Assembly (NCBI GenBank): GCA_947034885.2
Contig: OX344755.2
Span: forward strand, 1,800,501-1,864,500
DNA: 64,000 nucleotides
From: Thuidium tamariscinum
Lineage: Eukaryota; Streptophyta; Bryopsida; Hypnales; Thuidiaceae
Direction: 5' to 3'
A model generated the notes under the pieces. That model worked only from the letters and a program-made list of their open reading frames with translations. It was not told the origin of the DNA and did not search any database. The stretch's first letter is position 1. Each line of letters starts with the position of its first letter. A program made the translations under genes and the position numbers. Shown here one piece after another: positions 1-64,000 of this stretch.

Positions 1-1130
1 TAGCAGAGGAATGCAGTCGTCATACCGTCCATTATGGGTGCCAGCTTTGTCTCATACCGGGAGCTCATTACATGATGCACGTACCAGTTATGACAGAAAC
101 TATAGTGTCTGGTATCAGTAGAGTTGCATTTGGCCTTGTACTGTGAAGTGGGTGTAGTGCAGATGTAGACAACAGAGAACTGATTGCGTCCAATGAGTGC
201 AGAACTCTGTGATAGAAGTAATGAAGAACATGTGATAACCTGAAAGTGTTATTCAGTTTATATATTTAGTGAAGTATCTGCGCATGTACTGATGGATGTT
301 GTTGAGTGCGCGGTGCAATGAATGAGTCCGAGTGAAGAACTGCTTCTCCCTTCTGATGGAGTGCATCTTTGGAGAAATTGAAGTCATCATGAAGTTGACC
401 ACACTATCAAATTGATAGTAGGTATGTAGAAGAAGGCACCGTATAGAAACAGTAGGAAGCCTCGAAATGTGTGGTGTCAATAATCAAAAGGAAATACAAG
501 TAAAGGAATTTTGTGCACCCATTTATTGTTCCACGATGGTTTTCCAGCATGTCTGTCATCAGAGCAGAGTATCTTGTTGGTTGCATGATTGTATTGTGTG
601 TGTTTTGTACTTCCTTATGAACAAATTCTCAGTGCAAAAATAGATCCGCACATATTGTAAAATGTATTGAACATGAATGTGCTGTCATGTACATGAATTA
701 GTTGTCACTAATTAATGAAATGAAGTAATGAATCTGGGTACTGCTTACTTTGTGATGAGTACACATTTGTTGGAAATGCATGTCTTGTATGTCTGTATAT
801 GTAACTTCTTATATTGCATCCAATGCACATTACAGAACAAACACATATATGTACATGTAAATGTGTGTATGCCTACATGGTCCATGAACACGTTGAAATG
901 TGCACACTTAGTCATGCATGAGGCAAAGCATTGAGGAAATGAGGGACGTATAGAAAGTGAGTGCATACAAATTTAAAAAGTATGATACATGCACGCACAA
1001 AAACTTTCAGTGTGCGAAAATGAATTGACAGTCACAAAGTATTCTAAAATACGAGTGCGCATTGTGCAACCAAAGCCGCGTACAAAAGTGTGGAAAAAAA
1101 ACCCACATGATATCGTCCGCGCGGTTTTTT
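1..1130. other. Intergenic, no supported gene
   Basis: No convincing coding exon seen. Short open frames here overlap on both strands and lack recognisable domains. The region is AT-rich with a few short palindromic and A/T runs. It may include the untranslated end of a neighbouring gene outside the window, but nothing in the sequence proves this. Confidence 0.4.
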
Positions 1131-1139
1131 TTTACCATG

Positions 1140-1378
1140 TTTTGGTATAGTGTAAAAACTAACAAATTAGCATGTGTGACATATGTTTAAAAATTAATTC
1201 TCCCCTCTTAATCATTTTTGATAAATTTGAAAAAAATTATGTACATTTCCTCCTACTAGAGGAAGCTTCATTCCAAATTTCACATTGATTAGATGTTTTT
1301 TGCAATACTTATGCCATGAAATGTGAACCGCACGCAACATGTGACACAAAATAGTACAAGTGTTTCTTGCAATGACCC
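1140..1378. mobile_element. Right end of a MITE of the GGGTCATTGCAAGAAACAC family
   Basis: The sequence ending at 1378 (tgtttcttgcaatgaccc) is the reverse complement of the terminal inverted repeat of the 728-bp element at 29874-30601, and the same end recurs at 34525 and, with changes, at 34734. Preceding AT-rich sequence resembles the internal part of those copies. A matching left end was not found, so the left limit is approximate. The armadillo-like exon starts immediately after it. Confidence 0.5.
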
Positions 1379-1379
1379 A

Positions 1380-4217
1380 GATGCCTGTTCCCATTTGATC
1401 AGATATCTTGATCATATGGACAGGTCACAACGCCAGGAGTTTCTGAAGGCTCTTGCAGCTTTTGCTACTATAAAGAAAGGGTGGCAAACCATTCATGAAG
1501 AGCGGGGTCAAACACCTCTCATGTGATTTCTGAAGGAAAGGGAAATTGACACTCAGGTAAGGGATTTTTCTCTTCAAACTAGACCTCCCTTCAGAATATC
1601 CTTGTTGAGACTACTTAGTTGGCGAATAATCACTTTTCAATTGTTTTGATGAGTTTCTCTTGACCAAGTAGGGAAGATTCAGAACTGTCCACAATCAAAA
1701 TGTTCATCAGTCGGCTTATTCTTTCGTCTCTTTCTTGGTTTGCCTCAATTTTCTTTCAAAAACATACTGTCTTTTTGTGAGAAAATGAGTTATCTCACCC
1801 ATGTGTACATCTTTGAACCAAGAGAGGTACCATTGATGGTTAGGTCCTATCTATTCTGCAGCGTTAGTCACCGGGCCTTTTATGCATATTCTATCGCTTT
1901 TTTTATCGCTTGAGGGTTGTCAAGAAACTTTGTCGAGAAATCGTATTGTTCAATTCAAACACACATATTTTTGTGATAGACGTAGTAGTGATTATATTAA
2001 GGCATTGTTCAGTCACTGATACACATCTGCTGCGATAGGTGTGGGATCTGGTGTTGCAAATTTTGGCGGAGATGAGTAGTGTCTTCGAAGATGGAGTTAC
2101 GATACGAGATTCCAGTTATCACAAGATCCTGAATGTATTTTTGGACCTCGAGATTGGTGTTTCGCTATGTTTGTTTTTTGAAAACGACGAATTCAGGAAG
2201 AACACGGAGAGTATAAAGAATATGCTTATTCTCATCAGAAACTTGAGCCTTGCTGGTCTGTCCTCCCCCTCACCTTTTTTGACACTTTATACCGGTCTTA
2301 CTTCAGAAGGACGATCTGCGGATTGGGTTCCGAGTTCCGTTCAGTGCCGAAATAGTTGACCATCCATGTGTCAGATGTGCCAATTATGCTCTTCACATTG
2401 AATGTCAAGATTGCTGAGTCCTTGGTAACAGGGTATTTTTGAGATTTCATACATTTTTTATCATGCAAAACAACAGTAGGTAATTAAGAGTCCTTGGATA
2501 TTCTTCTAATGGTTCAGTTTGTTGAATGCAATCGATCAGAAGCAACGAAGTATTGGTGCTTCATATGGTGAATCTGTTTTTTGTTTTACGCTTTTCAACT
2601 TGTTCTAATTGTCGAACACTTGAAGACTACGAAAAAGACCTTAATAATAGTAGTTATTATATGTGTCCTTTACACAGCATGTAGACTACAACAGTTACTT
2701 TATTAAAATATATGAGAAATTCGTAGTGTCGTGAATGGATTTGAAGACTTGCAAAGAGACTTTGCTGATGAATGCTAAATGTGTTTGTGTCCAGGGTCAG
2801 TCGCTTGTAGTCATCTATCTGATGCTGGTGTTGTAAACCTGCTGCTAAAGGTTCTTTCTGATCACAGTATTTTGTTGTCACTGGTGACTGAGCTTGTTGT
2901 GAAGGCACTCGTGAAATTTACCGACGATCCCGACGTTAAAAGAATGATTTTCAAAGGAGGAATCAGATCGCTTGTCTCTATTTTAAAACTCGATGTCCAG
3001 TCGTCTGCAGCCAGGAGTTTTACGACCATAATACCCATAATTCTGGTTAGTTTATCCTTGTCAATGAATGCTCGTGTGAGGATCCAGAGCCTTCCTTCTA
3101 TTGCTGCCCAGTTTTTTTGCCTCTGAATTTGTTTTCTCTGGACTGAAAAGGTCAAGGCATTTCTTAGCAGTTGTGGGAACTTATCCCTCTTCTCTGTTGA
3201 CGGTAACCAAAAAATAGAATCAGAAGTCTGACAGACATTTTTGAGAGCTCATTTGGCAATTTGGCACGTAGGGAGTTGCCAATGCCTATCTTCTTCTTCT
3301 AGCTTTTGGTACCTCCGACCAATGATGAGCTCAAGATTGTACACGAAAAGATCTAGAATTCGTTTACAAGGGTGTGTTGATTTCGAATTTCATACCGGTT
3401 GATATTAACGGCATACTCTTTACACTTTATACATTTAAGGCCCAAGAGACTTACCAAGAATATAATCGCAATAATCTTGTTCAACAAGCTTTTTTTTTGT
3501 TTAAATTTTGTAGCACCGTTTCATTTTTTCGTTTGTCCCTGTGGGAAGCAGACGGTGGTAGGTGAAGATCCAAAAACTGGTGGAACTGCCTGCACTGCAA
3601 TTTTTAACCTCAACATATTACAAGCATTGAATACTATAATGTACGATGGAGAGACGAGCAGGGTCAAATGGCAAGCTGCAGTTTTGATAAAGCTGTTGGC
3701 CGCGAATGGGCCAACAAAGCTAGTATGTGCTGCTATTTATAACGCCGGTACTCCGGACGCTCTCATCTATTTGCGTACTCAGATGCATTGTGAGGATGTA
3801 AGTGCTACACCTGTGTCCTCATTCCTTGCTAACACTAATTTTGTATATTAGATCCTTTAATTTTTTTCGCAAATCAGTTTTCCATTCTCATGAATAGCTG
3901 GTGCTCTAAATTTACAGTTTTTGCAACATCTTTATCGGTGGAGAGGATGCATCCTTGTCAATGTTGGAATGGAATCAAAAGACTTTGAGTTGTCCAAGGC
4001 TTCGTTTTTCTTCTCACTGTTACAATCGAGTGTTAGTTTTTCGACACACATAAGGATGATTTTGATTCCAAGGTGCTAAAGACCCCAGTCTAAAGATTGT
4101 TATGCTAACGCTTTGTGCTTTCTTTGACAGATTGCAAATGACATCCTGAAATTTTTGAGAGGGAAAAATACTGACTGCAGAAAATACATCGATGAAAGGT
4201 TAAAGAAATCGAGATAA
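1380..4217 (+). pseudogene. Armadillo/HEAT-like repeat protein, 5'-truncated remnant (5 exons)
   Basis: Five exons join in phase across GT-AG introns: about 1380-1556, 2039-2255, 2795-3045, 3552-3797 and 4131-4217 (TAA). The product is Leu-rich and helical, with armadillo-like stretches such as a GGIRSLVSIL segment in exon 3 and a KWQAAVLIKLL segment in exon 4. The exact family is not recognised. Exon 1 contains an in-frame TGA at 1524-1526 (a possible CGA-to-TGA change) and abuts a MITE end at 1378, so the normal 5' part is missing or displaced. The splice sites and phases fit well, so the gene was real once. It could still be expressed from a start codon after the TGA. No promoter was identified. 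Confidence 0.5.
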
Positions 4218-4359
4218 TCCTGTATGCTTTGATGTTTTCATCATCTGAACATCATCCCTCCCAAAACATGTAGACTTCCATCTGAAGACTTGGACAAGTG
4301 GTAGCGGGATCGATCCTTCTACTGTGAACCTCTCAAGCAGAAGCAGGACTCATTTGCAG

Positions 4360-4540
4360 TTGGGTGTACCAAATTAGTAGAGCATTTCGGGAGCTCGAGC
4401 ACCTTACTAGTCCTCATTCCTGCCAGCAAATCGTTGCAGGACTAGCCCCATATATTCAGGAAAGGGAAGCGCAGTTCGAGACAGCGATTGTATTATTTAC
4501 GTTGAAGATGATGAAGGTGATGCTCCCACAACATGCTGCA
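4360..4540 (+). CDS. Possible isolated coding exon
   Basis: An open stretch preceded by a plausible acceptor (ttgcag at about 4359) and followed by a plausible donor (aaaag/gtaaga at about 4541). It encodes a Gln/Glu-rich helical segment. It lies just downstream of the armadillo-like remnant and may be the start of another gene or a former continuation of it. No start codon, domain or downstream exon could be tied to it. Confidence 0.2.
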
Positions 4541-6145
4541 AAAGGTAAGAGAAAAACATAACAGAGTTTTCCTTGAAGTCATTCGAAGTGGGAGTGCGCA
4601 CGTTGTTTATTTAAAACTAGGGGTGATAATGTGGTGAATTTGTGTTGCTAAGCCCTTTTTAGTGGTTAAATTACAAATTTAAAATAGCACCAACTCCAAT
4701 GCCAAGTCTGTTTTTTAATGTAACCCTACCGGAGTCTCATTAGTTAGTCAGAAGAATGCTTATAAGGTATCTTATTGTCTTTCTATTCTTTAATTTAAGC
4801 CCTTGGATCAACACACAGGAACGGTCTTGACTTCATGTTTGATAATCCTCTAAAATCCTTCCAGCTCTTGATGGTTATCTAGTACGTTCAAATTGCCAAC
4901 CCTATGTCAGTAAGAGATGAGACTGACTTTCTGACAGGAGATGTGTGGATTCTTACTATAAATTGGAGGGCAACGTTATCGTACTGAACCCTGTTGCATT
5001 GATTATATAAAAAATTAATCAATTTATTACTGCATCTAAAAAGAAATTACGTTGGCCTGACCATTGCGTTAGGAGGTTTAAAAACACTAAGACTGTAAAA
5101 TGGCCCACCTCGTAAAGGTACACAATTTGTACATGTTTCTTTTTAATAGCCTTCAACAATGTGTAGCAGCGTTCGTAAAACATGCTAATTTGCGCAAGTT
5201 TTCAACAAAAAAAAATGGGGAGCTATTTGCCCATAGCCCAAAAATGCAGGGATTTTTTTTTGAGCCAAAACTCGGATTGAAAGTGTTGTCTGTTCGCCAC
5301 ATCATCTTCTCGTCGAGCAGCGCAGTAGCGTCCGTCCGCTCCGTTCGCTTCTCGTTGGTAGCCGTGGCACGATCTCTTGCGTCCGATGTGAGCAGAGGCG
5401 GCGACATCATGGCCACTGGTATCGCAGTCTGCGCCTAGGGTTTAGGGCCGTGAATAGCAAGTTCAGAACTTACTCGTCTTCCTCGTCTTCCTCGTCAGGA
5501 TTCAGTTGAACTCGCCTCCCTCTTGTTGTCAGTGCTGCACCTCCTGCGTCCTGATCTGTTCCAGTACTCTTCCATTCAGTCCGTTGCATTGAATCCCTTG
5601 TAATGCCGCATTGCCGCCAATTCCACCATCACTATGATTGCTGCTTGAAATTTGTGCCATCAATGCAATGAGTGCATCCTAAGATACGCATTTGAAATTG
5701 GTATCTTTCCCCAATTTGATTTTTCGAGTTGGATCACGCCACTTTCATATTGCTATGAAATTTTTGGAGGCTCGCTTGGTACTCTATTGCTCTCCTTTGC
5801 ATTCATAGCACTTCTTGAAAATGGTGGCTTCAAGTGAATGGCAGCTTCAATTGCGCGCCTTCTGAACCTGCCTGCAACCACTGAAACTTGGATTTCACAA
5901 TGAGGATTTGTAGGGAGCTGTTGGTGAATTTGCTAGAGTCTGGAGTCCAAACTTGCCAATGCCGACTACCGAGTTTGAGTGGTTGCATCACAAAGAATTT
6001 AAGGGTCCCATGGGTCCTCAATTCCTCACTTGCATCATCTAAACTATTGAGTGTTTTCGTATTTGCGTACAACGTTGTTTGTGCTTGCTTTCGCTTTCCT
6101 CCATCTTCACTTCACTACTTTTGGAGAGGTTCTAATCTGCTTGGC

Positions 6146-9135
6146 ATGGCTCCTCGATTGAAGCTCCCAGATAACTTCAGGATGCGGACGTTTGGCTCCC
6201 GCCGGAACACGAATGGAGTGGGGAAGTATTTGCTTAAATCGACTCCTGATGACACGATTGATGTGGCGGGGCGCGAGGACGTAATTGATGAGGCGAGGCG
6301 TGAGGTTATTCACATCTCCGAGACACGTTTGTCTCACTCGATCTGCCCTCCAATGGATCGCGATCCGCCTTCAGAGGCGACAGTTGCATCACCTCCACCT
6401 TCCGATTATGCTTCTTCCGATGGAGATCGGCGCGCGGTGGGAAAGAAGAAGAGAGGTGTTTCGAAATCTGAGCGGAAGAGGCGGAAAACTGCTCCTGAGA
6501 CCATATCGAGGCGTTGGCAGGAGGTTTGGGCTTGCCGATTTCCTTGGGCACAAGCGGAATTGGACAACAACGGCCATCTGTCTGGTGTCGTCTGCCTCAG
6601 CTGCACCGAGATTTCGGGAAGAAGGAAAATTTTGGTCCCGAAGTTGGACAACCTCGAAAAGCACGAGGGGAAGCGATCATGCACAGAGGAGGGCGTTCCT
6701 TTCGCACACTTGAAGAAAGGCGAGACGTTCTTGAAGATCGACTGCAAGCATGCCAAAAACACGAAGCTATGGGCCGCCCGCAAACACGCAGGCACCGTGG
6801 CTGATCAATTGACAACGGGCTTGCAGAGCGACTTCAAACGGAAGGGGGTTCAATTCTCAACTCTTCTTCAGATTTTGAGTTATGGTAGACCTATGTGTGA
6901 TTATGAACGTCAGAAATCCTTGTTTAGTCACTTGAAGGTGAAAAACTTGCCTTCCAAGCATTGGTCTGAGAGCACTGGTTGGGAAATGTTTGAACATATT
7001 CATGCTTCTGTTCTTACTACTTTGAAGTGCGCTATGCAGTCTGCGAGGGTTGTTTCGATTAGCTCTGACGAGGTTACAACGATAGATAACACGTCCTGGA
7101 TCGGTGTCCATATCTATACCATGGAAAACTGGGAGAGAAAACCTCACTTGTTGCATCTGTCTTGCCTCTCCGATGGTGGTACAGCCGATCATCTAACCAA
7201 TGTTATCATGCAAGCTTTGTTGCATGAAGGGGGTCTGACACGTAAAGAAATTGCTTGTAAATTGATTTGTTTTGGGGCTGACGGCGTGAGTACTTTCCAG
7301 GGTCCGAGAACAGGTGTGACAACACAAATTCGGGAGAAGTGGGCTCCTTTTTCGCTAGGAGCCAGCTGTGTCAGTCACAGGGTTAACCTGGTTGTGGAAA
7401 CTTTGTCAAAATACCCCATGGTTAGTAGGCTTGAGGGCCTCTTTTAGTCGATTTACTCATACTTTTGTCGCTCTAACAAGCGTCATGCTAAGTTGCAGAG
7501 ACTTGCAAACCTCATGGAAACTAAGGGTAATAAAATGGTGCGCAATGTGGAAACGCGGTGGGTGTCGATGAGGAGCCCTGCCATGCGCATTATGGAAGAG
7601 TACTCGACTCTGCTCATCAAAATGGGCGCCGATATGATTGGCGGTCCTCGGCAGAAGTCGATCGCTGGGGCGGGTGACAATTTCGATCTCTTTGCAGATG
7701 TTGAAGTTCTACTTTTTTTGGCCTGTTTCATACCTTTGGTGAACTCAGTGCACTCACTCATGAAATTGTCTCAGGCCCGTGATATCTTTGTCTGTGACTT
7801 CATGAGTGCTGTGAAAGTGTGTCAAAGTGACCTTGCTAGGCTGTTCATTGACACTAACACTGCATTCAGCAAGGAGGACTTCAGCACTTACTCAGATTTG
7901 GTATCTTTGTAATGCAAGAGCATCCCTATGCAGTGGAAGGAATTGCTAGGCACCTCTGGCATTTGTCACCTCACGTTTTTCTTCCTTGAGCAGTTGATTT
8001 ATGGGCGCTGCCATGACAAAGTCACAGGCCAACACCTATTTGTGACCCAACAGGAGTTTAACCGCTTGCAAGACAATATCCAACGACAGTTTTCAGATAG
8101 GCCACTTTAGATGCCCATTTTTTTTGTCTTTGTTTGAGTTCATTAAATTCCCCATTTTTTTTCTTTTAATGTGTGTTGTTCTTTTGTGTTCTTTGAATGT
8201 GTGTTTATGTTTTGTGTATTATTTGAATGTGTTTTTGTTTTGTGTGTTCTTTTAATGTGTTCTTTTTAAGTGTTTAATGGGTGATTGTTGGCTGCAGGTT
8301 AGCATCTGTGAGCTTGGGCTGTGAGCGGGGGCTGTAAGCTTGGGCTGTGAGCGGGGGCTGTAAGCTTGGGCTGTGAGCAAGCGCTGTGAGCGGGGGCTGT
8401 GAGCTTCGGCTCTGAGGTTGGGCTGTGAACTGCAACGGCTCTAAACCGATCCTTAAACGGTATTCTCTTGTTTGAACCAGGTTGTGGTATCTCATGATTT
8501 TCTACTGTGTTTCACTATTGACAGACATGGCACAGTCACTATGCAATGAGTTGGACCGTCGTTTCCCACAACAAGAACTTCTTGATGCATTTGGGATAGT
8601 TTATCCCCAATATTGGAGGCAGGAGGGGGCTGAGGCTAGTTTTCCTCACCACTTGGCTGTCTTGAAAGAGTTTTACTGCCAAGCTCGGGTTGCAAGCAAT
8701 GTACATGAAGGTGGTGAGCCATTCACCACACCTGCCATTCTTGATGCCTCAGCGCTTGACTTACAACAAGCTCTATTTAAAGTGACCATGAAAGCTAGTG
8801 TAGAAGTTGCATATGGGCCGCCATTGGATGTGAATCCAGTTATAAAGCTCTAGCGTAGGTTATCTCAGTCACGACACTTGAGTAAGCTGATCTTTGAGTA
8901 CTTTAAGGTTGTAGAAATTGGATGCTGCCTTGTTCTTGGATCTGTAGAGGATGAGAGGTGTTTTTCTACTCTCAAATTTCTTAAATCCTGCCATAGAAAT
9001 AGGCTAGGTAAGCATTTACCCCTTGTTGTCCGCATGTTTGGCCAGCAGTATTTTTCCTTACAGAATTTTCCTTATAAGGATGCTATCAATTCTTGGAGAA
9101 GTGCTGTGAAGGTTGGGCGACAAGGGGATGCTTGA
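6146..9135 (+). pseudogene. hAT transposase, ZNF862/KIAA1586-like, decayed
   Basis: The likely start is ATG 6146. The N-terminus is basic (KKKRG, RKRRK), followed by a zinc-binding segment with a CLSC pair near residue 150, then an RNase-H-like catalytic core: first Asp in an SSDEV motif (about 7060), second Asp in GADGV (about 7280), a CVSH motif (about 7370), and ETRWVSM (about 7550). The hAT dimerisation segment VEDERCFSTLKFLK lies near 8950 and supplies the Glu. In-frame stops at 7445-7447, 7910-7912 and 8851-8853 break it. Between 8110 and about 8527 the frame is lost to non-coding sequence containing a G-rich tandem repeat, possibly an intron. It cannot make an intact protein. I did not find its terminal inverted repeats. 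It belongs to a different hAT branch from the DUF659 transposase at 16-20 kb. Confidence 0.8.
8290..8440. repeat. G-rich minisatellite inside the hAT remnant
   Basis: About six imperfect copies of a unit close to GGGCTGTGAGCTT alternating with GCGGGGGCTGTAAGC. It sits in the non-coding gap between two transposase coding blocks and accounts for the local G-strand skew. Confidence 0.75.
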
Positions 9136-9139
9136 AGGG

Positions 9140-10290
9140 AGATTAGAGAATGAGTATCCTCTCCATAGTTCATTGATTAACCTTAGTTTTCATGAGGTTT
9201 TGCATGAGTTGCAACTCATGTTCACCTTGACACTATATATGGATGCACGCTGAAGACACTTAGAGTGTTGATTCGGTGGTAGAGCTGCGGAGGAGGAGCT
9301 GCGGTGGTGCGGTGGTGGACCTGCGAGGCTTTTCAGAAGCTAACCTTTTTTACTAACGTGGCTTGTTTGTCTTCTGTGCAGATCACTAACACTGCACTGG
9401 GCAGTCTTGCATTTTTGCAAGAAGGGTTCAACTCCCTTGTTAGTGACACTAAAAAAATTTTGCAATAAAATTGTCCATTGCATATTCACTTTTCCACATT
9501 CAACATTTCTTTCTTACAAGCTTAAACATGTTTCACATTTTCAGTAATCACTTACCAAATTAATTTATACAAGTTCCACATTTTTGCCAATCACTTAGCA
9601 AATAAGAAGCTCGAAACAGAACACATGTAGCCACCTTCAGCTCCAAAAAGGACTGAGCTATCACGAATGCATTATACATTAAAAAAAAATTGGTAGACAG
9701 AATGCAATCGTGTTGGAAGCTATTTATCCGTGTTTTTTTATTTTTTTAAAAAAATCGCCCATTAGGCTCCTTTTCTGACACGGGCTTCGCTTCTGCGCGA
9801 ATCCCTGCAAATGGGTTCTGGGATCGCTGATTTGCAGGGAGTGTACAGTAGGTGAGCCGTTACAGAGCCTTAAGCCATTTCAACTTCAAAATTTTATAAT
9901 TAATTCCACACAGCTTCAAAAAATATGAAACAACTTGGGTTAGCTGCAAATTCCTCCTGTCTTTCAAGGACAATTTACTGAAAAATATTTCAAAATGTTT
10001 CACCTCCCCAAAATTCAGTTCCAGCCCTTAGATGGTCTATTCCATCCAACGAACCTCCTCCCTTAGTCTTGAGGACTTTTGCCAGTAAGAAGGCCGCAAT
10101 AGAGAGGCTATTGCAGACCTTTCAGTAGTTTTTAATCAAATCTTTTGTCATTGTATCTAACTTCTGATGAGATTTTCATCATTGTATCAAACTTCTAACC
10201 AGATTTGTGTCACTAGATCTTGCATTGGATGAAATTTTCTGATGCACTGTATTTAGCTTATGAAGTTATGATCCGATTTTTTTCATTGTA
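9140..10290. other. AT-rich non-coding region
   Basis: No coding sequence supported. It contains short inverted pieces (atccctgcaaat near 9802 and atttgcaggga near 9831; cactaacac near 9394 and tgttagtg near 9449) that could be remnants of the 3' end of the hAT element, but no target duplication was recognised. Confidence 0.4.
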
Positions 10291-10510
10291 AGGGAGAGGC
10301 ACCCAATGGTGTCCCTGTACCCAATGCCGTCTGTTTCTACAGCACACAATCATTTCAAGCTATAAATGTAGGTAGGTAGTAGATGGCTTATTTCTTTTGA
10401 CCTAAAACAATAAGTAGTCTACAGTCCCGCTACATTTCTGTTCTAGGATGAATGACTGACTTAGGAACGGACGGCATTGGGTACAGGGATGCCATTGGGT
10501 GCCTCTCCCT
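10291..10510. mobile_element. MITE, 220 bp, with about 40-bp terminal inverted repeats and TA duplication
   Basis: The left end AGGGAGAGGCACCCAATGG and right end CCATTGGGTGCCTCTCCCT are inverted complements, and the complementarity extends about 40 bp with a few mismatches. The element is flanked by TA on both sides (10289-10290 and 10511-10512). The TA duplication suggests a Tc1/mariner (Stowaway-like) origin; a PIF-type TAA duplication is an alternative reading. Confidence 0.85.
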
Positions 10511-10773
10511 TATCTAGCTTTTGATCAAATTTCTTTTCATTGTAACTTGTCAGGTTCAGATAAAGATGATTGTGTCTTAGTCAGTTATTGCAGTGCAATT
10601 TGTATGTTGAAGTCCCTTGTTAGACAACGTACCGTGGACGTTGCTTGTGTCGTGTGTTATACCGTGATGCACAGAAGGAATTTTTCTGACATTGTGCGAA
10701 TGTTGTGTTGTGTCCAACACGTCATTTTTCTACACAAAACAATAATTCTTCTTCACATAAACTAAGAGACTTA

Positions 10774-10925
10774 GGCCCTGTTTACACCAAAAAAACTTTG
10801 GGTTGGGGCCCAAAAGAATGGAGTATTTTGATTGGAAGATAGCTATGGTACCAATCCAAAAGTTCTAATCAGAAGACTCCATTTCTCTGGGCCCCAACCC
10901 AAAGTTTTTCGGTGTAAACAGGCCC
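10774..10925. mobile_element. Tourist/PIF-Harbinger-like MITE, 152 bp
   Basis: Inverted ends of about 37 bp (GGCCCTGTTTACACC at the left; GGTGTAAACAGGCCC at the right) are flanked by TTA at 10771-10773 and 10926-10928. The GGCC-TGTTT start and 3-bp TTA duplication match Tourist-type elements mobilised by PIF/Harbinger transposases. Confidence 0.85.
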
Positions 10926-11721
10926 TTAACCCCTGAATGTTTGAGGCCTTTTTGGAGCTTCTAAGAATTTGTTCTAAATTGAACAAAAAGCCAACATTTT
11001 GATAAGTTGTGCTCCCTTTGCCCTCCCCTCCCCCCCAGGAGGACACTTCTTGTATATTTGGGGGACCCACGTGCAGCGGTGGGGTATTTTTAGGGGGGCT
11101 ATCAATTATTTGTAATCATTATTTGGCAACATTAAAAGAGCCCCTATTTTACCATAAAGCGAAAAAATCAGCCATATTATCATCCCTATTTTATTTTTAA
11201 AACACTTTGCCTTTTTAATGTCCCCTATTTTATATGTAAATTTTTTATAAATTTTACCTAAGATTATTTAAATGTACCCTATATTCCGCCGCACGTAGGT
11301 TATTAAAAAGCGGGAAGTGTCCTCCCTTAGCTCCCCCCAATTAAAACTCCACATCAGGTACAATTTTTGTCCCACTAAAAAGTTCCAATTCTTGACTCTT
11401 GAGTTCAATAACTTCAATTGTAAAGTCTTTGATGTGTTGAACCTTGTGAGGCAAGTGAAACAATTTGTAAGCATTCTTCTGGGCTAGCATGCTTGGCCTT
11501 GCCTATAATTATGACTTATGAGGCACCTTCACTGTACTAAGTAATTGCTTCTCCATACAATAGTGTTGACAATGTAATTAGAGACCACTTTGATGTTATG
11601 AAAATTTGTTTATAAAGGGATCTTGATTTCTTTATTGCATATATCGGTGAGTGCAAGAAATACTTAAAGCCTTTTATCACACTCTAGTCTTTTACTCTTT
11701 TTTTGCTATAACTTTTGTGTT

Positions 11722-12278
11722 TTAGCTCCAAATGATTCAAAATTTATAGGGAAGCTACTCATAGATATTATGTATGTTTTATAATGAATTTTGGATATTT
11801 TTCAAAAATAATTTATTATTTTTATATAGCCCCAAAAATTTCTCACAATACTCAATTTAGGGGGTTTTAGCACCATTTATCTCCAAAACAACGAATTTTG
11901 ACATAAAATTTGGAGAAGATGGTCTCTTAGTACTTAGTAGACTTATACCTATTGTTCAAAGGAATTCTAAAAATACTTATTATTAAGTGTTGTAGAAGTT
12001 CACAAAGAGAGCTTCATCCTACATTTTTTTTCAAAGGTATAAAACATTATTTTGGTGAGTTTTTTAGCCAAATCTCATCACCAATTTTTTTTTAAAGTTT
12101 TGTATTTTTATGTATTTTTTTAAAAAAGAAAATTATTTTTTACAAATTAAAATGTCACAAATTGTATTTTCTTCACTGGAATTCTATGAGAATTCTATGT
12201 CAAAAAATCTCCAAAATTCATTATAGATACATAATAGCTATGAGCTCCCCTATAAATTTTGAGCCATTTGAAACTAAA
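11722..12278. repeat. Foldback element with inverted arms of about 80-95 bp
   Basis: The arm at about 11722-11815 is the inverted complement of about 12200-12278 (shared core aatttatagggg-agct and its complement), separated by AT-rich sequence. The right arm adjoins ggttgcaagaaacac at about 12282, related to the MITE end seen at 1378 and 30601. This suggests a divergent foldback member of that family. Precise ends and target duplication are unresolved. Confidence 0.5.
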
Positions 12279-13158
12279 GGGTGGTTGCAAGAAACACTGT
12301 TCACTTTTTGTAGCATTTTACTGGGGACTGTATTTTTGTTGCATAGTACTGCCAGTACCACGAATACTATCAGTAAACTGCCAATGCACTGTGCTTTTGA
12401 CACATCTATTGGAGTCAGGAGTCAATGCGGCCATTGAATGACATTATTTTACATATGGTATGATTAAAAAAGTTTGACAAGTGGGCAAATGTGGGATTAA
12501 AGTCAGACGTGGAAGTAATATGCCCACGTAGCAGTACTTAGGAGCAAAAGACTACAGTTTTTTTCAAAAAATACAGTGATCCAATTTTGATTCATAAATA
12601 ATCAAAAGTGATTTATTTATTTATTTCTAATTATGGCCATTTTTTCAAATCTCCTTATCATCACTTTCATCTAAAAAAAATTAGAATCACAATATTTTTA
12701 GAATTTGTAAATGTGCGCGCCATTGAGCTATATTATGTAGCATATATATCATCTAAAAATAACTAAAAATTATATTTCAAACCATATTCATAAGCTTACT
12801 AGATAGAAGAACACACCACCAAAATATCAATTCAAAAGCATTCATTTTGATTACTACAAACATGGGGAATTTCGTTAAAATGGCGGTATTCCACATACCA
12901 TTTTCACACCTTGACATCTAGGACAAGTATACATTGCTAATATCTAGGACACTTTTAGATTTCTGAAATCTATGACAAGCATAGATATTAGACCAAACAA
13001 TCTAAAAAATCTAGGGTTGGTATAGATTTCAGAAATATAGGAGAGTTGTAGATTTCCAAAATCTAGTACAGGTGTAGATCCTAGGATAGAAAAAACGGTT
13101 CAGACCGCGCAGTCTAAACTGCTCAAAAGCACCAATTTAACGAAATGGCGCTATTTTA

Positions 13159-14000
13159 CAGGGTTGTCATAACGGACGAGTTAGGGTCACCGGACGGACC
13201 GGACAGCTCCATTTTTCAAAGTAGTGGGATTTTTTTTTGGTTGACACGTCAGCTTAGAAAGCGAGATCCAGGGCGCGGACTAGGGTTGACGAATTGCAAC
13301 GTCTAGGGCAAAATTACGTCCAAAATCCGGACGTCCGGACACAGTGGACGCTGTGGACGTAGTCCTTGGCGACCAACGGATGGCATCCGTCGGAAGCAGA
13401 CGTGCGGACGGAACTTCGGACGGGCGGATTGGTGGTCGGGACTGCGGACGGAGCAGCGGACGGCACCGTCTGACAGACAAATGGGCCAATAAGTGAACGA
13501 GACTATCCGCGCGACCGCCCGTCCGTAGTGTCCGACTGCCCGTCCGCAATGTCCAACTGCCCGTCCGCAGTCTCCGACCAACCACCCGTCCGCATGGCTG
13601 TCCGGTTGCCCATTCGCTGGACGTATGTCAAAAAAAATTTCAAATGTTAAAAGACGTCCGAGGGGTAGCGTCTACGTCCCTTGGACGTCTGGACGTCCCG
13701 TCATCCCTGGCGCGGACGTCTCCGTCAGGGCGCGGACTCGTACAGGTAGGGCACGGACTTCATCGTGTCACCGTCAGGGCGCGGACGCATACAGGTAGGG
13801 CGCGGACTTCACCGTCAGCGTCAGGGCGCGGACTCGAACAAGTAGGGCGCGGACCTCAGCGTGTGCGTCAGGGCGCGGACTCGAACAAGTAGGGCGCGGA
13901 CCTCAGCGTGTGCGTCAGGGCGCGGACGTGTACAGGTAGGACGCGGACTTCACCGTCAGCGTCAGGGCGCGGACCTCAACATAAGGGTCAGGGCGTGGAC
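13159..14000. repeat. Left subterminal GC-rich region of the giant hAT element
   Basis: 13159-13620 is dense in CGGACG/CGTCCG in both orientations. 13660-14000 is an array of about ten imperfect copies of a unit near GGGCGCGGACTTCACCGTCA. The sequence contrasts sharply with AT-rich flanks. Multiple subterminal motifs of this kind usually bind the cognate transposase in hAT elements; that role is inferred here. Confidence 0.75.
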
Positions 14001-14280
14001 GGTTAGTGAGTTATGGGTTCTATAGGGTAGAAGGTCCGTAACCCCTTAAGGACTTTGTCAATTGTGAAGTGGTCAAACTTCTTATGTGAACTCATTTTAG
14101 CCTCTTGAGTATGGGTAGTGTTCAAACAACAATCTGAAATTTATTCTAATTCAAACTCTTAATTCTATATCACCATGAGAAATTACAGTTTGTTTTGTAC
14201 CAATTTTCTAATTGTTATAATTTTTGGTGCAAAAAATGAATGTAAATGAGTACAAATAGAAAAATCAATCTAAATTATTT

Positions 14281-15778
14281 GAAATAACTTTTCTTTCCTA
14301 AATCTTTTGGCCTTGAGATTTGTCATACATATAATTAACTTCAAGGTTAAGTTGTGGTAAAAATTTTGTGATGAAATACTACTTTTTGAGCTCTCGGGAG
14401 GCTTTTAAAGTTGGCCATACCAAAAAAATTCTCACTGCGAATTCGAAAAAGACTTTTTTTTATTGGTACCCCATTGTACAAAATAAAATAACCAATTGAA
14501 AATTTTGCATGCTAAGCCTTATTACTACTTTTACTTTCCAAGGTTATTCAAAATCTATCAAGATTGGTAGTGGTGAGAAACATTTCACTACTTTCAACTT
14601 TGACACCTTTTTTAGGAGTAAGGATTGAGTCTTGGTTCTTTTGCCGTGAAATTTTTGTCATGGAATAATCTCTATGTTCTTAATTTGTATAAAAAATTTC
14701 AAGGTAAAAAAAGGTTTGGTGAAGAAGATATTTGAAATCTCTCAACATGTGTAGTTCTCTGAAAGTTTTGACAATTACCAATTTTGACACCCTACCAAGG
14801 GCTAAAAAATTGGTTTCTTACCATGAATTCTTTTTGGCTGCATTTATCTCTATGTTCATAATATATGCTACAAATTTCAAGTTAAAATGAATTACCAAAA
14901 AAAAGATATACAAAATCTCACAACATGTGTGGTTATGAGATTAAGTTCTTGAGTCCTTAGTATAGTATTATTTTGTGGAGCCAAGTTTGTCACGAATGTA
15001 GAAACTCAACCTCACAACTACACATGTTGAGAGATTTTGAATATCTTTTTTGGGGTATGTGTTTTGAACTTGAAATTTGGAACATCAACATAAAGTTGAT
15101 TTTATTCAAATAATTCCATGTTAAATAGACAAATTTTCAGCCCTTGGGAGGGTGTCAAAGTTGGCAATAGTAAAAAATTTCTCATAACCACACATCTTGT
15201 CAGATTTTGTATATCTTTTTTTGGGAAATTCTTTTTAAGTTGAAACTTGTAGCATATATTATGAATATAGAGATGACTTCACCAAAAAAAATTCATGGTA
15301 AGAAACTTATTTTTTAGCCCTTGGTAGGGTGTCAAAATTGGTAATTGTCAAAACTTTTAGAGAACTACACATGTTGAGAGATTTCAAATATCCTCTTCAC
15401 CAAACTTTTGTTTAACTTGAAATTTTTTATACATATTAAGAACATAGAGATTATTCCATGACAAAAATTTCATGGCAAAAGAACCAAGACTCAATCCTTA
15501 CTCCTTAAAAAGGTGTCAAAGTTGAAAGTAGTGAAATGTTTCTCACTACTACCCATCTTGGTAGATTTTGAATAACTTTTTTTTCCTAAATCTTTTGGCC
15601 TTGAAATTTGTCATACATATAATCAACTTCAAGGTTATGCTGTGGTAGAAATTTTGTGGTTAAATACTACTTTTTGAGCTCTTGGGAGGCTTTCAAAGTT
15701 GGCCATACCAAAAAAATTCTCACTACGAATTCGAAAAAGACTTTTTTTTATTGGTACCCCATTGTACAAAATAAAATA
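14281..15778. repeat. Large imperfect hairpin with flanking direct repeats
   Basis: Arms at about 14542-14940 and 15181-15576 are inverted complements (about 400 bp each) around a 240-bp spacer. They are enclosed by a 210-bp direct repeat (14281-14490 and 15569-15778). No coding potential. Transcripts through the arms would fold into a long double-stranded stem. It lies just downstream of the transposase gene, which reads towards it. Confidence 0.8.
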
Positions 15779-16170
15779 GCCACATCACAGACCTTGAAAT
15801 TAAATTCAACTATCAAACCCAATTCATCATTGAAGTCAAAGTGCCTCTCATATTAAATAGAATTAGCCTACAAAATATATTACATGATTGCACTCACCAA
15901 TGTTTCCAATATGCACGTCAAAATGTCAAATACAAAAACATTATAGACATATTAGTCGGCTTCAATCTTTATGATAACCAAAAGTATTTATAAAATTCAT
16001 GCATTGCAATTTGCAAAGTACAATAACAATACAATGAATCTATACTTCCAAAATATGCCCACTTTCTCATCGGTTATCTAAGACATTCCTTTGGCTTCTC
16101 GTCCATCTTTCTTTTAATTGCTACAATTATCTTCAATTCTTAAAGACACGAGATCTACCATTGGTGCAAC

Positions 16171-19100
16171 TCAGTTATTGAAACGACTCGACCTACGAAC
16201 TTCTTGGGCACTAGGATCCACTACATTAGCATCTCGAACAACAACATCATCATCCTGTGGTGCCTCATCGCAGTTTGGATCATCCTCGTCATTGGCATCT
16301 TCGTTGCTGTCATATTCATCTTCTGCTTCACCACTATCTGTGGTCCAATGTCCCTCAATTTCCGAGTTTTCATTTCAAAGCTCTACAATAGTTTGACCTT
16401 GACTACGTTTGCGCTTGAACCTCTTATGTCGCAGTGCGTTGGGGTCTTCTGCATCAGAATTTATAGTGGGCCCACTTGAAACTCGAGGAACAACAAATGT
16501 CGGGGTTGACCTACTAGGTCCTGGTACGTATGTATTCAAGAACGGTTCTACCACCCTATTTGAGTCTCTTGCCCCTATTCCAAGGAGTGGATGATGAGTA
16601 GGCCTTGACGATGATGCTTCTCCAATATGTGGACCTTCTGTTCCTCCACGACCTCTAGTCCCTCCACAGCCTCCAATCCCTCCTCGGCCTCCAACCCTTC
16701 CACGGCCTCCCGTCCTTCCACGGCCTCCCATCCTTCCACGACCTTGTCGATATTGACCCACTTCATGATGAATGGAGGGCCGAGGTGCCGTAGGTGGTCT
16801 ACCACCAACGGTACCACGAGAAATGTTTTGAGGAGTCATATCAACATTTCTCATAGAGCCTAACCCTTCTTCAAAAGGTCTTTGGATGGCATTGGAAGTT
16901 GCTGGTGAAGATGGGTCTAGGGAATGTGGTGCCTGGCTAGTTTGGTCAGAACCAACTGCAGTGGATTCACGCGCAAGGTCTTCTGGTGCGTCAATAAATG
17001 CAAAAACATCATTGTAGTCTACATGCTCTAGATCAAAACGCCTTCTCACATTACTTGCTGATTGATTCCTTCCAATAGGGCGTGCCATTCTTGCATTTCT
17101 AACGTTTCTGTCATGGTGTCATTCAACAACTGTATTGCTACAAACTACTACCCCCATTCTTGTAGGCCCTGTATTGCCATCTTGATTGTGAGAAGATCCT
17201 CCACAATATGGATTTGCAGTCCTCCCCATGTTTCCGCCACCATTTCCATTTCCGCCACCATTTCCATTTCCACCACCATTTCCATTTCCGCCGTGATTTT
17301 CATTGTCATCGCCACTTCCATTACTGCTTCCATTTTCATTTCCGCCGCCATTTCCTGGAGGGAGGTCATCATCATTGTCGTTGTTGTTATGGGAGATACC
17401 ATCATCCACGTTATCGTCATTTGGATTGGCGGCCTCGGAAGAAGATGACAAAGCTTGGACTTCTGCGACCCCTTCATTTTGAGGAAGAGGAGGTGAAGGA
17501 CTGCGACGAGGATTGGGTACCCAAGGACCCCAACGACCACCAACGGGTTCTTCCTCTCCATTGTTAGCATCTCCATAGTAGTTTCTCGCTTCCTCGAGGT
17601 GATCGACACCTCGCCTCCAAAGATCTGGGTTCGCCGGATACTCTTGAGGTGCTTCATTGGCTTCCACACCAACCTCTTCTTCTTCCTCTACTTGCATTGT
17701 GTCAAATTCCCGATTGCGTTCATTCAAAGGGATCGGACCAAGGGCATCTGGATCGGAATCCTCCGAGTACATATTTGCATCATACCAACGAACTGGATCG
17801 GCTCCTGGTCTTTCTTGAAGTACACGGCTATTGGTATAAATATATACCAATGACTCTGCCTTCGCGGGGGCTAATCGATTTCGAACCCTATTGTGAACAA
17901 AGGAATACATACTCCAATTCCTTTCACAAGAGCTGGCCGAACACGTGAGGGATAGAATACGCACGGCAATTTTTGAAAGAGCCCGATCTCCAACCCTATG
18001 CCACCATTGGTGGGGAAGCATTTGTGTCACACGGATGTTGGGTGTCTCAGCTGCACTGTACGGTCCACTACCCTCCTTAAATTGAGTTAATTCTGCCAAC
18101 ACATCATCAAAAGTGACACCCACTACATCTTCCATTTTGTGGATGACTCTGTACAATGCACGTAGTGCAGTTCCGTCTACCCTGAGCGCCACGTTATCCA
18201 AGAGGTATGGATTCAAAAGGGCCGCGGCGTAGTGCGTATGTTCAAAAATCATGTCCCATCTTTCATTAAAAGATCTCTCCAAAGTGACTGCTATGTCATC
18301 TCGTAAGCTAAAAGGTGGTTCTCTCAAAGAATACACGTGTCCTCGCAAGTTGTGCATCACGAGCCACGCCCGACCTATGGCTGGTTCTCGTCCATCAAAC
18401 ACACGCAAAGCCTTCAATACGTCTTCAGTCATGTACACGTAATTCACACATCGTTGCCAAAAGGCCACATCTTCAATGGTTCTTCTGACATTACGTGAAG
18501 CCGTAGCTGCCTGTGGTCCATTCTGTTCGTTTCGTAGGGTATCATAGTAATTTATAACACGGGGGTAGTTATTCAACCGCTCCAAGACTACTCTGAGTTT
18601 CACCACTCGCTGTAACATGAAGAAATTACAAGCAAAGCGAGTTTCGCTAGGCACTACGAGTTGTAGGTTTGGACTCAACTCACGAAAAACCGACATGGTC
18701 GCATGATGGTTTCGAATGTATTGGCACAATCTTCTTGCCCTGTCAATTAAATCGGAAAATTCCTTAATCTTGGCCCAATCTTCCAACATCAAATCCAATG
18801 CATGTGCCATGCAGCCTTGCGCAAATATGTGCGGATAGGTTAGAGTAATGTCTCTCAATGCCCCAAGCATGTTTGCTGCATTATCTGTGCAAACTTGTGT
18901 CACATATTTGGAACCCACCTTCTCAATGTAAACTTTTATTTGGTCTGCTATGTAGCGCATGGTTTTCTTTTGTGAGGTAGTGTCAATTGACCCCAAAAAT
19001 ACATCACCTGCGGGGCATGACATCATCACATTCATGAGGGGCCTTCGATTGACATCATCCCAACCATCGGTACATATCGTCACCCCGTAGTGCTTGACAG

Positions 19101-19797
19101 CAAAACCAACCTTCTCTTCAATCTTCTTCTCGATTTGCAACCTCCTTGGTTCAATTAAATTAGTCTTGAACTGATGGTAAGAAGGTGGACTATATTCAAA
19201 CCTCGCCACTGAGGTTGCCCTCACAGCCTCAATGAAGGCTGGATGCCTTGCCACATTAAATGGCACATTTGCTTCATAGAAAAAACTTGCCCACTTGTCA
19301 TCCAATTCCTTCCTCTTTGCAATGTTGAATGCATCCGCCATGCGTTGCTGACGTAATGATCCCGATCTCGTAGAATTTGAACCTGCAAGACTATTGGACG
19401 TTTGTAGAATTTCATTTCCTTCAGGAACGTTTGCCCGTTCTTCCGCTCTCCCACCAGTGACCCCATCCGTCACCTCATTTTCAATGGCTTCGCTTGAACT
19501 TGCAAGCGGAGTTGCTCTAGTCGGTCCACTTTGAATTGGTTCTCCTTCACACATGTTCCCGGCATCCACTCGTAGTGGGACAAAACCTGTACAATTGGCA
19601 AACCTATGTCGCACTTCACGAGGCATACTTCGACAAATTGACCTCTCTGATTTCGCACCATATCCGAAATGTGCAAAAGCACGCTCATGTTTGTAACTGA
19701 AGGTCCCAATATAGAAAACACAAGTCACTTTAGTCCCATTCTCTGTGAAGTTCAGCCACGGTTCCCATTCCTTGGTCTGCTTCCTCTGATTTGCCAT
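16171..19797 (-). pseudogene. hAT transposase (DUF659 type) of the giant element, with two nonsense codons
   Basis: The start ATG at 19797 (MANQRKQTK) is preferred over the longer frame because an 11-kDa-class BED-like finger follows at once: KVTC, a histidine cluster and ICRSMP, with the second usual Cys replaced by Tyr. Counting from this start, the core has D at about 244 (TDGWDD), D at about 305 (TDNAAN), a CMAH motif near 329-332 and the dimerisation segment SSCERNWS with E at about 625. A Gly/Asn- and Gly/Arg-rich tail and a short acidic C-terminus follow. TGA codons at 17119-17121 and 16375-16377 interrupt the tail; both are in-frame and readable as CGA. The catalytic part is uninterrupted. 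A TATA box and a GC-rich array lie upstream at 20.05-20.28 kb. Total length about 1,208 codons. Confidence 0.88.
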
Positions 19798-20049
19798 TGT
19801 ATTCACAGATAATTTGAAATGCCTTCCCCTTCTTTGTGCTGAATTTAAGAAGACAGAAGATCTAACAGACAAAGTATCAGTAACATCAGTTAGCGCTAAT
19901 CCACTGCTTGAACTGATTTTGACATCACCTCAGCAGCAAACCAGGGCAATCTGCCACCCAAGTAGACTCACAAGGAGCTCAAAATGAATTGAAGTCCAAG
20001 AGATAGAGGCCAATGTGACAAATGTAGGGAATGCAGGGTTCAGGATTTC

Positions 20050-20058
20050 CTTTATATA
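20050..20058 (-). promoter_or_regulatory. TATA box of the transposase gene
   Basis: On the minus strand it reads GTATATAAAGG, about 250 bp upstream of the chosen ATG and directly next to the GC-rich GGGCGCGGAC array at 20070-20280. The arrangement is the same as at the other two genes of the element. Confidence 0.6.
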
Positions 20059-20069
20059 CTTGGGGAAGG

Positions 20070-20280
20070 TAGGGGCGCGGACTTCACCGTTGTCCTTGTC
20101 AACAGGGCGCGGACTTCAGTCCCAAAGTCTATGCACACCTGAATCCCTGCCGTCAAGGCGCGGACTTGAGGGCGGTGACGTTCAAAATGCACACTTGAAT
20201 CCCTAGCGGTCTGGGCGGGGACGGGAAGACAAGGCATGGACTTCAGGGCGCGGACTCAAAGTCAGGGCGCGGACGTCCTC
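20070..20280. repeat. GGGCGCGGAC array upstream of the transposase gene
   Basis: About seven imperfect copies of GGGCGCGGACTT-type units, alternating with short spacers. Same motif as in the left end (13.7-14.0 kb) and upstream of the RING/kinase pair (28.45-28.79 kb). Confidence 0.75.
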
Positions 20281-21298
20281 GTCCAGCACCATTTGCAGTG
20301 CACTTGGGCATGAGATTTTTGAATTCACCTTTTGTTGGAGCGGGAGAACCATTAATGTAATCAATTACAGCTTGTTCTAAATTCAGAGAAGACCATGACA
20401 GCAAGATGCCACCTGAAAGAGCTCAACGGCCTAAGATTTGGAAGGTACTTATGGAAGTGCATGTCCCATTTCTTGTGTTGCAAGATGTCATTCCTTAGTT
20501 CTCCTAACCATTTTACCACTTTGAAGCAAGAAATATTTTATTTCCCAAAAAAAACATACAAATTCTTTGATTTAGGAATGTTTAGGAAATACTTAATAAA
20601 TGTATAGGACATACTTAAACCGTATCATTCATACAAAACCTCTGGCTTTCTTGTTTAATAAATGCAATGGTTTTTTCATGTTGTTTTCTTTTAAAAAAAG
20701 AAGATGCCAAAATTAAGAGATCAACAAAAAAAGATTGCAAAGGAACTTCTTGGAAGACCATGTCCCCTTATTTGATTTGGAAGATGTCATTGTTTACTTT
20801 GTAAAGAAACAACATTGAAGGGAAATATATGTACTGATGAAAACAAACAACTCAAAATATTTTGTTATTCATTTTCAACATTCCTCAAGCAAATTCTTTG
20901 TTTGCGTAAAGGCTAAGTTTCATAAATTATGCTCAATTTTGTTGAATGTTTAAAGTATTGTTGTTTGGCTGAAAAGGGATTATTTATGAAATGAAAGATA
21001 TTCAATTCTTGTAGACTGTTGTTCACCACATTCAATTCTTTAAACAATTGCTATAGGGGATCAATTATGCTTTACGATTTACTAAATCTTACATTCTTTT
21101 GGATTTACGTAAACAAATTCATTTTTGGTTTATATTTCGTACAAGGGATTTTTTTTAATGAATTACTATTGCTTTGTTTGTTTTTTGCTTTTTTGTTTTT
21201 AAAACGAGTGGCAAACCATTGCATTAAATGAATACTATTTTGTTTTATTTCAATCACATGGAAGGGATTCACTTTTTACCATTCTAACTACAACTCTA

Positions 21299-21564
21299 CA
21301 AGGGATTCTTTTTGAACGAGAACTTAGATCTTCCATTCTTTTGGCTTCACGTGAAGGGAATTGTTTTTGTGGATGCTTGTTACAAATAATTCATGTAGCC
21401 TAAGGTATGAGCATCATATTCTTGAATTCACTATTCTTATAAGGGGATGCATTTTTGACCATTTTAACTACAAGGGAATCTTTTTGAACGAGAACTTAGA
21501 TCTTCCATTCTTTTGGCTTCACGTGAAGGGAATTGTTTTTGTGAATGCTTGTTACAAATAATTT
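21299..21564. repeat. Direct repeat of about 94 bp
   Basis: 21299-21391 and 21471-21564 are almost identical (start caaggga-tctttttgaacg, end gcttgttacaaataatt), 172 bp apart. They are part of an AT-rich degenerate repeat region 20.7-22.0 kb with no coding signal. Confidence 0.8.
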
Positions 21565-22102
21565 TTTTAAAACTTCCAAGTTCAGTTTCTTAGATTCACG
21601 TAGAAGGTAGTCATTTCTAAATAAAAGGTACAAGAGATTCTTCTTTTGAATGAGAACTTTACATTATTTTGGATTCACATGAAAAGATTCACTTTCTTGA
21701 ATAATTGATAGAATGCATTTTTTAAATGAACAAATGAGTTTCATTTCTTCAAATCCATTATTCATAAGTAAAGATTCTTTTTTCTGCATAATAACTACAA
21801 GGGTTTTTGTGGGGAAATGGAAAATTACAAGTTATATTTTGTTCTTAATGTGAAAGGATCCATTTTTATAAATACTTGTTACAATGGATTCTTCCTTAAT
21901 AAAACGTACAACTTAAATTGAAGTAGAAAGGTTGTAAATGGAATCCACAATTAGAAATAATTGCTACAATAAAATCTTTTTTACATGAACTTAGAAGACA
22001 TATTTTTCAGATGCATGACATAGGTTCTTTTCCGGAGGTTTAGAATACATTGATTTGTTTTTTAATTCAACCCTAAAACCATCTGAAAGAAAGTCAAACA
22101 AT

Positions 22103-22150
22103 CCAAACTCAAACCCTAAACCCTAATACTCCAAACCCTAAACCCTACAC
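22103..22150. repeat. Telomere-like AAACCCTAA motifs
   Basis: Several CCCTAAA/AAACCCT units within about 50 bp immediately before a GC-rich module. They resemble plant telo-box promoter motifs or an interstitial telomere-like tract. Function unknown. Confidence 0.5.
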
Positions 22151-23649
22151 TCCTAAAACCTTTGAACCCAAGAAGCCAAGGAGTTGGAGGCTTGAACTTC
22201 ACTGCATTGGCGCTACTCAGGGCGGGGACGTCAGGTGAGGGTGCGGACTTCAAGGCGTGGACTCCAGCACAGGGCGGGGACTCTAGGGCGCAGACTCTAG
22301 GGTGCGGACCATTCTTGGTGCGCGAACGTGCATGCACTGAAAAAGAGGTTGACCTCCCGCATGGGATCCCTCCTTGCTCCTATTTATTGCTCTTGGAAGA
22401 TGGTGTCCCTCCTTTTCATGGAAACCGGGAACCATTAAATTTAGTCATGCCTTCTTTTAGATTCCTTGTAGTGATGGAGAGACAAGAACGCTTTCTCTCA
22501 CCAATGTTTTTGTTACATTGGCTGTGTCATGGCGCGGACTTGAGGTCATGGCGCGGACGCCAAGGCATACAGCACAAGAGGGAGGACTTCGAAATGCGAT
22601 CGGGCATGAGAACCAGGGAAGCCAAGGAGTTGGAGGCTTGAACTTCACTGCATTGGCGCTACTCAGGGCGTGGACGTCAAGTGAGGGCGCGGACTCCAGG
22701 GCGCGGACGCCAGAGCATACAGCACAAGAGGGAGGACTTTGAAATGCGATCGGGCATGAGAACCAGGGAAGCCAAGGAGTTGGAGGCTTGAACTTCACTA
22801 CATTGGCGCTACTCAGGGCGTGGACGTCAGGTGAGGGCGCGGACTCTAGGGCACGGACCATTCTTGGTGCGCAAACGTGCATGCACTGCAAATGAGGTTG
22901 ACTTCCTGCATGGGATCCCTCCTTGCTCCTATTTATTGCTCTTACAAGATTGTGTCCCTCCTTTCATGGAAACCAGGAACCATTAAATTCAGTCATGCCT
23001 TCTTTTAGATTATTTATAGTGATGGAGAGACAAGAAAGCTTTCTCTCACCAATGTTTTCGTGACATTGGCTATGTCAGGGCGTGGACGCAGGGCGCGGAC
23101 TTGAGGGCGGACAATTCTAATACGTGGCGTGGACTTGAAGTCAGGGCGCAGATGTCAGGGCGCGGACGTGGTCGTACAGCACAGGAAGGAGGACTTTGAA
23201 ATGCGCTTGGGCATGAGATCCTTCAATCCTTCCTTTTCTTGGAGCGGGGGAACCTTTAATTTTAGGAAGAACAACTTGTTCTACATTCCGACAAGACCAT
23301 GAAAGCAAGATGCCAAATTGAAGAGCTCAATGGACTAAGATTTGGAAGAAACTTCGTGGAAGAGCATGTACCCTTTTGTTGTGGTGGAACATGTCGTTCC
23401 TTATGTCTTCTAACACTCCGAACTACTTTGAACCTTATTTGTGTCCCCAAGAAGAAACTAGTACTTTGAACTAAAAAGAATTTTTAGATTTAAAAAAAGA
23501 AGTCTAAATTCTTCTATTTAGCAAATGTTCCGGATATTTGAGGAAATATTTAGGGAATATAGAGGAAATGTAGTGTACTAGATACAAGGGTAAAACTTAA
23601 TTTGTTTAAAATGAAAGAAGTAGTAGAGATTTAAACAAAAAATTGTAGA

Positions 23650-25750
23650 CCTCCAGTACGCCACTTCAATTTTTCATCTCATCATCCCCTTTCCAATTTT
23701 TTATGCATCGAAAGCAAAACTATCTTATCTGAAGTCAATGCCATCTTTTTATTTCTTAATTCAATTCCTTGTCCATTTCTCTTGCTTCATTAATTAGCAA
23801 AACTCTTATATTTTTGGCCTCCAATGCAAAAATTCTTTTATGCGAAGTCATTGTCATTCCTTTTTGTTGAATTATTTAGCCCCCTTGTTTTGTCGCATCA
23901 TTCCTTATTTATTGAATCGTTTTATCTCCTTTTTTTTTACTTCATTCCTAAAACTCTTGCATTCAAATTGAATGCCAATTTTTTTTTACGTCATTCGTTT
24001 TCCTATTTATTTCCCATTAATTAGCAAAGCTCTCATTCCCCAACTCTATGCCATCCTTTTTTTGTTGCATCATTCTATCTTTTTTTGTCACCATTTTCTT
24101 TTCAGATTTTCATTTCTATTGGTCTTCATTAATTTCTAGAACTCTTTTATCGTAATTAGCAATACCAATATTTATTAGTTGAATCATTGCATTGCCTTTC
24201 CTAAATGTATTTGGCTTCATTGATTAGCAAAGCTCTTTCATCCAATGTCAATGGGAATTTTTTTTGTACCACCAGCTAACCAACCTCTTTACTATTTTTT
24301 ATTATGTTTTTTACTTTATTGTTTAGCAAAACTTGTCCATGTAACTCAATACCAATTTTTTTTCGCCCTCATTCTCGTTCCTTATTTTTTAATCCTGAAC
24401 CGAAATCTTTTCCGTCTTAATAAATTGTAATTTTTTTTCCCGTCAGTCCCTTTCCTATTTTTTTTATTCATTAGAAAAACTCTTCCATCCCAACTCAATA
24501 ATAAATGTTTTTTATGGTAAGAAATGGAAGTCTTTCCATTCGCTTTCCATTTCTCGTTTATTAAAATAGGTAATCAAACACAATGTTTGTTTCATATCTC
24601 TTTCACATTTGTTTGCTTTTATTAAGAACATCTAAAATGCACTTTCACTCCAACTAAATGACGTCTTTTTTCCTTACCTAATTTTTTTCATAGATTGGAA
24701 ATGAATTCCACTCCAATTCAATGACTTTTCATTTCATTCCGTACATGTTTTTATGATTGAATCCTATTCCAAGTCAATGACATTTTACTTCATCAATTTC
24801 AAGTCAATGAAAATTGATTTTTTCGCCACTAAATTTTTTTATATTGGGTAACCATTTTTTATTAAATATGTACCTATTTTCATGCCAATTTAATCATCCC
24901 TACTTACTTTTTCCATTTTTTTGTACTTTGGGTAACAATACACTTCCATTGTAGGTCTAGCAGTTACGTGATAGGAAATTGAAGGATGAGTGTTTGGGAT
25001 TATAGTCAATCACTTTAACTTGTAAGTGAAGTTTAGAATCATTCCCAAATAAAATTTACAAAAGCTTGGGTCTCTCTACCCCTCTTTTGGGTGCATTTAT
25101 TTTGAAAGCACTTACATTCCAAGTCAATGCCTTTTCAACTTTTCTTTTGTTGGATTCATTTTTTTTTCATTTTTTTTGGCTTAATTAGCATAATTGTTCC
25201 ATCTCAAGTTATACAAGAAGTAAATGGCACTACTCTTGTCTTCCTAACTTTTTTCCAACCGAATGCCATTCATTTTTCTTTGATCATTACCTTCCTAATT
25301 CTTCGAAATTCATTAGCCAAATGTTCCATCCCAACAGAAGACGATTTATTTCCTAAACTCTTTATAGTTTTATTTTATTGATTTGGAAGATTATTTTGTC
25401 CCAATTGAATGCCATTTTTTGTGGATATCATTCCCTCCCTAATTGTTTTTGGCAGCATTTGCAACATTATCCCATGCCATCCCAATGCACTTTATTTATT
25501 GTATATCATTCCCCCTATTTTTTTGGGGCTTGATTAGCGAAATTGTTCCATCTCACCAGAATGCCCTCTATTTTTTGGTGGTATCTCAAGTGAATGCCAT
25601 TTACTTGTTTTCTATCATTAGCAACATTAGAAATGAGTTTTTTTCCAATATAATGGCATTTGTTGTCCTTCCCTAATTTTATTCATTCATGGAAAAATGG
25701 AAATGAATCATAGTACAATACTCCAATTCAATGACATTTCATTTTAGGAT
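23650..25750. repeat. AT-rich degenerate tandem array, left copy
   Basis: Many diverged units of roughly 80-100 bp with the theme attcctaaaactcttccatcc / aattgaatgccattttttt. The reverse complement of this theme makes up 31.63-33.1 kb, so the two arrays face each other across the RING/kinase cassette. Open frames here are low-complexity and not credible genes. Confidence 0.7.
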
Positions 25751-26051
25751 ATAATTTTTGTATATGTATGATGTTGTTTCAAAAGAGTATGTGCAAAAAA
25801 AAACGAAGTGATTTTGGCCTGGATTTTGGGCTAAATAATATATATTTCATAAGCGTCATGGAATACATAGTTGGAAAAGTATATGACGAGGTTACTATGA
25901 CCATGACACCATCTAAAAATGCATGTGCCAATATCTAATATAACGAATAATATCTATTGCCGAGATCAAAATTCTATAAGCCTATATTAAGCTAGGACCC
26001 TAAGTCTTCTATGAAAACATAAGTTCACTAGCTAGATAGTAGAAACTTCAC

Positions 26052-28345
26052 TTAGTCTATGTCCATTGCACTGCCACTTGGGCCAGCCTCATTGTCATGT
26101 GTCCCTACAATGACGGGAAGGTCTTCGTCCGAGCCTAAATGAAGTCTACGAATTGCGGATCGAGTTCTCCGCGCTGGTCCATCTTCCTCCAATACAGCCC
26201 AAATGATCTGTGATTGTTTGAGGCTCTCAAGACATTGGCGAATTCGAGGGCTATGCTGTTCAAGCAAGAAATCCATCCCTTCATGTCGAAAGGTTTCTCG
26301 CCACTCTAACTCCTCTAGTTGAACTAGTTCAGCAGGGTCAGGCATGTCAATGTCGTCCACCATACGAATCCCATCGTCGTTAGTGATACGAACTCCATCC
26401 CTATTCCAAAACCACTATTTAGGATGAGGTCCAAATTGAAAGTTCTCAAAAACCTCGTCCCAATGCCCATTGAAGCACTGATAGAAGAAATTCCGTCGTC
26501 CTTGGCTATACTTGTCCTTCATTGGAATCAAGTGTTGACACACCTCCACTATTTGAGCTGGATTTTTTTCCCAACCCCATTCGGCAGAAAGGTTTTGTTT
26601 ATCCAAGGAATGGACCTTCAATTTCCAACTCCACACCAAGTCAGTTCCCCACTTTTGAGCATGATCAGGGGTATTTTCAGCATTATATTCCCAATGTGGT
26701 GGCATGTATGAAACTAATTCAAACAAATCATACAAGCGCTCATGGAAAGGAGCCTTGCACAAGGAACACCGTCGACGAACAACCATCAAGCTAATCAAAC
26801 AAAATGGATGGTACAAGTGTTCGCACGTGCCTAGGTGCATTCCACCTTCAGGGCCAAATGGATTTAGACAAATGGGACACGTAGTACCATCATACACGAA
26901 GCTTGAAGGATTTGGCCACAATAATAGTGGATTGCCGTTCTGGTCGAGGGAAGAGCCAACTTCATTCTTGAAATCCCAATGGTGTTTGGACCAATCGATG
27001 ATTGTTGTTCCACCACCAATGTCTTTGGTCACCATTTCATCCATGTTGAAATGATCATCCACGAGGGCCCACGATGTCAACCCAAAAACCCTCTCTTGAT
27101 TGTGTGCACCATAATTGTTGTCGATTTTTTGGAATTCTGACACCATTTGTTGAGTCCTGTCAACAGAAAAGACGCATGCCATCTTCCACTGGTAATATTG
27201 CTCCATCAACGCTTTCAATTGTTTTTTCAATATCAAATTGTTTGCAAGCGCGTCCGTCAATTGAGTGCTCTGGTCAATTGGCATTGCTTGACCTGCATTT
27301 GTGGGTAATTCTCCAAATGACAGTGCATCATCTTGAGTACCTTGTATTGCACCAAGTTCAACATGTTGCAGTGGAATTTCATCATTGATTGGAGGCCCTT
27401 GCGCTCCCCCTCGTGAATCCTGACCATCATTGGCCAATGTGGCTGCTTCAAGAGCATGCCGCAGCGCCTCTATCTCACGTTGTTGTTCACTTATAATATT
27501 GTTCTTCTCTTTGAGTTCATCCAATCATCCCTCAATTTATTAACATCTTCATACAAAGAATGCAGATGTGCATTGCTCTCTTCCACTTCAGTCCTCAAAC
27601 TCTGAATTCGATCTGTAGCAGCTGTAACATCAACAATTCCTATTGTTGGTTCGTCAGTAGCTGGCACCTGTCCCTCCACAACATTTTCTTGTACACCCTC
27701 TTCAGTTGCACGCTCAGCCCTCCTCTTTTTAAGTCGTAGATTTGTTCTATAGCTGAGTACATGTTGCACATGAGATCCATCAGAGTCGTTATCTGTAGCA
27801 GAGTCCTCAGTGTCATGTAATGGTGGTGCTTCAACTTGTGTAGTTGTTTTACCCAGTCCACCTTGCGGGTACCTTTTTATCCCCCTTGGAATGAATCCAT
27901 TTGCTGGTATAGGAATGTTGACTTTGTCCCCCATTGTCTTCAAAGTTGACCAGTCCATTCTCTTGTTCAACTTCAGTTCCGCATGTACCCCTCGTGCAAT
28001 GAAGAGATGCACTTCATTGCGTTTGACGTTAGGGACATCATACAATGCTTGGTACACTTCGATGCACTGATTTGTGAACTCCTCATCAATGCAATGTTTT
28101 AAATTTGCCTTGTGGAAGCGTCAGTGATAGTTGTGTCGCTCTTCTGGGAAGACCTTGTCAATGTAGCACCACTCGATGTAATTGACACAGTTTTCGTAAG
28201 TCCATGGGTCAGGCACGTCTTCCCACCCTTTGAATGCAAGCTTTACGAGATTACGTAAAACATGCAACCGCTTACGATGTTTGTTTCCTGGTCGTAGTCA
28301 GGTCTTGTCTCGTTCCTCCTTCCTTGGTCTTGTCGGTGTAGCCAT
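26052..28345 (-). pseudogene. Coiled-coil RING-H2 protein (E3-ligase-like), cargo of the giant element, broken
   Basis: Start ATG at 28345, stop TAA at 26052-26054; about 764 codons. The N-terminal region (about 250 residues) is not recognised. An acidic linker and a heptad-rich coiled coil follow. Then comes a RING-H2 finger at about 26.84-26.72 kb with the pattern C-x2-C-x14-C-x-H-x2-H-x2-C-x10-C-x2-C, and finally an aromatic-rich C-terminal domain. The RING suggests ubiquitin-ligase activity; substrates are unknown. Breaks: TGA at 28298-28300 and 28121-28123 (both readable as CGA), TAG at 26415-26417 (readable as CAG), and a one-base-class frameshift near 27525 inside the coiled coil. After each break coding resumes with matching character. 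It diverges from the kinase gene, sharing the array at 28.45-28.79 kb. Confidence 0.75.
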
Positions 28346-28444
28346 TTTCACGGGAAAATGTGAAAACCTCCCACGTGGCAATCAAAAAGACCCCGCACAA
28401 CGCTCACAACCAACTCAATGAAGAGGTGGAAGGCTGAGAGTATG

Positions 28445-28790
28445 CAGGGCGGGGACAAGTGAGGCGGGGACAAGTGAGGCGGGGACGGGTTTATATAGGG
28501 GCAGTCGGGGACGTCAAGGCGCGGACGCCATCGCTGTCAGGGCGGGGACTCCATCGATGTCGGGGCGCGGACGCCAGTGTCAGGGTGGGGACTCCTTCGT
28601 TGTCGGGGTGCGGATGCTAGGGTCAGGGCGGGGACTCCTCCGTTGTCGAGGCGCGGACGCCAGGGTCAGGGCGGGGACTCCATCGCTGTGAAGGCGCGGA
28701 CGCCTCCGTCAGGGCGGGGACGCGTGTATCAGGGCGGGGACTCCACGTGTTGGGGCTGGAACGCGATGGGGATGGGGCGGGGACGTGCGC
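28445..28790. promoter_or_regulatory. Shared bidirectional promoter: GC-rich array between two TATA boxes
   Basis: About sixteen units of the type GGCGGGGAC alternating with GGCGCGGAC. A minus-strand TATA box (CTATATAAAC, 28490-28497) serves the RING gene and a plus-strand TATA box (TATATAAA, 28799-28806) serves the kinase gene. The spacing to each ATG is 145 and about 200 bp. The symmetry suggests co-expression of the two cargo genes. Confidence 0.7.
28490..28497 (-). promoter_or_regulatory. TATA box of the RING gene
   Basis: Reads CTATATAAAC on the minus strand, about 145 bp upstream of ATG 28345, at the left part of the GC-rich array. Confidence 0.6.
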
Positions 28791-28798
28791 GGGGGGAC

Positions 28799-28806
28799 TA
28801 TATAAA
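28799..28806 (+). promoter_or_regulatory. TATA box of the kinase gene
   Basis: TATATAAA follows the GC-rich array directly, about 200 bp upstream of ATG 29003. Confidence 0.65.
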
Positions 28807-29002
28807 GCGAGTCCCTACCCTCATTCCTTTGCCAAGTCTGCACCCTATGCCTCACATGCTAGTTCGTTCCCACGGCCTATGCGAGTGAGTTTGGTGGGTG
28901 CTGGGCTTGGCCTGCATATGTGACCTGGTTTTTTTGAATTTTTTTGAAACTTTCTTGCTTCGGGATTGATACGGAGGCCCATTGGAACTTTTTTTTTCCA
29001 TT

Positions 29003-31435
29003 ATGGCAGGTGAAGGGAGTGGATCGGTGGACAAACGTCCTATGTTTGTAGACTTGGATGATGTCGGTGAGACGGTAATTCCATGTACAAACACGTTGAT
29101 GGCCTCAGGTTCATCAAATCCTTCCTCATTAGGCCAGAAAAAACGCAAGAAAGAACAAAATCCCCAAATACCTGGACATGAATTCATAGTCGAAGGGAGA
29201 AAAATGGCTGTGGTGTTCTACACTCATCGAAGTACAAATATGTTGAATAGGGAGTATGTGTTGCTCAACGAAGAAGGGTACCACAAACTGACGAGGGACC
29301 TGTGAAGGGAGCTGGAGTCAAAGTTTGAAGAATCAGAAGAATTCAACAACTTCTCAGATTATTGGTTGCACCAAGAGTGGCTGGATAAACAAGTGGTCGC
29401 CTTGACAACCAATATAGTGTGTAATTGGTGTTATCACACGGGTAAGAAAGAAAATGGTAGCGACTGGGACACGGAGGACAGAGAGATGGTTACAAAAGTG
29501 AAGGAGATTCAAACGTTTGCTCAACGATATTCTTCTTCACGTAGAAAAAAGCAAGCACCATGGAAAGTGACAATTGAAGAAGCGATAACGGCTCATTGCG
29601 TGAGTGGAACATTCAAGTGGCTAGAAAGTTCCGTGAAAGTCATCCCCATGCCAGAACAAATTGCGATTGGGTCGTATGGGACCGTGAGGAAGGTGATCTT
29701 TACGAAACTTGAGAGCATTCCTAGTTGGATATTTTTTGCTGGGAAGAGCTTGAAGACTAAGAATGAAAAGGAGAAACACCAAGCAATCATCAATGAGACA
29801 GGAGGGTGTCCAGTGAATCATCCTAGCATCATTCGAATTGCGTACCTCCACCCTAAAACAATGGAAGGCTACAGGGTCGTTGCAAGAAACACCTACCAAA
29901 AAGCGTAGCGTTTTGCAACGTAGTCTTTTTTTTTTCGGGAGTACTTTAAAATTAGAAAAAAAAGTTTTAAAAAAAGTAAAAAATATGTTTCATGTATAAA
30001 CCTTTAAGAAGAATATACCCTAGAAAGGAAAATCATAGGAAAAATCTCTAAGTAGGAAATCCAGAAAAGTGCAAAATCTCATGAAAATTAGTACTTCGAC
30101 ATTTTAATTTGTAAAAAATAGGAAAATCAATTTTAAGGAAAACTAAAAATTGGCCATTTGAGGAAAGTTGATTTTGATGAGATTTGACCAAAAGTTCGAT
30201 CTTAGAACCATTACCATTGTTCAAAAATTGCGTGCCAAAAAAAAAAAATTGTACTCATGTGGACATAAAAAAACATATTTTTAAATTTTTTTTTGGAATT
30301 TGTAGGTTTTACAGCTATGCAAATAGACCATGAAAGTTTCGTCATCAAATCATTAAATTTAGACACTGCGAACGTAATGATAACCATAAACGTAATTTTG
30401 TGACGCTCAACGAAAATGTTTTTTAAATATAAAATAATTTTTTTTAATTCTGAAAAATAAGGGATCTAATAAACTTCAAGTTAGGTATGTTCAATAAAAA
30501 TTTCATTTTCATTGGACTTAATCTCCAAAAGTTATTGTAGACAACAAAAAAGTGGTTCAAATTGTGACATGAAATAGGACAGGTGTTTCTTGCAATGACC
30601 CTACACACTATGGTGGAATGGAGGATCTCTAATTTCTTTCTTGTCCAAATGCAATGCGAAAGTGAGCGAAGCACTGGACGTGGATGAGATTGAGAATGAA
30701 AGTTCTACGGGGCTGACGAAAGAGGAACTTTCATGGGTTGCAACGTATCGGAGAAATAGAGTGAAATTGGCATTGTCATTACTTGTCATTGTGGGGAAAT
30801 GCCATGATGTGCAGTACATGCACAACGATATATCTCCATCCAATGTTTTGCTCCATTTTGATCCTTGGGAACGAAATAGGGTGTACATAGGGATATGTGA
30901 TTGGGGACTTTCTAGCCGAGTTGTGGAGAAGGAGCCATCAAGGTATGGCTATCCCAGTATGGAGATCCTTGCGAAGGAGAAAAAAAAGCAAAGGTTTGCG
31001 GCCCCAGAATTGTTTTATGTATACGGAGAGCAGGGTTCATCAAACTCCATTGAGGCCATGCAAAAAACGCATTTGTATTCTATGGCAGCTGATGCATATG
31101 CGGTGGGATGGATAGCTTCTGCAATTTGGAATGAAGAGTGGGACCCTAAATACTTCACAACGAAAAACCCAGAGCAGTATCAGAATTTCAGGATCAAATT
31201 GGGAAGCCTCGTAAAAGAAGATGTGCATGAAAGGGCAACAGTGCCAGATGTTCTAGACAAATTGAAGAAGGCCCCCCATTGTTGGATGATGCCGGATTGT
31301 TGTTATCGTACATTGTATTTTGTTTTTAATACTTTTTGTAGTTTAGCATATATTTCAGGCATAGAAGAAAATCATCCTCATAGAGGAGCCTATGTACCTA
31401 CTTGGCAATTGCCAAACAGCTTGAATATATATTAA
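29003..31435 (+). pseudogene. Divergent protein kinase, cargo of the giant element, split by a MITE
   Basis: Start ATG 29003 (MAGEGSGS). About 200 N-terminal residues with no recognised domain precede a kinase domain. Seen motifs: glycine loop IGSYGTV (about 29668), Lys in FAGKSLK, catalytic loop HNDISPSN (about 30822, HRD variant), DWG in place of DFG (about 30898), AAPE (about 31000) and DAYAVGW. The catalytic Lys, Asp, Asn and metal-binding Asp are all present, so the fold could be active. The DIS-x-x-N loop resembles fungal FunK1-type and Crinkler-associated kinases; that link is only suggestive. Breaks: TGA at 29303-29305 (readable as CGA) and the 728-bp insertion 29874-30601. Deleting the insert plus one TACA restores one frame of about 566 codons. 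It is divergent from the RING gene. Confidence 0.8.
29874..30601. mobile_element. 728-bp MITE inserted in the kinase gene
   Basis: Ends GGGTCGTTGCAAGAAACACC and the complement of GGGTCATTGCAAGAAACACC; flanked by TACA at 29870-29873 and 30602-30605. It interrupts the kinase domain between the beta-strand region and the hinge. The interior is AT-rich and non-coding. Related ends occur at 1378, 34525 and 34734. The superfamily is uncertain because a 4-bp duplication is unusual. Confidence 0.8.
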
Positions 31436-31629
31436 ATCGGATGTGTAATTGTGTACCATACTCAAAATCCCAAAATATATTAATATGCCCTTTCATTGTT
31501 CTTTCCTCATGGCATTTTTTATGACTTCTATGAATTGATGATAAAACGTAAATGAAAACTATAGATGCAATAGTTTGGTATAAAAATGCATACACTTAAT
31601 TTTTTTCACTATGCCTATGTTTTAGGAGT

Positions 31630-33660
31630 TAATGAAGCCCCCCCCAAAGAAGGGAAAATGAATGATCCAACAAAAAAATGAATGACATTGAAGTAGAATG
31701 GAAGAATTTTAGGAATGAAGAGAAAACAAAAAAAGGAAAAGGAAAGATGGAACAAAAAAATAATGGCTTTGACTTGGGATGGAAGAACTTTAGGAAATAT
31801 TACAAAAATAAAATAGGGAAGGGAATGATTCAACAAATAAAGAGGAACAATGAGTTGGAATAAAGTAGTCCTGCTAATTAATGACGGTAAACAAAAAAGA
31901 AAAAGGAATGATTCAACAAAAAAGAGAACAAGAACTATGAGTTGGGATGGGAGAATTGTAGGAATGAAGCCAAAAAAATAGGGAAAGAAAATATGGAACA
32001 GAAAATGAACATTTTGCTTTCAATTGGGATGGAAGGGTTTTAGAAAGGAGGCCCCCCAAAAGGAAAGGGAATGATGGAATTACAGAAAAATGGCTTTGAA
32101 TTAAGATGGGAGAGTCTTGTTAATTAATGAAGCAAAACAGAAACGAAGATGGAATTATTCAAGAAAAACTAAAAGAAAAACTATGAGTTGGGATGGTAGA
32201 GTTTTAGGAATGAAGCCAAAAAAATAAGAGAGAGAATGACCTAAACCAAAAAGAATGGCATGGAGTTGGGATAAGAAGAGCTTTGCTAATTAATAAAAAA
32301 CATAGGAAACGAAATGATAGAACAAATATGAAATGGCATTCAGTTCAGATGGGAGAGTTCTAGGAATGAAGCCAAAAAAATGGGAAAGGGAATGATTCAT
32401 CCAAAAAAATGACAATGATTTGGAATGAAAGAGTTTTAGGATTGAAGGAAAAAAATAGAAAAGCTTTGTTAATTAATGAGGCGAGAAAAATAGAAAAAGG
32501 AATGATTTAACAAAAAACAAATGGCATTGACTTAGGATGGGAGAGTTTTGCTTATGATGCAAAAGAAATTGGAAGGAAATGATGGAATAATAAATTAAAG
32601 TTGTTTGGGTGTTAGAGTGAAATGATTTAACACTTTAAAATTTTATGGAATGGTGGAGTCACTAAGGATATGGAAATGGTTTGGGTGCTACAGTGATGTG
32701 ATCTAACATTAAAAAAACTTGGAATGGTTTGGATGTTAATGTGATATGAATGATAAACAAAAATAAGGAGGGAAATAAAATGTTGTTGGGTTTTGAAAAT
32801 CCGTTTAAGCTTTATGTTAACAAAATGTTGTTGATAAAAGCAAACTCAATGAAAGAGGGATAAGTCCACAAAAAATAAGGAGTCAAAGTGATTTCAACTA
32901 ACAACCAACACAAATTACCATTGAGTTGGGATAGAGTTGGGATAGAGTTGGGATGCCACAAAAAATAATGGAATTGAGTTCAGATGAAAGAGTTTTGCTA
33001 ATGATCAACCAAAAATAAATGGCCTTTGGTTGGAATAGAACAATTTTGGTAATCACATGAAATAAAATAGGGAAAAGAAATCATTCTACACTAGACAAAT
33101 GGCATTGAATTAAAATCGAAGAGTTTTGGTAATGATGCGAAGATATAGGAAAGGGAATGATTCCGCCAATAAAAATAATCGCACAGACTTGGAATGGAAG
33201 TCTGCTTCAAAAGTCAATGTCCAAAAGGGGAGGTAAAGTGACCCAAGCTTTTGAAAAGCGTACCAATTTATTTTAGGAGTAATATGATCTAACATTAAAA
33301 GAAATAAGGGATGGTGGAGTGCTTTGGAATATAGAAATGGCTTAGGTGTTAGAGTGATATGATCTAACACCCAAAAAATATATGGAATGGTGGAGTGATT
33401 TGGATATGGAAATGGTTTGCATGTTATAGTGAGGTAATTTAACACCTCCTAAAAATATAAAATGGTGTAGTGATTTGGATATGAAAATGGTTTGGATGTT
33501 AGAATGATGTGATTTCACACCTAAAAAAAATGGAATGGTGGAGTAATTTGGATATGAAAATGGTTTGGGTATTAGACTAATTAGAGTGATATGATGTAAC
33601 ATTAAAAAAAATATAAAGTGTTGGAGTGACTAGGAAAGTGGGAATATGGAATATAAAAAG
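31630..33660. repeat. AT-rich degenerate tandem arrays, right copy
   Basis: 31.63-33.1 kb: diverged units around ggaatgattcaacaaaaa / gagttgggatggaagagtttt, the reverse complement of the theme at 23.65-25.75 kb. 32.6-33.65 kb: a second family with units of about 72 bp around ggagtgatttggatatggaaatggttt. No credible genes. Confidence 0.7.
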
Positions 33661-33699
33661 GAAATATGTAGAAGCATATTAATTAATTTAAGGTGGTCC

Positions 33700-33893
33700 C
33701 AAGTCCCGTCCGCGCCCTGACGATCGCGTCCCCGCCTTGCATGTTCTGGAATCCACATGGCAGCCACGTGGCCTATTTTTCCATTATCAAAAAGTCAACT
33801 ATGTGTTGACTCTACTGGACGGGCGAGAGCTCTATCGGACGTCCCGGACGGACGGACGGGCGAACCGGACGTCCGCCAGGTATGACAACCCTG
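33700..33893. repeat. Right subterminal GC-rich region of the giant hAT element
   Basis: Contains GTCCGCGCCCTGACG and tightly packed CGGACG/GGACGG motifs up to the terminal inverted repeat, mirroring the left end. Confidence 0.7.
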
Positions 33894-34239
33894 CCATTTT
33901 AACGAAATTTCCCATAAACATAGTGAATCCTTATTCACCTAATCATTAGAGAAAATATAGACTCTCTGGAGGGCTGCTAGGGTTTGACAAACCAGTCTAT
34001 ATACATAGTCCTGAGAAGTTACAGAAAGGGCGGAATCTCTGATAGAGGTGCGTGACAGAGGTGCGTCAGCTTGTGTGAATATCTTGGGTATGTATGAGTT
34101 TCTTGCCTTTTTTAATTCCTGATGTGTCAGTGAAAGGTACTATCGCATACTCCTCCATTTAACTAATGGTTCTTTGCAATTCAATGCACTGACAATTGCA
34201 AAACTGACATAAACAACAATAGGGGAAAAACATTTGTGA

Positions 34240-34734
34240 AGGGAAAATAAATGTAATCGAAAGGGTCGGGCCCTCCGGCAGTTTTTAGCGGCCATCCCGA
34301 GAGTCCATATTTTCTCTAATGTGACGAGTGAACAAAATTAATTTTTAAATACAAAAAAAAATTCCAAAATTTGAAAAAAAAATGTAGAACCCTTAAGCTT
34401 GAAGTTAGTTATATCCAATAAAAATTTCAAGGTCAAAGCTTCTTGGACTCAAAAGTTATACTACAAGAGAAGAAAATCATTTTCATTGTGACAACAAATA
34501 GGACCGGTGTTTCTTGCAATGACCCTAAAACACAAAAGTTATGGTTAAAATTTAAAAAAAACTAGGGTGCAAGGTTGTCACATTGGACAAGTTATTATTC
34601 ATTTCTTGTCACAAGTCTTCAGTTCATTTCTTATCCAATTGAAGAAAAAATGAATAGTAACTTGTCTAATGTGACAACCTTGCTAGGGTGTAACGAAACG
34701 CAACAAATAGTACAAGTGTTTCTTGCATTCACCC
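34240..34734. mobile_element. Two MITE ends of the GGGTCATTGCAAGAAACAC family
   Basis: Right ends at 34525 (tgtttcttgcaatgaccc) and 34734 (tgtttcttgcattcaccc). The sequence before 34525 (agttatatccaataaaaatttcaag region) matches the interior of the 29874-30601 element. Left limits are not clear. Confidence 0.5.
34570..34682. mobile_element. hAT MITE, 113 bp, with a perfect 8-bp target duplication
   Basis: The ends CAAGGTTGTCACATT and their inverted complement extend into arms of about 35 bp. Flanked by CTAGGGTG at 34562-34569 and 34683-34690, an exact 8-bp duplication. The end CAAGGTTGTCA is close to CAGGGTTGTCA of the giant element, so a shared or related transposase is plausible. Confidence 0.9.
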
Positions 34735-34989
34735 ATATTTAGATTGAAAAATATATTTCTAGAATCCCATCACTAGGTACATATCAATCAAATTAAAAAG
34801 ATTCATCGTCAATTTTCTTCAACTTACACATTGCTACGTAAATCATGAGAATTTACTTTACAAATTCAACAAAAATGAAAATTATTTTTGTTTTTCAAAG
34901 TTGAAATTCAGTATGCTTCATTAGGATTCATTTGCCTTAAAATTGAGTTCATGTTGCTTAATTTGACATATTAAATGACAAATTCATTT

Positions 34990-35680
34990 TGATTTTTTTA
35001 AAAAGTTTTCCAATTGATACAAATAGTAGCAAGTTTGAATTATTGTTGAACCCTACCGTAGCGTACAGGAAGCCGAGTACCCCCGATTTCTTCCCAATTT
35101 CGTCCGCCAAAGAGAACGGACCTTCAAATCTCCAATTGGTTCAAGCCTGGGATGACAATACCGTGACACCCTTGAATCACGCTTCACTCTCTGCCTGTGC
35201 TGCCCCACATTATCGGTCGAACGCTTCGATCCCTGCGACATTTGTGACGCAGGCTGCATGCAAGGACCTCAGATCAGCCTAAACGTGCAAAAACGTTGCA
35301 AATGCATGTTCCAAAACGTTGAAGCGGGGATTGAAGGACCTTGAGTTCCACGGCGATCAAAATCAGGCCGGAGGTACTGTAACTCCTGTCCTGGCACTGC
35401 GTGCATGCGGCCCTGGAATCGACAATTGGTTCATTTACATCCTGAGCGAGCTGATCGAGAGGACGGGAGATCGACTCAGTGCATGCGTCTCAAACTCACA
35501 ACAATGGGTCCTCATTCCGTCACGTGCAGGAAGCCACTGCAGCCCATGCTTTTGGAGAGGATTAATTGTATACTAATCGAACTTACAGGATCGGAAGCTC
35601 ATCCTGGCATGGAGGCTTTTCAAAGTACTTCGAAATCTGTAGCCAGGTCACTACGCACTCGTTTCGATATTATCTAAGTT
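34990..35680. other. Higher-GC stretch, no recognised gene
   Basis: Base composition is clearly less AT-rich than its flanks and two overlapping plus-strand open frames run through it, but no domain, start context or splice structure was recognised. It could be an exon remnant or upstream regulatory DNA of the hevein/DPBB gene. Confidence 0.25.
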
Positions 35681-35974
35681 AATATGCATTTTTTCTTAAA
35701 AATTGGTCATAGGATGTGTAACACTGTGGATAAGTGGTTGTATTGCCATGTTTACTAGATCCCAATATCTACTACTGAGCCACAGATATGGTAATAGGGT
35801 TCTAAATCTAGTAATCTACCCGTGTTCTAATTGCGTGGAACAGGAGACACACTGAGTGAAACATCTGTGCCATTCATTGATCATTGGCAAGATTTTTTTG
35901 GACTTGTTGATAGCACAGCTAGTCGCGGGGGAAGGTTATCCACGTAAGTGGCTTCAAGTGCATGCAGAAACGTG

Positions 35975-35982
35975 TATATAAG
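35975..35982 (+). promoter_or_regulatory. TATA box of the hevein/DPBB gene
   Basis: TATATAAG about 30 bp before a likely transcription start near 36010. A 5' leader exon would follow, ending at a good donor (gcag/gtacgc, 36087/36088), with a 5'UTR intron to an acceptor at 36966 or 36969, twelve to fifteen bases before the ATG. Confidence 0.6.
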
Positions 35983-36980
35983 TGCATTGAGTTCTCTTCC
36001 ATTTGCAAGCAGCAAACCGTGAGCTCGAACCATATTGATAGAGCTAGAGCAACTTACTCCATTGCGTGATTTCGGCGTTCATTGCAGGTACGCTTCGAGA
36101 ATTTCTCTCCGATCAGTTTGACAGTGACTGAGTCTCGATCGATCATCTTCTTCAAACTCTTTCATTTTTAGTGCATTCGGAGCTTGAATGATTTCATCGC
36201 ATGCATAGGATCGATGTTAGGATCCATCCTGTATTCAATTCCTATGTGTATACCTTCGAAATATGCTTGATCATATTGGTGATGTGACCTCGATCACTCG
36301 TGGTGCGTGATCGTGTTGATGAATGATGATGTGGACTCAATTGTTTACAGTAGCACTCACGGACAGCGTACGGTAGTCTAACAGTGAGGCTCCCTCACAC
36401 TGGTAGCAAATTAAGAATTGAAATGGGGTGCTTCATCTTCTCTCAGTGCGAACAGTGCCTCTGTAAGAATTGGACAATTGCAGAACTGTAATCGTACGGG
36501 TCGGGTAATGTCTGTTCCAGTAGGACAGAACCACAATTTGCTGTTGTACAAGCGAGCACTCAAACTTTCAGATTGATAGCTAGATACGCATGAGCAGGAG
36601 TCAGTACGTGCTAAGCTTTACGTCCTATGAATTCTAGTAACATTCTTAAATAAAAATTCCAGCGAGCTTTCCAACGCAACTAGTGTTCTGTTGTGAACTG
36701 AAACGACATTAGTAATATCAAATCTGTGATATGTAACTGACCATAGTTATTAATAAACGATCAGGAGTTAGTCAGTTGCCCGCATTTCCGTGGTGTGAGA
36801 AATCGTTGTACCATTCCATTGATAAATAGTGCATTTCCAGGAGTCGCGTCACTCGAATGTACGTATTCATCGACGTCGTCTGAATTGGGTTCTTGCGATT
36901 GGTCGGACTTGAGTTTTGGATAAATCAAGATTATAGCTGAAGCTGTATTTACTTTATATCTGTCAGCAGATCAAGCCACC

Positions 36981-38382
36981 ATGGCTCTTCACGGGAAGAT
37001 GCTAATAGCATTGGCGGTGTCATTCCTGGCCCTGACCCTGTCAGCTGCGGCAACTCGAGGCCCCAGCGAGGTCCGTGCTCCAGGCCGAGGCCTTGGTGCT
37101 CCACAGTGTGGCCAGCAAGCTGGGAACAAATTGTGCCGCAACGGTTTGTGTTGCAGCGAGTTCGGCTTCTGCGGCGACACAAATGACTATTGCGGAGACG
37201 GCTGCCAAAGTCAATGCCTCGGCGAGGTCCAAACTCTAGGCCGAGGCCTTGGTGCTCCACAGTGCGGTCATCAAGCTGGAAACAAAAGGTGCCGTGACGG
37301 TATGTGTTGCAGCGAGTTCGGCTTCTGCGGCGACACAAATGACTATTGCGGAGACAGATGCCAAAGTCAATGTCACAGCGGTGCTCTAGGCCGAGGCCTT
37401 GGTGCTCCACAATGCGGTCATCAAGCTGGAAACAAAAGGTGCCGCGACGGTATGTGTTGCAGCGAGTTCGGCTTCTGCGGCGACACAAATGACTATTGCG
37501 GAGACGGATGCCAAAGTCAATGTCGCAGCGGTGCTCTAGGCCGAGGCCTTGGTGCTCCACAGTGCGGTCATCAAGCTGGAAACAAAAAGTGCCGCGACGG
37601 TATGTGTTGCAGCGAGTTCGGCTTCTGCGGCGATACGAATGAGTATTGCGGAGACGGCTGCCAAAGTCAATGCCCTAGCGACGGTGGTCATCGTGCCAGC
37701 ACAGGAAAAGCTTCACACTACAGCACATATATCCGTAAGTTTCTAAGCCTTCAATAACTTGGGTTTAGAATAGTTGAAGGTTTCACTGGAAGGATCGTGC
37801 GTTACAGCTACAGTAGCTCCAGAGCTACCAGTAACGTTACGTTTGTTCTCGCCATACTGCAAGCGGACGACTTTAAGTTAATTAATCTCTCTAATCACTG
37901 TTAACTTTTGCAAGCCTACGTACAGAATTCCGTTACTAATCCATCATCTTCAATTCTGATAGAGTATTTCAGCTCCTTCAGTTACCAATTGCACTAAGTC
38001 TCTAACTTTGCGTTACCCAATCGATGAATGCATGTGTGCAGCATCAGCTTGCTATGGCAACGACGTAAGCCATTTCCCGTCAAACCGGCACATGGCTGCA
38101 GTGAGCGACGGCAACCCCGACCTCTGGAAAAACGGCGAGGGCTGTGGCAAGCACTACCGAATTCGCTGCGAAGGCAACGGCTGTCGCCATGGAGACGCCA
38201 TCACTATCAAAGTGGTCGACCGCTGTCCCAACGGCTGCGAGGGCCGCGCCTTCGATCTCTCGGAGGAAGCGTTCGGTGCGATTGCTGACAAAACGGTCGG
38301 TGTGATCAAGGTCCACTATGAGCCCGATAACGGTGCCGATGCAATCCCCTGGGACCAGAAGAAGCTCATCGCTGAAGTGTGA
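36981..38382 (+). CDS. Secreted protein with four hevein domains and an EG45/expansin-like DPBB domain
   Basis: Two coding exons, 36981-37734 and 38042-38382, joined in phase, giving 364 residues. The ATG lies in a strong context (gccaccATGG). Residues 1-24 form a signal peptide. Four hevein-type chitin-binding domains follow at about 41-79, 93-131, 143-181 and 193-231, each with eight Cys and the SEFGFCG...YCG chitin-contact pattern. Residues 252-364 are a double-psi beta-barrel of the EG45/plant natriuretic peptide-like type ([24 protein letters not shown]). The likely role is binding chitin in the apoplast, in defence or wall remodelling. Repeat units at DNA level (156, 150, 150 bp) are nearly identical, which implies recent duplication or gene conversion. 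It is related in idea to hevein-barwin PR-4 proteins, but the barrel here is not the canonical barwin type. Confidence 0.88.
37082..37680 (+). repeat. Tandem coding repeat (4 hevein units)
   Basis: Units start at 37082, 37238, 37388 and 37538. The last three differ by only a few bases. Each encodes one hevein domain with a Gly-Arg-Gly-Leu-Gly-Ala linker. Confidence 0.95.
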
Positions 38383-40270
38383 TACATCCGCCAGTAATCG
38401 ATCGATCACTGTCGTCGATCGAGGTTTCGATCACTGTCTGTCCGATCCTGTACATCCTGTTTTGCATGCACTCTATCTCGATCGATTTCCTGTCGATCAA
38501 AGTACGTATTACAGTAAATTAGAATAAGCTCCAGATCGATTGATCTAGTTCTTACGGTGAGTTTCCCAGAGCTAGAATCATGGTTTCGGTCTCGACCTCG
38601 CGTTCATGTTCATGTACGCCTCGTGCATGATCAAGTATTTTGCGAGTACCCTAGGCTGCTTGCGTGCTAGCTAGATTGGTAGTTAATTATCGGTATGTTC
38701 CTACGGTATCTATCGATCCTTCATTGCAAGTAGCTGTAAGCTAGTGTTGTATTTAGCGTGCAGAGCTCGGAACAGAGCTTTGAGCTTTGTGGTGTGTTTG
38801 CCGTGCTTGTAATAAGCTCCGAGAGCAGATTTCTTAATATATCCAAACCTTAATATATCCAGACCTCATGACTGCGTATGATCGAGCGGGCTAAACTTCT
38901 GCTTATCTAATACGACTAAAACCTGTTTGATTAAGTTTATCCCTTGTGGATTTTTGTTGCTCTGTTTCTAATCGCTTTGCTCGTCACTTTGTTCAATTCT
39001 GCTGCACATGGAATTATCCTTTGTTCTCTGTACTCAAAAGCATTTGAAGATAATGCCCATTTAGTGAAGTGCTTGTTAGAGCACATCAATTGAATGATGC
39101 AACTTGGAATGGGACGAACAGCTACAAGTTATTTTGTCTGCAAATTTTATTTTCGTAGGCAGAACAGCAACCAAGGGTGCGATAATTTTAATAGCCAAGT
39201 GCATGCAAAATCAGAAAGGTTGAAGATATGGCAAAAAGAGAGTTTATTATCTCTACCATTGGGAGATGTTTAGCAATGATGCACTGCAGTTTGAACTTAG
39301 TTCAATAGTTATGTACCAGCTCAGGTGAATGAAAGTAAAATATGTGTTAAAAAGATATAGTGGCACGTTAGGACCATCATTCTTCAATTTTCATGTCTAA
39401 AAGAATCATGATGTGGATATTTAGGGGGCCAGAGAGCATTGTTTCTTAAGACTTATCACATAGACATAGAGACATAAAGATGTGTACAGGTCTGGTACTG
39501 TAATCTTACAACCATCCCATTTGAAGCATTCAAAGATTTTTATATTGCAAAGGAAATGATTTAGAATTTCTTATTTTGCATAATGGACATTCAATCCTCA
39601 TGCAACCCCAATCAAGCACACCAGATTTCAAATTCAATAAACCAAAATTCCATTTCAACATTTTTGGTGAATTTTTTAAGTTAATTTGAATGGTTTTAGA
39701 TAATATTTTATTGAGAACAAATGGTGATGAATTTTTTTAATTTGATTGCATAGGTATGATTGTAGATTTGTAGGGAACATCCATAAGCACATCTTTCACA
39801 TTAATAAAACACCCCATTAAAAACAAAAATGTAATTTAGGAGGAAATCAATGTGGGGCAATGGGGCATCATATGACTAAACTTTATAAAATAGGTATCCT
39901 TAAATATTATCTACATTTTGGCTAAGCAATTATATTATGATGTTGAAATGTAAAAGGTTAATTGTAGCGTAAGATCCTAATAGAAAAATCTAATTAAAAT
40001 ATAGAGATATCTATTTTACAATTTACATAGGATAATCCTATCATATATTACATTGATTTCTTTCTAAATTATATTTTTGTTACTCAATTATGGAATAATG
40101 AGTTTTTTTTAAATGTAAACAATGTGCATATGGATGTTCTGTACATATCTATGCAATCAAATTAGAAAAAATTGATCACTAATTATTTTCAAATTAACTT
40201 AAGAAATTCACCAAAAATTAGATTAAATTTTTTTCAAAACTGAAATTTGGTATACTTGATTGGAATTGTA
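38383..40270. other. 3' flank and AT-rich intergenic DNA
   Basis: The first 500 bases are probably the 3'UTR and downstream flank of the hevein gene. The remainder is AT-rich with no coding signal and no clear transposon ends. Confidence 0.4.
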
Positions 40271-40272
40271 TA

Positions 40273-40585
40273 GCAAATTTTGTTAAAATGGTAGTATTCC
40301 ATTAGTTTGACACATTCTACAATTTAAACCAATGGTATGAAATCTAAATTTGTCATAGATTTTTGAAATTTGTATATTTTATAGATGTTTGAAACCTATA
40401 TTTGTCCAAGAAACCACAATGTTTCAAACTGTGTGGTTTGAAATCTAAATCTTTTCTAGATTTTGGAAACTATATATATCTTAGATGTTCGAAAATCTAG
40501 ACCAATCCTAGGCATCAATTTTCAATTAAGACTATGTGGTCTAAATAATGGCATTTGGAATACCTCCATTTTAATGAAATTTGCC
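40273..40585. mobile_element. MITE related to the one split by the giant element
   Basis: The left end GCAAATTTTGTTAAAATGG and right end CCATTTTAATGAAATTTGCC are inverted complements. The flanks aattgtata and atttgtgta agree at 7 of 9 positions. Termini and internal motifs (gtctaaa, tctagattt) match 12865-13158. Confidence 0.7.
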
Positions 40586-40589
40586 ATTT

Positions 40590-41840
40590 GTGTAACGAAT
40601 CAATAATAGTTATATTTAGCAAAATATACCAATTTAATTGACATTGTACAAAAAAATTGGCTCAAATTAGTTGGCTGTAAGATATGATTCATTACAATAT
40701 CTAACATGTACATCACTACATGATATTATGTACCATGATTTTGTAATAAATTATACATCTAATTAAGCATTTATGAGTTATTCTTATTACCAAATTATTT
40801 CATTATAGTTTGTCTAAAATTATATAACATGCTTAAATGCACTTTAGTCCTACATAATTATTATTATCCTTTGTAGCATGTAACTTAGTTATGAATTTTG
40901 AATCCATAGGAAATTTGAAAGTATTTAGGACAAAAGCTATATTAAAAAATATCACCACCCTATTTTGTATATGTCAATTGAAGTCTTAAGGAGATGATTG
41001 CAAAAAATAGGAAAAATACTTCTTGCACCTATACTCAAAAAATCACATTCTTTACAAATAAAGTCATAAGGTAGAAACATCCAACAATGTTCTCGTTCCC
41101 ATTTTTGTACCCTAAACTAGTACTATATATGTCCCTAAAGTTTGAATAATATGCATTCTAAATGTTTAGTTTTGATTTGGTAACACCAATATTTGACTTT
41201 AGTTGGCTTACAATTGATTTTTGCACATTTTTGTCTAGGATTCACCTATGTGACAATTTCAATAGTTTAGAGAACCAACACTTTGAAAAATCATAGAAAT
41301 TACATACGACATGTAATTTTATTTATTTATTTTCAATATTCATGATTTCCACTCACTAAGGCTACAACTATGTTGCATTGATTGGTTAATTGATGGTTTT
41401 GGGGTGCTTCTACTAATGTGATTTCTTTGGTATCTTTTGCTGCTTTTGTTTTTAGTTACAATATTTTGCAATATTAACTTAAGGGCAAAACACCCATTCT
41501 CACACATGTTCCTTGCAGTGGACTATAGATTCACCCAAATGCGTCAATAGAGTTCCCTTAATGTATTCGCCATATGTGTGATTGTAATTTGCTGACACAA
41601 TTGAAGGACACATAAGAAAATCTGGTTGGTTGAGTGTTTATTTTCGCAGGGTTCACTTTGGGGGGCACCTATAGGACGGTTCCACAGGTCTAGGGAGCCG
41701 ACACTTTGAAAATTTGTAGAAATTACATACTATATCCGAATAATCTAAATTTTTTTTGAATATTCATGATTTTCACTTGCTAATAGTAGAAAAATATCAT
41801 TTTTAGAAAACTCTGCCTCCAACTATGCTGGATTCCTTAT
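40590..41840. other. AT-rich intergenic DNA
   Basis: No gene or well-bounded repeat recognised. Confidence 0.4.
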
Positions 41841-41849
41841 TTGGACGGT

Positions 41850-43875
41850 TTTGGGTGTTTCCACTGTATACAAATTCATTTCCAATTCATCCTCAATTGG
41901 GCTTATAAGTTCACTCTTCCGCTCAATCCATGTGGCGCTTCATCAGACCCATCCAGTTGTCTCCCCAAAGTCACTCGCCACGTCATCTGGCACCTGGACC
42001 AAGTACAAGCAACGTGGCCAGACCCCAGACCCGTTCTCGCGAATCTCTGCGTCGACACAATCCACGATCTTCACCGTTGGATCAAAACAAATTTTCCACG
42101 GCTCCGATTCCGTCGTCTCTGTCTCACTGGCATTCCGTTTGAACGGGAGCTATGGTGTGAACTAGCGATGGAGTCTTGAGGGCGCTTCAGCTCCGACGAG
42201 CCTGCCCCTATTCGATTGTCAGACTCTCAGTCCACAGTTAGGAATTAAATTCCTGTGGCAATGCGGAATTAAGTTGGCAGCTGCTGCACAGGTATGTTTT
42301 TTTCTAGGAAATTAGGAAAATATGCTATGAGTTTGAGTTTTAAGAACCGATCTTACGCAGCTTCTCTTTGGTGCAATTCGTAGTTGTCGATGTTCATCCT
42401 GCCTGGCGTTTTCACCTTCGATTCGCGTTAGAGAGAAGTACAGAAATGCGTGCACCTTGTGATTGAAGCTCCCGCATTTTGTTTTACTCTGCATCTCGAA
42501 AATCCATTTCCCCTTTTTTATCATCCTTCTCTCTGGTGATCCTCGCCGCGCTGCACTACTCTTCTTACCGTTGCCATTCCTCTATAGAATGTCTTGTTTT
42601 AGTTTCTTCATCGAAAACCATTAGAATTCCTGCTCATTTCCTAGAATCTAGAGACTTGGGGCTTAGGGTTCCGAGTTTTGTAACAATCGAGCACGCAGGA
42701 TTGAAAGGGGTGGAGCTATTGACACAAGTGGATTTGCGTTGGCTGTTTTGCTCTTGCTGCTGGTAGGAAGAATGTAGAGCCTTTTTCTTTCGTTCCTTCA
42801 TCGAAAAGCATTGAAATTCCTGCTCATTTTCTAAATTCCAGAAGACTTGGGGCTTTCTTAGGGTTTGCAGTTTGTAGCAATTGAGCATTCAGGATTGAAA
42901 GAGGTGCAGCTACTGACACAAGAGGGAGGATTCACGTTTGAGAGCTTCGTAATTTGCTCAGATAAATCTCATCCTCCATTTTGCATTCTCGTTCTCCACA
43001 GGACGCAAAAGGGGTGTCGCACCTTCTTCATGGAGAAGATGACAACCCCTAATCTGATTTATCAGAGTGTTTTCGTACTTTATTTTTATACTTTTGTTGT
43101 TTGTGTTTTTTTTACTTTCGATGGATCGGGAGGGTAGATGCAGAGCTTAAGAGTTGGTCATCGGGTTCGTTGTATGGTTATCTTTCGTGACCTATTGGAG
43201 GTGTTGCATATGTGTCAGGTTTGTGTCCTTGGTGTTGGTGGTTTATGTGGATTAGGTTTTCTGGGAGATTGGTGCTGGATTGAATTAAGAATTGATTAGG
43301 GTTTATGGTTGTGTACGGGCACTGATTTTGAGTTACCTATGCCCGTATGGATCGATCGTGCGCAACTTTATCGTCGTAGTAGTTCACCGCTGTAAATTTG
43401 AACTCTGAATAATGTTGTAGCTTTATTTTTATTTGGTTTTGATTTTACGATTGTTTGGAGTTGCGCTCTGAGAGGTAGGATCTAGAGCTTGAGAATCGAT
43501 CATCTGGAGTCTTGTGGTTTTCTTTCTTATTTTGTTATTGCATTCGTGGTTTCGTCTTGCTTATGTGGATTACTTTTCGGGGAGATTGGTGCTGGATTGA
43601 ATTCGCGAAGTTGATTAGGGTTTGTGGTTTTACGTGTTGATGGAGTTTAGGGCTTACCAGCGGGACGAAGTCTTCTTAATTACGATACTCTTGGCGGAAG
43701 AGTGATGTTATTTCAGAGGAATGTACCATTCAGGAGATCGTCTCTCAACCAGCGTATCATAGGGCGGAGTGGACTGGACTAGATTGCCCATAATAGCGCT
43801 CTCTGGTCAAGAGTACCCGTGCCCGTTTATTCATTTTTTTTTCAAGCGGACGGGGGAGGAAAGCGCTAGACAAGG
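41850..43875 (+). promoter_or_regulatory. Probable promoter and 5' leader region of the SNARE gene
   Basis: GC content rises at about 41.9 kb. A donor-like site (cacag/gtatgt, about 42292) and an acceptor-like site (ttttcaag, about 43851) could bound a long 5'UTR intron just ahead of the ATG at 43876. Open frames in this stretch have no recognisable domains. A repeated segment (tcatcgaaaa-cattgaaattcctgctcatttcta) occurs at about 42610 and 42798. Confidence 0.4.
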
Positions 43876-46629
43876 ATGAGCTTCTTAGACATAGAGGCTG
43901 GGGGTCTCCCCCCCGGTCGCAGGCAGCAAGATACGACGCAGGCGCTTGCGTCCGGAGTGTTTCAGATCAACACCGCTGTATCATCATTCAAGCGTCTCAC
44001 TGGCTCGTTGGGCACTGCTAAAGACACTCCTGCCCTTCGTGAAAAATTGTAAGATTCTCTCATCCGAAATGTAAGGCAACTGCACACCTGTGATGTTATA
44101 TCCGAATGCCTTGCTAAAAGGGTGTATCGTTCTCTTCTTAACATTCTACAACTATCAATTGGAGACGCCTCACCCATTGTTCTACGTCGTAATGTTAGCT
44201 GTTGATAGTCAATGCTCACGATCCCAAATGTCCAGTCTCCACATTGATGGTAGCTTGAGGCTCTCGCTTGAAGAGATTATATTTGGTATCTGCCGGATCA
44301 TAATAGAATTGAGATTACCAATATTTTGGACGTCTTAAGATTGTGAGGTAGAATAGTTGCAACTGTTAGAAAGGGGAGGAGACTACATGTTTTAGTCCAT
44401 GACACTTAATTAAAATTGAGTTTTTAGTTTCCTACTTTTCGGGACCATAAGAAAGTGTATGCTCTCAGGCACAAAACGCGACTGCACATAGGACAACTTG
44501 CCAAAGAGACAGGCTCAAAGTTAAAGACTGCTAGTGATCATGACCACAACAGACCTGTTCAGGTAGGCCATTGTAACCATCTTTGATGAATTCTGATCTC
44601 ATATTTTTTTAGCCCTGTATTATGTACGCTTTCTGAGTGGTTTTCAAAGCTATCGACCTCAATATTTTTTCCAGTCCTGCTGGAAGAAGTGATTTAGTGG
44701 GAGAAGTCTAGATTTGTTCTTCAACGTACCCAAACAACATAATCTTACAGGCTCTGATGACAAAGTGTTAAACGTGTTCTGGGTTTACTTGTCCTTATTT
44801 TCTGCACAGGGCAATAAGAAATTGAGCGATGCTAAACTTGCGAAAGACTTCCAAGCCGTGCTTGTCGAATTTCAGAATGCCCAGAAAATAGCTCAGGAAC
44901 GGGAAAAAATGTTCGCACCATTTGTTCCTGAAGATGTTCAAGCAAGGTCTGGTCTTCCATCCGTTTTTCGACTTTGGCTAAACTCAGGTGCCCTTATTTT
45001 AGCGACTGCGAGGTCTTTTGGTTGTCAATGGCTGTTGCAGAGTACACTAATGTTAAAGGACTAGGTAGGTGTCACTTGATTAACTTGTTTGCAGGGCAAT
45101 TTTGTGAAGTCGAGGTCTCTTGTGTTTTTTCCTTCTGGTGGATTATTTATCGAATTGGAATTTATTTGAGAACTGATTCATCGGCAATCAATCAACTATT
45201 ACAGATGTGTGGGTGGCATGAACTATACTTGTCAGTAGTTCTAGCTCTCTGGAGATTTTACTGATTCTTAAACATAGCTTGGGTTCCTTGATGGCTTTTC
45301 CGGGGAGATTACAGTGAAATGATATGGTGCGCTGGCCTTAGTTATGAATATGTTAATCCAAGCTAGTTTGTTGACCTTATATATGATGCTCATGAGATGA
45401 GTGGTTTTTTGCAGTCAATATTCAGGTGAAGTGAAGTCAGCGCCAGAGGAAAGTCAGCATCAAACCTTTGCTGCACAAAGATCGTAAGAATTTGGGACTT
45501 ACTCTCACACTCCCGCGTTGGTGCCTCAGATGAAGGTTTAGGTGTAGTTTGTTCTTTATTTGCTCTGGATTAAGAATTAAAGCGTTGAACTGCCTCCAGG
45601 ATTGATATGAATATTGAATTACAATGCTGTGCAGGCAAGACTTCATCCAACTGGAGAACGAAACAGTTTTCAATGAAGCCGTGATTGAAGAGAGAGAGCA
45701 AGGCATACGAGAAATACACCAGCAAATTGGCGAAGTGAATGAGATTTTCAAGGATTTAGCAGTTCTCGTTCACGAACAAGGCTACATGATTGGTATGCTA
45801 TATGACTGATACCTTCTTTTGTATTGCCTGCTATTTAACACTGCATTGCCACGGGTTATTGTCCTTCCTGCGGTTTGAGAATAGTTTGAATTATGTTGAA
45901 CATCTGCGTCTGTTGGTGCAGATGACATCGACTCAAATGTAGAAGGTGCGGAAGCTGCTACTGAGCAAGCAAATCGCCAGCTTGCAAAAGCAGCTAACAG
46001 TCAAAAGTCGGGAACAACACTGGTAACCTTCGTACGCCCGACCTCTTTAACATCACCTTCTCTAATATCACACCCTCTGTTCTCTCATCGTACCCTGGGA
46101 AATCACCGAACCCATTTCTCCACTCATTTGCCCATTCTGTTATGTCACAAGTCGTACAAATGTGATTATGACTTCACAGAACATATTATCACAGATCTGA
46201 TGATATGGGGTTCAACGAGTATGAAACGTGTTGTAGGACGCCTTCCTGATTCATGCGACCCCTATTACTTCTTATAATGTTACTTTCTCTTGCAACACTA
46301 TTTTGTAACAGTGTTACAGTACTCCATATAATCATGTGCATTTGGGGCGCCTGGCTGTGGCGTCAGAGTCCGTTGTACTTCTGGCAGACAGTTATGATGT
46401 GAATCGCTTTGGAGAAGCTCTAGATACCGCCGTGAAATTCTTTTTAACTCGTGACCTTTCTTTTCACATTTATGCCTGTGCCGTAGCCTTAGTTTCTGGT
46501 GATAACGTTGGTGACTGTTGAACAGAGTAGGCACCCTAACTCTGTTTTTTTGTGTTTCTGCAGACTTGTTTGATTTTGGTGATCGTGGCGATGGCAGTGC
46601 TTGTGCTGCTCCTCTTCTTGACTCGGTGA
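43876..46629 (+). CDS. Qa-SNARE, SYP2/PEP12 (syntaxin 22-like)
   Basis: Seven exons join in phase: 43876-44048, 44469-44562, 44810-44946, 45415-45483, 45635-45792, 45922-46022 and 46564-46629, giving 265 residues, normal for this family. The N-terminus MSFLDIEAG and the Habc helices ([28 protein letters not shown]) match plant SYP2 syntaxins. The SNARE helix runs through [20 protein letters not shown] and carries the zero-layer Gln in [11 protein letters not shown]-terminal membrane anchor of about 20 residues ([16 protein letters not shown]) follows. Expected role: fusion at the prevacuolar compartment and vacuole with Qb, Qc and R-SNARE partners. All introns have GT-AG ends. No defects seen, so the gene looks functional. 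Confidence 0.95.
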
Positions 46630-48883
46630 TGACGTCCTCTTCGTTTGTGACATTGGATTGGGGTCTACCATATTTTGACATTGCTCTAGCTAGCATATTT
46701 CTCTCAAATAATTTTAGAAACAGGTAAACCAGGTACTGTATTTCTATTAGTCCTAGGGTTTTGTGTTGTTCAAGGTGAACCTTGTTTTTTGAACTGTGGT
46801 ACAATGAATCCTCGGCTTCAAGTTATTTTGGCTCAGCGTAAGTTTTACAGCACGAGCGTTGGAATTGCACGCAGTGTCGTCCATTACCTGTTGATGCTTT
46901 GAGGGAGATTGTACAATGTGTTGTAATACTTCAGTATTCCAAGTGCATGCTTTGTTCTACTTGTGGGTAAAACCACCTGATTGCCAGGTAGGGACTCCAA
47001 AGACAGCTTCCTGGGATCAGGGAAACCTGAAGAATTCTGGACGAGAGAGAGCAACAGAAGCTTACTGCTCATCAGAATTCAATTTTTGTCCTCTTGCCAT
47101 CAAAAAGTATGATCTATCAGCGGGCGAAACGGTATTAAACCCGGGATTGGTTAAGAGCCTCCCGAGGCAGTGCAATTAGAGTGTATTTAGAGAGGATTGA
47201 GTGGTGACAACTGATGTAATGATCGGAGCCCCATGTTCTTTGGAGTCCTAGCACACCCGCCTTCTCATATTGCTGCTGCGGGCTACCGGTCTTCTACGGA
47301 GTAATTTGGTGCACTTTCCGTGTATTGCGAGATCTAACGAGTTGGGTTGGTGGGTGATAGTTTCACCATTGGATCTTATTGGGTGCAGTTATATAGAAAT
47401 GCCTTTTTTTTCTCAGATTTCATGTTATAGAACTAACTACCTGGGAGTTGGAAAAATATGAGCCGCTAGTGTGCACTTGCAGTTGAAAATCAAATGCAGA
47501 TTCGAGAGTAATGAAATGAGTATGTGTGGGAAGACGAACCAACATCACGCAATCAAGGTATTTTTGTGACAAACATCTGCAGTGAATGAGTTTCAGACAC
47601 AAATTGCAATGGGCTCCTTCACCAATTATTTTTGTCATGTTAATGAAAAAATTAATTAAATTATACGAAGAATTTCAAGAGTTTTACCCAAAATAAGTGG
47701 AAGTCCATGTCCTCAACCCTATAAATCCGTAAATCAATTAGTGGGTTTTTTGAGGTTTCGGTAAACTTTTGTAGTTTGGCCTTTGACCTTTCATATGTGC
47801 ATATCAAATTTTTAGATGCACTTGTTTGTTACAACTCCAAATATGGAATTTGTGTACATATGCTAGTTTGAATGTATTTTTTTTTATGAATTATAGTGTT
47901 TTAACCACAGAAATTTCAAATCCTACAAGTGAAAGTGCATTTTGGCAATTATTTTGCTACTTGAGGATATTCTCTATTGTAGGCTATGACAAAAAAAAAT
48001 TAGCTTTTAGGCCATGAAAATTGGTTTTTGAAAATATTTTTTGAACTTTCTTTCCTTTCATATTTTATAATATTTTATTGTAACAATCAATTGTTTGGGT
48101 ATTAAAACAAGTTTTTTTTTTAATTTTGGTAAATTCATGAATATTTTTCTAATTGAGAATGTAAAATTTGTTCATTGATTTTCCAATTAGTAAAGTATGA
48201 AAAACAAAAAACAATACATTACTAGTATATACAATATCATCCTAATAAATTTTAAGATACATTCACATCAAATCTTTTGTGAACTAATATCAATTATTAT
48301 TGAAACCTCTTAGTTATTCTAAATGAGCTTTCCAAAACTTTAATTTCAAGTGATGATTGTCATTCTTATTTGTGGTTCTAAGAATCTTATCAAAAAAGTT
48401 GTTTTGTAGTCATAATAAATTAAAGTACTAAATGATTGCTCTTCATTCTTAGTATTATCTTCATTGATTACTTGTTGTATAGAAACACAACCATTTTTTT
48501 CCAAAACAATGGATATATATTTTCTACAATTGCATACTTCAATATACACCTACAATAATTACCAAGAACAATTACATTGGTATTGTTCTTTTGAAATCAA
48601 CATTTCATTCAAGAGTAATTATTATCACTATTTCATCTCTAATCCATTCAGCAAATTTTGCAAATATATAAATTAAAAGAGAGGCTCCAATAGAATAGTA
48701 GCTTAAAAAAGATGAAATCACAAAGAGTTGTTCAAAAAATTATATGTTCTTTACAAAACATTGGTTTAGGACTTAGTAAATGAAGAATGCTAAATATTGT
48801 AGAAAGTTGTATGTCTATAATGAAGATTGTCAAAACTTTTGGTGATGATTTTTATTGAAACTTGGAATACTTCAATCAAGTGC
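46630..48883. other. 3' flank of the SNARE gene and AT-rich DNA
   Basis: 46.63-47.3 kb is probably the 3'UTR and flank; an open frame at 46.9-47.2 kb has no recognisable domain. From 47.6 kb the sequence is AT-rich without gene signal. Confidence 0.4.
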
Positions 48884-48886
48884 CAA

Positions 48887-51800
48887 TACTACAAAAAAAA
48901 TAGGGGTATAAATGACTACAAAAAATGACTGAAAATGAGTCATTTCGGACCGAAATGACTAAAAAATGACTTTAGGCCCTACAATCATTGTAGACAAGTC
49001 ATTCTTTAAATGACTATGGATGTATTATCACCATCCATCTGGAAATTGGATGACTAATAGATGAGTCTATCTAAGGGACAAAGAAATTTCACATGAAAAT
49101 TTTGTGAAAAGGGCGGGCAGCTGACCATTTTATTGGGAATTTCACCTATGTAGACGCCACGTAGGTCAATTTATAAGTCATTTCTCAGTTGCAATATAGT
49201 TGAAATTTTGTTGACGTGTCAGTCCATGTCAGCTAATTGTGCAATCATTGTTTAGTTGTCAGACAGTCTAATTGATGCTAACATCGACAATGGTGTCAGT
49301 AAAAAATGAAGTCATATTCCAATCGTAAGACAGTTGTGTTTAAGGACAGGGTCTCTGACACGTGGCACTTAATAGTAAGGGGGTTCTGAAGTTCCATCTT
49401 AGTCATTTTTGAGACATTTTTAGTTTAGGGTGAGTGATATTCTAATTATCTTTCCCTTCTTTGAAGCGGTCATTGTACATTTACATATGAATACATTCAA
49501 AGTTCCACAATGATACACCATATGTCATACATATGCAATACAACATACAACATATATAATACACCATATATAATATATCATGTACAATACACCATACACC
49601 ATATGCCATACATTATTTCAAAATCCACTTAGTATGTGGATATGAATAGATGAAATGACAAGCCTTTTATAGAGGAAGGATAGTAGTAGGCAAGACAAAG
49701 CTTGTGGGATATGTAAAATGTAGGAATTGCATTACAAGTCATATTTTTTAACCTCATTGAGGGATAATAGACTACCTTTTTTGAAAAAACTTTAAACTAA
49801 TTAAAGTTGGGGAATCAATTTCACTTTCATCTCCAAAAATTTGTTTTAGATTTTAAGCCTCTAATCAAAAGTTATAAATAAATTTGCTAAAAGGTTTGGA
49901 AAGGATTGGTATAGGAAGGGTACTAAGCTCAAGCACCTATAATTCGACTTTCTCCAAACAAAGACAAATGTAGCTATCCATAAGTCTCTTTACTTTATAC
50001 AAAGAAAGTGTGACAGTGAATGTAGAAGATTTTTGCAAATAACACAATGAATCATAGTGCACAAGACACCAAAGTAGTAGTAAAGTAGCTGTGTAGTAGT
50101 TCAAAAGTTTTGAGTAGTCATTTGGTAGTCACAGGAAGCAATTTGGCAGTTACAGGAAGTCATTTTGTAGTAAAATTAAAGTAGTGGTGGTGGTATTTGC
50201 ACAAGGAAAAAATAAAACTTAACAAATGTCATTGGATTCATCTAAATACATTACTATATATTCATTGGGACATTTAGTAATTCAAATGTAAAGCATATGA
50301 AGTGTTCAAAAGTAGTTCATTGACAATGGCACAAATTTTCAAAAGTCGTAATGGCATATAGATAGGAGTTCAAACAAATCATACAAATGGATCCTAAGGA
50401 AGAAATTTTTTTAATGCTAACAAAGACAAAGGCCACTTGCAATGCATCACTTCCAAAAAAAAAGACAAAAGTATTATATTGGGAAAAATTTTAAAAAGAA
50501 AATGAAGAAGATAAACAAGGAGTAGAAATATTGGAAAGACTAAAAGAAAAGTTATTAGTTCAAGAAAGGTATTAGGATATGAGTATTAAAAAATCATAAA
50601 TTAGATTAATATAGTTGCATTCTAGTAATTTGAGAATGATTGTTGTCTATATTAGCATATTGTCTTTACTACAAGAAAATGGGGGTATAAATTAAATGAC
50701 TTATCCACAATGACTACATCAACAACACTGACTACAAAATTACTGCAAAATGACTATTTTGCAGTCATTGTTGTTGGTGCAGTCATTGTGGACAAGTCAT
50801 TTATACCCCCATTTTCTTACAGTGCTTTTCCATCTTAAGAACAAAAAATTTTAGCATGGCTTTACAGAAGATTTTATAGTAATTCTTAAGATGCATGGTA
50901 GTGAAGTTCAATTGCATCCTTGAGAAGCTCACTAAATGTATCTATCATAAATCGTGTATGGACAAGTCATTTTTTGACTCTTTAAATATATATATTTTTA
51001 ATAAATTATAATTTCAAATTTTCAACCTATAATTTTGAGCTTTGTCCAATAATGACTATAGATTTCTATTGCCAAAAAACTCCCAACTCAAATAATGTAT
51101 GAAATGATTTCTAGAATAAATTAAGATATGAACTAAAATGGCACAATTAACAACTCAAATATTTCTAAAGGATACATTTAGATGACCATTGCATAAATAA
51201 TCAAGAAAAATGAACTTTCAATAGAGAGTTATTTTTAAAATTAAAAAAAAGTGTAGACCATTTTTTCTTGTATAAAATAGGGTGTGAAATTATTTCACCT
51301 CTACAATGTATTTTTTTACTTCAAAAATTTGTAATAAATTATATTTGATAAATAAAAATACCAAAAATTCAAAACATAAACTTTCAAAGTAGAAAAATCT
51401 ATTCATATTTTTTATTTGAATTTATTTGAATTTTTAGACACAAAGTAGGGGTTTAAAAATTTGATTGCACATGACTTATTATAGATACTCTAAGTGAACT
51501 CCCTAGGGTTGCATCCCAATAATTTGGAAATAATTGTTTTCCATATCATACCCATCTTTAGAGCAAAAAATTGCAACACAGCTCTACAAAAGACCTTGCA
51601 GTCATTTTAGAGTCACACAATAGTAAAGTATAGTCGCATTCTAGTAGTCTTAGAACAATTCCCATTCACGTCAACAAGTTGCCCTGCCCGTCCTTGGCTT
51701 AAAATATGGAAGTATGGCCTTTTTGTGACCCTTTAGTCATTTTTGAGTCATGAAGTAGTGAAATTAAGTTACAATCAATAACTATGTCATACTCATTAAT

Positions 51801-52059
51801 GACTTTAGCATCCACGTTCATTTTTCCTTTCCTTTTGTGCTCTTGTTGATGACAATTTGAATGAAAAAATGTAGATAAATTTCGTGGTTTGTCATGTCTT
51901 CATCTGCTAGTTGCACTCATGACTGAAAAAAGACTAGGATTGTACAAATTCAGCTGGATTGATGCAATTATAGAAGTACCAGTCACTTTAGTTAAATTGA
52001 ACATAGTCATTTCTGAGTCATCCTTCTACAGTCATTTATACCCCTATTTTTTTGTAGTG
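48887..52059. mobile_element. Non-autonomous CACTA (En/Spm-like) transposon, 3.2 kb
   Basis: The right end ...GGGGTATAAATGACT-type repeat reading to TTTTTTTGTAGTG matches the left end TACTACAAAAAAAATAGGGG (first base C to T). Flanked by CAA on both sides (48884-48886, 52060-52062), the 3-bp duplication of CACTA elements. Subterminal regions hold many AATGACT/AGTCATT motifs. No transposase coding seen. Confidence 0.88.
50667..50824. mobile_element. CACTA MITE, 158 bp, nested in the larger CACTA element
   Basis: The ends TACTACAAGAAAATGGGGG and CCCCCATTTTCTTACAGTG are inverted complements with few changes. Flanked by CTT at 50664-50666 and 50825-50827. The arms are almost fully complementary, so it is a foldback. 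Confidence 0.88.
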
Positions 52060-52062
52060 CAA

Positions 52063-54607
52063 ATCCCTTAGATTTCCCTAAATAACTCTTCCAACACCTA
52101 CACATTTTGTGATGACTTTCCAATTTTTCATGTACACCATACCTGTATTTATTGTTGATGCAAATTTGGATAATTTAGTTGTTGATATATAACATGAGTT
52201 GATGCACTTCTTGTTGTTTTGAAGGTATATAACAACATTTTAAAAGATGATAAGTCTCTTCCCACAATTCCATCTAAATGAATGTGCCTACTAAATAATT
52301 TCAAGTACACTCTTTCATTCAAAACCCTTTTCACATTTGGATCTTAAGTTCTATATTCCTAGTTGAGTACCTTTACTCCAAATTGAATAGAAACCCTATA
52401 AATTTCAATCCATAAGAATATTATTAGCTACAAGGACCATCAATTTTTTTAATTTCATCACTACTTAATTGAAAATTCAACTTTTGACAAAGATAATGAT
52501 ACTAACTCTTCTTTTGACGATATAATTTTTTTGCTTTTGTGAATGATATTATGCTGAATTCATTGCATTTTATATTGCAATTAAAGAACCATTATAAATT
52601 GGCACTTGTAAAGGCATATTTTCCACATCTTTGCAAATTGCAATTACTTGAATTAAGAATGAACATGCAAGGGCATGCACATGAACAAGTAGATGGTTCA
52701 TAAGCTAGTTGAGTGTTAGCTCTGTATACACAAGTTGGTAATTCAATTGGACATATGTTAGAAACTCTAATTGTGTACATACATTTGCCAAGGAAATCAC
52801 AAGTTGAAAGAACTCTTGAAGCTCTATATAGAACTATAGAACAAAAATCTATACAAAAATAAGATTTATAGGGAGGAGCCATTGGAATGCTTATTGGATT
52901 AGTAATAATTAGAAGCTTTGAATCATGAATAGAATCTAATTGCAATAATACCACCTTGCATCATAAATAATGAAAGCAATAAAATATATACTATTAATTT
53001 AATAGTAGCCATGATGATAATTTATGTGAAGTGAAAAAAACTATCAAAGATTGAAAAAGGGCAATGGCCTCTAAATTTCATCCACCAAGCTCTTTGGGGA
53101 ACACTTCTAGATGTTAGTCGCGCTGTCTTAATGAAGACCCATAGGACAGCTAAACCCCGTCCTCAACAAGCTACTTCTATTGTGGAGAATTTTGACAAAC
53201 AATGGCTCCAATCTTTAGTATTGTCCACTTGACATGGTGACCAAAGTTATTGGAGTATCAAAGGCCCTAGTCTTTGTTTGTTTAGATAGTCCTCACATTT
53301 AGTTTTTTTTTCTGGTTCTTTGTTCTATATCAAACTACTTATCTTAGTTGGTCTTATATCTTGACTCTTTTAATGTAGTAGGGGCTCTCCATTTGTTCAA
53401 AAAAAATGGGGGCAATACTCCAAGGAAAAATGAATAATGAAATATAATTATATGTAATGAATTTATTTAAGAAATGAAAAATCTTTTGATTGAATTCAAA
53501 TTCAAATTTGTATATATATATAATAAATAGAAGCATCGCTTTGATTTATTGAATCCTAAAAGTAATAATTTCATTTATGTGTGATCTAAAAGTAAAAGTG
53601 TAATATGGATTTTTTTTCAAGAATAAACTTGAATAATATCTATTATTAACCAAAAGTTGACTTCTTTAGGAATCTTCTTTATTTTTACATTTGTAATCAC
53701 TTTGTGTTTAAAATTGGTATTTATTTTATATGTTTAGAATTTTCTATAGTAATTTTTAATATTATATCTAATTATTATTTTAAATTTTACTTTTTTTTTA
53801 GGTAATGTATATGGAATAAGCATTCAACAATTTCTAGAGCATGGACTAGCATATGTTAAGTAAGCAAAATGTAAAATAAATTATTGTGAAATAAAAAATA
53901 AAATTAATGATAAATGATGGAGGAATAAAATAATAATTATATAAAATATAAAATAAATAAAAATGATGCAAGGATAAAAAGGTGTCATGTTAAGTATTTA
54001 AAGCCATTCAATATCCAAACTACTAAGATTTAAAACTATACAAGACAAAAGCCAATATCAAAAATTTTAAAAAAAAGTGGATTATAAAAAATCTTTGACA
54101 AAGACAATGACCTCATGAGACTAGCTTAGCAATGAATAGTTTAAAGTACAATAAATGAAAATACCCTTTTTATTCCAACATTCGAAATTAAATCTAGAAA
54201 ACAACTTATCAGTAGTTGATCCTAAAAATTTTCAAGGAGAGTGTGTCTCTAAAATCACCACAAAATCAACATTTTATTACAACTTAGGCACATACTATTG
54301 AAATTTTTAATAAAAAGTCTATATGATGGTAAACAAAGATTGTTTTTACAATACAAGTATTCTTTTTGTTTCTTGAGAATGACTTTTGGATTTATGGATG
54401 TATATATGATTATTTATAACAAACATTTTAATGAATATTTAAGAATGTATTTAATTTCACCCTATTGGAAAGGGAATGAAATTTGATTTAGTAGAAATTG
54501 GCCTTGTCAACTTACCATGCCATAAGAGGTTTTTTAGCTAGATTAGAAGACCATAAGTTCTTGGACTATGGGAACTCATTGAAATCTACCACACAAGCGA
54601 TCTGATG
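52063..54607. other. AT-rich intergenic DNA with one possible coding fragment
   Basis: No gene. An open stretch at 53059-53232 encodes about 57 residues (GQWPLNFIHQALWGTLLD start) and lies in slightly less AT-rich DNA. It might be a retroelement or gene remnant but I do not recognise it. Confidence 0.35.
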
Positions 54608-54610
54608 TAG

Positions 54611-54735
54611 CTAAGAGACTGCCACATTAGATAATAATATTCATTTAATATTTTAATATTTTTTCAAAAAACATTTATTTTTAAAAATTAAATTCTTTTT
54701 TAATAACATTTTAATATTTTTTATTTAAAAATATT

Positions 54736-54774
<39 letters not shown>

Positions 54775-54838
54775 TTATTTTTTAATCTGACTAGCAATGA
54801 TTCACAGATTGGGGAATGGGACTAAAACAGTCTCTTAG
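54611..54838. mobile_element. Small TIR element with TAG flanks
   Basis: Inverted ends CTAAGAGACTG and CAGTCTCTTAG, flanked by TAG (54608-54610, 54839-54841). Holds a TTTA microsatellite. Superfamily uncertain; the 3-bp duplication fits PIF/Harbinger or CACTA. Confidence 0.65.
54737..54776. repeat. TTTA microsatellite
   Basis: About ten uninterrupted copies of TTTA/ATTT inside the small TIR element. Confidence 0.95.
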
Positions 54839-54841
54839 TAG

Positions 54842-57800
54842 CATTAGCGCCCTGAAAAATCCTCTTATGCCATAATACAATATTTTCCTATTGTACTTCA
54901 TTACCAATTTTAAGGCAAAGTTTGTTGATTTATGATTTTTTTTCAAGGTTACTTTATTCTCATGAAGTGATATTTAAAATTTTTAACAAACTATGAGATT
55001 TTGAAGAAAAAAAAATTTGAAAAAAAATTGGATTGGTGAGATTATGGGAAATAAGATGCAACTATAAAATCTTTGCATAGATTCTTAGGGGATAATATTC
55101 TATTTTGATTCCTACATGTAACCTTTTATGTAAGAATACTTTAACTACTAAGAATTAAAACATCATGATCCAATCTATTTTACTACACAACATCAAAGAC
55201 ATGCACTTTAAAGAAACAAAGAGGATTTTACACTCTTGCCAAATAACTTTTGGAGAAAGTGTGCAATTAAATCAAAATTTTCTTTGTAATAGTGGCAAAG
55301 TGAATTATATAGTTAATCCAAATGTATATAATTTGGAAAAAAGATGTCTATCACATAGTGAATTTTTTTGGTTTTGGCAAAAGTAGAAATATTTGATTGA
55401 CTAAATGTGGAACTAGGTGATCAATTTTTGGTGACAATATATTTTGAATTTTTAAGAAGTCAAACATTTAAAAGATTTAGGTATATCTATACTTCTAAAA
55501 ATGTTTCTTGAATCATTCATGTGATTTTAAAATTGCATACACAATTCATTAATTCCTCCAAGTCTTCCAATTTTTGAGAGCATTAGTTGTAAGTGAATCA
55601 ACTCAATTTGGATTCTTTCTTTGATAAAGATGTGATTGAATTTTAAATCACTCTCACATAAAACTAAAAGGATTTGTCTATCTAGCATGCATGGAATTGA
55701 TCATAGAAAATATCAAAGGTTTGTTTTATACATTATTACAAGTTTGCATGCTAATAAAAATTAAATTAAATGATGTATTTTTAAAAATAAAAAATAAATT
55801 ATAAATATGAAGAATTGGGATTTCTAGAACAAAAAAATAGATTAGAATCTAAATGGCAAATTCATTTTCTTAAGATTTTAAAAAATAAAATAAAAAAATC
55901 AATGTCTTTTAAAATAATATTAGTACATCTTCAATTATGAGGATTTTAGATGGTCCAAATCAAATTAATTAAATCATACAAAATATCACAAAATATGTGT
56001 ATTTCATTTTAAAAATTCACTAGCAAATGTAATTGATGTAACTTTTGCAACATCCTTACAAATCAACGAAATCATTCTAGGGTCCTTTATAATTTTGAAA
56101 TCATCATAGGGCCTTTGTAATTTGAATATCTCACATTGAATACAATGATGCTACTGTGTAAGCATGAAATGCAAGCATGTGAGCATTGAATATATGTATA
56201 AGTACATTTACTTTAACCATTGAAGGTACTTATTATATAAGCTCTTACAATATAGGTATCTATAATATAATCATACTACAATGATAGAAGGATTCTATAA
56301 TTTAAACACCTATAATATAGGCATATAGTCTTCTAGGCTCATGTGATAACACTTGTAGGTTCTTATAATAACAATCCCTATATTGAATGTACCAATTTCA
56401 ACACTGTCAAGAATTATAGAGATAATAAGCAACTCTTTAATCCAATTAAGATATAATTCTATGACTATTATCATTTTTATGATAATTAAAAGTGTATTTC
56501 TTCAATCCTTACCACTCATGTCATAAGCACTTTTCTTGAAATCTAATCCACTTTTTTCATATATAAGATTTCTATTTCTAATTTAATTTTGAAATATCAC
56601 TAAAAGTATACAGATATGACACCTTCCATAAGTTAGTTTAAGAAATAATGAGTTTTTTTTTCTAATTTCTCCCATTTGCTATCAAAATTTTTAATTAAAG
56701 ACATTTTGTCTTCATGGGCCTTGAAGAGTTAAAGCATCAGAGTGATTGTGTAAAATTGGAAGTAACTGCCACTTCATGGTGCATAGTGAAAAAAATTTCA
56801 ATTTTCGATTTTCAATTCACTACCCCCTTACCCCTTTCCAAAAAAATTTAAATTTATTTGGGAGGGGGTAAGGTGTGGTGAATTAAAAATTGAAAAATTG
56901 AAAATTGAAATTTTTTTCATCCCTCAACAATTCCCCTACCCCCTCCCTTCTTGTAATTTTCAAGGGTAGTGGGAGATGCAAACAATATGGGATGCCATTC
57001 CCTATATTTACATAATCTGTCACATGTGTGGAAATTTTTTCCCCCAATCCAACAGTTCCTGATTTTTAGGGACGAGGGGGGCTGGTATAGAAAACCAAGG
57101 GTGATAGACCAATCACCCTAAATAGTAGAAAATATTTGTGTGTCATATTAGTATGATAATGTTCTTCTAAAGAACTTCAAGACTCTTGAATGTTTATATT
57201 CATTAAGAATGAGATGTGAAAACTTCAATTTTGCCATTACAAAATTTTTAAACTAGGTTTTCCTTATAACTTACATATGCAATGTATAATCTATCTTGTC
57301 AGTAGCCTTGTTGGAATTATGTAATAAATTATATTTGAACAATTCTCGTGATCTTTGTTTTTTTGGTTTGAACACTATAACCATATCTTTGAAGAAAATG
57401 GTTTTACTTAATATTATTCAAAAATTCTTTTCTTATTCATATATGGTCTCAAGCATAAATGCATTTTTGATGACTTAACCAAATTATATTTTGACTATAT
57501 TATCTAAAGTTCATAAGTATAAAAACATTATTTATATACTTGAAAATTGGGAAAAAAACGTGAGTGTCCAAATCTTACTTTGCATCAAAAGGGCATTCTT
57601 ATAGGACCAATGTATGTGCCCATCAAATATGAATCTAAATTTTCATTGCTTTATAATTAGAATTTGGTATTGTGATCATTAGAAGTGCATTCAACAATAT
57701 TCTGTCTAGGTACAAGAAAATTCAAATTTAGATATTAGAAAATGAAAATAAATTGTTGTAAATGTTCTTTTAGAAATGAAGTAATAGGAGTGTTGTCAAA

Positions 57801-58900
57801 TCATGCTAACCTAAGCAAGATTTTGGAGTGCAATAGAACAAATTTTACTTATTTAAATAAGCATGTACCTTCTAAATTTTTGTCTTTTAGTATGCTTTTG
57901 AACTAATTTATTTTCATTGTCCAATGTTTAAATTTGAACCTTCTTCTATTTTATCCAAATACTTTTGAATGTGCTTTCAATGATCAAAATTTCAAATTCT
58001 ATTTGTAAAGCAATGACAAGTTAGAAGTTTATTTGAAAAAGAAGAACAATAATTATACCAATCTTTTAGACGACACCCTTAATCCTTTAAGGACCATGGT
58101 TGATTTGGAAGGCAGACGCAATTTCTACATACAACTCTAGAAAAGTCCCATTTTGTGACTACTCTATGGATGTAATTCTAAATCAAATTGTATGAATTGG
58201 TTCTATAGGGCAATTCCTTGAACCAAACAAAAAATGAAAGTGATTCAACAATTTACATCCTTATAATTAATCTTCAAAGATTGATGTCTTGCAAATAGCC
58301 TCTAGCACTAGATCTAAATATGGTTTGAGCATAAATTGAGCATAAGTTGGGCATAAATTTCTCTAAATGCTCCAAAAATCAATCTTAAACCTTCCAACTA
58401 CTTCTTTCACACATATAAATAATAATCAGTTACATTCATTATATATTTTTTTGCATGCAAAGGGCCAAGCAATTCAAATTTGAACAAGCATAACTAATGC
58501 ATTTTTGTACACATTTCCTTGAAATTGGCTTTGTTAGTAGCATACAAAGACACTCTAATTGTGTTGTTTTGTGGGGTTTTTGAAATGAGATGTTCTATGA
58601 ACAATAACAAACAAAAAATCCAAAAACCAACCAAAGATTGGTTGATTGGTCTTTAAAGGATTAACATGATTGTATGAAAATTCATTCAATTTAACAATGA
58701 ACTGAGGAAGTACATAGTCAAGACACCAAGATTTACAATCAAAACAAATAATGCTCTTATATGTAGGAAATAGATCAACAACCCATAACGAAGGACATAG
58801 ACTGAGATTGAAAAGTGGCCTACACAGATGACTTTCAAGATTACTATAGAAATGAAGAATGCACCTATTGGTTAGAAGATCAAGTCATTTTTGGTGAAAT
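54842..58900. other. AT-rich intergenic DNA
   Basis: Apart from the foldback at 56788-56918 nothing with coding, RNA or bounded repeat character was recognised. The short open frames are low-complexity. Confidence 0.45.
56788..56918. repeat. Foldback (MITE-like) hairpin
   Basis: GAAAAAAATTTCAATTTT at the left pairs with AAAATTGAAATTTTTTTC at the right, and CCCCCTTACC pairs with GGTAAGG-type sequence towards the centre. No clear target duplication. Confidence 0.7.
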
Positions 58901-59242
58901 ACCTTGCTGATAGGTGTCATCCTTGCAAGGAAAACACATTTTATAACCTCAGCATCCTTCCTGGATAAAATTGTCCATGCTAACCATAGCACTCATCACA
59001 AAGAACTTCACGATTGTTCTCATGCGGGAAATGGCGAAATTTTCAACATCGACGCACAGGTTGCAGCCAGGCATGAACAGACTGTTATACAAGTTCATCT
59101 GGGAATTGTCAAAAATGAAAAATTATCACCATTTCCCACTCCATAGGAACGGTTCAAAAGTTAGAACCCAGTGGCTTGTTGAGAAAAATAATGCGATTCC
59201 CGGTATACATGGTAAAATCTGATGCAAACAAGGAAAAGCATT

Positions 59243-61168
59243 CTATGGCTGTACTCTCCAACTCGGTGTCCACACACTCTTGCCCAACGCATAATGTCCA
59301 GTGCCACTGGGATCAGCAGGAAGGATTGACATCAACCATTTCTGTCTTCTCAAATCACAGATACCGATTGTTGACTGATTGGGAGGACCTACCAGAAAAC
59401 AAATGTAGTCAAGACCGGCTGCACAATCATACTCTCTCATAGAAATCTCACTTTCAAACAGGTTCATGAAAATGTCAGCCGGCATCTTGGTCACCGGATT
59501 GAACTCTCCTGTTGGAAAACCGTTCACAATGACAACCTCGTAGATCTCTATGGTCTTTGCTGCCTCCGTTGCTCTTGTCACAGCATAACTGTACCATTGA
59601 GAAAAGGGTTGATCTCGGAGGTAAATTACACACTAAGCTAACGAAACCCATGGCAATAGTATCATGACTCATGAAACTCAAAAACTTGGTTTGTCACCAA
59701 CGACTAGGTGATTAGTCCACCATGCTCAAGGATTAGACTGAAGGAAAACAAAGTAAAAGCCCTTGAAAATGCTGAAGAATGATGAAAACTGTTAGGCTTA
59801 CACTGGACCTCCAGTTCGACACTGCACGACGCGTGGTGCTTGCAGAGGCTCAGGGTGAGGCAGACCATCTTCACCTAGAACTTCAAAATCGATTGAGTGC
59901 CATTTGAGAGTCGACGCTTGAACATAAAAGATTTTGTTCGTCCAAACAGGATAACTCCGGCCCCTATCTGCAGCAGCAGCTTGATATTGCCCACGACTAC
60001 TCATCCGCTTTGGCCCTTTCGTCCAGTTCGTGTCCCTCTTCACCACCGTCGCTTCTTCAATCTCCTCTTGGCCCCCAAGGTAGAAACCTTCCTCCTGCCT
60101 GGCAATCCCCGTCTTTGCATAAGCTGGAATCCGAGATCTCCCTACCGCCATCCCCGATATCCATGCATCCGAGCGAGAATCATATGTCATGAGAACGAGC
60201 TCGTCACTTGCTGGGCAACGTAAGCTCGACCGCTCGTGATGACCGCCCACCACATGAACTCTGTATCTCAATCTGCCCTTTGAAGCTTTCTTCTCGCTGA
60301 GACTTCTGGGGCCGTTGCCCTTCAGAATCTGCAAGCACGCAATTTTGTCGTCCAACTTTTTATTTGTGTGACGGGGTAAGAATTTGAGCTCTTCAGCGAG
60401 CGGATTGCACACAACCAGGATCGATTGTTGAGGATAAAGCATATGATTGTAGTCTTCGGCATATGGTATGGGCGGTGTATGGAGATTCCTTTTCCGAGGC
60501 TGACATCCACCATTGACGCAAAGGAGTCCCCCGTCTCCTGCTATGATGTCCACTACATCATTGGGCAGAAAATCGATCCCAGGCATTGCAAGCCATTCTG
60601 AATGCTTGCCATGATGGGATTCGAGCTCTGGTAAGCTCAATTGGTCGTTGTTACATGCAAAGAGCCTCCCATTCTCCACGTTCACTATGACCGGAAAGTG
60701 AGATCCATACGAACCATGTGTTGCAACGTCGACGTTGGAGAAAAGACGCTCATCCCAGCGGATGATGTTAGCTTCACCTATCGACGCAGAAAGAAGACAC
60801 GAATCGGATTCTGCCCTAGACTCGGAAAAACCTTTATAGAGCTCATCTTGAGATTCATCCGATGCATCGGCTCTCGTTAAATTACCAATTGCGTTGGTCC
60901 CTAAGGGACCCTGACATTTCCAAACAATCTCAGTAGCGCTAGCTTGGCTTCTAGTCGAAAACCGTTTCTGCATTCTTTGTGGTCGTTCATCAGGCAAATC
61001 AACTTGAGTAGCAACACTGGCAAAATTGACAGAAATACTCGTTGTAGAACCTTGATTGACGACCAGGGGATGCAGTGATCGTCCAGTCCCAAGGATGATG
61101 GTCTGTGACTCGTTGTCCGCTTCATGATCGATTACGTCCACAGCTGCCTTAGACCAGCAACAGGACAT
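59243..61168 (-). CDS. Kelch-like/F-box-associated protein without a visible F-box
   Basis: Two exons, 61168-59802 and 59588-59243, joined in phase (donor GT-AAGC; acceptor after TACAG), giving about 570 residues. The middle and C-terminal parts align by eye with the F-box protein encoded at 62591-63850: LAMPGIDFLPNDV / PMPELNFLPCKV, VVCNPLAEELKFLP / VICNPLTRETRILP and PRVVQCRTGGPVYAVTR / PRVVETNTCLYAVTR. The latter pair spans the proposed splice. The first 150 residues are Ser/Asp-rich and show no F-box, whereas the neighbour has one. An upstream exon may exist: an open minus-strand stretch at 61.13-61.40 kb could supply a different N-terminus. The gene is divergent from its homologue. The likely role would be substrate recognition, with or without SCF assembly. 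Confidence 0.7.
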
Positions 61169-62590
61169 TGGCAGAAGTGAGACCTGTCAGTGTCGTCCCT
61201 GTCGAGATCATCCACCCTAGTGCTAGTCTCCCATCGGGATTCAACCACGAACTTTTCAGCAACCTCTCTCCTATATGATGTGCCCAACTGCTTGTCACAA
61301 AGCACACGTCCATACTCCAACAGTACGTCTCCTAAAACCTCCAAGAGTCGTTTGAAAGCGTAATCAGGTACGCACCATCTCTGAAGGTGGAAAACCCCCG
61401 TCAATGAAGCTGCTGTATTACATGAAAAGAGAATTCTCCTTCAAGCCGAAGGGAAGTAGCCCTCATAGAGAACTCCCTGCATATAAAACCTGAAGAAGAT
61501 TAGATGCAGAAGCGACATGACGCGTTGAACCGTGGCATTACAGGACACTTACCAAAAACCATTAGTGGCTAAACCTCCGTGCAAGGCAGAGCAAAGTATT
61601 GTGCAAAGCTTGACAGATAAATCAGATTTAAAAACCTCAGATGGAGGAGCAGACACGCTGGCACATTCTTGGTAAAAAAGTTCCGTAATCTAAGATGTGT
61701 AGAGGTAGTTAAGCTGCACACTGCCACCCCTTCGTGTACGGTGGTAACCGGGCAACAAAGAGAGCTTGAGTAATATATATTGTTAATGTCCTTTGCATCC
61801 AATAACTCAACCTTTGGGGTCCGTCGACTTCGTGTCCTTAGTCCAAGTGACCTCCCGACTCACTCAAATATTCAAATTACGAAAGTACTAGTCTCCCATG
61901 CGTGCACAATAAGGCAAGATTACAATAGCCTTGCCATCACTGACCTCGCCTAAAGACTACATCACAAATCAATAATTTAGCTAATCAGCACGACAGAAAG
62001 TTTAAAAGGTTTCTTGAAACTCGTCGAGAGAATCGAGCACTCCGACGTAGCTAGTGAATTCACGAAGGAAACCTGATATGAACAGACTCCCTGAGAAAGT
62101 GAGCAAAAGTACATGAATCCACCTGTATCTCACCAAAGAGATTTACAATGAATTAGCATCTGCATCTACTGTTATTGAGACATCCAAGGGAAAGAATCAT
62201 CTGTATGAGTACTCAAAAGCACTAATTCCATCCTATTACACTTTCGCAAGAGCAATTCGGTTGAATGCGAGGTAGAAGCCCATAATAGTCAGATTACGCT
62301 GCTTGAAGGGATGCTGCTTCCTGAGCAGAAAGGCTTTTTTTTCGCCCAAAATTTGGTAATTAGGTCTATCCTAATGGGCTCAAAATCCAGTTGCAAAGAC
62401 AGGGCGACATCAGCTGATTTAGCCACTATTTACCACAGTCGAATGTCTAAAGAACAGGAAAGAGCTCAAACCATTCAAAAGAAGACTTTCAGATCTTACC
62501 GAATTGCAGATGTTCACGGTTCTGATCAACAATGAATTCTTGGTGACCTCCACACGTAGCAATAACTGAAGACGGCGCACGTTGTGCACC
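61169..62590. other. Intergenic region between two divergent F-box/kelch-like genes
   Basis: About 1.4 kb, presumably containing both promoters. A minus-strand open stretch at 61132-61404 (RWCVPDYAFKRLLEVLG) has coding character and might be a 5' exon of the minus-strand gene. No TATA box was assigned with confidence. Confidence 0.4.
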
Positions 62591-63850
62591 ATGAGTTGGT
62601 GTGGAAATCAGAATGGGCAAGATGCATGCATGGACACATGCTCTCCAAGGCTACTGGATCCATCTATATGGCAGGAGCTTCCTCCGCTTCTCATAGCCCT
62701 AATCATTTCCAAACTTCCAATTGTGAAGCTCATCAAAGTGGTACAGCAATGTGGAAGATTCATAAAACAGCAGGTGATGGATGACCCACCTGAATTCTTG
62801 CGGATACATCGGTCTGCTGAATGCTTATTTCCAATCTTCAATGTCCCTGGTATTACCTGGATGTCGACATTTGATGTGAGGTTCAAAACCTGGTCGCCAA
62901 TGCCGGAGCTCAATTTCCTCCCTTGCAAAGTACAACACGTGCTCACGGGAGGAGGAGGATTGATTTGCGTTACCAGCAGTCAAAATCAGCAATATCGTCC
63001 GGAGACAATGAAAGAGGAGGACCGGATGTGCTTCCCGTCACAACCAATCATTGTCATTTGCAACCCTTTGACCAGGGAAACTCGAATCCTGCCTCCGATG
63101 CCAGGTGCTCTAAAGTTTCCCGTTGCACACATGAAGACGAGCGCATGCACCGGCAACTACGCTCTGTACCTCGCCGGTTGGAACGAACAGGCAGATGAAA
63201 TGGTGGTCACAGTCTATGCTTCCAGAGCACAAGCATGGATGGGATGGAGGTCGCTTCCCAATGGCTTGAGGCCAACCAAAACGACGTCCCCAGGGGAAGT
63301 TTCCTGCGCTGTAATTGGTAATGAGATGTGGCTTGCTGGAGAGATCCGATGGGCAGGTGTCTGGGAACCACGCATCCTCTGCTTCGATTTCTGCACTCAA
63401 AATTGGAAATCCGTTCTCCACTGGCTTCCGAACTGTGAACCACCAAGAGTGGTAGAAACAAATACCTGCTTATATGCAGTAACAAGGCTATCGGAGAAGC
63501 CCTACAGCCTCCATATCTTTGAGATCATCGGGGCTTGCGGGAAAACAAGTCCATATAGCAATTTCGCGGAAATAGCTCAGATGCCACACAATGTGTACTG
63601 CAGTTTCTTCGAACGGGACGTTAGACAGTCCCATCCCAGACTTGTCAAATGGGAGTGCCGGGCTGGCAAAGGCTTTATCTTTTTCCACAACGTCTTGTCT
63701 GGACGTATTGCCTGGTATCATGCTACGGGTGCAGCGAGGGGTAGGGAGAAGTGCTGGAGCATGACAGACGGCCGGGCACACAAATTCGAATCCAATTACA
63801 CATCGCTGGTCAACTGCATATGGCAACCTTCGTTTGCCACATCAGTTTGA
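62591..63850 (+). CDS. F-box protein with kelch-like/F-box-associated domain
   Basis: A single exon of 419 residues from ATG 62591. The F-box lies at about residues 27-60 (WQELPPLLIALIISKLP). A beta-propeller-like region follows with spaced Gly-Gly and Trp motifs (LTGGGGLICV, LYLAGWNEQADEMVVTVY, MWLAGEIRW, CFDFCTQNWKSV). F-box proteins of this plan are substrate receptors of SCF ubiquitin ligases, binding SKP1/ASK through the F-box. The substrate cannot be deduced. The frame is intact and no intron is needed, unlike the divergent homologue, which has one. An in-frame TTG nine bases upstream is not a likely start. Confidence 0.85.
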   Translation: MSWCGNQNGQDACMDTCSPRLLDPSIWQELPPLLIALIISKLPIVKLIKVVQQCGRFIKQQVMDDPPEFLRIHRSAECLFPIFNVPGITWMSTFDVRFKTWSPMPELNFLPCKVQHVLTGGGGLICVTSSQNQQYRPETMKEEDRMCFPSQPIIVICNPLTRETRILPPMPGALKFPVAHMKTSACTGNYALYLAGWNEQADEMVVTVYASRAQAWMGWRSLPNGLRPTKTTSPGEVSCAVIGNEMWLAGEIRWAGVWEPRILCFDFCTQNWKSVLHWLPNCEPPRVVETNTCLYAVTRLSEKPYSLHIFEIIGACGKTSPYSNFAEIAQMPHNVYCSFFERDVRQSHPRLVKWECRAGKGFIFFHNVLSGRIAWYHATGAARGREKCWSMTDGRAHKFESNYTSLVNCIWQPSFATSV

Positions 63851-64000
63851 AAATCTTGTTCCTTAGTCTATCGCGGCTAAGATTAAATGTGTCCCGGGTA
63901 GGACACTTTTAAGTCATCAAATATTTGAGTGCCATTCCTTGGTAATAGCAGCGTGTACCTCAGATCGGATTCCAATAGGAATGACAAAGACGTTAAAATA
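63851..64000. other. 3' flank of the F-box gene
   Basis: Probably 3'UTR; nothing further recognised before the window ends. Confidence 0.4.

Follow-up and report, generated by a model that had tools for sequence, protein, structure and literature searches.

Does the 20.7-kb segment noted in this window (the whole 64-kb stretch of DNA that was analysed) represent one mobile element, and do the genes that it carries beside a transposase belong to it? We consider it very probable that the window contains a giant hAT DNA transposon, around 17.2 kb long in its native form and present here as an old and decayed copy, which moved as one unit with a kinase and a RING gene as likely accessories. That the element is one unit and was mobile in the past is close to certain; that the kinase and RING proteins serve the element as accessories, and are not accidental cargo, is the better-favoured reading of their presence, held less firmly.

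Ends and insertion site

The boundaries of the element and the host sequence around it are as follows.

13159..13171, + strand: left terminal inverted repeat CAGGGTTGTCATA (13-bp end match)
33881..33893, − strand: right terminal inverted repeat CAGGGTTGTCATA (13-bp end match)
13151..13158, no strand: left target-site duplication CTATTTTA (flank comparison)
12862..13158, no strand: left part of the host MITE, ending at the insertion point and including the left target duplication at 13151-13158 (terminal repeat match)
33894..33915, no strand: right-hand terminal repeat of the host MITE, with the right target-site duplication CCATTTTA at 33894-33901

The preliminary description had claimed exact inverted 13-bp ends, 8-bp flanks matching at 7 of 8 positions and a small MITE as the host site, and each of these was borne out. 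Exact CAGGGTTGTCATA occurs at two places only in the 64-kb window, the element's own ends; CTATTTTA and CCATTTTA are identical at 7/8 positions; and the terminal repeats of the MITE, ATGGGGAATTTCGTTAAAATGG at 12862-12883 and the complementary copy at 33894-33915, agree across the insertion at 21 of 22 positions.

Copies across the genome

In the 363-Mb genome we found 224 matches to CAGGGTTGTCATA (107 forward and 117 reverse), compared with one forward and one reverse match for the reversed control. End pairs were drawn from the first 100 of the 224 end places (C1 to part of C4), leaving out four adjacent facing pairs that were 464 kb to 1.16 Mb apart. Among the matches listed, paired ends recur 17–137 kb apart, and 35 of the 37 facing pairs tested have 8-bp duplications that agree at 7/8 or 8/8 positions (31 are perfect); none of 1,332 mismatched pairings reached 7/8. 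Copy E5 has no matching duplication (5/8).

Seven further giant copies, 17.0–34.5 kb in size, were read whole. Genes for a hAT transposase, a RING/coiled-coil protein and a kinase have the same order and orientation in all seven, and six have perfect outer duplications. Kinase and RING genes lie between the ends in 14/14 tested pairs of at least 16.9 kb; the presence of the transposase is known from the copies read, including all seven giants. Across the genome, the family of the window element comprises 49 kinase and 44 RING loci after merging, which excludes the reading that these are single-copy genes in syntenic positions. A divergent RING gene lies within 2 kb of 35 of the 49 kinase loci and within 10 kb of 39; at the other 10, no divergent RING match was found within 10 kb. 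A comparison for empty sites covered the seven giants and E8, and two were seen as related repeats: E2 and E4 sit in repeats that have uninterrupted relatives inside the window. The expectations of the preliminary description for paired ends, shared genes and empty sites elsewhere therefore held.

Three conserved genes

16171..19797, − strand: hAT transposase gene (DUF659 and hAT dimerisation domain; Pfam)
26052..28345, − strand: RING/coiled-coil protein gene, damaged by stops and one frame change
29003..31312, + strand: protein kinase gene with one stop, split by an insertion

The transposase matches PF04937 (E = 3.1e-36) and PF05699, the hAT C-terminal dimerisation domain (E = 7.6e-09); its match in the PDB to Hermes transposase is weak (E = 0.03). 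Its frame is open in E1, E3 and E6. These copies and the window open reading frame share the acidic motifs CTDGWD, CTDN and CERNW, which we take to be the predicted catalytic residues. Pfam gave no BED match for the N-terminal finger, which has a C-x2-C...H pattern in E1, E3 and E6; in the window copy the second cysteine has been replaced, and two in-frame stops interrupt the C-terminal tail. A scan of genome contigs with the transposase found nothing, nor did scans of viral contigs that used alignments of all three proteins.

The RING frame is open in E2, E4 and E7 (761 amino acids) and the kinase frame in E1, E2 and E7 (526 amino acids); none of the eight gene-bearing copies read (the seven and the window copy) has all three frames open. 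Pooled pN/pS is similar for the kinase (0.61), RING (0.57) and the transposase core (0.62), and is 0.81 for the whole transposase; values near 0.6 blend past constraint and decay and are weak evidence. The kinase model (mean pLDDT of 80) matches kinase folds generally. We gave no weight to the RING model because its mean pLDDT is 55 and a PDB search returned no match at E = 0.001.

Native size and decay of the window copy

Aligned to the 17,190-bp copy E3, the window copy is 96.7% identical over 16,195 bases. It differs by the following insertions, the edges of which are approximate, and lacks segments of 66, 235 and 516 bp that are present in E3.

13272-13708: 437-bp insertion
13987..15271, no strand: 1285-bp insertion, AT-rich with inverted repeats
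22546-22662: 117-bp insertion
29869..30600, no strand: 732-bp insertion that splits the kinase gene and has inverted ends
31631..33377, no strand: 1747-bp insertion, AT-rich and minisatellite-like

All three genes of the window copy contain stops. The copy is old and decayed, a 17.2-kb core with later insertions. The initial identification as a 20.7-kb hAT transposon with cargo genes stands as regards a hAT element with RING and kinase genes; its native length, from the E3 alignment, is instead about 17.2 kb. The gap in the kinase gene was considered as an intron, which was ruled out by the comparison with E3 that identifies it as the 732-bp insertion. An Rfam scan gave no matches at the gathering score.

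Sister elements and the origin of the gene pair

One copy contains a nested sister element of 17.1 kb with the same three gene kinds and a perfect duplication. The kinase–RING pair recurs with a transposase that is 43% identical to P0001, and on contig L001, from another source, a related RING gene lies ~500 bp from such an end and encodes a protein with about 30–40% identity to the family of the window element. Because of this recurrence and the L001 gene, we hold that the pair has been kept over long divergence and belongs, as an old and lasting component, to a giant hAT lineage. A further sister group, with at least 25 kinase copies and a locus near C9:22570182-22596099, has kinase and RING-like genes. 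No relative of the window transposase was found in the 20 kb read there, and the pair may therefore also travel by other means.

Stops in the kinase and RING genes of many copies would fit another origin, in which a kinase–RING neighbourhood of the host was captured once by a hAT element and has been dragged along without benefit; other plant transposons are known to have captured genes, according to the available part of one review (PMC6431247). We regard such capture as unlikely in view of the pair's recurrence with the 43%-identical transposase and the diverged RING gene beside the L001 end. Moreover, none of the homologues (17 RING and 15 kinase) is named as a known plant host gene and most are nameless; the RING and kinase proteins are families of their own. 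Far less probable is a composite element, in which two smaller hAT elements flanked a host segment and moved jointly once: the inner GC-rich motif blocks (20.1-23.2 kb) do resemble subterminal sequence, but the window has no internal exact ends and the gene layout is the same in seven other copies, six with perfect outer duplications. That chance ends surround ordinary genes without a mobile unit, as the imperfect duplication of the window copy (7/8) might suggest, has a negligible probability given 224 versus 2 end matches, duplications in 35/37 pairs, a constant gene trio, many loci and empty sites.

Comparison with known transposons

Members of the hAT superfamily, such as Ac/Ds, hobo and Tol2, are typically a few kb in size. 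The window element shares with them DUF659 and dimerisation domains, short CAGGG ends and 8-bp duplications, but at about 17.2 kb and with two more conserved genes it exceeds what is usual for this class in both size and gene content. Starships have a tyrosine recombinase (DUF3435) near one end. We rejected a Starship because this enzyme is absent from the 7 Pfam-scanned open reading frames, of 19 of at least 100 amino acids in the element; none of the 7 encodes a protein-primed DNA polymerase B or retroviral-type integrase of the Polinton/Maverick kind. Starships of fungi are likewise giant and cargo-carrying, in the accessible text of PMC9594970, but use the tyrosine recombinase instead of a hAT transposase.

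As far as the available portions of two papers go (PMC6737239, PMC9594970), ToxhAT of wheat-pathogenic fungi is also a large hAT-type unit with extra genes between terminal repeats (about 14 kb, with 74-bp repeats and eight annotated genes, ToxA among them), and is described as having passed between fungal species; the window family differs in its fixed kinase–RING pair and its dozens of copies in one genome. In the sections of PMC6431247 at hand, Helitrons, Polintons/Mavericks (Polintons are typically 15-25 kb) and Teratorn are giant transposons that also have extra genes but other transposition enzymes; the word hAT does not occur in that text. The same sections describe Pack-MULEs, which similarly place genes between terminal repeats in plants, but as fragments moved by a transposase in trans, none exceeding 7 kb in the cited set. 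Pack-type capture of host gene fragments was rejected, as several copies have full-length open frames.

Our literature search, with subscription journals mostly outside its range, found no plant giant hAT with kinase and RING genes. Cut-and-paste transposition is said to become less efficient once the cargo exceeds about 6 kb (PMC6431247, in the part available). Despite this reported limit, a 17-kb hAT unit reached dozens of copies, one of which has another element of the same kind nested inside it.

Motif blocks and a possible control module

13271..13974, + strand: left subterminal stretch containing 10 exact matches to the motif GGGCGCGGAC (other copies also have left-end motifs)
20073..20274, + strand: upstream region of the transposase gene, with four GGGCGCGGAC motifs
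22218..23167, + strand: internal GC-rich motif block with a 150-bp tandem repeat
28445..28750, + strand: GC-rich array, made of units resembling GGGCGSGGAC, in the interval that separates the divergent RING and kinase genes
33708..33717, − strand: right subterminal GGGCGCGGAC motif

Motif placement is mostly alike across copies. By analogy with the hAT family, from which we take the transposition chemistry, the transposase would bind both the short terminal repeats and the GC-rich subterminal motifs, excise the element and insert it with an 8-bp duplication, by cut and paste. The positions of GGGCGCGGAC near the ends, before the transposase gene and between the RING and kinase genes suggest that all three genes may also be regulated by the transposase or by a host factor. 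The kinase and RING proteins probably assist transposition or help the element to escape host control; they could, for example, control transposase level, timing or host silencing. Lasting kinase and RING partners of a transposase would, if confirmed, constitute a new layer of transposon–host regulation. This idea is open to direct tests, given the repeated copies, the sister families and the empty sites.

More tentatively, and with the odds somewhat against it, the kinase–RING pair may be a transposon-owned control module that is older than its carrier families, was joined to different giant transposons and acts on host repair, the cell cycle or silencing so that such large elements can move. 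The carriers named for such a module are the window family, the nested sister element and the sister group with at least 25 kinase copies.

Ends and target-site duplications of the giant element

The preliminary description placed a giant transposon between exact 13-bp inverted ends inside a small MITE, and these boundaries were confirmed:

13159-13171 (+), left 13-bp terminal inverted repeat (13-mer)
33881-33893 (-), right 13-bp terminal inverted repeat

No further exact copy of the 13-mer occurs within the window. The flanking octamers agree at 7 of 8 positions and the two terminal repeats of the host MITE lie in the flanks, matching at 21 of 22, which together fix the insertion point of the window copy to the base. 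Genome-wide, the 13-mer has 107 forward and 117 reverse matches compared with one of each for a reversed control, and a chance origin of the ends is therefore excluded at that scale.

The ends also co-occur elsewhere with 8-bp duplications. We tested 37 pairs of ends: the window pair plus all 36 adjacent facing pairs no more than 137 kb apart among the first 100 of 224 end places listed, which run from contig C1 into C4. A further four such pairs, separated by more than 460 kb, were excluded. Octamers matched at 7 or 8 of 8 positions in 35 of the 37 pairs and at all 8 in 31, versus 7 or more in 0 of 1,332 control combinations of left and right flanks from different elements. The two exceptions, an element of 228 bp and the 23.8-kb giant copy E5, matched at 6 and 5 of 8 positions, respectively. 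Pairs of 34.5, 34.6, 36.6, 42.5, 50.7, 55, 94 and 137 kb all matched at 7 or 8 of 8.

Shorter elements with the same ends (around 0.23–0.29, 3.8–4.0, 5.6, 6.8–8.1 and 10–11 kb) were observed among the C1–C4 pairs, most with perfect duplications. Separately, a small element lies at window 34569-34683, 0.7 kb from the right end of the giant element; its inverted ends of 39 bp, which follow after one base, start CAAGGTTGTCACA and resemble the left end of the giant element.

A gene trio that moved as a unit

The three genes reported between the ends, encoding a transposase, a RING protein and a protein kinase, were found in all seven other giant copies read whole (E1–E7), in the order and orientation of the window; E8, a 3.8-kb copy also read whole, has none of them. 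Kinase and RING matches were both present in all 14 tested C1–C4 pairs of at least 16.9 kb (the seven read whole and seven others, with match coordinates compared by eye), and transposase presence was checked in E1–E7 and the window. Among the matches listed genome-wide, those of the giant family merge into 49 kinase and 44 RING loci, with a divergent RING gene no more than 2 kb from the kinase in 35 of the 49 kinase loci and no more than 10 kb in 39. This count leaves out members of sister groups (25 kinase matches of around 30% identity and RING matches of 41–55% identity).

By its transposase, ends and duplications, the giant element is assigned to hAT. Joint mobility had been proposed for the unit, and its anatomy shows past movement of the giant unit with its genes. 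What is new about this hAT element is its size and the lasting kinase–RING pair.

Host and empty sites

Each element was removed from its flanks, which were rejoined with one duplication kept, and the joins of E1–E8 were compared with the window and the fetched sequences. The E2 join matches window 12280-12438 at 134 of 160 positions, unbroken across the junction, and the whole 192-bp E4 join matches window 11836-12034 at 166 of 199 positions, with 7 extra window bases in small gaps just beyond the junction. As read from these alignments, the E2 and E4 host sites are repeats into which those copies inserted; window 11836-12438 holds uninterrupted relatives of both. Among the sequences compared, the joins of E1, E3, E5, E6 and E7 matched only their own flanks, E8 gave weak partial matches besides its own, and the rejoined host MITE of the window had no second copy.

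Core length, divergence and decay

The originally reported 20.7 kb holds as the length of the window copy, but not as that of the element: the excess is due to insertions relative to the reference copy E3, a 17,190-bp element whose duplication is perfect. The window copy is 96.7% identical to E3 across 16,195 aligned bases. The longest blocks common to E3 and the other compared copies are around 96–99% identical, with lower values in shorter, repeat-rich blocks; a 5.5-kb block in the window, E1, E2 and E4–E7 is 96.5–98.8% identical.

Decay in the window copy shows as two tail stops and a substituted finger cysteine in the transposase frame, as stops and one frame change in the RING gene, and as a single stop plus a 732-bp insertion in the kinase gene. 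Open frames persist for the transposase in E1, E3 and E6 (1,176–1,234 amino acids), the RING protein in E2, E4 and E7 (761 amino acids) and the kinase in E1, E2 and E7 (526 amino acids); all three are open together in none of the eight gene-bearing copies of the giant family that were read. An insertion in the E1 RING gene contains a 661-amino-acid frame (fetched piece L019, 4155-6137 (-)) with no Pfam match.

Pooled pN/pS among copies was 0.61 for the kinase (11 copies, two with a stop), 0.57 for RING (4 copies), and 0.62 and 0.81 for the transposase core (6 copies) and whole transposase (3 copies), values that mix past constraint with decay and alone are no proof of selection.

Protein families

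Protein searches returned 27 homologues of the transposase, 17 of the RING protein and 15 of the kinase. Few of their source contigs carry an organism name; those that do include Orobanche minor and Aureobasidium pullulans, which gave the weakest transposase matches, and a Bacilli MAG for the kinase. Pfam zf-RING_2 matched 15 of 17 RING members at an E value of 0.01 or better, although the first member fell short of the curated cut-offs, and Pkinase matched 14 of 14 kinase members. The E1 kinase retains HND, DWG and APE, which we take to be its predicted catalytic motifs.

Internal motif

All 21 window copies of GGGCGCGGAC lie within the giant element (shuffled expectation 0.00). They are placed close to the left end, upstream of the transposase gene, in a block in the middle and, inversely oriented, at the right end; one of the 21, accompanied by many near matches, separates the RING gene from the divergent kinase gene. 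The layout is largely alike in other gene-bearing copies, with differing numbers; the right end of E6 has no exact GGGCGCGGAC. The motif is a putative transposase binding site and may be a shared regulator. A short AAACCCT run, the telomere-type repeat of plants, also lies inside the element at window 22111-22161.

Sister elements and relatives

E7 holds a nested 17,098-bp element with CAGGGTTG at both ends and a perfect octamer, ATACAAGG. Its transposase has a 1,044-amino-acid open frame, 43% identical over the matched part to the transposase protein P0001, its RING gene is 787 amino acids long and its kinase gene is broken; gene order and orientation are unlike those of the giant family.

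The 4.9-kb contig L001, assigned to a cyanobacterial MAG, encodes a RING homologue that is intact and shares 39% identity with the RING protein P0028, with a GGGCGCGGAC array upstream and CAGGGTTGTCAAA around 500 bp past the gene; it has no kinase match. An end-like match in L001 at no more than three mismatches is expected by chance (154 of 200 shuffles; the match present has one), and the argument for an end draws on its place, the adjoining GGACGG-type sequence and the motif array. L001 is probably eukaryotic contamination of that MAG, and contamination probably also accounts for a kinase homologue, P0046, filed under a Bacilli MAG.

The sister kinase group comprises 25 matches at around 30% identity, 16 of them without an internal stop among the matches listed. 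Two sampled copies (L089 and L090, C9:22576100-22596099; L091 and L092) share blocks of 94.6–97.4% identity scattered across 20 kb and carry an intact 526-amino-acid kinase together with RING-like frames 463 and 408 amino acids long; these 20 kb match none of the 27 transposase proteins.

Neighbouring gene

Outside the giant element, window 36981-37757 holds a 258-amino-acid gene in which a 150-bp tandem repeat encodes four chitin-binding (hevein-type) domains.
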